Positions 1 through 38,322 of a stretch of DNA of 38,322 nt are shown one piece after another. Position 1 is the stretch's first letter; each line of letters starts with the position of its first letter. The translations under genes were made by a program, and so were the position numbers. The stretch lies in contig JAILHF010000045.1 of the NCBI GenBank assembly GCA_024696005.1, forward strand, positions 1 through 38,322. Reading direction: 5' to 3'. The stretch is from Lachnospiraceae bacterium (GTDB lineage Bacteria; Bacillota; Clostridia; Lachnospirales; Lachnospiraceae). A model generated the notes under the pieces. It was not told where the DNA came from, ran no database searches, and saw nothing but the letters and a program-made list of their open reading frames with translations.

Positions 1-183
1 AGGATCGCGGTAGAGGAGCTGAATGTAAGAAGCGGCCCGGGTACCAACTATCCAATCGTAAGGACCGTAAGTGCTCCGAGCGTGTACACCATAGTGGAAG
101 TGAACGGATACTGGGGCAAGCTTAAGAGCGGCGCCGGCTGGATCAACCTGCAGTACACCAATGTATATGTGAAGGAGGGATAA
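1..183 (+). CDS. C-terminus of a phage-type endolysin with SH3b domain (partial)
   Basis: The reading frame is open from the first base to TAA at 181-183, so only the last 60 codons of a longer gene are present. The peptide contains LNVRSGPGTNYPIV followed by a YWGKLKSGAGWINLQY-type end, which is the classic bacterial SH3 (SH3b) cell-wall-binding fold. Such domains sit at the C-terminus of N-acetylmuramoyl-L-alanine amidases and other lysins. The catalytic domain would lie upstream of the window and cannot be seen. The holin-like gene starts 4 bases after the stop, so the pair reads as a lysis cassette. Alternative: a non-phage secreted cell-wall hydrolase. Confidence 0.75.
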   Translation, partial: RIAVEELNVRSGPGTNYPIVRTVSAPSVYTIVEVNGYWGKLKSGAGWINLQYTNVYVKEG

Positions 184-187
184 GAGG

Positions 188-580
188 ATGCAGGATATCA
201 TATACAAGATTATTGTTAGTATCTGTGTGGCGGTACTGCTGCCGTGCCTGGCCTATACCGCCAAGAGTCTGATCGCTTATCTGAAAGCTCAGGCCGATGG
301 TATTAAAAATACCACGCTACGGGAAGCTGTACAGGAAGCCATAGAGCTGGTATGGAAGTCCGTAGTCTATGTTAACCAGACCTATGTGGACAGCCTTAAG
401 AGCTCCGGCAAGTTTGATGAAGAGGCACAGAAGGAAGCCTTCAAGCGTGCCTCAGATGCAGCATACAGTATGATCAATGATGAGCTGCAGAAGACCATAG
501 AGGAGCGTTACGGTAACTTCGGAATGTGGCTTACCACCCAGATCGAGCAGACCGTTAACGAAGCGAAAAAAGCAGACTGA
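188..580 (+). CDS. Phage holin, LLH-type (holin-like small membrane protein)
   Basis: A 130-aa protein with one N-terminal membrane helix (about residues 5-30, IIYKIIVSICVAVLLPCLAYTA) followed by a charged helical tail containing an AIELVWKSVVYVNQTYVDSLK-like stretch. This architecture matches the LLH family of phage holins, which accumulate in the membrane and trigger release or activation of the endolysin. The RBS GGAGGGA at 174-180 lies in the last codons of the preceding lysin gene, 8 bases before ATG 188. A strong terminator follows at 611-640, so this is the last gene of the lysis cassette. No other phage gene follows, which places the end of the prophage or prophage remnant close by. 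Confidence 0.7.
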   Translation: MQDIIYKIIVSICVAVLLPCLAYTAKSLIAYLKAQADGIKNTTLREAVQEAIELVWKSVVYVNQTYVDSLKSSGKFDEEAQKEAFKRASDAAYSMINDELQKTIEERYGNFGMWLTTQIEQTVNEAKKAD

Positions 581-610
581 CACTCTTTCGGGTATGCCTC
601 CATAAGCGGG

Positions 611-640
611 AAGAGCTCCGGGTGATCCGGAGCTCTTTCT
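611..640 (+). terminator. Rho-independent terminator after the lysis cassette
   Basis: An 11-bp perfect stem (611-621 with 627-637, core GAGCTCCGG/CCGGAGCTC), a 5-base loop and a short T-rich tail TTTCT. It closes the lysin-holin unit. Confidence 0.85.
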
Positions 641-667
641 GTCTATCTTTAGAAACTTTAGGGTAAC

Positions 668-696
668 TTTACAGTAACCACTTTATGCTATATAAT
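668..696 (+). promoter_or_regulatory. Strong sigma-A promoter of a non-coding unit
   Basis: The -35 box is TTTACA (668-673), the spacer is exactly 17 bases, and the -10 box is TATAAT (691-696). The predicted transcription start is near 703. No credible ORF follows before the terminator at 797-830. Confidence 0.75.
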
Positions 697-702
697 ATGA
701 CA

Positions 703-830
703 CACGATTGAGGGATAAAGCGATAACCGGCAGGGTATCGGTGGGGAAGAGGTAGATCGGAGCAGTTCGAACTTGACACAGTGACTCCGACTGGGGAAAC
801 CCCTTAAACCGAAAGGTTTAAGGGGTTTTT
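703..830 (+). ncRNA. Candidate structured small RNA or leader RNA (about 125 nt)
   Basis: The transcript predicted from the promoter at 668-696 would run about 125 nt to the terminator at 797-830. It can fold into hairpin A (CGATA 721-725 with TATCG 736-740, inner CC/GG, loop GGCA) and a second stem (TCGGAG 757-762 with CTCCGA 785-790) whose loop holds the 10-base palindrome AGTTCGAACT (764-773). GGGG at 793-796 or 743-746 could pair with CCCC at 800-803 of the terminator, so a switchable terminator is possible. I do not recognise a known class: the c-di-GMP-I signature and the SRP, 6S and tmRNA hallmarks are not seen. It may be an sRNA, or the leader of the broken GGDEF gene starting at 938. 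Confidence 0.45.
797..830 (+). terminator. Very strong intrinsic terminator of the non-coding unit
   Basis: A 14-bp perfect stem (797-810 with 815-828), a GAAA tetraloop (811-814) and a T run at the 3' base (826-830). The left arm partly overlaps a GGGG-AAA-CCCC element that could form an alternative small hairpin. Confidence 0.9.
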
Positions 831-870
831 CATTTCCTTTTTCGTTTTTCTCCGCATTTCATTTTTCGTC

Positions 871-899
871 TTCAAAAAAACGGCTGAAAATGGTATACT
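871..899 (+). promoter_or_regulatory. Promoter of the broken diguanylate cyclase gene
   Basis: TTCAAA (871-876), a 17-base spacer and TATACT (894-899). It lies 38 bases upstream of ATG 938, which has a good RBS AAGGAG at 924-929. The promoter looks functional although the gene is broken. Confidence 0.55.
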
Positions 900-937
900 T
901 TTTCTGTATGGCGCATCACCAATAAGGAGAATTGACC

Positions 938-2376
938 ATGAAGAAAGAGCGCTTTGTTTCATAGAAGCTGAAAATGACCGTGGGCGTCATCCTGATTTGT
1001 TTGTTGACCGGTGTCATTGCCGTAGTTGGGATCAACCGGATCTCGGCCAGCATCGTCGACAAGGAATACAGTGACAGAGCCGAGCGGATCGCGGAAGCGG
1101 TGGCTTATACGCTTGATCCGGAAGAGGTCATGGAACTCAAGGATGCCGTTCTGGAGATCTATGCGGGTGTGGATGAAGTTGTTCCGAGCACCGAATGGGG
1201 ATCGGATGAATGGAATGCGTACCAGGCGAACTACGACCCGATCCGGGAGCTTTCGGTTTTTCAGAAGATCCAGGAGCATCTGCGGGTTTACCATGATATC
1301 TTTAAGGTGGACTGCATCTACATGACGACCTACAAGCTCGACTGAAGCATGCGCTCTACATCGTCGATGGTGCCTATGGAGAAGATGAATGCCCTCCGGG
1401 CTGTGTGGACACGTTTGATGACGGGATCTGGCCGGATGAGGAGCATTCGGTCGTTCCGGCGACCATCACCAACGAGGAAGTATACGGCTGGCTTTGCACG
1501 TCGGCATATCCGGTCTGGAAGGACGGAAAGCTGGCAGGTCATCTTTGTGTCGACATATCGATGGAAGAGGTGAAAGCAAAGGAGCGGAGCTACGTGCTCA
1601 TTACCGCTTTTGCGATGCTTGCGCTGACCGTGATCATGCTCATATTCTCACTGCTTTATGTGGACAGAAGCGTGGTCCGGCCGGTTGTCCTGCTTTCGGA
1701 TACGGCAAAGAATTACTGCTCGGAAAACAACGATGTGGTGCATCACGCGTTTGAGGAGCTGGAGATCAGGACGGACAACGAGATCGGCCAGCTGCTTTCC
1801 TCCATGAAGCAGATGGAGATCGACATGAATGCCAACATCCATGCGCTGATCGACACGAAAGTGGCCCTGAAGGAGTCGCAGGAGCTGGCGACGAAGGATG
1901 CCCTTACCGGAATACGAAACAAACTGGCCTATGACCAGGAGGTTAAGAAGCTGGAAAAGGATCTGTAAGACGGCTTCAACGATTTCGGACTGGCGATGGT
2001 GGATCTGAATTTCCTGAAGAAAACGAATGACACCTACGGGCACGAAAAAGGCAACATCTCCATCAGAAGGCTTTGCATGCTGGTATGCGAAGTGTTTGAG
2101 CATTCGCCGGTATTCAGGATCGGCGGCGATGAGTTCATCGTGGTGCTGAAAAACAGGGACTATCGCAATGTGGACAATCTGATCGCGGACTTTTACCGGC
2201 ATCTGGATGAGGCGCAGAACGACGATACGCTGAAGCCCTGGGAGCAGATCTCGGCTGCCATAGGCTATGCCAAATTCGACAAGACCGTGGACAAAACGGT
2301 CGATGACGTATTCAAGAAAGCGGATAAGGCCATGTACGATCGCAAAGTGGCCATGAAGGCAGAGCGGAAAGACTGA
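938..2376 (+). pseudogene. Broken membrane diguanylate cyclase (sensor-HAMP-GGDEF)
   Basis: Joined across its lesions, this would be a roughly 480-aa protein: an N-terminal membrane helix (KMTVGVILICLLTGVIAVVGI), an extracytoplasmic Cache-like sensor region, a second helix (ITAFAMLALTVIMLIFSLLYV), a HAMP-like linker and a C-terminal GGDEF domain with RIGGDEF and NDTYGHEKGN. Three lesions are visible. TAG at 962-964 is codon 9. A one-base loss near 1343-1345 ends one frame in TGA, and the protein resumes in the next frame as KHALYIVDG. TAA at 1966-1968 falls inside the GGDEF domain just before DGFNDFGLAMVDLNF. The Asp expected in GHxxGD reads Asn. Promoter and RBS are intact, so decay looks recent. 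Sequencing error is the main alternative. Confidence 0.85.
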
Positions 2377-2407
2377 GAAACGACCGCCCGTACAGTTGAG
2401 GAGTGTC

Positions 2408-3364
2408 ATGAAAAAGAAAATGATCGGGGTGCTGCTTGCGGTGGTTTTTTCGGCGGCAGTGCTCACGGCCTGTGACGGAAAGCAGCAGTCCTCGGGGAGG
2501 CAGACCTATTCCCCGACGCAGGCAGCGGAAAACGGAAACGGGTCGGAGAACAACGGAGGCGGGGACGCAAGCCCGACACCCGAGGCAAGCCCCGCTCCGG
2601 CAGATGCGACCGTTGTTGTTTCGGATGTGGAGGAACTGCTTGCCGCGATCGGGCCGGGGGCCAGGATAATCCTTGAGCCCGGGACCTATAACCTGAGTGA
2701 ATATCTTCAGGAAAAATGGGACGAGCAGGGCACGGCCTGGAACCGGAACAACGGCAACTCTTATGTCTGGATGGAAGAGGTCTTTGACGGCGTGGAGCTC
2801 CACATCGAAGGCGTGGACGGGCTCTCCCTGATCGGACGGTCCCAGAACCGCGAGGAGACGGTGATCCTGACGGATCCCCGCTATGCAAACGTCATCTCGT
2901 TTCACGAGAGTGAAAATCTGCTCCTTTCCAATCTGACCATGGGACATACCATGACGGGGTATTGCGTGGGAGACGTACTGAACTTTCAGCGCTGTTGTGA
3001 TGTGCGCCTGGTCAACATGGACCTGTACGGCTGCGGGGTATACGGGATCTCGGCCGACGGCGGCGGAACCGGGGCTTCGGGGAATTTTCATGTATACGAC
3101 AGCACGATCCGGGATTGCTCGGGCGGGCCGCTGGATATCGCGAACAACGATCTCGGGGACTGGTTCTTTTTCCGCTGCGAGCTGAGCGGCTCGGAAAGCG
3201 GCGGATATTTTTACAAACTGGAGAATGCGAAGCTGCGCTTTTATGATTGTGTCTTCGGAGACAAGGAGACGGAGAATTTCTACTTCCGCGAGGATACCGA
3301 GACGGAAAACTGCGAGTGGGGCGGCATCATGAACCTGCCGGATTATTCCGGTTATGAGGAATAA
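2408..3364 (+). CDS. Secreted lipoprotein with right-handed beta-helix-like domain
   Basis: About 318 aa from ATG 2408, chosen over an upstream TTG because GAGGAG at 2398-2403 is correctly spaced. A lipoprotein signal ends in the lipobox LTAC, so Cys19 or nearby is the lipidated residue. A Ser/Gly/Pro/Ala-rich linker (about 24-70) leads to a region opening with VEELLAAIGPGARIILEPGTYNL, the usual start of pectate-lyase-like parallel beta-helices (glycan or mineral-surface binding, or lyase). Repeated short strands such as NLLLSNLTMGHT, DVRLVNMDLYGCGVYGI and KLRFYDCVFG fit helix turns. No catalytic residues can be assigned. It follows the broken GGDEF gene by 31 bases without a terminator and probably shared its transcript. 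Confidence 0.7.
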   Translation: MKKKMIGVLLAVVFSAAVLTACDGKQQSSGRQTYSPTQAAENGNGSENNGGGDASPTPEASPAPADATVVVSDVEELLAAIGPGARIILEPGTYNLSEYLQEKWDEQGTAWNRNNGNSYVWMEEVFDGVELHIEGVDGLSLIGRSQNREETVILTDPRYANVISFHESENLLLSNLTMGHTMTGYCVGDVLNFQRCCDVRLVNMDLYGCGVYGISADGGGTGASGNFHVYDSTIRDCSGGPLDIANNDLGDWFFFRCELSGSESGGYFYKLENAKLRFYDCVFGDKETENFYFREDTETENCEWGGIMNLPDYSGYEE

Positions 3365-3376
3365 GGAATAAGGAAC

Positions 3377-3404
3377 GCCCGGGCTGTTTGGCCCGGGCTT
3401 TTTT
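3377..3404 (+). terminator. Intrinsic terminator after the beta-helix lipoprotein
   Basis: A GCCCGGGC stem (3377-3384 with 3391-3398), a 6-base loop, then TTTTTT (3399-3404). Confidence 0.9.
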
Positions 3405-3410
3405 GTTTCC

Positions 3411-3439
3411 TTGAAAGGGAGACGGAAAAAGGGTATAAT
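3411..3439 (+). promoter_or_regulatory. Promoter of the large LRR/peptidase-like surface protein
   Basis: TTGAAA (3411-3416), a 17-base spacer and TATAAT (3434-3439). The roughly 50-nt leader contains a short hairpin (GAGGGA 3461-3466 with TCCCTC 3470-3475) and ends in the RBS AAAGGAGAG ahead of ATG 3499. Confidence 0.8.
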
Positions 3440-3498
3440 ATACGGGATTTTATTGGAGATGAGGGAGCATCCCTCCCCGATCAGGAAAGGAGAGATCC

Positions 3499-6400
3499 AT
3501 GAAAGCAGGAAGCTTAAAGAGAGCTCTGGCGATGTTCATGAGCTTGGTGATGCTGGGTACGGAAACCCTGCCGGCACTTGCCGCGGAACCGGTGACATCC
3601 GGAGCGGAAACGGAAGCGGAAACGGAAGTGCCCGACATCGAATACGCGTCGATACCGTGTGGCTCGCTGGGCGGCGACGTATACGGCTATCTTTATGAAG
3701 AGGGGGACGTGGTTTCCCTGTGTGTGAATGATGAAGCGCCGGATAATCCCGCCGGAAAAACCGTGTCCGTAAAGATCGGGGAAGCGGAAGAAATCGGTGA
3801 TTATAAAGACAAGATTACGGATATCTATTTTCTCGGTCACATCAGTACCCTGGAAGATGAAGTCTTTTCCGGCATGAAGTCCTTAAAGAACGTGAAGATC
3901 GGCGGCGAGATCACGTCCATCGGAAATTACGTGTTCAAGGGATGCACGGCCCTGGAGGAACTGACGTTTGAAAAGGGGACAGGTGAGCTTGCCATCGGCT
4001 ACGGAGCTTTTTCGGGCTGCACGAAACTGAACAATGTGACCCTGCCGGCCAGAGTTGCCGAAACGCTCGGTGCCGACATCGACGGCTGGTCGATCTTTTC
4101 GGGTTGTACCGGTCTCGGGACTGCCGGCCTGGAGGAAGGGGCCCTGTATGTTCCAAAATACGCGTTCAAGGATGCGGAATCACTTGTTTCCGTCACGATC
4201 CCGTCCAGCGTGACGCGGATCCTGCCCCAGGCTTTCAGCGGATGCAAAGCACTGAGCAGCGTGACGCTTCCCGCCAAGCTTCAGGAGATCGGCGAGTATG
4301 CGTTCATGGGCTGCGGCATCGAAAGCCTTAGCGTGCCCGGCAATGTCACGAGCATAGACAGGCAGGCCTTTGACGGCAACAAATCGCTGACCACCCTCGT
4401 GTTTGAAGAAGGAACTAAGGAGCTGGTCATCGGGCTTTCGGCTTTCAGTGGTTGTGTGAGACTGGATAATGTGACGATCCCTGCCCGGATCTCCGAGACG
4501 GTCGGGGCAGATACCCATCCTGCTTTCGGCGGCTGTTCGTCCCTGACTACGGCGGTGATCGAAGATGGGGCGCCGTATGTGCCCAGATGCGTCTTTTACG
4601 GAGTGGAGTCGCTCCAGAACGTTACCATCCCGTCCGGTGTGGCGAAGATCGGCAACTACGCCTTCTCGGGCTGCAGCTCTCTGGAGGCGATCAGTCTTCC
4701 GGCAGGGCTCTTGCAGATCGGGGACTATGCGTTCAAGGGAACTTCCCTTCAGGAAGTGGCGATCCCGGGAAGCGTTACGAGCATCGGGAGAGAAGCCTTC
4801 GAGAACATTAAGACGTTAAAGAACGTTCGCTTTGAAAAGGGCAAGGGACAGCTGGATGTTGATGTCCTGGCATTTGCAAACTGCGTGAAATTAAATGATG
4901 TGACCCTTCCGGCCAGGATGGCGGACAGCATCGGTAACTATTATTATCCTGTTTTTTCCGGCTGCACGGCGCTTGTTTCGGCCGGGATCGAAGAGGGAGC
5001 AACCATGGTGCCCGGCAGCGCGTTTGCAAAGGTCGCGGCCCTGCAGACGGTCAAGCTTCCGGCATCGCTTGAGAAAGTAGGGGCTTCGGCGTTTGCGGAA
5101 TGCACCGGCCTCAGCAAGGTAAGCTACGCCGGCACGAAGAGCAAGGAGGAGATCAAGGCGGCCAGCGGCGAGAATAACGAAGCGCTCTGGGAAGCCGACT
5201 GGGAGATCGCGGAACCCGAGCCGGAGCCGTCGCCGGTCAGCAGCTACAGCTACACCTTCTATAACGATTTCGGAGCCGATGGTCTGGGTTATAGTGAGGA
5301 TTTGAATTACCATATCCCGGTGGAGCGCTATACGGCTCTCTTCGGGAACAAGGGAACGAACATTTTTGCCGTCTTTGATGACGCCTGGGGCGGCAGCTGT
5401 TATGGCCTGTCCTCGACCAGTGCGCTGTTTAACGAAAAGAATAACGGTGTTAATGCGAGCGACTATCAGGCGGGAGCGGAGAGCGTATCCCAGCTGAACC
5501 TGAGCAAGGTCGTGGACTATGACGCATCCGATGACACGCCGGCGGAGCTTAAGACCGACCTGCGCAAGTTTATCGAGGCCATGCAGATTTCCCAGTGTGA
5601 TGATCGCGTGCAGTACTGCATTTCGCTGGACAGCGATCCGGAGGAGATCATCCGCTGCATGGAAGAAGACGGCAGACCGTTGATCATTGGGCTCTTCGGA
5701 GAAGTTGACGGGCAGCCGGCCGGCCATGCGGTGCTGGCTTATGATCTGAAGAAGACGACTGCCGTCCCGGGCTATCGTCTGTACATCTACGACAGCAACT
5801 GGCCGGGGCAGGTACGTTTCATCACCATTGAAGAACGTGAATTTGCAACCGCTGACGGTGAGCCGGCGTATAAGTACTATAACTGGCGCTATGATCTGAT
5901 GGAGGCAGGCACGGAAAACTCGATCGAATGGAGCAGCAATGGCGGTGCCATCAGTTATGTGCCCTACGATGTATACAGCGCCGTCTGGTTTGACGGCGGC
6001 GATTATGACGAAGAGGAATGGGCAAAGAAGCTCATGGGCAGCGGGGAATGGACCGACCTGGACGAGTTCATCTTCACGAATTTCTATGACTGGGATGAGC
6101 ATGCGGCATCGCTTCCGAATCCGGACAGGGATCTGACGGCCGAAGAGGAAGCGGAGCTCCGCGCTTACATGAACGGGGAAACGGACGCGATCAGTACCGA
6201 ACTGCAGTGGCGCTGCAAGTCTTATTGCAGATGGCGCTGCAAGGGCCGCCTGAACTGGCGCTGCAAGGGACGGCTCAACTGGCGCTGCAAGATGAACTGC
6301 ATACCGATCCGCGTGAAGTCGTCGGACTACAAGCTGACGGACAGTGAAAACAAAGAACTGTTGAGTGTCACCGACGGAAAGATTGCAAGCAGCACTGAGA

Positions 6401-8133
6401 ACGCCTTTGCAGGAACCGGGATGGGCTTCATTGCCGGCAGAACTTATGCGGGCAGGAATGTGGAAACCGTTTATGCCCCTGCCGGGGAGCGCAATCTGAG
6501 CCTGACGAAGGCATCGGCTTCGGGCCTTGACTTTGTGGCTGCGGACGGGGAACTCCTGATGGAAGTGAAAACGGATGCGAGGAAGGCAGCTTTCGATCTG
6601 GAGGAGGATAAGAATCTCTATTATGTAAGACTTGATCTTGCATCGGGCCAGAAACTCGACCTTGCGTTCACGGATGTGGATGTGAACGGCAGGGAGAGAA
6701 AGATCACGATCTCCGGAAACGGCTTCGGAAAGGAAGCGGTGGTCTCCGTATCCGGAAACGGGGTGGATGTGGAAAACCTGGAGGATCCGACGCTCAGCAT
6801 TGACGGCACGCCCGCCACGCTTGAGGATCTGGAAGAACTGTTTGAGAGAAAGACGATCAAAGAAACGCTGGTGCCCGGGATCGAGCTCACGGACATGTGG
6901 CAGAGCTATGATTATACCGGTGCAAAGATCAAGCCCGACCTGAAGGTGGTTGACTACCGGGGCGGCGAAGCGTACGTTCTTGCGGAGGGCGTGGATTACA
7001 GCGTCGCTTACGGAACGAACAAAGAGGGTACCGGAACCGTTCAGATCAAAGGAAAAGGAAATTATGCGGGCAAGAGTAAGCTGGTAAGCTTTGACATCAT
7101 AAAGCCTGCGGTGAGCGAGAACGAGGTCGCCGATCTGAGCGGCGCAAAGATCGGAACGATTAGCCCCCTGACCTTCAACGGAAAAGAGCAGCAGCCCGCG
7201 ACGATCGTTCTGAAGCTCAAGGGGGAAAAGAGCGGAACGAGCTACAGCTGGAATGAAGCAAGCGGAAGATATGAGAAGGACGGTGTGGCGATCCCTGCGG
7301 CGGTCACGTTCAGCAACAACATGAGAAAGGGAAGCGCGACCATTGCCCTGACCGGAAAGAACGGGAAGGTGATCCGCCGGAACTTCAAGATCATGGCGGC
7401 AGATATCGATTCCGTCAGCGCCGACAGCATCTTGCCTGTCGGATGGGCAGTGAAGCCCGAAGAAGTGAAAGTCGAGTTCCGTCTCGGGGACAGCTATGTG
7501 CTCACGGCCGGTCAGGATTATAAGATCAAGTACTCGGTCAATGAAAAGGACGGGAAGATCACCCTGAGCGGCAAGGGCAACTTCAAGGGCACGAAAACGC
7601 TGAGCTATGCTGTGGCGCCCCTGGGCATCATCAGTGATCATATCATCGTGGATGCCGTGAACGGAAAGGCCGGAAAGGTAAAGGTTATGGTTGTGGACGA
7701 TGCCGGAAATGCGATGAATAAGAAATTTTACAGCTATAAGCTCCTGCGGGAGGACGGGACCGAGCTCAAGGCCGGAGACATGCTGAAGGACGAAACGATC
7801 CGGGTGATTGTTACGGGCACGGAAAAGAGCAAAGGCATGGTCGATTTCGGCAGCGGCGTGACGGCAACGGTAAATGTCAGGGGAACATCGCTCGCGAAGA
7901 ATATCAAAGCCGCCGGGGCATCCGTGGACTATCTTGGAAGGCCGATTAAGGCAGAGGATCTCGGAGCGGCACTGTTTAAGGGCGATCCGGTCTACGGAGT
8001 CGATTACCGGGTAGTGGGCTTCAAAAACAATGCGAAGAAAGGGACCATGACCGTGGTCCTGAGCTCGATGGGCGATTTCTACAGCGGAACCGCAACCGTA
8101 AAGATCAAGATCAAAGCCAAGAGCCTGAACTGA
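3499..8133 (+). CDS. Secreted BspA-like LRR protein with papain-like cysteine peptidase-like domain and WRCK repeats
   Basis: A 1544-aa exported protein. Residues 1-29 form a signal peptide ending ALAAE. Residues about 100-565 hold BspA/LRR_5 repeats with the FxxCxxLxxVxLPxxxxxIGxxAF pattern, common in adhesins. Residues about 595-800 resemble a papain-fold cysteine peptidase: WGGSCYG with Cys634, GHAVLAY with His743, and YDSNW with Asp765/Asn767 as third-residue candidates. Residues 904-934 hold a Cys-rich basic repeat (WRCK x4). The C-terminal third has several copies of a module with the pattern DYxVxYxxNxxxGTxxxxGxGNYxG, typical of Lachnospiraceae surface proteins. There is no LPXTG motif and no C-terminal membrane helix, so it may be secreted or held non-covalently. 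Substrate unknown. It has its own promoter and terminator. Confidence 0.75.
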   Translation: MKAGSLKRALAMFMSLVMLGTETLPALAAEPVTSGAETEAETEVPDIEYASIPCGSLGGDVYGYLYEEGDVVSLCVNDEAPDNPAGKTVSVKIGEAEEIGDYKDKITDIYFLGHISTLEDEVFSGMKSLKNVKIGGEITSIGNYVFKGCTALEELTFEKGTGELAIGYGAFSGCTKLNNVTLPARVAETLGADIDGWSIFSGCTGLGTAGLEEGALYVPKYAFKDAESLVSVTIPSSVTRILPQAFSGCKALSSVTLPAKLQEIGEYAFMGCGIESLSVPGNVTSIDRQAFDGNKSLTTLVFEEGTKELVIGLSAFSGCVRLDNVTIPARISETVGADTHPAFGGCSSLTTAVIEDGAPYVPRCVFYGVESLQNVTIPSGVAKIGNYAFSGCSSLEAISLPAGLLQIGDYAFKGTSLQEVAIPGSVTSIGREAFENIKTLKNVRFEKGKGQLDVDVLAFANCVKLNDVTLPARMADSIGNYYYPVFSGCTALVSAGIEEGATMVPGSAFAKVAALQTVKLPASLEKVGASAFAECTGLSKVSYAGTKSKEEIKAASGENNEALWEADWEIAEPEPEPSPVSSYSYTFYNDFGADGLGYSEDLNYHIPVERYTALFGNKGTNIFAVFDDAWGGSCYGLSSTSALFNEKNNGVNASDYQAGAESVSQLNLSKVVDYDASDDTPAELKTDLRKFIEAMQISQCDDRVQYCISLDSDPEEIIRCMEEDGRPLIIGLFGEVDGQPAGHAVLAYDLKKTTAVPGYRLYIYDSNWPGQVRFITIEEREFATADGEPAYKYYNWRYDLMEAGTENSIEWSSNGGAISYVPYDVYSAVWFDGGDYDEEEWAKKLMGSGEWTDLDEFIFTNFYDWDEHAASLPNPDRDLTAEEEAELRAYMNGETDAISTELQWRCKSYCRWRCKGRLNWRCKGRLNWRCKMNCIPIRVKSSDYKLTDSENKELLSVTDGKIASSTENAFAGTGMGFIAGRTYAGRNVETVYAPAGERNLSLTKASASGLDFVAADGELLMEVKTDARKAAFDLEEDKNLYYVRLDLASGQKLDLAFTDVDVNGRERKITISGNGFGKEAVVSVSGNGVDVENLEDPTLSIDGTPATLEDLEELFERKTIKETLVPGIELTDMWQSYDYTGAKIKPDLKVVDYRGGEAYVLAEGVDYSVAYGTNKEGTGTVQIKGKGNYAGKSKLVSFDIIKPAVSENEVADLSGAKIGTISPLTFNGKEQQPATIVLKLKGEKSGTSYSWNEASGRYEKDGVAIPAAVTFSNNMRKGSATIALTGKNGKVIRRNFKIMAADIDSVSADSILPVGWAVKPEEVKVEFRLGDSYVLTAGQDYKIKYSVNEKDGKITLSGKGNFKGTKTLSYAVAPLGIISDHIIVDAVNGKAGKVKVMVVDDAGNAMNKKFYSYKLLREDGTELKAGDMLKDETIRVIVTGTEKSKGMVDFGSGVTATVNVRGTSLAKNIKAAGASVDYLGRPIKAEDLGAALFKGDPVYGVDYRVVGFKNNAKKGTMTVVLSSMGDFYSGTATVKIKIKAKSLN
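6208..6303 (+). repeat. 24-bp tandem repeat encoding WRCK-x4 (four units)
   Basis: TGGCGCTGCAAG recurs at 6208, 6232, 6256 and 6280, an exact 24-base period. The encoded units are WRCKSYCR, WRCKGRLN, WRCKGRLN and WRCKMNCI. Units two and three differ only at synonymous positions. The block carries six cysteines and many Arg/Lys residues inside an otherwise acidic, Cys-poor protein. Confidence 0.9.
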
Positions 8134-8163
8134 GCAGGCAAAAAGCTATCATGTACTGAAAAA

Positions 8164-8192
8164 GCCCCGGGCCATGCCCGGGGCGGTTTTTT
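8164..8192. terminator. Bidirectional terminator between convergent genes
   Basis: A 9-bp stem GCCCCGGGC/GCCCGGGGC (8164-8172 with 8176-8184), a 3-base loop, and T6 at 8187-8192 on the plus strand. On the minus strand the stem is followed by CTTTTTC, so it can also end the HD-GYP transcript. Confidence 0.85.
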
Positions 8193-8228
8193 GTTCGGTA
8201 TCGGGTTCATCCTTTGGGAAGGCGTGGA

Positions 8229-10154
8229 TCAGGAGTTCTTCTCCTGCACATCCTTCAACAAGGTATAGGTATCGCGGTAGTTGATCGCTCTGGCCGTGGT
8301 GAGAAGGTATTCCACATCCGAAAAGACCCCTTCCTTTTCCATGAGCGAGGGAAGCCAGGGCGCATAGCGTGTGCCGGCGCCTTCCCTAAGCTCGTCCATG
8401 AAATCGCTCAGGGTTTTGCCCTTGTTGTAGCTGCGCCCCACGGAATCGGTGGCGGCGTCCAGGCAGTCGGCACAGAGCACCAGATCGATGACGGTCTTAT
8501 AGGGGCTTCCTGAATTGTCCAGATCCTCCGGATAGCCGCCCTTGTTGTCATGCCAGCGGTGATGGCCCAGGGCCACATCCGCGTACCGCTTCGTTCCGAC
8601 GTGGCGGGAAAGCAGGTCCGCACCCATGGCCGGATGAGACTTGATGATGTTGAATTCCAGTTCCAGCAGCCCGCGGCCGTAGACAAAGATCGTGTCGATG
8701 ATGTTGATCTTGCCGAAATCGTGGCAGAGACCGGCATGATACGTATAATGAATGATCTCGTCGCGGTTTCGGATCACGTCCTCTACGGTCTCGCAGCCGG
8801 GGAAGCCGATGAAGCGCTCCGGTTCCGTATCGAGCAGATGGCGGCTGAGACATTCCGCGATCTGTCCCACCATGCGGGAATGCACATAGGTGGGCGGATG
8901 GGCGGCTGCAAGGCTCTGCAGCACGAAATCCTCGAAGCTCACGCCGCTGGGGATGTCGATGAAACGGTCGATGACCCGGATATAGTAATCCAGCATCTGC
9001 GTGATGGGGCCGGCATTGGAGCTGTGGAACAGATAGAAGGATAAGCCCTGGTACAGACGGCGCAGCAGAAGCGAGTCCTCTGTGGTCAGATGTTTCGGAT
9101 CCAGCAGGCATATGAGTTCCAGGGGGATCATGCTGTTGCAGTAGATCCCGTTCATGCCGAAGTCTTCCCGGTCTCTCTTATCATAACAGGAAAGCAGCAG
9201 GTCACGGTATTCGCGGCGTGTGATGGAGCCGGCCAGGTGATGACAGCGCGCGATGTGGACCTTGCACAGGGAAGCGCCGGGGATCTCGGCGTAGTATTCC
9301 GGATCCGAATCGAGCAGTTTCTCCAGTTCGATGCTCCTGGCCTCGATGCGAAGGAGCAGCTTTCTCGAAAAGCCCCGGAGATTGCCGATCTCGGTGCTCA
9401 TGACATAGTATTCCAGGCAGCGGAAGACGAAATAGCGCCAGTCGAAATCCGGGACCTCTTCATGATAGAACTCGTCATCGGCGATCTCGAGCATCCGGTC
9501 CAGGATATCCAGATTGTAGCGGTTCATCTCTTCGTCCCCGCAGAAACGTTCAAAGAAGCAGGCCATGAAACGTGCGTTGGTCAGCACGAGCATGCGCATC
9601 TCCACATCGGGGATGCTCAGGAAGAAGTCCTTGTCCAGCATGCAGAGGAATTCTTCACCCAGCGCAAGGCCCTTTTCCGTATATACTTTGCAAAGGGACG
9701 GATTCGAGGTGATGCGGCTGGTCATGTTGATCATGGCATAGCAGGTGGTCGCTTCGCTGTCCATGCGGCGGATGCGGTTGGTGACATCGTTTTTGCGGTC
9801 CGCGTCCACGAGCAGACGGTCTATGATCAGGGAACTGATGGGCAGATCCAGGTTGTCACCGTCATCGGTTTCGGCGGCAAGGCTCAAAAGGATATCCGCC
9901 AGATCGTTCAGATCTTCCACAAGATGGCTGTCCAGTGTTTCGGGGGAATTGAGCAGGGGATACAGTTCCCGGTCCAGCATCTGACGGTTGATGGCTGCCA
10001 GATCCCCGATCTTTTTGAAGTTCTCCTGCAGATGCGTGCAATAAGTCTCCGCGCTGTCATCCTGTTTGATGGAAGGGGATGACAGCCGGCGTATCGTGGC
10101 TATGCGTTCCGCATATTGACGAAAGCTTTCCCGTATGTCTGACCTGTTATTCAT
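8229..10154 (-). CDS. HD-GYP-related phosphohydrolase (possible c-di-GMP phosphodiesterase)
   Basis: A 641-aa protein without membrane helices. The first roughly 400 residues are helix-rich and unassigned. The C-terminal part has an HD-GYP-like metal-binding series: an early His in HSRMVGQ, His478-Asp479 in HDFGKI, His507 in HPAMGADLL, and HHRWHDNKGGYP at 531-542, close to the HHExxDGxGYP signature of c-di-GMP phosphodiesterases. Because the signature deviates (RWHDNKGGYP) the substrate could differ. It is convergent with the LRR protein gene and divergent from yicC. No Shine-Dalgarno sequence precedes ATG, and an extended -10 box lies 8 bases upstream, suggesting a leaderless mRNA. Confidence 0.75.
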   Translation of the reverse strand: MNNRSDIRESFRQYAERIATIRRLSSPSIKQDDSAETYCTHLQENFKKIGDLAAINRQMLDRELYPLLNSPETLDSHLVEDLNDLADILLSLAAETDDGDNLDLPISSLIIDRLLVDADRKNDVTNRIRRMDSEATTCYAMINMTSRITSNPSLCKVYTEKGLALGEEFLCMLDKDFFLSIPDVEMRMLVLTNARFMACFFERFCGDEEMNRYNLDILDRMLEIADDEFYHEEVPDFDWRYFVFRCLEYYVMSTEIGNLRGFSRKLLLRIEARSIELEKLLDSDPEYYAEIPGASLCKVHIARCHHLAGSITRREYRDLLLSCYDKRDREDFGMNGIYCNSMIPLELICLLDPKHLTTEDSLLLRRLYQGLSFYLFHSSNAGPITQMLDYYIRVIDRFIDIPSGVSFEDFVLQSLAAAHPPTYVHSRMVGQIAECLSRHLLDTEPERFIGFPGCETVEDVIRNRDEIIHYTYHAGLCHDFGKINIIDTIFVYGRGLLELEFNIIKSHPAMGADLLSRHVGTKRYADVALGHHRWHDNKGGYPEDLDNSGSPYKTVIDLVLCADCLDAATDSVGRSYNKGKTLSDFMDELREGAGTRYAPWLPSLMEKEGVFSDVEYLLTTARAINYRDTYTLLKDVQEKNS

Positions 10155-10161
10155 GGAAGCT

Positions 10162-10170
10162 ATTTTAGCA
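10162..10170 (-). promoter_or_regulatory. Extended -10 promoter directly in front of the HD-GYP gene
   Basis: Read on the minus strand this is TGCTAAAAT, a TGn extended -10. The -10 hexamer ends 7 bases before the A of the ATG, so transcription should start at or next to the start codon. The -35 region is weak (TTGCGC at 18 bases). Confidence 0.5.
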
Positions 10171-10247
10171 CATCGCCGGGCAAAGGCGCAAGCACAAGTG
10201 CGGGGAAGCCGCCCTGCGAACGGAACAATGGACCGTTTTTCCGTGGC

Positions 10248-10276
10248 TTGACGTTAAATTCCGAATACATTATAAT
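10248..10276 (+). promoter_or_regulatory. Promoter of the yicC-to-cinA core operon
   Basis: TTGACG (10248-10253), a 17-base spacer and TATAAT (10271-10276). Transcription should start near 10283, giving a leader of about 38 nt with a GGGGG-type RBS before ATG 10321. Confidence 0.8.
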
Positions 10277-10320
10277 AACCTCTGTATGTGTATTTTTCCT
10301 AAACAATTTCGGGGGTTAAC

Positions 10321-11199
10321 ATGATCAGAAGCATGACCGGCTTCGGCCGATACGAAGTAGAGGCGCATGAGCGCAGGATCACGGTGGAGATCAAGGCGGT
10401 GAATCACCGCTATCTGGATCTGAGCATCCGGATGCCCAGAAGCTTCAACGCTTTCGAGGGCAAGATCCGCAATCTGCTGAAGGAATACATGGAACGCGGC
10501 AAGACGGATCTGTATATCAACTGTGAACAGCTCGGGGAATCGCATTTCCAGCTGCACTACAATAAAGAGCTTGCTTCCGAATACATGGATCATCTGAAGG
10601 AAATGGCAGAGGAATTCGGCCTGGAAGAAGATATCCGGGTGTCCAATCTGGCGCGTTTCCCCGAGGTGTTCACCATGGAAGAGGAAGAGGCGGACGAGGC
10701 CGAGCTCTGGCAGGATCTGGAGCAGGCTGTCCGCGGCGCGGCCGCTGCTTTCCAGGAAAGCCGCGAAGCGGAAGGGGAGACCCTGCGGAAGGATCTTCTC
10801 GAGAAGCTGGATGCCATGAAGGAGGCGCAGCGCGTCATTGAGGAACGCTCGCCCGTGCTGATCAGCGAATACCGTGAACGCCTGACCGCAAAGCTTTCAG
10901 AGCTGCTGCAGGATACGGCGATCGACGAGAACCGCCTGGTCATGGAAGCAACGATCTATGCGGACAAGATCTGTGTGGATGAAGAGATGGTCCGCTTGAA
11001 GAGCCATATCGATGCCATGCGGACCGAGCTGGAGCGCGGAGGGGCCGTGGGGCGCAAGCTGGATTTCATCGCACAGGAGATGAACCGTGAGGCGAATACA
11101 ACGCTCTCAAAGGCAAACGACCTGACGATCGCGGATGCGGCCATCGAGTTGAAGACCGGGATCGAGAAGATCCGTGAGCAGGTCCAGAATCTGGAGTAA
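10321..11199 (+). CDS. yicC: YicC/YloC family endoribonuclease
   Basis: 292 aa starting MIRSMTGFGRYE, the hallmark N-terminus of the YicC family, followed by an acidic coiled middle and the conserved C-terminal block GRKLDFIAQEMNREANTTLSKANDL. Family members are endoribonucleases involved in RNA turnover (YicC in E. coli, YloC in Bacillus). Length and ends match the family. First gene of the operon; remA follows 3 bases after the stop, an order conserved across Firmicutes. Confidence 0.93.
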   Translation: MIRSMTGFGRYEVEAHERRITVEIKAVNHRYLDLSIRMPRSFNAFEGKIRNLLKEYMERGKTDLYINCEQLGESHFQLHYNKELASEYMDHLKEMAEEFGLEEDIRVSNLARFPEVFTMEEEEADEAELWQDLEQAVRGAAAAFQESREAEGETLRKDLLEKLDAMKEAQRVIEERSPVLISEYRERLTAKLSELLQDTAIDENRLVMEATIYADKICVDEEMVRLKSHIDAMRTELERGGAVGRKLDFIAQEMNREANTTLSKANDLTIADAAIELKTGIEKIREQVQNLE

Positions 11200-11202
11200 G
11201 CA

Positions 11203-11454
11203 ATGGCAAAACTGATCCATATAGGCTTCGGAAACGTGGTGAACGAGGAGCGCATCGTGGCGATCGTGCATCCCGAGGCCGCACCGGTCAAGCGCCTGAT
11301 CAGCCATGCGAAGGAAAACGGGCTGGTGGTGGACGCCACGCAGGGACGAAAGACCAAGTCCGTGATCGTCATGGAGGGACAGCAGATTGTTCTCTCGGCC
11401 CTTTTGCCGGAGACGATCTACGGCCGCAGTGTGGAAAAAGAAGAGGAAGCATAG
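11203..11454 (+). CDS. remA: RemA family matrix regulator (DUF370)
   Basis: An 83-aa protein, MAKLIHIGFGNVVNEERIVAIV, with the conserved PVKRLI and TQGRKTKSVIVM segments of RemA. In Bacillus, RemA is a ring-forming DNA-binding protein that activates biofilm matrix and osmoprotection genes. Its position between yicC and gmk is the usual one. Here it shares an operon with core genes that runs, without an obvious terminator, into a polysaccharide locus. Confidence 0.92.
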   Translation: MAKLIHIGFGNVVNEERIVAIVHPEAAPVKRLISHAKENGLVVDATQGRKTKSVIVMEGQQIVLSALLPETIYGRSVEKEEEA

Positions 11455-11474
11455 GGCTTTTGGAGGAAGGAAGC

Positions 11475-12116
11475 ATGGAGAGAGAAGGCATTCTGGTGGT
11501 GATATCCGGCTTTGCCGGAGCCGGCAAGGGTACGATCGTGAAGGGCCTGATGGAGAAGTACGAGGACTATGCGCTCTCCGTATCCATGACGACCAGAGCA
11601 CCGCGCCCCGGAGAGACGGAGGGCATTTCCTACTTCTTTGTGGATAAGGAAAAGTTTGAACAGACCATCGCCGAAGGCGGGCTGATCGAATATGCAAACT
11701 ATTGCGGAAATTATTACGGAACGCCCAAGGCGTATGTGGAAGCGCAGCTGCGGGCGGGCAAGGACGTGATCCTCGAGATCGAGATCCAGGGAGCCATGCA
11801 GATCAAGCGCATGTATCCCACAGCGCTTCTGCTCTTTATCACCCCGCCTGATGCGGATACCCTGCGCAGGCGTCTGGTGGGCAGGGGCACGGAAACCATG
11901 GAAGTGATCAACAAGCGCATGGCGCGGGCAGTAAACGAGGCCGAGGGGATCGAAGAATACGATTACATCATCGTGAACGATACGATCGAACGGGCCATAG
12001 CCGATACCCGGGCCGTGATCGGAGCGGCCCATGCGAGACCGTTCCGGAACGGAAGGCTGATACAGGGGCTGCGCGAAGAGCTGCGCCTGATGAGCATACA
12101 GCACAGAAACGATTAA
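11475..12116 (+). CDS. gmk: Guanylate kinase
   Basis: 213 aa from ATG 11475, chosen because GGAGGAAGG at 11462-11470 is well spaced; an in-frame TTG at 11460 would precede that RBS. It phosphorylates GMP to GDP with ATP. The P-loop is present as SGFAGAGKGT, and VSMTTRAPRPGE is the GMP-binding signature, with GTPKAYVE and LEIEIQGAMQIK further on. The P-loop GFAGAGKGT differs from the usual GPSGVGKST. Length is normal. Confidence 0.95.
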   Translation: MEREGILVVISGFAGAGKGTIVKGLMEKYEDYALSVSMTTRAPRPGETEGISYFFVDKEKFEQTIAEGGLIEYANYCGNYYGTPKAYVEAQLRAGKDVILEIEIQGAMQIKRMYPTALLLFITPPDADTLRRRLVGRGTETMEVINKRMARAVNEAEGIEEYDYIIVNDTIERAIADTRAVIGAAHARPFRNGRLIQGLREELRLMSIQHRND

Positions 12117-12140
12117 TCAATTGCAGGGAGGAATATGATC

Positions 12141-12374
12141 ATGATGCTGCATCCGTCTTACACAGACCTGATGGAAGTGGTAAACAGCGAGACCGAGGCG
12201 GGCGAAGCCCCCATCGTTAATTCCCGTTATTCGATCGTGATGGCGACCGCAAAGCGCGCACGCCAGATCGTAGGGGGAGACAAGCCGCTTGTGGACGGCA
12301 GGGGAAAGAAGCCTCTTTCCATCGCCGTGGAGGAATTGAACCGTTCCAGGATCCGTATCCTGGGAGACGAATAA
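12141..12374 (+). CDS. rpoZ: RNA polymerase omega subunit
   Basis: About 77 aa (MMLHPSYTDLMEVVN...). The RBS GGGAGG (12126-12131) is only 3 bases from ATG 12135 but 9 bases from ATG 12141 and 12 from ATG 12144, so 12141 is preferred. The segment NSRYSIVMATAKRARQI is the conserved core of omega, followed by KPLSIAVEEL. Omega promotes assembly of RNA polymerase. Placement after gmk is conserved. Confidence 0.92.
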   Translation: MMLHPSYTDLMEVVNSETEAGEAPIVNSRYSIVMATAKRARQIVGGDKPLVDGRGKKPLSIAVEELNRSRIRILGDE

Positions 12375-12387
12375 GCAGGCGAAAGCC

Positions 12388-13740
12388 ATGGGCGAAAAGG
12401 CCAAAGTCCTGCTGACTTCTCTCGGCTGCGACAAGAACCTTGTGGATTCCGAGATGATGCTGGGGATCCTCGAGGAGGCAGGCTATGCCTTCACCAGCGA
12501 CGAAGCCGAGGCAGAAGCCATCATCGTCAATACCTGCTGCTTCATCCTTGATGCCAAGGAGGAAAGCATAGACAGCCTGATCCGTTTCGGGAAACTGAAG
12601 AAGGAAGGCTGCTGCAGGGCACTGATCGCGACGGGTTGCCTGGCCCAGCGCTACGCGGACGAGATCCGCAAAGAGCTGCCCGAGGTAGACGCCGTTGTCG
12701 GGACGGCCTCTTTCGATCATGTGGCGGAGGTACTGGACGCTGTCCTTTCCGGGAAACCGAAGGACAGTCTCGAAGACATGTCCCGTCCTGTTTACGGAAA
12801 AAAGCGCATTTTATCGACCGGAGGGCATTATGCCCATCTCAAGATCGCGGAGGGCTGCGACAAGAACTGCAGCTATTGCGCGATCCCCGCATTTCGCGGA
12901 CATTATCGCAGTGTTCCGATGGAGATCCTGCTGGAGGAAGCAGGAAAGCTCGTGGAGGGCGGTGTACGGGAACTGATCCTGGTAGCCCAGGAGACAACGC
13001 GCTACGGCGTGGACCTGTACGGGAAAAAGTCCTTAAGCCTTCTGCTCAGGAAGCTTTGTGAGATCGAGGAACTGAAATGGATCCGCATCCTCTATTGCTA
13101 TCCGGAGGAGATCGATGATGAACTGATCGAGACCATCGCGTCGGAAGAAAAGATCTGTCATTATCTGGATCTGCCGATCCAGCACTGCGAAGACCGCATC
13201 CTTGCACTGATGGGGCGGCGGACCAGGAAAGAAGAGCTCTGCGCGACCTTAAAGAAGCTCAGGGAACGCATTCCCGACATCTGCATAAGGACCACGCTGA
13301 TCGCCGGGTTCCCGGGAGAAACGCTTAAGGAGCATGAAGCGCTTCTGGAGTTTGTCCGCAGCCAGCGTTTTGACCGTCTGGGCGTATTTGCCTATTCCCC
13401 CGAGGAGGGGACAAAGGCAGCCGAAATGGACGGCCAGCTTGAAGAAGAAGAAAAACAGCGCCGTGCGGACGCGCTGATGGAAGCACAGCAGCAGATCGCC
13501 TTTGAGATGGCGAGGGAACGCATCGGGAGCACGCCGGAGTGCATCGTGGAAGGCAGGATCCCGGAGGAAGATGTCCTGGTGCTGCGCAGTTTCCGTGACG
13601 CACCCGAAGTTGACGGTTATGTGTTTGTCGACACGCCGCGGGAATTGATGAGCGGAACCGTGCTGAAGGTCCGCATCACGGGCTGTGAAGAATATGATCT
13701 GATCGGAGAGTTAGCGGAAAATCATGAATCTGCCGAATAA
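12388..13740 (+). CDS. rimO: Ribosomal protein S12 methylthiotransferase RimO
   Basis: 450 aa. N-terminal MTTase domain (VLLTSLGCDKNLVDSEMML with Cys residues including NTCCF and ATGCL), then the radical-SAM motif GCDKNCSYCAIP (CxxxCxxC binding a 4Fe-4S cluster), and a C-terminal TRAM domain. It methylthiolates an Asp of ribosomal protein S12. GCDKNxVDSE distinguishes RimO from MiaB. Its 3' end overlaps pgsA by 17 bases, indicating translational coupling. Confidence 0.95.
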   Translation: MGEKAKVLLTSLGCDKNLVDSEMMLGILEEAGYAFTSDEAEAEAIIVNTCCFILDAKEESIDSLIRFGKLKKEGCCRALIATGCLAQRYADEIRKELPEVDAVVGTASFDHVAEVLDAVLSGKPKDSLEDMSRPVYGKKRILSTGGHYAHLKIAEGCDKNCSYCAIPAFRGHYRSVPMEILLEEAGKLVEGGVRELILVAQETTRYGVDLYGKKSLSLLLRKLCEIEELKWIRILYCYPEEIDDELIETIASEEKICHYLDLPIQHCEDRILALMGRRTRKEELCATLKKLRERIPDICIRTTLIAGFPGETLKEHEALLEFVRSQRFDRLGVFAYSPEEGTKAAEMDGQLEEEEKQRRADALMEAQQQIAFEMARERIGSTPECIVEGRIPEEDVLVLRSFRDAPEVDGYVFVDTPRELMSGTVLKVRITGCEEYDLIGELAENHESAE

Positions 13741-14266
13741 ACTGACGACTTTACGGGTAATATTGATCCCTTTCTTTCTTTTTTTTCTGATGACAGATGT
13801 GGCGGGCGCGGCATCCAAATGGATCGCACTTGCCATTTTTGTTATCGCATCCCTGACGGATTTCCTGGACGGCTATATCGCAAGGAAATATGATCTGGTC
13901 TCGAATTTCGGGAAGTTCATGGATCCGCTGGCCGATAAGCTGCTGGTCTGTTCCGCCATGATCTGCTTTGTGGAGTTGGAGCGCATGCCGGCCTGGATCG
14001 TGGTGATCATCATCGCCAGGGAATTCATCATCAGCGGTTTCAGGCTGATCGCAGCCGAACAGGGACGCGTGATCGCTGCCGGCTGGTGGGGAAAGTTCAA
14101 GACCGCGTTTACGATGTTCATGGAGATCGCCATGATCATCAATATCGAGGAACTGTCCCTGGTCACGACGGTGTTGATGTATGTCTCTCTTGCGCTTACC
14201 ATTATCTCACTGGCGGATTATCTGCTGCGCAACAGGGATGTCCTGAAGGAGGGTGATAAGAAATGA
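13724..14266 (+). CDS. pgsA: CDP-diacylglycerol--glycerol-3-phosphate 3-phosphatidyltransferase
   Basis: 180 aa with several membrane helices and the CDP-alcohol phosphotransferase signature D-G-x2-A-R-x8-G-x3-D-x3-D, seen as DFLDGYIARKYDLVSNFGKFMDPLADK. It makes phosphatidylglycerol phosphate at the membrane. It overlaps rimO and cinA (4-base overlap at 14263-14266), so the three are translationally coupled. Confidence 0.93.
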   Translation: MNLPNKLTTLRVILIPFFLFFLMTDVAGAASKWIALAIFVIASLTDFLDGYIARKYDLVSNFGKFMDPLADKLLVCSAMICFVELERMPAWIVVIIIAREFIISGFRLIAAEQGRVIAAGWWGKFKTAFTMFMEIAMIINIEELSLVTTVLMYVSLALTIISLADYLLRNRDVLKEGDKK

Positions 14267-15576
14267 TCGTTGAAACGATCTGTGTGGGAACGGAACTGCT
14301 TTTGGGAAATACCGTGAACACGAATGCGGCTTACCTGGCGGGGCAGTATGCGGCCCTGGGCATGAATTCCTATTACCAGACGGTAGTGGGGGATAACGCG
14401 GAGCGCATCGTCGAATGCGTGAAGCTGGCCCTTTCGCGAAGTGACATGGTGGTGATGTGCGGAGGCCTCGGCCCCACGCCCGATGACATCACCAGGGAGA
14501 CGGTGGCGGAACTGCTCGGGAGAAAGCTTTACGAGGATGAGACCACGCTGGAGCGCATCCGCGACTGGTTTGGAAGTCGCGGCCTGCACATGAGCGAAAA
14601 CAACCGGCGTCAGGCCATGGTGCCGGAAGATGCCGTGATACTGGATAATGATAACGGGATGGCGCCCGGGATACTGATCCGTCTGCGCCCGGAGGAGAGG
14701 GCACGCCTTGGGCGGGCGGGGGCGGAGGATCAGACGATCCTGCTGCTGCCCGGACCGCCGGAAGAGCTGAGCGTCATCTGGGAAAACCGCGTGAAACCCA
14801 TCCTGCAGAAGGAGGCCGGCGAGGTGATCTGTTCCTCGATGGTCAAGGTCTGCGGAAGGAGCGAGAGCGAAGTGGCCGAGCTTCTGGACGACCTGATCAA
14901 CAGCAGGGGGGATGTGACCGTTGCACCCTATGCAAAGACCGGGGAGGTCCACATGCGCCTGACGGCGCGCGCCGCGGATGAAAAGACCGCAAAGAAGCTG
15001 ATCAAGCCCGTGATCAAGGACATCAAGGGCCGGCTGGGAGACAGCGTCTATACGACGCAGGAGGATGTGACACTTGAGAAAGCGCTGGTAGAGCTCCTTC
15101 TGGCCAATCATCTGACCGTGACAACGGCGGAATCCTGTACCGGCGGTCTGATCGCCGCAAGGCTCGTGAATGTGCCCGGCGTATCCGAGATCTTCAAGTG
15201 CGGTTTTGTCACGTATTCGAACAAGGCGAAACGCAAGCTGATCGGCGTCAAGCGAAAGACCCTGGACAAGTTCGGGGCTGTCAGCGCCGAGGTGGTCAGG
15301 GAGATGGCGGAAGGTGCCGCATTTTACAGCAAATCGGATGTTTCCGTGGCTGTGTCGGGGATAGCGGGGCCGGACGGGGGAACGGAAGAAAAGCCGGTCG
15401 GGCTGGTCTATATCGGCGTGAATGTCTGCGGGAATATCAGGGTGAAGGAATTCCGCTTCAGCGGGAACCGGGAAAAGGTACGGAATCAGACCGTTGCTTC
15501 GGCGATGATCCTTTTGCGGGAATGCATCCTGGGCTATTACAGCAGACTGACATTCGGAGAGAAGGAAAACGGGTGA
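14263..15576 (+). CDS. cinA: CinA family nicotinamide-nucleotide amidohydrolase / competence-damage protein
   Basis: 437 aa with both domains: an N-terminal molybdopterin-binding-like (COG1058) domain starting MIVETICVGTELLLGNTVNTNA with GGLGPTPDD, and a C-terminal PncC-type deamidase domain (TTAESCTGGLIAARL, SGIAGPDGGT). It acts in pyridine nucleotide salvage. In Bacillus and many relatives recA follows cinA. Here the next gene is rfbF, 4 bases after the stop. Confidence 0.93.
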   Translation: MIVETICVGTELLLGNTVNTNAAYLAGQYAALGMNSYYQTVVGDNAERIVECVKLALSRSDMVVMCGGLGPTPDDITRETVAELLGRKLYEDETTLERIRDWFGSRGLHMSENNRRQAMVPEDAVILDNDNGMAPGILIRLRPEERARLGRAGAEDQTILLLPGPPEELSVIWENRVKPILQKEAGEVICSSMVKVCGRSESEVAELLDDLINSRGDVTVAPYAKTGEVHMRLTARAADEKTAKKLIKPVIKDIKGRLGDSVYTTQEDVTLEKALVELLLANHLTVTTAESCTGGLIAARLVNVPGVSEIFKCGFVTYSNKAKRKLIGVKRKTLDKFGAVSAEVVREMAEGAAFYSKSDVSVAVSGIAGPDGGTEEKPVGLVYIGVNVCGNIRVKEFRFSGNREKVRNQTVASAMILLRECILGYYSRLTFGEKENG

Positions 15577-15580
15577 TAAG

Positions 15581-16360
15581 ATGAAGGTTGTGATACTGGC
15601 CGGCGGATACGGCACACGCATCAGCGAGGAAAGCCATTTAAAACCGAAGCCGATGATCGAGATCGGCGGGAAACCCATACTCTGGCATATCATGAAAGAG
15701 TATTCCTACCACGGCTTTAACGATTTCATCATCTGTGCGGGATATAAGCAGCAGGTGATCAAAGAATGGTTTGCAAACTATTATCTCCACAATTCGGACG
15801 TGACCTTTGATTTTACCGACGGGGGAAGGATGGAGGTACATGCCAACGTGGCGGAGCCCTGGAAGGTCACGATCGTGGATACGGGACTGGATACCATGAC
15901 GGGAGGCCGCATCAAGCGGATCCGCCCCTATGTGGGAGACGAGCCGTTTTTCATGACCTACGGGGACGGCGTGAGCGATCTTGATATCGGAAAGCTTCTC
16001 GAGTATCACCGTGAAAAAGGAAAGATCGCAACACTTACGGCTGTGGCGATCGGCCAGCGTTTCGGCGTGCTGGACATCGAGGAAGAGAGCAGCATCGTAA
16101 GCAGCTTTCGTGAAAAGGATGTGGAGGATTCTTCGCGCATCAATGTGGGCTACATGGTATTTGAACCGGCCATTTTTGACTACATTGACGGGGATGAAAC
16201 GGTTCTGGAAAAAGATACCTTAAACCGCCTTGCCCAAGAGGGGCAGCTGCAGGCGTACCGTTACGACGGTTATTGGGGCTGCATGGACACAAAGCGAGAG
16301 ATGGAAAAGCTCGATAAGATGGTTCGGGAAAAAAATGCGCCTTGGATGAAATGGGAGTGA
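15581..16360 (+). CDS. rfbF: Glucose-1-phosphate cytidylyltransferase
   Basis: 259 aa, the usual RfbF length. It joins CTP and glucose-1-phosphate to CDP-glucose, the entry step to CDP-6-deoxy and CDP-3,6-dideoxy sugars. The N-terminal MKVVILAGGYGTRISEESHLKPKPMIEIGGKPILWHIMK is the nucleotidyltransferase signature with the RfbF-type ISEES. YGDGVSDLDI carries the metal-binding Asp, and GYWGCMDTKREME is the conserved C-terminal end. The RBS lies inside the end of cinA, and no promoter fits in the 4-base gap, so it is read with the core operon. Its partners rfbH and rfbG lie at the far end of the locus, 11-13 kb away. Confidence 0.92.
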   Translation: MKVVILAGGYGTRISEESHLKPKPMIEIGGKPILWHIMKEYSYHGFNDFIICAGYKQQVIKEWFANYYLHNSDVTFDFTDGGRMEVHANVAEPWKVTIVDTGLDTMTGGRIKRIRPYVGDEPFFMTYGDGVSDLDIGKLLEYHREKGKIATLTAVAIGQRFGVLDIEEESSIVSSFREKDVEDSSRINVGYMVFEPAIFDYIDGDETVLEKDTLNRLAQEGQLQAYRYDGYWGCMDTKREMEKLDKMVREKNAPWMKWE

Positions 16361-16367
16361 GCGATCT

Positions 16368-17996
16368 ATGCGTACGATCAGCCTTTTGGACTGTACCCTG
16401 CGGGACGGCGGTTATCTGAATGACTGGAATTTCGGCCACCAGCACCTCATGAGCATATACGGACGTCTGGTGGATTCCGGCGTGGATATCGTGGAGATCG
16501 GTTTTCTGGATGAAAGAAGACCCTTTGATGTAAACCGCAGCATCATGCCGGATGAAGAATGTGCCGGCAGGATCTGGGGCGGAGTGAAACGCAAGGCCCC
16601 CATGACTGTTGGCATGATCGATTACGGCACCTGCGGCCTTTCGCATCTGAGACCGCAGAAGGAGAGCTTTCTGGACGGAATCCGCGTGATCTTCAAGAAG
16701 GAGCGGAGCGCGGAGGCCATGGATTTCTGCGCCGGCGTAAAGGAGCTTGGCTATAAAGTCTTTTCACAGCTGGTATCCGTTACCGCATATGAGGATGAGG
16801 AACTGCGCGCCATAGCCGAACGCGCCAATCAGGTGAAGCCTTATGCCCTGTCCATGGTGGATACGTACGGTCTGCTGGATCCCGAACAGCTGATTCATAT
16901 CTTTTCGATCCTCGATGAAACGCTGGATCCGTCGATCCGCATCGGCTTTCATGCCCATAACAACATGCAGCTTGCCTTCGCGAATTCCCTTGCATTTTTG
17001 AAACATGAAACACAGCGTTCCCTGATCGTTGACGGAACGATCTTCGGCATGGGAAAGAGCGCCGGAAATGCCCCGCTGGAGCTGCTCATGGATCACATGA
17101 ACGCCTGCTGCGGGAAAAACTACGAACTTGCCGCTGTCCTGGAGGCACTGGAAGAGAGTATCCTGGAATTCAGGACACGCTTTGTATGGGGCTATCAGCT
17201 GCCGTTTTTCCTTTCGGCCAGAAACCGCTGTCATCCGGCCTATGTGAACCTTTACCGGAACAAGGAGGAGCTCTCCGTGGCGGGGCTGGACCGCATGCTT
17301 TCGGGGATCGAGCCAGCGGAAAAGAAGCTGCTCTATGACAAGGAGCTGGCGGAGGAACATTATAAGGAGTATCTCACCGGCGAAGGCGATGATGAGAAAG
17401 CTTACGCCGGGCTGAAAAAACGTTTTGAAAACAAAGCGCTTCTTCTGGTCGGGCCCGGGAAAAACATCCGCCTGCAGAAGGATGCGGTAAAGGAATATGT
17501 GGAAAAGAAAAAACCGCTGGTCATATCGGTGAATTATCTGCCGGAGGATCTGCATTGTGATTATGTGCTGGCGACCAAGACGAACCGTTACCAGCAGATG
17601 CTCGAAAAGCTCCAGACCATGGGAGAGGAATGCTGCTGTGTCATCGCGACCGAAAACGTGGAGTGCCTGCACGGGCATGAAGTGATAAGGCTGCAGCGGG
17701 AGCCGTTGCTTGAGCGGGAGGAACGTTTTTGCGACAATTCGTTTCTGATGCTGCTCAGGATCCTGAAACGGATCGGTGTGACAGAGGCTGCCTGTGCGGG
17801 ATTTGACGGGTATTCACGTGTGGAGGAGAATTACTTCAATCCGCAGATGGAATACGTATTTGTCCGGGAAGAAGCGGAACGGATGAACCGTCACATGCGG
17901 GAAGCGATCACCGGAGAGTTTGCATCCATCCGCCTTGATTTCATCACGTATTCCAGGTATACCGAGGTGGAAGATACGGATCGCGCCGGGTTTTAA
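16368..17996 (+). CDS. HMGL-type aldolase fused to a C-terminal domain of unknown function
   Basis: 542 aa. Residues 1-300 are a DRE-TIM/HMG-CoA-lyase-like barrel: LLDCTLRDGG at the N-terminus, GFHAHNN (metal-binding His) near residue 200 and IFGMGKSAGN after it, like 4-hydroxy-2-oxovalerate aldolases. Residues about 350-540 start LLVGPGKNIRLQKDAV and continue VISVNYLPEDLHCDYVLATKTNRYQQM. This looks like a Rossmann-type domain faintly resembling DUF115/6-HMPK-like proteins, but I cannot assign it. The ThDP enzyme follows 23 bases later. I infer that the pair makes or consumes a 2-keto acid linked to a sugar nucleotide. The reaction is unproven. Confidence 0.65.
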   Translation: MRTISLLDCTLRDGGYLNDWNFGHQHLMSIYGRLVDSGVDIVEIGFLDERRPFDVNRSIMPDEECAGRIWGGVKRKAPMTVGMIDYGTCGLSHLRPQKESFLDGIRVIFKKERSAEAMDFCAGVKELGYKVFSQLVSVTAYEDEELRAIAERANQVKPYALSMVDTYGLLDPEQLIHIFSILDETLDPSIRIGFHAHNNMQLAFANSLAFLKHETQRSLIVDGTIFGMGKSAGNAPLELLMDHMNACCGKNYELAAVLEALEESILEFRTRFVWGYQLPFFLSARNRCHPAYVNLYRNKEELSVAGLDRMLSGIEPAEKKLLYDKELAEEHYKEYLTGEGDDEKAYAGLKKRFENKALLLVGPGKNIRLQKDAVKEYVEKKKPLVISVNYLPEDLHCDYVLATKTNRYQQMLEKLQTMGEECCCVIATENVECLHGHEVIRLQREPLLEREERFCDNSFLMLLRILKRIGVTEAACAGFDGYSRVEENYFNPQMEYVFVREEAERMNRHMREAITGEFASIRLDFITYSRYTEVEDTDRAGF

Positions 17997-18019
17997 TATT
18001 TTTCGGAGAGTGAAAGATC

Positions 18020-19822
18020 ATGGAACAGAAACTGGCTGAATACATTGCCGACTTTATCGCGGCGCACCGGGTAGAGCATGTTTTTACCGTTACCGGCGGC
18101 GGTGCGATGCATCTCAACGATGCATTCGGACATCACAAAGCACTTACGTGCATTTATGATCACCATGAACAGGCCTGCGCCATTGCGGCGGAAGGCTATG
18201 CGAGGCTTTCCGGAAAGATCGCGGCTGTCTGCGTGACCAGCGGACCCGGAGGGACGAATGCCATCACCGGCGTGCTGGGAGGCTGGCAGGATTCCATTCC
18301 GATGTTCGTGATCTCCGGGCAGGTGAAGCGTGCCACCACGACCTGGTCCACGGAGGTGCCGCTCAGGCAGCTGGGGGATCAGGAATACCAGATCATCGAG
18401 AGCGTGCGCCCCATGACGAAGTATGCCGTGATGGTGACCGATCCGAAAGAGATACGCTATCATCTGGAAAAAGCCTGGTTCCTTGCCATGAACGGAAGAC
18501 CGGGCCCCGTCTGGCTGGACATCCCTCTGGATGTGCAGGCGGCGCGGATCGAGACAGAGGAGCTGAAGGGCTTTTCCGCTGAGGAAGAAGGCCTTTCGGA
18601 AAAACCGGAATTTGACGAAAGCGTGCTCGGGGAGATCCTGGAGCGGATCGCAGCGGCAAAACGTCCGCTGATCCTTGCGGGAACCGGCATCAATGTGGCC
18701 GGGGCGCGGAAGGAATTCCTCGATTGTGTCGGGAAGCTGGGGATACCGGTCGTGACCGCCTGGAATGCCCATGATCTGCTGCCGTCCGATCATCCGCTTT
18801 TTGTCGGAAAACCCGGAACGGTCGGTACGCGGGGCGGAAATTTCGTGGCGCAGAGCTGTGATCTGCTTCTGGTACTCGGCTGCCGCATGAACATACGAAT
18901 GATCAGCTATAATGACCACCAGTTCGCGAAGAATGCCTGCAAGATCGTGGTGGACATCGATGAGAACGAACTGAAGAAACCCACGGTGGATGTGGATCTT
19001 CCGGTCCATGCCGACGTGAAGGATTTCCTGCGTGCTCTGAGCGCACGAAGCCTCGCCGGGGCAACGGCAGAACAGAAGGATTGGCTGTCCCGCTGCCGGG
19101 AGATCGACGCGAAGTTCCCGGCCTGTCTGCCGGAGTATTATGAAACTTCGAAGCCCATGAACCCTTATGCCTTCTTTAACGAGCTGTTTGAAAGCATGGA
19201 AGAGGGGGATGTGACGGTCTGCGGAAACGGTTCCGCCTGCGTGATGGGCTTTCAGACGGCAAAGATCCGGAAGGATCAGCGCCTCTTTACCAATTCCGGC
19301 TGTGCGGCCATGGGCTACGGTTTCCCGGCAGCCATCGGTGCCTGTGTATGCAGGAAGGGAGAGCGTGTGTTGTGCGTGGACGGGGACGGCAGCTTCCAGA
19401 TGAACCTGCAGGAGCTGCAGACCGTGGTCTACAACCGGTTGAACCTGAAGATCTTTTATCTGAACAATAACGGATACCATTCCATAAGGCAGACCCAGAG
19501 CAATCTGTTTGCGGGACGTCCCATGGTGGGTGTATGTGACGGGAACGGCCTGAGCTTCCCGGATGCGGAAAAGATCGCGAATGCTTACGGCATCCCCTAC
19601 GTGCGGATCGATGACATCCGGACGGCAGCGGAGAAGATCCGGAAAGTCCTTGATTCGGAAGGGCCGGTATTCTGTGAAGCGGTGGTGGATCCGGCGCAGA
19701 ATTTCGCACCGAAGCTTTCTTCGAGAGTGCTGGAGGATGGCAGCATCGTTTCGGCGGAGCTGGACGACATGGCGCCTTTCCTGCCCCGGGAAGAAGTGGA
19801 GCAGATACGGAACTACCTGTAA
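18020..19822 (+). CDS. ThDP-dependent enzyme, acetolactate synthase-like (YerE-like candidate)
   Basis: 600 aa with the three-domain layout of acetohydroxyacid synthases. The N-terminal catalytic Glu50 is in DHHEQACAIAAEGYAR, followed by TSGPGGTNAITG, and the C-terminal ThDP/Mg site is GDGSFQMN (G455-D456-G457) about 30 residues before NNNGY. Ordinary IlvB sits next to ilvN or ilvC. This gene instead sits among CDP-sugar genes, as does YerE, which decarboxylates pyruvate and adds the two-carbon unit to the keto carbon of a CDP-3,6-dideoxy-4-ketohexose in yersiniose synthesis. The sugar role is inferred from context. An aldolase-derived 2-keto acid could be the donor instead of pyruvate. Confidence 0.7.
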   Translation: MEQKLAEYIADFIAAHRVEHVFTVTGGGAMHLNDAFGHHKALTCIYDHHEQACAIAAEGYARLSGKIAAVCVTSGPGGTNAITGVLGGWQDSIPMFVISGQVKRATTTWSTEVPLRQLGDQEYQIIESVRPMTKYAVMVTDPKEIRYHLEKAWFLAMNGRPGPVWLDIPLDVQAARIETEELKGFSAEEEGLSEKPEFDESVLGEILERIAAAKRPLILAGTGINVAGARKEFLDCVGKLGIPVVTAWNAHDLLPSDHPLFVGKPGTVGTRGGNFVAQSCDLLLVLGCRMNIRMISYNDHQFAKNACKIVVDIDENELKKPTVDVDLPVHADVKDFLRALSARSLAGATAEQKDWLSRCREIDAKFPACLPEYYETSKPMNPYAFFNELFESMEEGDVTVCGNGSACVMGFQTAKIRKDQRLFTNSGCAAMGYGFPAAIGACVCRKGERVLCVDGDGSFQMNLQELQTVVYNRLNLKIFYLNNNGYHSIRQTQSNLFAGRPMVGVCDGNGLSFPDAEKIANAYGIPYVRIDDIRTAAEKIRKVLDSEGPVFCEAVVDPAQNFAPKLSSRVLEDGSIVSAELDDMAPFLPREEVEQIRNYL

Positions 19823-19839
19823 GGCGGGAAGGAGAAAAA

Positions 19840-19917
19840 ATGCGTGATCGGTATCCTTTGAACGGTGTCAGCATTGCTGCACTGCATGATGCGACGGGGA
19901 AGCGCCAAGCGGGATGA
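19840..19917 (+). CDS. 25-codon ORF overlapping the flippase start
   Basis: ATG 19840 follows a strong RBS (GGAAGGAG, 19827-19834) and encodes MRDRYPLNGVSIAALHDATGK plus four residues, ending in TGA 19915-19917. That stop overlaps the ATG of the flippase gene (ATGA). It could be a leader peptide for translational coupling or the start of a gene truncated by deletion. No family is recognised. Confidence 0.4.
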   Translation: MRDRYPLNGVSIAALHDATGKRQAG

Positions 19918-21359
19918 AGCTTTTGCGGAAATATGATGTTCTTCCGCTTGCCGTAAGGGCGTCTGTCTGGTATATCGTCTGCAATTTCATACAAAAAGGG
20001 ATCTCCGTGATCACGGTCCCGGTCTTTTCGAGGCTGCTGTCGACCGCCGAATACGGAGATCTTAACGTTTATAATTCCTGGTTTACCATCCTGTCCATCC
20101 TGGTTGCCCTGGGCATGGCAAACGGGATGCACATGCAGGGGCTGGTGAAATTCAGCGACAGGCGGGATGCTTTCACCTCGGCTCTGCAGGGACTCACGCT
20201 CACGCTCGTTCTGGGCTGGGCTCTTTTGTATTACCCCCTCCGGACTTTCTGGAACGGTCTGCTTACGATGTCAACCCTGCAGATGAGCGCGATGTTGATC
20301 AGTGTCTGGACCGGTGCCGTTTTCGGCCTGTGGGCGAATTCACAGAGGGTGGAATATCGTTACCGGGCCCTGCTCGTTGTTACGGTCATCTGCTCCGTGG
20401 TAAAGCCCGTGGCAGAGATCTTTGCGGTCCTCCACTTTGAAGACAGGGTGGGCGCAAAGGTCATGGCTACGGCTCTTGTGGAACTGGCGGCATACGGCTG
20501 GCTGTTTGTTGCGCAGATCCGGAAGGGAAAGGTATTCTTTTCGGGAGAGGTCTGGAAGTACGCGCTGGGTTTCTGCATCCCCCTTCTGCCGCATTATCTC
20601 TCCCAGACCCTGCTGAATCAGGCGGACCGCATCATGATCAGGGATCTGCTGGGGCAGGAGGAAGCCGGGATCTACGGACTTGCTTATTCGGTTTCGCTGG
20701 TGCTTTCCATCCTGGTCACGGCTCTGGGACAGAGCCTGTCGCCCTGGCTCTATGAAAGGATCAAGCAGAAGAAAGAAAAGGAGATCGGAGGGATCGTCTA
20801 TTTCCTGATGCTGTTTCTGGCGGCACTCAGCCTCCTGCTCATTTTGCTTGCGCCGGAAGTGGTGGCGGTCTTTGCGCCGCCGCGGTATGCGGACGGCATC
20901 CGCTGCATCCCGCCGGTCACGATCGGCATCTATTTTACCTTCTGTTACTCCGTATATGCGAAGTTCCCGTTCTATTACGAGAAAAAGGCAGCGATCGCCG
21001 CAGCGACTCTGATCTGTGCCCTTCTGAACATCATCACGAACAGGATCTTTATCCCCCTCTTCGGATACGCGGCAGCAGGATATACGACCATGGGCTGCTA
21101 TATCCTCTATTCCTGCTTCTATTATCTGATCATGAGAAGGATCTGCCGGAAGGAGTGCGACGGTAGGTATCCGCTGGAAACGGGAAAGCTTGTCCTGATC
21201 CAGGGGAGCCTGGTAGTGCTTGGCATGCTATTTTCGCTCACCTACGAGCTCCCGCTGATACGATATGCGCTGGCTCTGGGGCTGCTGCTTTTGCTGCTGT
21301 GGAAACGTTCTGCCATCCTGTCGGCGTTCCGGACCCTTCGGGGAAAGCGCGGAGATTAG
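19914..21359 (+). CDS. Polysaccharide repeat-unit flippase (Wzx/MATE-like)
   Basis: 481 aa with about 12-14 membrane helices. The N-terminal SVWYIVCNFIQKGISVITVPVFSRLLSTAEYGDLNVYNSW is the typical start of Wzx-type polysaccharide exporters (PF01943/PF13440 class). Residue pattern QADRIMIRDLLGQEEAGIYGLAYSVS is also characteristic. Its likely role is moving undecaprenyl-linked repeat units across the membrane. No separate RBS of quality lies before its own ATG, so translation probably depends on the 25-codon ORF. No Wzy polymerase is evident in the window. Confidence 0.88.
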   Translation: MKLLRKYDVLPLAVRASVWYIVCNFIQKGISVITVPVFSRLLSTAEYGDLNVYNSWFTILSILVALGMANGMHMQGLVKFSDRRDAFTSALQGLTLTLVLGWALLYYPLRTFWNGLLTMSTLQMSAMLISVWTGAVFGLWANSQRVEYRYRALLVVTVICSVVKPVAEIFAVLHFEDRVGAKVMATALVELAAYGWLFVAQIRKGKVFFSGEVWKYALGFCIPLLPHYLSQTLLNQADRIMIRDLLGQEEAGIYGLAYSVSLVLSILVTALGQSLSPWLYERIKQKKEKEIGGIVYFLMLFLAALSLLLILLAPEVVAVFAPPRYADGIRCIPPVTIGIYFTFCYSVYAKFPFYYEKKAAIAAATLICALLNIITNRIFIPLFGYAAAGYTTMGCYILYSCFYYLIMRRICRKECDGRYPLETGKLVLIQGSLVVLGMLFSLTYELPLIRYALALGLLLLLLWKRSAILSAFRTLRGKRGD

Positions 21360-21370
21360 GGGCCGGGCGT

Positions 21371-21399
21371 TTGCAGATTTATGTCAACTATGCTACAAT
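21371..21399 (+). promoter_or_regulatory. Internal promoter of the LicD/cytidylyltransferase group
   Basis: TTGCAG (21371-21376), a 17-base spacer and TACAAT (21394-21399), just after the flippase stop. Transcription would start near 21406 and read the licD gene at 21433. Confidence 0.6.
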
Positions 21400-21432
21400 G
21401 GGACGAAGAAAAGGAAGCGGAGAGAAAAGAAC

Positions 21433-22287
21433 GTGACGGATTCGGCAAAAGAAAAGATAACGGGCTATCTTGAGGAGATCCAGGAGATCAATTTCCGCCT
21501 GCTGTGCGAGATCGACCGGATCTGCACGGAGAGAGGCATACGCTATTATCTTCTGGCGGGGACGCTTCTGGGAGCGGTCCGGCACAAGGATTTCATTCCC
21601 TGGGACGATGATGTGGACATCGTTTTTGTGAGAAGGGATTACGAGCGTTTTCTGCGGATCTTCCGGGAGGAAGCGACCGGGCCTTATCAGCTGGTCGATT
21701 ACCATGACTATCCCGAATTCTTTGACTTCATATGCAGGATCGTTGACAGCAGCGTGAAGATACGTAATCAGAAGGCAGATGAGGATTATTACGGCGGCAG
21801 ATATTCCCATCCGGGGGTTGATCTGTTTGTTTTTGATGACGCGGCGCCTTTTCTGGGGGCACGGCTTTTTGCTCTCCGGGTTGTGTACGCCATGGCGATG
21901 GGGCACAGGCAGCGGGTGGAATACGAAAAATACAGCGGCCTTCAGAAGCTGGGAGCCTATGTGCTTCCGGCCATCGGGCGTTTCATTCCCCTCCGGGTGC
22001 TGGCGAGGCTGTACGATGCCATCTCTTCCGCAGGGAACGGCGGATCCGACAGCTGGTTCATCTCCAACGAACAGCAAAGACCGCCTTATTGGGGAAAGCT
22101 TTACCGCAAGGCCTGGTTTGCCAGAAGGGTACGGGGACAGATCCGCGACAGGTTTTTCCCCTGTGCCAAGGGTGCGCCTTCGCAGCTTCGGATGATCTAC
22201 GGCGATTACATGGCGCTTCCGCCGGAGGATAAACGTTATCCGCAGCATTTTGCTGCGATGGAACTGGAACGGGAGAAAGAAGGATGA
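21433..22287 (+). CDS. LicD family phosphotransferase (first copy)
   Basis: 284 aa from GTG 21433 (GGAG at 21419-21422 upstream, and the internal promoter rules out the longer frame starting inside the flippase gene). The LicD signature [25 protein letters not shown] is present near residue 40. LicD proteins transfer phosphocholine, phosphoethanolamine or other phospho-polyols from CDP precursors to cell-surface glycans, and are nucleotidyltransferase-fold enzymes. Its 3' end overlaps the next gene by 4 bases, coupling it to a CDP-polyol synthetase. Confidence 0.85.
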
Positions 22288-22700
22288 AAAGAGTCATCAC
22301 CTACGGAACCTTCGACCTGCTGCATTATGGCCATATCGCTCTTCTGAAGCGGGCCAAGGAGCTGGGCGATTATCTGATCGTGGCGCTTTCGACGGATGAA
22401 TTCAACAGCGTCGAAAAGAACAAGCACTGCTATTTTTCTTATGAGCAGAGAAAGAGCCTTCTGGAAGCGATACGCTATGTCGATCTGGTCATCCCGGAAG
22501 AAAGCTGGGAGCAGAAGGTCTCCGATGCGCACGAATATCACATCGACACCTTTGTGATCGGGGATGACTGGAAGGGAAAGTTTGATTTCCTGAAGGACGA
22601 AGGCGTGGAAGTGGTTTATCTGAGCCGGACGCCCGAGATCAGCTCGACCCAGATCAAAAAGGCTTTTTCGGACGGAAAAGGAAAGGGGAACTGTTCATGA
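22284..22700 (+). CDS. tagD: Glycerol-3-phosphate cytidylyltransferase-like (TagD)
   Basis: 138 aa. [27 protein letters not shown] carries the HxGH motif of cytidylyltransferases, and EISSTQIK matches the second CTP-binding signature. WKGKFDFL and the length match TagD/GCT, which makes CDP-glycerol. CDP-glycerol would serve as donor for a LicD or teichoic-acid-type transferase. It overlaps both neighbours by 4 bases. Confidence 0.85.
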
Positions 22701-23173
22701 TCATAGGATATACGACAGGGGTTTTTGATCTTTTTCATATCGGTCACCTGAATCTTCTGAAAAACGCAAAAGGGATGTGTGACCGTCTCATCGTCGGTGT
22801 GACCATCGATGAACTTGTTTCCTACAAAGGGAAGCATGCCCTGATCCCGTTTGAAGACCGGATCGAGATCGTCCGTTCCTGCAGATATGTTGACGCGGCC
22901 GTTCCGCAGTATGACATGGATAAGCTGAAGGCCTGTAAAGCGCTGCAGGCCAATATCCTTTTTGTGGGGGATGACTGGTACGGCACGGACAAATGGGCGC
23001 AGTATGAGAAAGAGTTTGCGCAGGAAGGGATAAAGATCGTCTATTTCCCTTACACGAAGGGAGTATCCTCGACAAGGATCACCGAAGCGCTGAAAGCAAC
23101 GAGAGGCTGGACCACGGGGGCGTCTCTGCGGCCTGCGGATCATATCAACGTGAATGAGGAAGAAGAGGGCTGA
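22697..23173 (+). CDS. Second cytidylyltransferase-family protein (substrate uncertain)
   Basis: 158 aa with [18 protein letters not shown] (HxGH) and GVSSTRI, so it is an active-looking nucleotidyltransferase of the TagD/PCT group. Residues between the motifs ([22 protein letters not shown]) differ clearly from the adjacent TagD copy, so it probably uses another phospho-alcohol. A tail of about 20 acidic/polar residues follows the catalytic fold. The pairing with a second licD 33 bases downstream suggests a dedicated donor. Confidence 0.75.
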
Positions 23174-23205
23174 CGCACGTTCGTCAGCGGAGGAAACGGA
23201 TCGGG

Positions 23206-24057
23206 ATGACGGAATTGCAAAAATGCATCCTCAGCATTTTTACTGAGGTGAAGAAATTCTGCGAAGAAAACGATATCTCTTATTATGCCATCGGGGGAAC
23301 CTGCCTGGGCGCGGTGCGTCACGGAGGCTTCATCCCCTGGGATGACGATCTGGATATCGCGATCCCCGTCGAGCAGATGGAACGCTTTGTCAGGCTCGCA
23401 AAAAAGAAGCTCCCGGAGCATCTGGAACTGGTGAGTTATCATACGCATCCCCATTTTCCGAGAATGTTTGTCCGGGTGACGGATAAGAGGACCACCTATG
23501 TGCAGACGTACATGATGGCTTATCCGGACGAATACCACGGGGTATTTATCGATGTGATGCCGATGACGGGAAAACCGGAAGGCCTGCGGGGGCGGCTCTT
23601 TGCGCATGAGGCGGCAGTGCTCGATTATGTGACGGGACTGGAATTCAGTACATTCCGGCAGAACCGCAAGCTCCGCGAAAGGCTGTCCTGGCTGGCGGTG
23701 CATGCCCTGTTTTTCCTGAACGGGCATATGGTTTTGCGTTTTTGGGAGAAGGAACTGAAAAAACATCCGGTAAAGGGAGCGAAGGAGATCATCTACGCGT
23801 GGAACGCAAAGTCGCGTTACCGCAGTTTCCCGGCTGAACTGTTTGAACCGTCGGCGGAACGGAAGTTTGAGGAGGGCACGATCCGCTGTCCCGGGGATAC
23901 GGACCGTTATCTTAAGATCGAATTCGGTGATTACATGAAGCTCCCGCCGCCCGAAAAGCAGGTGGGACACCATGACGGACACATCAGTCTGCGCGTACCC
24001 TGCCGGAAGACGGCGGAAACAAGAAAACGGCGGATCGCCGCAAGGGGCCGCAGATGA
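23206..24057 (+). CDS. LicD family phosphotransferase (second copy)
   Basis: 283 aa with YYAIGGTCLGAVRHGGFIPWDDDLDIAIP, the LicD nucleotidyltransferase signature, and FGDYMKLPPPEKQVGHH at the C-terminal end, characteristic of the family. The RBS GGAGG precedes ATG by about 9 bases. It diverges from the first LicD outside the motif, so this is not a recent duplication. Likely attaches a phosphorylated alcohol to the glycan made by this locus. Confidence 0.85.
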   Translation: MTELQKCILSIFTEVKKFCEENDISYYAIGGTCLGAVRHGGFIPWDDDLDIAIPVEQMERFVRLAKKKLPEHLELVSYHTHPHFPRMFVRVTDKRTTYVQTYMMAYPDEYHGVFIDVMPMTGKPEGLRGRLFAHEAAVLDYVTGLEFSTFRQNRKLRERLSWLAVHALFFLNGHMVLRFWEKELKKHPVKGAKEIIYAWNAKSRYRSFPAELFEPSAERKFEEGTIRCPGDTDRYLKIEFGDYMKLPPPEKQVGHHDGHISLRVPCRKTAETRKRRIAARGRR

Positions 24058-24105
24058 ACCTGAGAGTAAAAGGAAACAGAAAGAAAGCACAGGGGCTTTG
24101 GAAAC

Positions 24106-24987
24106 ATGGGTGAGCTCAGAATGAAACTCAGGCGCCTTCGCCACGACTGGATGTGCGAACACAGGCCGGAAGAGGAAACGATAAAGTATTACCGGGCGGT
24201 ATTCGGCTGTGATCCGGATTTTACGGATCCGAAGACGATCAACGAGAAGATCCATTATCTGAAACTGAAGGCATATGCTTCGGACCCGGTGGTGGCGGAA
24301 TGTGCCGACAAGTATGCGGTACGGGAATATCTGAAAAAAAGGGGGATGGAGGACATTCTCCCCGGCCTGCTTTTTTCCTGCGAACGTGCCGGGGACGTTC
24401 CCTGGGATGCGCTGCCGGAGCGCTTTGTGCTCAAATGCAACCACGGATGCGGCTACAACATCATCTGCCGGGACAAGAGCAGCCTGGATATCAAAGAAGC
24501 CGAAAAAAAGCTTAAGCGCTGGATGAAGGAAGATTACTGGAAGGAGTTCTGCGAGCTCCATTACAGAACGATCAAAAAAAGGATCATCGGCGAGGAATAT
24601 CTCGGAGATGATATCGAAACGTATAAGTTTTACTGTTTTAACGGAGTGCCCAGACTCGTCTATGTGATGACGACCGAGGGAGAGAAGCACTATATCGACT
24701 ACTTTGACCCGGACTGGAAGCATCTGGATGTTTACCGCGTCGACCGTCCCGGGGTTCCGGATCCCGCCATGATCGAAAGACCGCCGCATCTTAACGAGAT
24801 GCTTGATATCGCGGCTGCGCTTTCAAAGCCGTTCCCGCTGGTCAGGGTGGATCTCTATGACCTGGAAAAGGTATATTTCTCCGAACTGACATTCACACCG
24901 GCCGGAGGTTTTCTGCGGCTCGATCCGCCCGAAACGGAACGGGAATGGGGAGACTGGCTGGACCTGGGCAGCGCCGGAAGGCATTGA
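24106..24987 (+). CDS. TupA-like ATP-grasp protein
   Basis: 293 aa. The region TINEKIHYLKLKAY, then ADKYAVREYL, FVLKCNHGCGYNIICRDKSS and EEYLGDDIETYKFYCFNGVPRLVYV is the pattern of the TupA-like ATP-grasp family (PF14305), found in capsule and teichuronopeptide loci, where it probably forms an amide or ester bond to the glycan. It ends FSELTFTPAGGFLRLDPP, as the family usually does. ATG 24121 is an alternative start with GGGTGAG nearby. A promoter overlaps its stop codon. Confidence 0.8.
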   Translation: MGELRMKLRRLRHDWMCEHRPEEETIKYYRAVFGCDPDFTDPKTINEKIHYLKLKAYASDPVVAECADKYAVREYLKKRGMEDILPGLLFSCERAGDVPWDALPERFVLKCNHGCGYNIICRDKSSLDIKEAEKKLKRWMKEDYWKEFCELHYRTIKKRIIGEEYLGDDIETYKFYCFNGVPRLVYVMTTEGEKHYIDYFDPDWKHLDVYRVDRPGVPDPAMIERPPHLNEMLDIAAALSKPFPLVRVDLYDLEKVYFSELTFTPAGGFLRLDPPETEREWGDWLDLGSAGRH

Positions 24988-25012
24988 TTTTTCGCCGGGC
25001 CTGGGGTATAAT
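24984..25012 (+). promoter_or_regulatory. Internal promoter of the GT2-to-rfbG group
   Basis: TTGATT (24984-24989, overlapping the stop codon of the previous gene), a 17-base spacer and TATAAT (25007-25012). It would drive the downstream six-gene group from about 25019. Confidence 0.7.
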
Positions 25013-25062
25013 TTTTCAGTAACTTTTTATGTCTACCAGCAGATTAAAAGAGGACGGATGAT

Positions 25063-26022
25063 TTGAAGACCATCAGTATCATGATCCCGTGCTACAACGA
25101 GATCGATAATGTAGAGGCCATGGCGGATGCGGTCCGGGCAATGCTCAAAAAGGATCTGTCCTCTTATGACTATGAGCTTGTCTTTATCGACAACGCTTCG
25201 ACGGACGGCACCCGGGAAAAGCTGGAAGAGATCTGCGCGAAGGATAAAAAGGTAAAGGCGATCTTTAACGTGACCAATTTCGGGCAGTTCAATTCGCCCT
25301 TCCACGGACTGTGCCAGACCACGGGGGACTGCACGGTCTCCATGTGCTGCGATTTCCAGGACCCTGTGGAGCTGGTGCCGCAGCTGGTGGCGGAGTGGGA
25401 GAAGGGGCACAAGGTGGTGAGCTGCATCAAGAGCAGCAGCAAGGAAAACCCGCTGATCTATCTTTTCCGCACCATTTACTACAAGATGATCAAGAACATG
25501 TCCGACGTGAAGATGATCGAGCATTTCACGGGCTTCGGGCTTTACGACCGTTCCTTTATCCGCCTGCTCAGGGAGCTGGACGATCCCATCCCTTTCCTGC
25601 GCGGGATCGTGGCGGAATACGGCGGCGGCTTCAACATGAAGGAAGTGCATTACGAGCAGGCCAAGCGCAGGGCCGGAAAGACGCACAACAACTTCTACAG
25701 CCTGTACGATGCCGCGATGCTGTCCTTCACCTCCTATACCAAGGTGGGGCTGCGTCTGGCAACGTTTCTGGGCTTCTTTACGAGTGCGGTAAGCTTCGTG
25801 ATCGCCATCGTGTATCTGATCCTGAAGCTGCTCCACTGGAATTCCATGCGCATGGGCATGGCACCTGTCGTGCTGGGTGTGTTCCTTCTCGGGGGCATCC
25901 AGATCTTTTTCATCGGACTGATCGGTGAATATATCCTGAACATCAATACCCGCGTGATCCACAGGCCTGTGGTGGTGGAGGAGCGCAGGATCAACTTTGA
26001 CGAGGCAGAAGATGGGAAATAA
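25063..26022 (+). CDS. Family 2 glycosyltransferase with C-terminal membrane helices
   Basis: 319 aa starting at TTG 25063 (the nearby ATG 25058 runs into a stop after one codon; AAGAGGACGG lies in front). The GT-A fold carries ISIMIPCYNEIDNVE, FIDNASTDGT and CCDFQDPVELVP (DxD-like), followed by two C-terminal helices (LATFLGFFTSAVSFVIAIVYLIL and VLGVFLLGGIQIFFIGLIGEYIL). This is the layout of GtrB/DPM1-like enzymes that transfer sugar to undecaprenyl phosphate. It overlaps the next gene by 11 bases. Confidence 0.87.
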   Translation: MKTISIMIPCYNEIDNVEAMADAVRAMLKKDLSSYDYELVFIDNASTDGTREKLEEICAKDKKVKAIFNVTNFGQFNSPFHGLCQTTGDCTVSMCCDFQDPVELVPQLVAEWEKGHKVVSCIKSSSKENPLIYLFRTIYYKMIKNMSDVKMIEHFTGFGLYDRSFIRLLRELDDPIPFLRGIVAEYGGGFNMKEVHYEQAKRRAGKTHNNFYSLYDAAMLSFTSYTKVGLRLATFLGFFTSAVSFVIAIVYLILKLLHWNSMRMGMAPVVLGVFLLGGIQIFFIGLIGEYILNINTRVIHRPVVVEERRINFDEAEDGK

Positions 26023-26935
26023 GCGCGCGATCGTGACCGGGGCAGCCGGCTTTGCAGGGATCCATCTGATAAAGCATCTGCTGGAGCACGGATATACGGT
26101 GCTGGCAGTGTTGCGTCCTGAATCGGAACACAACGAGCGGATCTGCGAGCTGCAGAAGACGTATCCGGAAGACAGACTGCGCGGGCTGGCCGTGGACCGC
26201 TCCGACGCGCCGCTCCTTCGGAGTGTCGGCTTCCGCGGTGAGGGCTATGATCTGTTCTTTGACCTGGCCTGGGGCGGCGGCAGGAACGACCTTTCGGCCC
26301 AGCGCGGAAACATCACGCACATGCTGGATGCGGTGGAGGCAGCGGCTTTTCTGGGCTGCCGGCGTTTCATCGGGATCGGCTCCCAGGCGGAATACGGCGT
26401 ACAGAAGGATATTATCACCGAAGAGAGCGATACCGAGCCCTTCAGCGCTTATGGCGCAGCCAAGCTGGCGGCCTGTCATCTGAGCCGCATTTCCGCGAAG
26501 CAGGCGGGGATGGAATGGATCTGGGGAAGGATCTTTTCCCTTACGGGGGAATACGAACCCTCGGGGCGCATGCTCCCGGATCTGGTGGATCTGCTGATGC
26601 GGGGCGAAACGCCGGAGCTTTCCTCCTGCAGGCAGAACTGGGATTATCTGGACGCGTCGGATGCGGCGGAGGCGATGATCGCTCTGGGCGAGCGCGGAAA
26701 AAGCGGAGAGATCTATAACATCGCCAACGGTGCTTACCGGAAGCTTAGGGAATTTACGGAGGAAGCAAAGAGCATTGTGGCACCGGAAGCCGAGATCCGT
26801 TACGGCGCGGATCCGGAGCCTTTTGTCAGCCTTGCGCCGTCCGTTGACAAGATCATGAACGATACCGGCTGGAAACCGCAGACCGCTTTTGCGGAAACTG
26901 TGGGGATCTTAAAAAGGAGGAATACCGATGGCTAA
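26012..26935 (+). CDS. NAD-dependent epimerase/dehydratase, probable CDP-sugar ketoreductase
   Basis: 307 aa from ATG 26012. Extended SDR: the Rossmann motif GAAGFAGIH at the N-terminus, GIGSQAEYG with the catalytic Ser, and YGAAK with the catalytic Tyr/Lys. In the context of rfbF/rfbG/rfbH, the gap it would fill is C4-ketoreduction or epimerisation of a CDP-dideoxy or branched sugar (as RfbJ or YerF do). That assignment is inference; sequence alone gives only the SDR family. Its start lies inside the GT2 gene and its end overlaps the NeuB-like gene by 8 bases. Confidence 0.75.
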   Translation: MGNKRAIVTGAAGFAGIHLIKHLLEHGYTVLAVLRPESEHNERICELQKTYPEDRLRGLAVDRSDAPLLRSVGFRGEGYDLFFDLAWGGGRNDLSAQRGNITHMLDAVEAAAFLGCRRFIGIGSQAEYGVQKDIITEESDTEPFSAYGAAKLAACHLSRISAKQAGMEWIWGRIFSLTGEYEPSGRMLPDLVDLLMRGETPELSSCRQNWDYLDASDAAEAMIALGERGKSGEIYNIANGAYRKLREFTEEAKSIVAPEAEIRYGADPEPFVSLAPSVDKIMNDTGWKPQTAFAETVGILKRRNTDG

Positions 26936-27809
26936 TCAGAAGATCATGCTGGGAGATTTTGAGGTGGGGGATAATCCGGTCCCCTATTTTATCGCCGAGA
27001 TCGGCATCAATCACAACGGAGACCTGCAGATCGCGAAAAAACTGATCGATGCGGCTTTCTGCACGGGCTGGCATTGTGTGAAGTTTCAGAAGCGCACACC
27101 CGATATCGCCGTTCCCGAAGCGCAGAAGAGCGTGATGCGGGATACGCCCTGGGGACAGATGACCTATCTGGATTACAAGAAGCATGTGGAGTTCGAAAAG
27201 GACGAATACGATTATATCGACCGCTACTGCGCGGAGAAGCCCATAGCCTGGACAGCCAGCCCCTGGGATCTGCCCAGCCTGGATTTCCTGATGGGATACG
27301 ACCTGCCCTTCATCAAGGTGGCATCGGCCGGAAACGGCAATGAGGAACTGCTCAAAGCGGCTTGCCGCTGCGGAAAGCCCATCATCATGTCGGACGGGAT
27401 GAGCACGCAGGAGGAACTGGACAAGGCCGTTTCGATCCTGGAGGATCACAGCAACGGCGATTACATCCTGCTGCATACCAATTCCACCTATCCGGCTCCT
27501 GTGGATGCGCTGAACCTTTCCTACATCAACACCCTGAAAGAGCGTTACCATTGCATCGTGGGCTACAGCGGTCATGAGCAGAACCTGGAGCCGACGGTGG
27601 TGGCGGCCACCCTGGGAGCAAAGGTGATCGAGCGTCATGTGACCCTTTCCCATGAGCTGTGGGGAACGGACCAGAAGGCGAGCCTCGAGATCAACGCCAT
27701 GTACATGCTCTATCGCCGTTGTGCGGATATCAGCCGCATGATGGGTGACGGGACAAAGACGCTGGATGAAGAGGAGCGCAAGGTCCGCAAAAAGCTGAAA
27801 GGGGATTGA
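26928..27809 (+). CDS. NeuB-like synthase lacking the SAF domain
   Basis: 293 aa. Conserved NeuB core: FIAEIGINHNGDLQIAKKLIDAA, VKFQKR, WTASPWDLPSLDFL, IIMSDGMST, LLHTNSTYPAP, GYSGHE and GAKVIERHVTL. These build the TIM barrel that condenses PEP with a sugar aldehyde (ManNAc in sialic acid synthesis). Ordinary NeuB/PseI proteins are about 340-350 aa and end in an antifreeze-like SAF domain. This protein stops at KKLKGD just after the barrel. No NeuA or NeuC is visible in the window, so sialic acid itself is doubtful. It overlaps the epimerase gene by 8 bases and sits directly before rfbH. Confidence 0.8.
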   Translation: MANQKIMLGDFEVGDNPVPYFIAEIGINHNGDLQIAKKLIDAAFCTGWHCVKFQKRTPDIAVPEAQKSVMRDTPWGQMTYLDYKKHVEFEKDEYDYIDRYCAEKPIAWTASPWDLPSLDFLMGYDLPFIKVASAGNGNEELLKAACRCGKPIIMSDGMSTQEELDKAVSILEDHSNGDYILLHTNSTYPAPVDALNLSYINTLKERYHCIVGYSGHEQNLEPTVVAATLGAKVIERHVTLSHELWGTDQKASLEINAMYMLYRRCADISRMMGDGTKTLDEEERKVRKKLKGD

Positions 27810-27811
27810 GG

Positions 27812-29170
27812 ATGGATCGGGAGATCTTTGAAGGATTGTCGGAAGCGGAAGCCAGGGCTCTGCTGGTAAGGCTTTCGGGTGATTATTGCGAAAAGTATCA
27901 CAAGCGCAGGGAGTACGAAGCCGGCGATCATATTTCCTACGGCGGACGTTTCTATGACAGGGACGACATGGAGCACCTGGTGGATGCATCCCTGGAATTC
28001 TGGCTCACGGCCGGGCACTACACCAGGGAGTTCGAAGAGAAGTTCGCGCGTTATCTGGGCGTAAAGCACTGCAGCGTTGTCAATTCCGGCTCTTCGGCCA
28101 ATCTCCTGGCGTTCATGGCACTCACCTCCCCGCTTCTGGGAGAGAGGGCGATCCGTCCCGGTGATGAGGTGATCACCGTGGCCTGCGGATTTCCGACTAC
28201 GGTCTCGCCCGTGCTGCAGTACGGGGCGGTACCGGTTTTTCTGGATGTGACGATTCCGCAATACAATATCGACGTTACGGAACTGGAGGCCGCTTACAGC
28301 GAGGGAAAGACCAAAGCGGTGATGATCGCGCATACGCTCGGCAATCCCTTTGACCTGGCTGCCGTGAAGGCGTTCTGCGACCGGCACGGCCTGTGGCTCA
28401 TTGAGGATAACTGCGATGCCCTGGGTAGTGAATACCTGCTGGACGGTGTGAGCGTAAAGACCGGGACCGCAGGCGACATCGGAACTTCCAGTTTTTATCC
28501 GCCCCATCACATGACGATGGGAGAGGGCGGAGCCGTCTACACGGACGATCCGCTCCTGCACCGCATTGTCCGCTCCCTCAGGGACTGGGGACGGGACTGC
28601 GTCTGCGAGTCCGGTCAGGACAACCGCTGCGGACACCGCTATGACGGACAGTTCGGGCTTCTTCCGGCCGGTTATGACCATAAATACGTTTATTCCCATC
28701 TGGGTTATAACCTGAAAGCGACCGACCTGCAGGCGTCCGTCGGTGTGGCGCAGCTTGCCAAGCTGGATTCCTTTACGGCGAGCCGTCGTGAGCATCACGC
28801 CGTTCTTTTCGATGGCCTGCGCGATCTGGAGGACAAGCTGATCCTGCCCGTACCCTGCGAAAACAGCAAGCCTTCCTGGTTCGGTTTCATGATCTGCTGC
28901 AGGGAAGGCGTCGACCGCACCGGGCTGGTCCGCTTCCTGGAAGGAAAGGGGATACAGACCCGCATGCTCTTTTCGGGAAATCTGACCAGGCATCCCTGCT
29001 TCGATGCCATCCGGGAAGAGGAAGGGAGCAGATACCGCATCGTCGGCAAACTGGCGAACACGGACCGCATCATGCGGGACGGCTTCTGGATCGGGGTTTA
29101 CCCCGGAATGACGGAGAAGATGCTGGACGTGATGATCGAAGAGATCCATGCGGGAGTAAAAATGCTGTAA
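27812..29170 (+). CDS. rfbH: CDP-4-keto-6-deoxy-D-glucose 3-dehydratase (E1)
   Basis: 452 aa from ATG 27812. A DegT/DnrJ/EryC1/StrS-fold PMP enzyme in which the usual PLP-binding Lys is replaced by His: SFYPPHHMTMGEGG, His232 at the Lys position. It also has the iron-sulfur ligands C-x-C-x7-C at Cys263, Cys265 and Cys273. Both are the hallmarks of RfbH/AscC, which removes the C3 hydroxyl of CDP-4-keto-6-deoxyglucose. The enzyme needs electrons from an E3 reductase (AscD/RfbI), and none is seen in the window. Only 2 bases separate its ATG from the NeuB-like stop codon. Confidence 0.92.
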   Translation: MDREIFEGLSEAEARALLVRLSGDYCEKYHKRREYEAGDHISYGGRFYDRDDMEHLVDASLEFWLTAGHYTREFEEKFARYLGVKHCSVVNSGSSANLLAFMALTSPLLGERAIRPGDEVITVACGFPTTVSPVLQYGAVPVFLDVTIPQYNIDVTELEAAYSEGKTKAVMIAHTLGNPFDLAAVKAFCDRHGLWLIEDNCDALGSEYLLDGVSVKTGTAGDIGTSSFYPPHHMTMGEGGAVYTDDPLLHRIVRSLRDWGRDCVCESGQDNRCGHRYDGQFGLLPAGYDHKYVYSHLGYNLKATDLQASVGVAQLAKLDSFTASRREHHAVLFDGLRDLEDKLILPVPCENSKPSWFGFMICCREGVDRTGLVRFLEGKGIQTRMLFSGNLTRHPCFDAIREEEGSRYRIVGKLANTDRIMRDGFWIGVYPGMTEKMLDVMIEEIHAGVKML

Positions 29171-29207
29171 AGCGCCTGCAAAGGGGCGCATGCACGGGAG
29201 AATGCAA

Positions 29208-30290
29208 ATGGACTGGAAAGGCTTTTATCGCGGAAAAAAAGTATTCCTGACCGGACATGACGGTTTCAAGGGCAGCTGGATGAGCAGGATCCTGCTGGAT
29301 CTGGGTGCCGAGGTGTACGGATATTCCCTGGAACCGCCCACGCAGCCTTCCCTTTTTGAACAGCTTGCGTTTTCGCAGGCGGAGGGGATGCATGACGGGA
29401 GAGGGGATGTGCGTGACGCAGCCCTCCTGAAACGCATGATGGAAGAGGCGCAGCCGGATGTGGTGATCCACATGGCGGCACAGCCGCTGGTACGCGCTTC
29501 TTACGAAGATCCCGTGGGGACGTTTGCAACAAACGTGATGGGAACGGTGCATCTTCTGGATGCGGTGCGCGGCTGTGAGAGCGTCCGTTCCGTTCTGAAC
29601 GTCACGACGGACAAAGTCTATCTCAATGAGGAGAAGGAAGAGGGCTACCGGGAGGACGAGAAACTCTGCGGTCATGATCCCTATTCCAATTCCAAATCCT
29701 GTTCGGAACTGGTGACCTACAGCTATGTCAGATCCTTTTTCGAAAAGCGCGGGATCGCGGTCAGCACCATGCGGGCCGGCAATGTGATCGGAGGCGGGGA
29801 TTATGCAAAGGACCGCCTGCTTCCCGATTGCGTGAGGGCCGTGGAAGCCGGGGAAGCCGTTGTGCTGCGCAATCCGGATTCCGTGCGGCCGTACCAGCAC
29901 GTGCTGGAGCCGGTCTGTGCATATCTCTGTCTGGCGGCGAGACAGGCATCGGAGCCGCTTCTTGCGGGAAATTACAACGTGGGACCCCGCATGGAGGACT
30001 GCCTGCGGACGAAGGAGATGGCGGAAATGTTCTGTGCGGAATGGAACCGTCTGGCGGCAGCTTCGGCGGGAGAGACGCAGGCACGGGTGGAATGCCGTCC
30101 TGACGGGGGGCCGCATGAAGCGAAGCTTCTTCGCCTTGACTGCAGCCTGATCAGGCAGCGCCTGGGGTGGGAGCCGAAATGGGACAGCAAAACGGCATTA
30201 AAAAAGACCGCGGAATGGGCTTTTGCGGTCCATTGCGGTCAAAGCGCAGATGCGGTCACGAAGGAGCAGATCAGGGAGTATCTCGGCTGA
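29208..30290 (+). CDS. rfbG: CDP-glucose 4,6-dehydratase
   Basis: 360 aa from ATG 29208 (GGGAG 8 bases upstream; ATGs at 29190 and 29202 are alternatives). Extended SDR with VFLTGHDGFKGSWM, MAAQPLVRASYEDP, NVTTDKVYLN and YSNSKSCSELV (catalytic Tyr/Lys region), typical of RfbG/AscB rather than dTDP-glucose dehydratases. It turns CDP-glucose into CDP-4-keto-6-deoxyglucose, the substrate of RfbH. Last plus-strand gene of the locus. Only 3 bases separate its end from the convergent GGDEF gene, and no good terminator is visible. Confidence 0.92.
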   Translation: MDWKGFYRGKKVFLTGHDGFKGSWMSRILLDLGAEVYGYSLEPPTQPSLFEQLAFSQAEGMHDGRGDVRDAALLKRMMEEAQPDVVIHMAAQPLVRASYEDPVGTFATNVMGTVHLLDAVRGCESVRSVLNVTTDKVYLNEEKEEGYREDEKLCGHDPYSNSKSCSELVTYSYVRSFFEKRGIAVSTMRAGNVIGGGDYAKDRLLPDCVRAVEAGEAVVLRNPDSVRPYQHVLEPVCAYLCLAARQASEPLLAGNYNVGPRMEDCLRTKEMAEMFCAEWNRLAAASAGETQARVECRPDGGPHEAKLLRLDCSLIRQRLGWEPKWDSKTALKKTAEWAFAVHCGQSADAVTKEQIREYLG

Positions 30291-30293
30291 GCC

Positions 30294-31376
30294 TTAAAAC
30301 ACGATCCGGTTCCTTCCCTGTTCTTTCCCGAGATACAGATTGTTATCGGCGTCCTTGATGTTCTCGTCAAGGCCCTTTTCTTTGTCATATTCCGTCAGGC
30401 CGTAGGTCAGCGTCACGCTGATCGTCTCCCCGTTCACCTCCACGCTGCTCTTTTTGACCGCTTTCTGGATCCGGTAAAGAACATCCATGGCTTCATCGCC
30501 GTTGAGCTCGGGAAACGCGATGAAGAATTCCTCACCGCCCCAGCGGGCAAGAAAGCATTTTTCGCCGCAAACGTTCTTCATGGCTTTCGCAACGGCTTTG
30601 AGAACGAGGTCGCCGGCATCGTGCCCGTACGTATCGTTCACCCTTTTGAAATGGTCGATGTCACAGATGCAGATGCAGCATATCATCGAGTCGGCACGTT
30701 TCACAAAGCCCTGCAGATAGTCCATGGCCATGCCGCGGTTGTTCAGGCCGGTCAGCGGATCGGTATTGGCCTTTTCCTTCAGGCGTTTGTTGTATTCGAT
30801 GAGTTTGTGTTCCAGGATCTGGCTGTCTCTGGAAAAGATGTGTGCCGCGATACAGGTGCAGAGGATGATGATGAACATGCAGCTGTCACGGACGCAGTGG
30901 CGGGCCGATATGCTGATATCCAGAAGTGGCGCACGGCTCCCGTACAGGAGCGACATGGCCTGGTAGAGGGCGAAGGTGACGATCCCGAAGACCAGTTTCC
31001 GGAAAAAGCGGCTGTTGCCGGCGAAAAAGAAGATGAAGATTAAAAAGGGCGGAAAGATCTGGAAGCCGGAATCCGGGCCGAAAAGCCACAGCATGGATAT
31101 GGCCCAGAGCGTGGTGACCAGGATGAAGCTGAGGACCGTGGCCATTTTGGGCAGCCGGTAGGATAAGAGAAAAATGAGCAGGTACAGGGTCAGCAGGCCC
31201 AGATTGCCCAGACCGGCCCCGGGATAGCCCCGCAGGAAAAACGCCACAGTGGCGATCAGAAAGAAGGCGACCAGCGTCAGGGAGAGCATGCGGATGAGAA
31301 CGGACATCTTTTTGGATTCGTTCTCTTCGGTGGTATCCTTGTTTATGATTGCATGTATTTTTCTAAGCAGTTTCAT
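30294..31376 (-). CDS. Membrane diguanylate cyclase (6 TM + GGDEF)
   Basis: 360 aa from the minus-strand ATG at 31376 (MKLLRKIHAI); a longer frame from 31436 would start inside the promoter. Six membrane helices in the N-terminal 185 residues (MASE/7TM-like sensor without large loops) are followed by a GGDEF domain: NTDPLTGLNNR, DIDHFKRVNDTYGHDAGD and the active-site WGGEEF. The motif is intact, so it should make c-di-GMP. No RxxD inhibitory site is obvious before GGEEF. Its promoter is back to back with that of the sugar-sensing operon. Confidence 0.88.
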   Translation of the reverse strand: MKLLRKIHAIINKDTTEENESKKMSVLIRMLSLTLVAFFLIATVAFFLRGYPGAGLGNLGLLTLYLLIFLLSYRLPKMATVLSFILVTTLWAISMLWLFGPDSGFQIFPPFLIFIFFFAGNSRFFRKLVFGIVTFALYQAMSLLYGSRAPLLDISISARHCVRDSCMFIIILCTCIAAHIFSRDSQILEHKLIEYNKRLKEKANTDPLTGLNNRGMAMDYLQGFVKRADSMICCICICDIDHFKRVNDTYGHDAGDLVLKAVAKAMKNVCGEKCFLARWGGEEFFIAFPELNGDEAMDVLYRIQKAVKKSSVEVNGETISVTLTYGLTEYDKEKGLDENIKDADNNLYLGKEQGRNRIVF

Positions 31377-31443
31377 GTTGTTTTCCCGCGGAAGCGGTAT
31401 GTAACGCGGAGGTTTCAGAAATAGTGCCAAAAGCAACTCTGTT

Positions 31444-31473
31444 ATTCTAACATGTTTTGTGCTAAAATAACAA
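31444..31473 (-). promoter_or_regulatory. Promoter of the GGDEF gene
   Basis: On the minus strand: TTGTTA (31473-31468), an 18-base spacer and TAGAAT (31449-31444) preceded by TGT, an extended -10. Transcription should start near 31437. Confidence 0.5.
31460..31468 (+). promoter_or_regulatory. Extended -10 promoter of the sugar-sensing operon
   Basis: TGCTAAAAT at 31460-31468 with a start near 31475. Its -35 region would fall on 31439-31446, inside the -10 box of the divergent GGDEF promoter. Confidence 0.5.
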
Positions 31474-31563
31474 GGATTTCTTTGGAAAGCTTACAAACAG
31501 CGGCCCGCAGCCGCCCGGCGGAATGCGGGGGACGGGCCGGAGCAGGTGAAAAAAGGGTATCAC

Positions 31564-32622
31564 ATGCGTGCGAAAACGGGTCTGTACATCAGCTTAACAC
31601 TTCTTTGCGCGGCGGCTGTCCTGGTCGTCGGTTTTCTGTTTTTCCGCCTGGGAAGGATGAATGCCGGGGAGGAAGAGGAGGAACGTACCTATGACCGTTA
31701 TTATGCCGTGATCTGCGATGATCCCAAGACCTCCTTCTGGCAGAACATCTACCAGGGCGCCTCACAGGCCGCCGAGGAGAAAAATGCCTGCGTGGAGCTT
31801 TTCGGCGCCAACCTGAGTTCGGAGTATACCACGGAACAGCTGATGAAGATCGCGATCTCTTCGGGGGTGGACGGGATCATGGTCCTCGGGAGCGGGCAGA
31901 AGGAAATGACGGATCTGATCGACAAAGCGGATGCGAAAGGGATCCCCGTTGTGACCATGTATACCGACAACAGCGAATCGAAGCGCTGTTCCTTTGTGGG
32001 GGTCAGTTCCTTCAGTATCGGAAACGAATACGGCAAGCAGATCCTGAGCGCAAAAAAGGAAAAGCTCCGCCTTCAGTACGGGGAAGATGCACCCCGGGCT
32101 GCGGTCGAAGAGGAGACCTCCGTGGCCGTGTTCTTTGATGAGAGCAAGCTGATGTACGATCAGAACGCGATCCTTGCGGGCATCTTTGACAGCCTGAAGC
32201 GTGAGGCGCCGGACGAGTCCTTTTCGGTCAGGCCTTTTTCCGTCGATGACAGCAGCCCCTTTTCGGTGGAGGAGTGCTTCCGTGACGTGTTCATGGAGGC
32301 GGATATCCCCGACATCCTCGTATGCCTTAGCGAACTGGATACCACCTGTGCCTACCAGGCGATGATCGATCAGAACATGGTGGGAAGCGTGTACATCCTG
32401 GGGTATTACGATTCCGAAAAGATCCTGAACGCCATCAGCCGCAATGTGGTCTTTTCATCCCTGGCGGTGGATACGGGAGAGCTGGGACGCTACGGGGTGG
32501 AAGCGCTGGATGAGTATATCACCAGCGGCAATACCAGCCAGTTCTTTTCGGCGGATGTGACCATCATCGACCGGAACAATGTAGCGGATTTTCTGAAAAG
32601 GGAGGATCCTGCCGGTGAGTAA
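31564..32622 (+). CDS. Membrane-anchored periplasmic-binding-protein-like sugar sensor
   Basis: 352 aa from ATG 31564; GTG 31546 is less likely since its GGAG is only 3 bases away. A single N-terminal helix (LYISLTLLCAAAVLVVGFLFF) without lipobox or clear cleavage site suggests a membrane anchor. The rest is a type 1 sugar-binding fold (Peripla_BP_4-like): FWQNIYQGASQAAEEKNA, ISSGVDGIMVLGSGQKEM and GIPVVTMYTDN. Its stop overlaps the kinase start. In Clostridium the XylFII-LytS pair works this way, with an exported sugar-binding protein signalling to the kinase sensor; this protein is the likely ligand input. Confidence 0.8.
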   Translation: MRAKTGLYISLTLLCAAAVLVVGFLFFRLGRMNAGEEEEERTYDRYYAVICDDPKTSFWQNIYQGASQAAEEKNACVELFGANLSSEYTTEQLMKIAISSGVDGIMVLGSGQKEMTDLIDKADAKGIPVVTMYTDNSESKRCSFVGVSSFSIGNEYGKQILSAKKEKLRLQYGEDAPRAAVEEETSVAVFFDESKLMYDQNAILAGIFDSLKREAPDESFSVRPFSVDDSSPFSVEECFRDVFMEADIPDILVCLSELDTTCAYQAMIDQNMVGSVYILGYYDSEKILNAISRNVVFSSLAVDTGELGRYGVEALDEYITSGNTSQFFSADVTIIDRNNVADFLKREDPAGE

Positions 32623-34108
32623 GCGATTCGGAAGCCTTCCTCTTTCCATCAAGATCAGCGGTGTCTTCATCCTGGCCAATCTGTTCATCTTCATGGTGGA
32701 CATCCTGCTCCTTTTCGGGATCAACAACATGGCCCTGGAGCTGGAGGAGACCTATCGGGAGAACCGGAAGCTGAACGAGCTGTCGGAAGCCCTCGAGAGC
32801 GTGCAGCGGGCTATGACGGGGTATCTGGATTCCAAGTCCACGGATTCCCTCTCGGATTACTATGTCTGCGAGCGCAACTATGCGGAACTGGCGGGAGCGC
32901 TGGGGACCAGGATCACCAACCGGACCTATGACAGGATCGAGCGCAACATACGGAACATGTCCATGGACTATCTGGACCTGGTGGCAAGTACCATAGAGGC
33001 CAAGCGCGGCAGGAACGTGGAACGCTACCGCGTGCAGTACGAGGAAGCCTCCGAGCAGTACGAGTTCATCCGCGTCTTCATCCGGAACCTGAACGAAGAG
33101 CGTTTTGTCAGCAATTCCGACCGTTATGCCGTGCTTTCCGCCGATTTCCGGAATTTCGAGACCTTTGCCATGGTCGTGATGTTTGCGGTGTTTTTTGCCG
33201 GCGGCTTTGTGATCATCGGTGTCACGCGCATGCTGATCCGGCCGCTGCAGGAACTGGCGGCCAGCGCAGACGAGGTCTCCGGCGGGAACCTGGATGCCAG
33301 CCTTCCGGAGAGCAGCGGCAACGACGAGATCGGAAGACTGACCGCGGCCTTTTCCAAGATGATGGTGAGCATACGCGAATACATCGTAAGGCAGCGGAAG
33401 AGCATGGAAAAGGAAAGACTCATGCAGGAGAAGGAGCTTATGATGGAGACCCATCTGAAGGATGCCCAGCTGAAATACCTGCAGGCGCAGATCAATCCGC
33501 ACTTCCTCTTTAACACCCTGAATGCCGGAGCCCAGCTGGCCATGATGGAAGGGGCCGACAGGACCTATGAATACGTACAGACCGTGGCCGATTTCTTCCG
33601 GTACAACGTGAAAAAACAGGATGTGCCGGTGGGGATTGAAAAAGAAGTCCAACTGGTGGATAATTATATCCGCATCTTAAACGTCCGCTTTTCGGGGGAC
33701 ATCCGCTATGAGAGGCAGATCGATGAGCGGCTGATGAAGGTGAAGATGCCTGCCATGATCCTGCAGCCCATTGTGGAGAATGCCGTAAACCACGGCATCA
33801 GGGAGATGGGCGACCGGGGACGCATCCTGCTCAGGGTATACCGGGACGGGGACCGTGTCTATATCTCAGTCAGGGATAACGGAAAAGGCATGAGCGAGGA
33901 GGATGCCGCCTCCATCATCAGGGGTGAGTGGAGCCATGAGCCCCAGAAGGGGGACTCCAACGGCATCGGGATGGACAATGTGATCGCGCGGCTGAAGCTC
34001 TTCTGCGAGCGGGACGATGTGATCGAGATCAAAAGTGAAGGCGAAGGCCTGGGAACGGAAGTCATCATCAACATTCCGTACACCGCGGCTGACGGACAAG
34101 AGGGATAA
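32615..34108 (+). CDS. LytS/YesM-type sensor histidine kinase
   Basis: 497 aa from GTG 32615 (GGGAGG at 32601-32606). Helix 1 is ISGVFILANLFIFMVDILLLFG, an extracytoplasmic helical domain covers about 45-190, helix 2 is FAMVVMFAVFFAGGFVIIGV, then HAMP, a short coiled coil and a His_kinase domain (PF06580 type). The phospho-acceptor is His296 in QAQINPHFLFNTL, and the ATP site has ENAVNHGI and DNGKGM. The start lies within the last codons of the binding-protein gene, implying coupled production. Confidence 0.9.
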   Translation: MSKRFGSLPLSIKISGVFILANLFIFMVDILLLFGINNMALELEETYRENRKLNELSEALESVQRAMTGYLDSKSTDSLSDYYVCERNYAELAGALGTRITNRTYDRIERNIRNMSMDYLDLVASTIEAKRGRNVERYRVQYEEASEQYEFIRVFIRNLNEERFVSNSDRYAVLSADFRNFETFAMVVMFAVFFAGGFVIIGVTRMLIRPLQELAASADEVSGGNLDASLPESSGNDEIGRLTAAFSKMMVSIREYIVRQRKSMEKERLMQEKELMMETHLKDAQLKYLQAQINPHFLFNTLNAGAQLAMMEGADRTYEYVQTVADFFRYNVKKQDVPVGIEKEVQLVDNYIRILNVRFSGDIRYERQIDERLMKVKMPAMILQPIVENAVNHGIREMGDRGRILLRVYRDGDRVYISVRDNGKGMSEEDAASIIRGEWSHEPQKGDSNGIGMDNVIARLKLFCERDDVIEIKSEGEGLGTEVIINIPYTAADGQEG

Positions 34109-34111
34109 GGA

Positions 34112-35707
34112 ATGTACAGGATCATGCTGGCGGATGACGAGGGCATCGTCATCGATTCCATGAAATTCATCATCGAGAAGGAATTCGGCGATCTCTGCGA
34201 GGTGGAATATGCCAAGACTGGCAGGGCGGTCATTGAGCTGGCAGAACGCTTCCGCCCGGACATCGCCGTGATGGACATCCAGATGCCGGGGATCAACGGC
34301 ATCGAAGCCATGAAGGAGATACGGGCTTTTTCGGCGAATACGGAATTCATCGTCATGAGTGCCTACGATAAATTCGACTATGCCCAGGAAGCGATCAAGC
34401 TGGGGGTGCTGGAATACATCAACAAGCCCATGGAAAAGACCAAGTTCGTGATGGCGCTGAAAAAGGCCATGGAGCTGATCGAGAACAAGCGCAGGAAACG
34501 CAGCGACGACCTCCTGGTGAAGGAAAAGCTGGAAAGCGTGGAGCCTATCATCGAGAACGGGCTGATCTATAACATCCTGTTCCAGGAGCATTTCGAAGAG
34601 GATATCGACACCTACAAGACCATCCTGGGCGTGGAGACGGATTTTGCCTACATGATGTGCGTGGTCTGCGGGGACGCCCAGGAGGGCAGCCACATGACCA
34701 ACGCCGTGGGCAGTTCTGTCAAGATCTCGAAGCATTATACCGAAGTGCGTGCGGGGCTCAAGGAATTCTTTGACTGCAAGATCGGCGCCGTGATGGCGAA
34801 CAAGATCGCCGTGCTGGTGCCTTTCGGCGACCGGGACATGGACTACAATGCCCGCATCGAGCTGATCGACCGGGGCCGGGAGATGGTGCGCTATCTGAGG
34901 AGGCGCTTTGACATCAGCTTCCGCCTGGGCATCGGCGGGGTGCGGCCCTTAAGACAGCTGGCGGAATCCTACCAGGAGGCGGTGAACGCTCTTCTGGCAA
35001 CGACCGGCCAGGTGGCCCATGTGGATGACCTGCCCATCGGTTGCGATTACGAAAAGGACTACCCCGTGGACATGGAAAAGAAGCTCTTCGAGAGCGTGCA
35101 GAGGGGGGATTTCAACGAGGCGGCTCTTCATGCGGTAAGCTTCATCGAATGGATGAACGGCTTTGACGGCGGAAACATCATGGCGATACGCTTAAAGCTT
35201 CTGGAGTTTGTGCTCTGGGCCGAGCGCCTGGCCTATGAGAACGGCGGCATGACCTACCGCTTCGGGGCAAGGGATTCCTATCTGCCGGAGATCATGGAGC
35301 TTTCGGGGAAGGAGGAGCTGCAGGAATGGTTCCTCGGCAAGATCAAGCTGGCCTGCCAGAACATCGGGAGCAAGCGGCAGGAACGCTCCACCGACACCAT
35401 AAAGCTCGCCAAGGAGTACATCGGCGATAATTTTGCAAGGGACATCTCCCTGGATGATGTCTCGAGAGCGGTCAACATCTCGCCTTACTATTTCAGCAAG
35501 CTGTTCAAGGAGGCCACGGGGGAGAATTTCATCGAATACCTGACCAACATCCGCATCGAGAAGGCCAAGGAGCTTCTCACGGGAGGGGATCTTTCCATGA
35601 AGGAGATCTGTTCCATGTGCGGGTACCAGGATCCCAATTATTTCAGCCGTACCTTCAAGAAGAATGTGGGGCTCACCCCCACGGAGTATAAGGAGAAACA
35701 TGCGTAA
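34112..35707 (+). CDS. YesN/AraC-type response regulator
   Basis: 531 aa. Receiver domain at 1-120 with the phospho-acceptor Asp55 in VMDIQMPGING, Lys in YINKPMEK, and the early acidic pair in ADDEG. A middle region (about 135-400) has the size of the YesN linker domain. The C-terminal 100 residues are two AraC-type helix-turn-helix motifs (ISLDDVSRAVNISPYYFSKLFKEATG, and MKEICSMCGYQDPNYFSRTFKKNVGLTPTEYK). It starts 3 bases after the kinase stop and overlaps the next gene by 8. The sugar importer at 36949 is the obvious target. Confidence 0.92.
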   Translation: MYRIMLADDEGIVIDSMKFIIEKEFGDLCEVEYAKTGRAVIELAERFRPDIAVMDIQMPGINGIEAMKEIRAFSANTEFIVMSAYDKFDYAQEAIKLGVLEYINKPMEKTKFVMALKKAMELIENKRRKRSDDLLVKEKLESVEPIIENGLIYNILFQEHFEEDIDTYKTILGVETDFAYMMCVVCGDAQEGSHMTNAVGSSVKISKHYTEVRAGLKEFFDCKIGAVMANKIAVLVPFGDRDMDYNARIELIDRGREMVRYLRRRFDISFRLGIGGVRPLRQLAESYQEAVNALLATTGQVAHVDDLPIGCDYEKDYPVDMEKKLFESVQRGDFNEAALHAVSFIEWMNGFDGGNIMAIRLKLLEFVLWAERLAYENGGMTYRFGARDSYLPEIMELSGKEELQEWFLGKIKLACQNIGSKRQERSTDTIKLAKEYIGDNFARDISLDDVSRAVNISPYYFSKLFKEATGENFIEYLTNIRIEKAKELLTGGDLSMKEICSMCGYQDPNYFSRTFKKNVGLTPTEYKEKHA

Positions 35708-36746
35708 GAATAAGATCGTCATCATGATCGCTTCGGCGCTTCTTGCGCTGACCTGCCTTTCGGGCTGCAACAGCGAAGCAAACGACGGGGCGGCGCCCGG
35801 CGTGCAGGAGGAGGACAAGCTCACCATCGGCATGAGCTTTGACTCTTTCGTGATCGAGCGCTGGCAGCGCGACCGCGACGTTTTTGTGCAGGCGGCCAAG
35901 GAGCTGGGGGCGGAGGTCAATGTACAGAACGCCAACGGGGATGTGGAGGAGCAGAAACGCCAGATCGAATACTTCGTCGACAAGAAGGTCGACGCCATCG
36001 TGATCGTCTGCATCGATTCGGACGGCCTTGCCGAGCCGATCAAACGGGCGAAGGATGCGGGGATCAAAGTGATCGCCTATGACCGCCTGATCAACAATGC
36101 GGACATCGATCTGTACATTTCCTTTGATAACGAGATGGTGGGAACCCTCATGGGGCAGAGCCTGATCTCCAACGGCCTTTCCGGCGGAAGGGTGATCATG
36201 GTGGGCGGATCCCCGGCGGATAACAATGTATCCCTGGTCGAGGGCGCTTTTGAGAGGGTGATGGAGCTGAACAATGTCACCATCGCCGGAAGGGTCCACT
36301 GCGACGGCTGGAGAGCGGAGCTGGCATCCGAGTACATCTATGCGCACAGGGAGCTGGTGGAAAGCTGCGATGCCATCATGTGCGGAAATGACAATGTGGC
36401 CAGCCAGGTGGTGAATGCACTGGCGGTACAGCGCCTGGCGGGAAAGATGCTGGTGACCGGCCAGGATGCGGATCTGGAGGCCTGTCAGAGGATCGCGGAG
36501 GGAACGCAGCTCATGACCGTGTACAAGCCCGTGGAAAAGCTGGCTCGCAGGGCGGCGGAGTGCGCGGTCGAGCTTTCGGAGGGAGGAACGGTGACAGGGG
36601 ATGATGTCGGGACGGTCTTTAACGGAAAAGAGGACGTGCCCTATGTAAAGCTGGAACCGGTCATGGTGATCCGCGAGAACATGGACGAGATCATCATAGA
36701 CAGCGGATTTCATACGAGAGAAGAGGTTTATCTGAACATCAAGTGA
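35700..36746 (+). CDS. XylF-like sugar-binding lipoprotein
   Basis: 348 aa from ATG 35700 with AAGGAG immediately upstream, inside the regulator gene. The signal peptide ends in LSGC, so it is a lipoprotein. The mature part matches XylF/D-xylose-binding proteins: MSFDSFVIERWQRDRDVFV, EEQKRQIEYFVDKKVDAIVIV, IKVIAYDRLINNADIDLYISFDNEMVG and TGQDADLEACQRI. It is the last gene of the sensor operon (a terminator follows) and has no ABC partner of its own, so it may serve as a second signal input or lend ligand to the downstream importer. Confidence 0.82.
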   Translation: MRKNKIVIMIASALLALTCLSGCNSEANDGAAPGVQEEDKLTIGMSFDSFVIERWQRDRDVFVQAAKELGAEVNVQNANGDVEEQKRQIEYFVDKKVDAIVIVCIDSDGLAEPIKRAKDAGIKVIAYDRLINNADIDLYISFDNEMVGTLMGQSLISNGLSGGRVIMVGGSPADNNVSLVEGAFERVMELNNVTIAGRVHCDGWRAELASEYIYAHRELVESCDAIMCGNDNVASQVVNALAVQRLAGKMLVTGQDADLEACQRIAEGTQLMTVYKPVEKLARRAAECAVELSEGGTVTGDDVGTVFNGKEDVPYVKLEPVMVIRENMDEIIIDSGFHTREEVYLNIK

Positions 36747-36773
36747 CATTTTCTTACTTTTTTTGTTTTCCCG

Positions 36774-36813
36774 CCCCGTGCCATGGCAAAAAAATGCTGG
36801 TACGGGGTTTTTT
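36774..36813 (+). terminator. Terminator of the sugar-sensing operon
   Basis: CCCCGTGCCA (36774-36783) pairs with TGGTACGGGG (36798-36807) with one G-T pair, followed by TTTTTT (36808-36813). Confidence 0.85.
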
Positions 36814-36826
36814 GGTGCGAAAAAGG

Positions 36827-36880
36827 AAACAAGAAAGTGAAGCAAATCGCAAACAACTACTAAATATGCTGTGTTAATAT
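36827..36880 (+). promoter_or_regulatory. Promoter region of the sugar importer with possible activator half-sites
   Basis: TGTTAATAT (36872-36880) is an extended -10 and no -35 box is recognisable at the proper distance. AAACAA occurs at 36827-36832 and again at 36851-36856; the second copy covers the missing -35. Direct repeats there fit an AraC-type activator such as the adjacent response regulator, but the half-sites are short and the assignment is tentative. The leader to ATG 36949 is about 60 nt and ends in GGGAGG. Confidence 0.35.
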
Positions 36881-36948
36881 GAGCACTGTAAGGAGGCGGA
36901 AAGCTTCCGTAAACCTATAACCACCATTGAAAAGGGAGGAAAGTACAA

Positions 36949-38142
36949 ATGAAAATGAAGAGACTTGCAAAAACACTCTTGGGCGCAACTCTCGCGGTTT
37001 CCATGCTGGCAGGCTGCACCAGCGGCACCACGCCCGCAGCTGACAGCGGCACCACCGATACCGCTACCACCACCACGACCACCACGACCGATACCGGTTC
37101 CACCGACACCGGCTCTACCGATACCGGATCGACCGATACCAGCACCCCGGATCCCAACGTAGGCGAAGGCAAGAAGGTTGGTGTGTCCATGCCTACCAAG
37201 GACCTGCAGAGATGGAATCAGGACGGCGCTAACATGGAGAAGGAGCTGAAGGCAGCAGGCTACGATGTAGATCTGCAGTATGCAGCCAACGATGTTCAGC
37301 AGCAGCTGTCCCAGATCGAGAACATGATCGCCGGCGGATGTGACGTACTGGTCATCGCCGCTATCGAAGGTTCTTCCCTCGGTGAAGCTTTGGACATGGC
37401 TAAGGAGAACGAGATCCCGGTCATCGCTTACGACCGTCTGCTCATGAACTCCGATGCGGTTTCCTACTACGCAACCTTCGATAATTACAAGGTTGGTACC
37501 GTGCAGGGCACCTATGTTAAGGAGCAGCTGGATCTGGACAACGCAGCAGGACCTTTCAACATCGAGTTCACCGCAGGTGACCCCGGCGACAACAACGCAG
37601 GTTACTTCTTCAACGGTGCTTATGATGTGCTGAAGGAGTACATTGAGAGCGGCAAGCTGGTAGTCGTATCCGGCCAGAAGACCTTCGAAGAAGTTGCTAC
37701 CCCGACCTGGGCAACCGATAAGGCACAGTCCAGAGCCGAGAACATCATCGGTTCCTTCTATGCAAACACCGACATCGATGTATGGCTTTGCTCCAACGAC
37801 TCCACCGCACTGGGCGTAGAGAACGCTCTGGCAAACAACTACACCGGCAAATATCCCATCATCACCGGTCAGGACTGCGATATTGAGAATACCAAGAACA
37901 TGATCGCCGGCAAGCAGAGCATGTCCGTATTCAAGGATACCCGTACCCTGGCAAGCCAGGTGGTGAAGATGACCGGCCAGATCCTTTCCGGCACCACCGT
38001 AGACGTGAACGATACCAGCACCTATAATAATGGCGTGATCACCGTTCCTTCGTTCCTTTGCGAGCCGGTATTCGCAGATGCGAACAACTACAAAGAGATC
38101 CTGATCGATTCCGGTTACTACACCGAAGATCAGCTTAAGTAA
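36949..38142 (+). CDS. chvE: ChvE-like multiple-sugar ABC transporter binding lipoprotein
   Basis: 397 aa. Signal peptide with lipobox LAGC (Cys22), a Thr/Ser/Asp-rich linker (about 25-66, including TDTGS repeats) and a type 1 binding fold: VGVSMPTKDLQRWNQDG, QQQLSQIENMIAGGCDVLVIAAIEGSSL, EIPVIAYDRLLMNSDAVSYYATFDNYKVG and ITGQDCDIENTKNMIAG. Closest in character to ChvE/MmsB-type proteins for hexoses and pentoses. Codon use is more uniform than in its neighbours (many GCA, ACC, GAG), as expected of a highly expressed gene. An importer ATPase gene follows after a hairpin. Confidence 0.88.
   Translation: MKMKRLAKTLLGATLAVSMLAGCTSGTTPAADSGTTDTATTTTTTTTDTGSTDTGSTDTGSTDTSTPDPNVGEGKKVGVSMPTKDLQRWNQDGANMEKELKAAGYDVDLQYAANDVQQQLSQIENMIAGGCDVLVIAAIEGSSLGEALDMAKENEIPVIAYDRLLMNSDAVSYYATFDNYKVGTVQGTYVKEQLDLDNAAGPFNIEFTAGDPGDNNAGYFFNGAYDVLKEYIESGKLVVVSGQKTFEEVATPTWATDKAQSRAENIIGSFYANTDIDVWLCSNDSTALGVENALANNYTGKYPIITGQDCDIENTKNMIAGKQSMSVFKDTRTLASQVVKMTGQILSGTTVDVNDTSTYNNGVITVPSFLCEPVFADANNYKEILIDSGYYTEDQLK
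37087..37143 (+). repeat. 15-bp tandem repeat encoding TDTGS in the lipoprotein linker
   Basis: Units ACC-GAY-ACC-GGN-TCN begin at 37087, 37102 and 37117, with a partial fourth at 37132. They follow a run of threonine codons. The encoded linker is flexible and hydroxyl-rich, separating the lipid anchor from the binding domain. Confidence 0.85.
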
Positions 38143-38168
38143 GACAGGCAAACAGAACATAAACCACT

Positions 38169-38192
38169 GGCAGGCGGGGCAAAACCCGCCTG
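38169..38192 (+). promoter_or_regulatory. Intercistronic hairpin between binding protein and ATPase genes
   Basis: CAGGCGGG (38171-38178) pairs with CCCGCCTG (38185-38192) around a 6-base loop. It has no T run, so it is more likely an mRNA-stabilising or partial-termination element than a full terminator. Confidence 0.6.
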
Positions 38193-38223
38193 CTTACGGG
38201 TAAGGAAAGATTGGAGGGGAACC

Positions 38224-38322
38224 TTGGGCAAGATATTACTTGAAATGAAAAATATTACCAAGACCTTTCCCGGAGTAAAGGCTCTCGACAATGTCAACTT
38301 TCAGGTTGAAGAAGGCGAGATC
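38224..38322 (+). CDS. Sugar ABC transporter ATPase, N-terminal fragment (MglA/GguA type)
   Basis: The first 33 codons of a gene that continues past the window. TTG 38224 follows GGAGGGG (38213-38219). The peptide [33 protein letters not shown] is the canonical start of monosaccharide-importer ATPases just before the Walker A motif. With the ChvE-like protein upstream it defines a carbohydrate uptake (CUT2) operon. Confidence 0.88.

Follow-up and report, generated by a model that had tools for sequence, protein, structure and literature searches.

The locus described here, at positions 15,581 to 30,290 of a 38,322-nucleotide stretch of Lachnospiraceae bacterium DNA (hereafter the window; assembly GCA_024696005.1, contig JAILHF010000045.1), probably encodes a route to a sugar with a long branch at C4. 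Judging from the sequence and from analogy with published systems, a keto acid made by a two-domain aldolase would be grafted by a ThDP enzyme onto CDP-4-keto-3,6-dideoxyglucose. The host appears to be a rumen- or gut-type bacterium.

Gene content of the locus

All genes named in a preliminary description of this DNA were recovered as open frames in the places assigned to them, and every gene discussed below lies on the + strand. The CDP-3,6-dideoxyhexose pathway is represented by three equivalogs that each exceed the curated cut-off of their model, as that description had proposed: rfbF, glucose-1-phosphate cytidylyltransferase (15581..16360; TIGR02623, 366 bits, cut-off 300), rfbG, CDP-glucose 4,6-dehydratase (29190..30290; TIGR02622, 418 bits, cut-off 278), and rfbH, CDP-4-keto-6-deoxyglucose 3-dehydrase (27806..29170; NF011936, 674 bits, cut-off 423). 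As assigned by these models, their products would together yield CDP-4-keto-3,6-dideoxyglucose.

The aldolase gene (16368..17996; PF00682 on residues 116-246) follows rfbF and is separated by 23 bases from the gene for the ThDP enzyme (18020..19822). Downstream lie a Wzx-type flippase (19914..21359; PF01943), a LicD-family gene (21265..22287; PF04991) that probably begins only after the flippase gene ends, two PF01467 cytidylyltransferase copies (22284..22700 and 22697..23173), a second LicD-family gene (23206..24057; PF04991), a TupA-like ATP-grasp protein (24106..24987; PF14305), a GT2 glycosyltransferase (25063..26022; PF00535) and an SDR (25997..26935; PF01370). Between the SDR gene and rfbH sits a gene absent from the preliminary description, encoding a NeuB-family synthase (26928..27809) with a full-length NeuB domain (PF03102) and no SAF match; its TIGR03569 score of 231 bits is below the cut-off of 400. 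A scan of genome contigs with a single query sequence found one relative. The order rfbF-aldolase-ThDP is the same in locus L026 (Lachnospiraceae MAG Tb.RUG.225), with protein identities of 87, 86 and 85%. The L026 stretch stops short of the expected NeuB position.

The ThDP enzyme and its loci

The ThDP enzyme carries all three TPP_enzyme domains (PF02776, PF00205 and PF02775). Among solved chains it matched 8rph (JanthE) at 404 bits and AHAS I at 249 bits, and in a quick tree it clustered with JanthE, away from the IlvB-like proteins encoded in the same genome (SH-aLRT 100). PpYerE fell outside the JanthE clade in the same tree, on a long branch. Chain 5ahk, which we take to be a YerE chain, is more distant from the window enzyme than JanthE is, and a GDG motif in the window enzyme corresponds to CDG in JanthE. 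We infer from these comparisons that the enzyme is JanthE/YerE-like, and predict that it transfers an acyl group to a ketone.

An acetolactate synthase large-subunit model is nonetheless its best NCBIfam match, as would be expected of a biosynthetic acetohydroxyacid synthase. That identity is highly improbable and we reject it: the TIGR00118 score, 359 bits, falls short of the cut-off (538), two separate IlvB-like genes lie elsewhere in a genome where the superfamily has just three ThDP genes (E up to 0.001), and the tree sets the enzyme apart from them. Across 250 genomes of the family, RfbH occurred in 66 of the 72 with this ThDP enzyme versus 17 of the 178 without it. The preliminary description had named grouping with biosynthetic IlvB as one outcome that would speak against it; score comparison and tree both place the enzyme elsewhere.

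The aldolase-ThDP pair is not obligatory: of the 72 genomes that encode a ThDP enzyme of this set, 44 have no aldolase match at E up to 1e-40. We sampled such loci as one stretch each from 19 of the 44 genomes, together with G195, whose aldolase is on another contig. Some of them (such as L268, L269 and L274) have rfbF/G/H, SDR and GT2 genes with neither an aldolase nor a NeuB gene nearby. This pattern is compatible with yersiniose-type chemistry, in which pyruvate would be the source of a two-carbon branch that the ThDP enzyme adds to the CDP sugar, and the aldolase would serve another part of the polymer; pyruvate is also accepted by JanthE, according to section 2.1 of PMC12247030. We nevertheless consider this reading unlikely, given the short aldolase-ThDP gap in the window, the close spacing in many related loci, and the CMP synthases that accompany aldolases lacking a ThDP neighbor (both described below).

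In four other aldolase-less loci (L277, L278, L279 and L312) a NeuB-type gene adjoins the ThDP gene. NeuB-type synthases thus replace the aldolase in some ThDP loci, an arrangement newly reported here. The window's own NeuB-family synthase is possibly a second source of 3-deoxy-2-ulosonic acid, and because the window carries such a gene, the ThDP donor could be a product of this PEP-dependent type of enzyme, with the aldolase making another ulosonic acid or acting in sequence with NeuB. Among 75 aldolase loci, however, only the window has a NeuB of this type near the aldolase, and the eight closest relatives of the window NeuB (61-68%) have no ThDP match within 40 kb. We regard a NeuB-derived donor as a little less likely still than a two-carbon transfer from pyruvate.

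The two-domain aldolase and its genomic contexts

The HMGL-type aldolase domain occupies approximately residues 1-330 (16368..17357; PF00682, 84 bits), and no Pfam family other than PF00682 was found in the two-domain protein (E up to 0.001). Its nearest solved chain is 3dxi, a 'putative aldolase', followed by 4-hydroxy-2-oxovalerate aldolases. With the DmpG/MhpE-type 4-hydroxy-2-oxovalerate aldolases it shares the HMGL barrel and its best NCBIfam matches, but it scores below every curated cut-off for that activity (TIGR03217, 83 bits against 286; NF006049, 96 bits against 229), and we therefore reject a DmpG identity. It further differs in its added C-terminal domain, its biosynthetic surroundings, and a Tyr in the aligned TLRDG stretch (64 of 73 rows) where solved 4-hydroxy-2-oxovalerate aldolases have His. 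R12, D13, H195 and H197 are conserved in all 73 aligned relatives; which residues count as metal-site or catalytic in an HMGL barrel is here our assumption.

The preliminary description had reported an HMGL-type aldolase fused to an unrecognised C-terminal domain, directly before the ThDP gene. The fusion and its placement hold, and the domain (17400..17993) can now be given a likely family: profile matches in relatives, a predicted model and Foldseek comparison indicate an MptE/DUF115-like domain, newly recognised here. The MptE-like profile matches are weak, arising in 8 of 61 relatives (best E 0.0011) and not in the window copy, and the Pfam cut-off is not reached; stand-alone viral copies of the domain also fall below it. 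The predicted domain model (pLDDT 79, pTM 0.82) matched BFVD models annotated DUF115 or MptE-like with probability 1.00 and TM 0.5-0.66. SteA was matched with probability 0.99, yet there was no PDB match at E <= 0.001. A whole-protein AlphaFold model from the single sequence (pLDDT 35) was of no use. In a few viral contigs the domain is a separate gene close to the aldolase. D-lyxose isomerase matches were also seen for 6 of 61 relatives (best 6.6e-5); the predicted fold pointed elsewhere.

The alignment of 61 rows was made with L086, L127 and L129 left out. Motifs of the C-terminal domain are equally conserved in 30 rows from ThDP loci and 29 from CMP loci, making a CMP-specific transferase unlikely. 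Because the domain is conserved alike across loci that differ in the next step, we assign it to the aldolase step, in which it would act, rather than to a later one.

The neighbors of 64 two-domain aldolases divided into ThDP gene only (31), CMP-sugar synthase only (29), both (4) and neither (0). The set excluded L037 (1066 aa), and the locus set left out G167:C60 and weaker places except those in G033, G039 and G000:C53. The aldolase tree, in which 9 of 75 rows were unlabelled, required 5 switches between contexts. With a ThDP gene within 800 bases of the aldolase in 28 of the 64 loci, although the window genome has so few ThDP genes, the adjacency is more than chance.

The preliminary description would also have been weakened had the pair occurred mainly in loci without CDP-sugar genes. 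Instead, rfbF, rfbG or rfbH lay on the fetched stretch in 26 of 38 aldolase+ThDP loci. Among the other 12, eight have a ThDP enzyme of the window's clade, with RfbH elsewhere in the genome for 7 of the 8, and four have a divergent ThDP enzyme and RfbH in none of the genomes (0/4). RfbH was present in 25 of 28 aldolase genomes with the ThDP enzyme versus 2 of 30 without it. SDR homologues (21/38 ThDP loci versus 1/35 CMP loci) and GT2 homologues (19/38 versus 1/35) were distributed similarly.

The CMP-sugar synthases beside sister aldolases are KdsB- or PseF-like, and KdsB- and KdsC-like neighbors exceeded curated cut-offs in the representatives run. Sister aldolases thus adjoin genes of the kind found in Kdo and nonulosonic acid pathways (KdsA/NeuB, KdsC, KdsB/NeuA), which differ in using a PEP-dependent synthase rather than an HMGL-type aldolase. 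The window has no CMP synthase near its aldolase, and no Gph- or KdsC-like phosphatase within 15 kb of it. CMP activation of the aldolase (and NeuB) products by enzymes encoded elsewhere, independently of the ThDP step, keeps a slim chance because the genome has, beyond the window, two CMP-transferase genes that score above the PF02348 cut-off, one close to a further NeuB-like gene, and because CMP synthases are so frequent beside sister aldolases. The mutual exclusivity of the two contexts argues instead for coupling of the aldolase to the ThDP enzyme in the window.

Together, the NeuB-type replacements and the CMP-synthase context strengthen the earlier suggestion that a 2-keto acid other than pyruvate comes from the aldolase, with the donor and product themselves predicted. 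The role that fits the protein best is production of 3-deoxy-2-keto acids, which here would feed the ThDP enzyme. Among the literature matches listed, none dealt with such an aldolase next to CMP transferases, within branched-sugar loci or together with MptE-like proteins.

Proposed pathway and related systems

We propose that the aldolase would condense pyruvate with an aldehyde, perhaps phosphorylated, to give a 3-deoxy-2-keto acid with a C4 hydroxyl. The ThDP enzyme, judged by its clade and by published ErwE, would decarboxylate this acid and attach the resulting acyl anion at the C4 keto group of the CDP sugar; the SDR is a candidate reductase of the new ketone. The expected product is a 3,6-dideoxyhexose bearing a polyhydroxyalkyl chain on C4, similar in kind to erwiniose or caryophyllose, that would become part of a flippase-exported polymer.

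ThDP chemistry of this kind has a precedent in a published YerE-like enzyme that uses hydroxy-2-keto acids: ErwE of the erwiniose pathway (Pectobacterium atrosepticum), whose donors are 4-hydroxy-2-oxo acids, pyruvate not being used (PMC12247030, section 2.1). The two systems share a YerE-like ThDP enzyme, the CDP-4-keto-3,6-dideoxyglucose acceptor and, presumably here, a hydroxy-2-keto acid donor; they differ in the Lachnospiraceae host and the fusion of an aldolase to an MptE-like domain, ErwE being compared by its published description rather than by sequence. Yersiniose A (Yersinia pseudotuberculosis) has the acceptor, ThDP enzyme type and reductase in common, but YerE takes pyruvate to form a two-carbon branch (PMC12247030), whereas the window couples an aldolase to the ThDP gene. 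JanthE (Janthinobacterium), the closest characterised ThDP relative, accepts 4-hydroxy-2-oxovalerate with benzaldehyde, and its physiological substrates are stated as unknown in PMC12188165. Caryophyllose (Mycobacterium marinum, MMAR_2332), likened by sugar structure rather than gene cluster, is also a 3,6-dideoxyhexose; its 1,3,4,5-tetrahydroxyhexyl branch at C4, as given in PMC5706390, fits a decarboxylated 3-deoxy-2-ulosonic acid.

More tentatively, at somewhat short of even confidence, HMGL-type aldolases with an MptE-like partner, fused or in some viral contigs separate, may be unrecognised PEP-independent 3-deoxy-2-ulosonic acid synthases. Their products would have two interchangeable fates, activation with CMP or, through JanthE-like ThDP enzymes, decarboxylation and grafting onto CDP-4-keto-3,6-dideoxyhexose, with versions of the module in Lachnospiraceae, a marine alphaproteobacterium and viral contigs. 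In related bacteria and some phages, the same kind of enzyme seems to make the keto acid for a second class of acidic sugars. Our reading suggests which genes could supply long-branch YerE-like enzymes with the hydroxy-keto-acid donors they require, and offers a natural-donor hypothesis for JanthE. It also leads us to expect sugars with long branches in Lachnospiraceae, and in bacteria and phages a second way of forming ulosonic acids that does not depend on PEP.

The locus and its surroundings

On the + strand the gene order is rfbF, the aldolase (an HMGL-type barrel fused to a C-terminal domain; window 16368-17996), the ThDP enzyme (18020-19822), a flippase, LicD, two PF01467 cytidylyltransferases, LicD, a TupA-like gene, GT2, an SDR (the candidate reductase), a NeuB-family gene (26928-27809), rfbH and rfbG. 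RfbF, RfbG and RfbH all surpass the equivalog cut-offs of the curated models, confirming the set named in the preliminary description. The genes upstream encode RimO-, PgsA- and CinA-type domains. The nearest named relative, a Lachnospiraceae MAG locus (L026), keeps the rfbF-aldolase-ThDP order behind seemingly the same three upstream genes (the latter by eye); its stretch reaches 10 kb beyond the aldolase, short of the positions where rfbG, rfbH and neuB could be judged.

The two LicD genes, two PF01467 cytidylyltransferases and TupA-like ATP-grasp protein (window 21265-24987) presumably point to phospho-substituents on the polymer too. After the locus (31546-38142) come a periplasmic sugar-binding protein, a histidine kinase and an AraC-type response regulator, with two more sugar-binding-like frames, by eye, beyond the regulator genes.

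The ThDP enzyme and CDP-sugar genes

The ThDP enzyme's best solved-structure match is 8rph (404 bits), followed by AHAS I (249) and 5ahk (247), the last of which we take to be PpYerE. 8rph is described as JanthE, a YerE-like enzyme (PMC12188165). A quick 99-row tree served to test for a grouping with IlvB, which did not occur: the window's enzyme, most bacterial aldolase-linked homologues and the viral homologues form one clade with JanthE (SH-aLRT 100), and this clade excludes E. coli IlvB, 5ahk and the two IlvB-like proteins of the genome itself. Five divergent bacterial aldolase-linked homologues (at loci L037, L124, L126, L127 and L129) also fall outside, and with them 5ahk, a long branch of unsure placement.

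A survey of 250 family genomes found RfbH (E up to 1e-120) in 66 of the 72 with the ThDP enzyme (E up to 1e-90) versus 17 of the 178 without, which upholds the proposed tie to CDP-sugar genes (Fisher p 7e-37, a guide only, the genomes being related). Nor does the aldolase-ThDP pair occur mainly away from such genes, since at least one of rfbF, rfbG and rfbH lies on the fetched stretch at 26 of 38 loci with both enzymes, and all three at 18. Where the stretch had none (12 loci), the genome encodes RfbH in seven of the eight cases with a window-clade ThDP enzyme (the exception being genome G013) and in none of the four with a divergent one (G050, G067, G163 and G279). The divergent enzymes probably use other acceptors; L124 stands, by eye, next to an apparent dTDP-sugar set.

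The aldolase and its two kinds of partner

The structure closest to the HMGL-like barrel is 3dxi, a 'putative aldolase'; 4-hydroxy-2-oxovalerate aldolases come next, but the barrel does not reach their curated cut-offs. Among the matches listed, the window and 3dxi have Tyr where solved 4-hydroxy-2-oxovalerate aldolases have the His of TLRDG-x-His, and Tyr stands there in 64 of 73 relatives. The aldolase was matched in 58 of the 250 family genomes (E up to 1e-40); in a phylum set of 348 genomes two had a match (E up to 1e-50), and one of these is the window's own.

We compared 75 aldolases (the window's and those of 74 loci), 64 of them of two-domain length, scoring partners within 15 kb of the aldolase and inside the fetched stretch; absences depend on contig ends. 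Of the two-domain aldolases, 31 had a ThDP gene only, 29 a CMP-sugar synthase (KdsB- or PseF-like) only, four both and none neither; the CMP gene lay within 200 bases in 25 and the ThDP gene within 800 bases in 28. With four loci counted in both sets, the 38 ThDP loci and 35 CMP loci differed in Gph-like phosphatases (15/38 vs 5/35), KdsC-like phosphatases (0/38 vs 13/35), SDR homologues (21/38 vs 1/35) and GT2 homologues (19/38 vs 1/35). Among the representatives run, KdsB-like L092 and L076 and KdsC-like L111 and L102 passed curated cut-offs, and PseF-like L101 and L107 fell below them.

A quick tree of the aldolases needs five changes to account for 36 ThDP and 30 CMP labels; L120, a CMP row inside a ThDP clade, runs up to the end of its contig, beyond which a ThDP gene may lie. 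The barrel at L076, with Gph- and KdsB-like genes alongside, is 53% identical to the window's; RfbH is absent from that genome at E up to 1e-60, and rfbF- and rfbG-like genes occur at L122, another of its aldolase loci. In the family, RfbH accompanied the aldolase in 25 of 28 genomes with the ThDP enzyme and 2 of 30 without, the latter rate being near that of genomes with neither (15/148).

A Pfam search with the window's C-terminal domain gave no meaningful match; among 61 relatives, eight had weak MptE-like matches (best E 0.0011) and six matched D-lyxose isomerase (best 6.6e-5). The domain's profile matched SteA-like (E 0.01) and MptE (E 0.24) entries best in the PDB. A model built from 13 sequences (pLDDT 79, pTM 0.82) resembled viral models at probability 1.00, several carrying a DUF115 or MptE-like annotation, and SteA at 0.99, with no PDB match reaching E 0.001. 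In three viral contigs the domain is its own gene upstream of a single-domain aldolase, directly before it in L188 and L194 and one gene removed in L192, and a KdsB-like gene then follows; L185 has a borderline copy ahead of a 537-residue aldolase. Separation in one genome and fusion in another argue for a joint function, and the domain's most conserved positions, kept alike across 30 ThDP and 29 CMP rows, argue that the domain acts at the aldolase step.

Proposed donor supply and mobile relatives

The branch of erwiniose fits a 3-deoxy-2-keto acid that bears a hydroxyl at C4 and has lost its carboxyl group. ErwE is reported to join a hydroxy-2-keto acid, and not pyruvate, to CDP-4-keto-3,6-dideoxyglucose to give erwiniose, the coupling being shown with a substrate analogue (PMC12247030). 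Caryophyllose is given as 3,6-dideoxy-4-C-(1,3,4,5-tetrahydroxyhexyl)-hexopyranose (PMC5706390). The branch of this sugar fits such an acid as well. In the favoured reading, the window's aldolase would make a 3-deoxy-2-keto acid, the ThDP enzyme would graft it onto the CDP sugar and the SDR would reduce the ketone, yielding a branched sugar.

A second line towards such a donor comes from NeuB-type genes, which replace the aldolase in part of the ThDP loci. We fetched 20 stretches with the ThDP enzyme and without this aldolase. A NeuB fused to a cupin domain adjoins the ThDP gene at L277:7702-9231 and L279:7573-9090 (L279 also has a HAD phosphatase), a SAF-less NeuB and a KdsC-SIS fusion lie near it at L278:9005-15391, and a different HMGL protein adjoins it at L276. 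L312:1-8094 (genome G142, other side of L282) holds ThDP, SDR-like, KdsC-SIS, SAF-less NeuB, RfbH and partial RfbG genes; L312 and L278 thus each carry a complete-looking, aldolase-free ulosonate-to-ThDP set, with RfbH in L312. No such synthase was found near the ThDP gene in L268, L269, L271, L272, L274 and L275, among others; the ThDP enzymes there may draw on pyruvate or on a donor made by genes elsewhere. The replacement points towards the proposed non-pyruvate 2-keto acid supply. The analysis itself establishes gene identities, the ThDP clade, co-occurrence, the exchange of partners and a predicted fold, and from there on the aldolase's substrates, the donor, the reduction and the product are inferred.

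Two points weigh against the favoured reading: no Gph- or KdsC-like phosphatase lies near the window's aldolase, and the window bears its own NeuB-type gene. The eight closest relatives of that NeuB (61-68%) have no ThDP match within 40 kb; of those fetched, two adjoin a KdsC-like gene and one a CMP-transferase-KdsC fusion. The fusion, a CMP transferase joined to a KdsC-like phosphatase, is at L304:5279-6460, and the NeuB next to it shares 68% identity with that of the window.

Single-domain aldolase relatives are looser in context, against a simple picture: no scored partner accompanies the aldolase at L038, L039, L123 or L128, and the relatives on plasmids of Mesorhizobium, Paraburkholderia and Legionella have other surroundings. 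At L037:6466-9666 and L134:4846-9014 a single-domain aldolase, fused in L037 to about 700 more residues, occurs together with RfbH and a transketolase-like pair; at these loci an enzyme of the transketolase type may take the place of the YerE-like one. A Leisingera plasmid carries in a row a 536-residue aldolase, an annotated 3-deoxy-manno-octulosonate cytidylyltransferase and a HAD hydrolase; the domain profile finds the C-terminal half of this aldolase at E 8e-9. On a contig classed as viral (L139:892-4218), a PseF-like gene, a two-domain aldolase and a PfkB-family kinase, which looks like a 2-keto-3-deoxygluconate kinase, are likewise in a row.

The 132 loci from plasmids and viruses (L134-L265) include many nearly identical contigs, and from L200 on many of the matches to the aldolase are weak. 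In 61 of these loci the aldolase had one or more of the scored partners: ThDP in 45, CMP in 15, only rfbF/G/H in one, and ThDP and CMP together in none. The aldolase adjoins JanthE-like ThDP genes in IMG/VR viral contigs L140, L145-L149 and others among L139-L265, with RfbH also in L145 and L146, and RfbF, RfbH and a HAD phosphatase in L149. Given these viral contigs, the branched-sugar chemistry may be phage-encoded.
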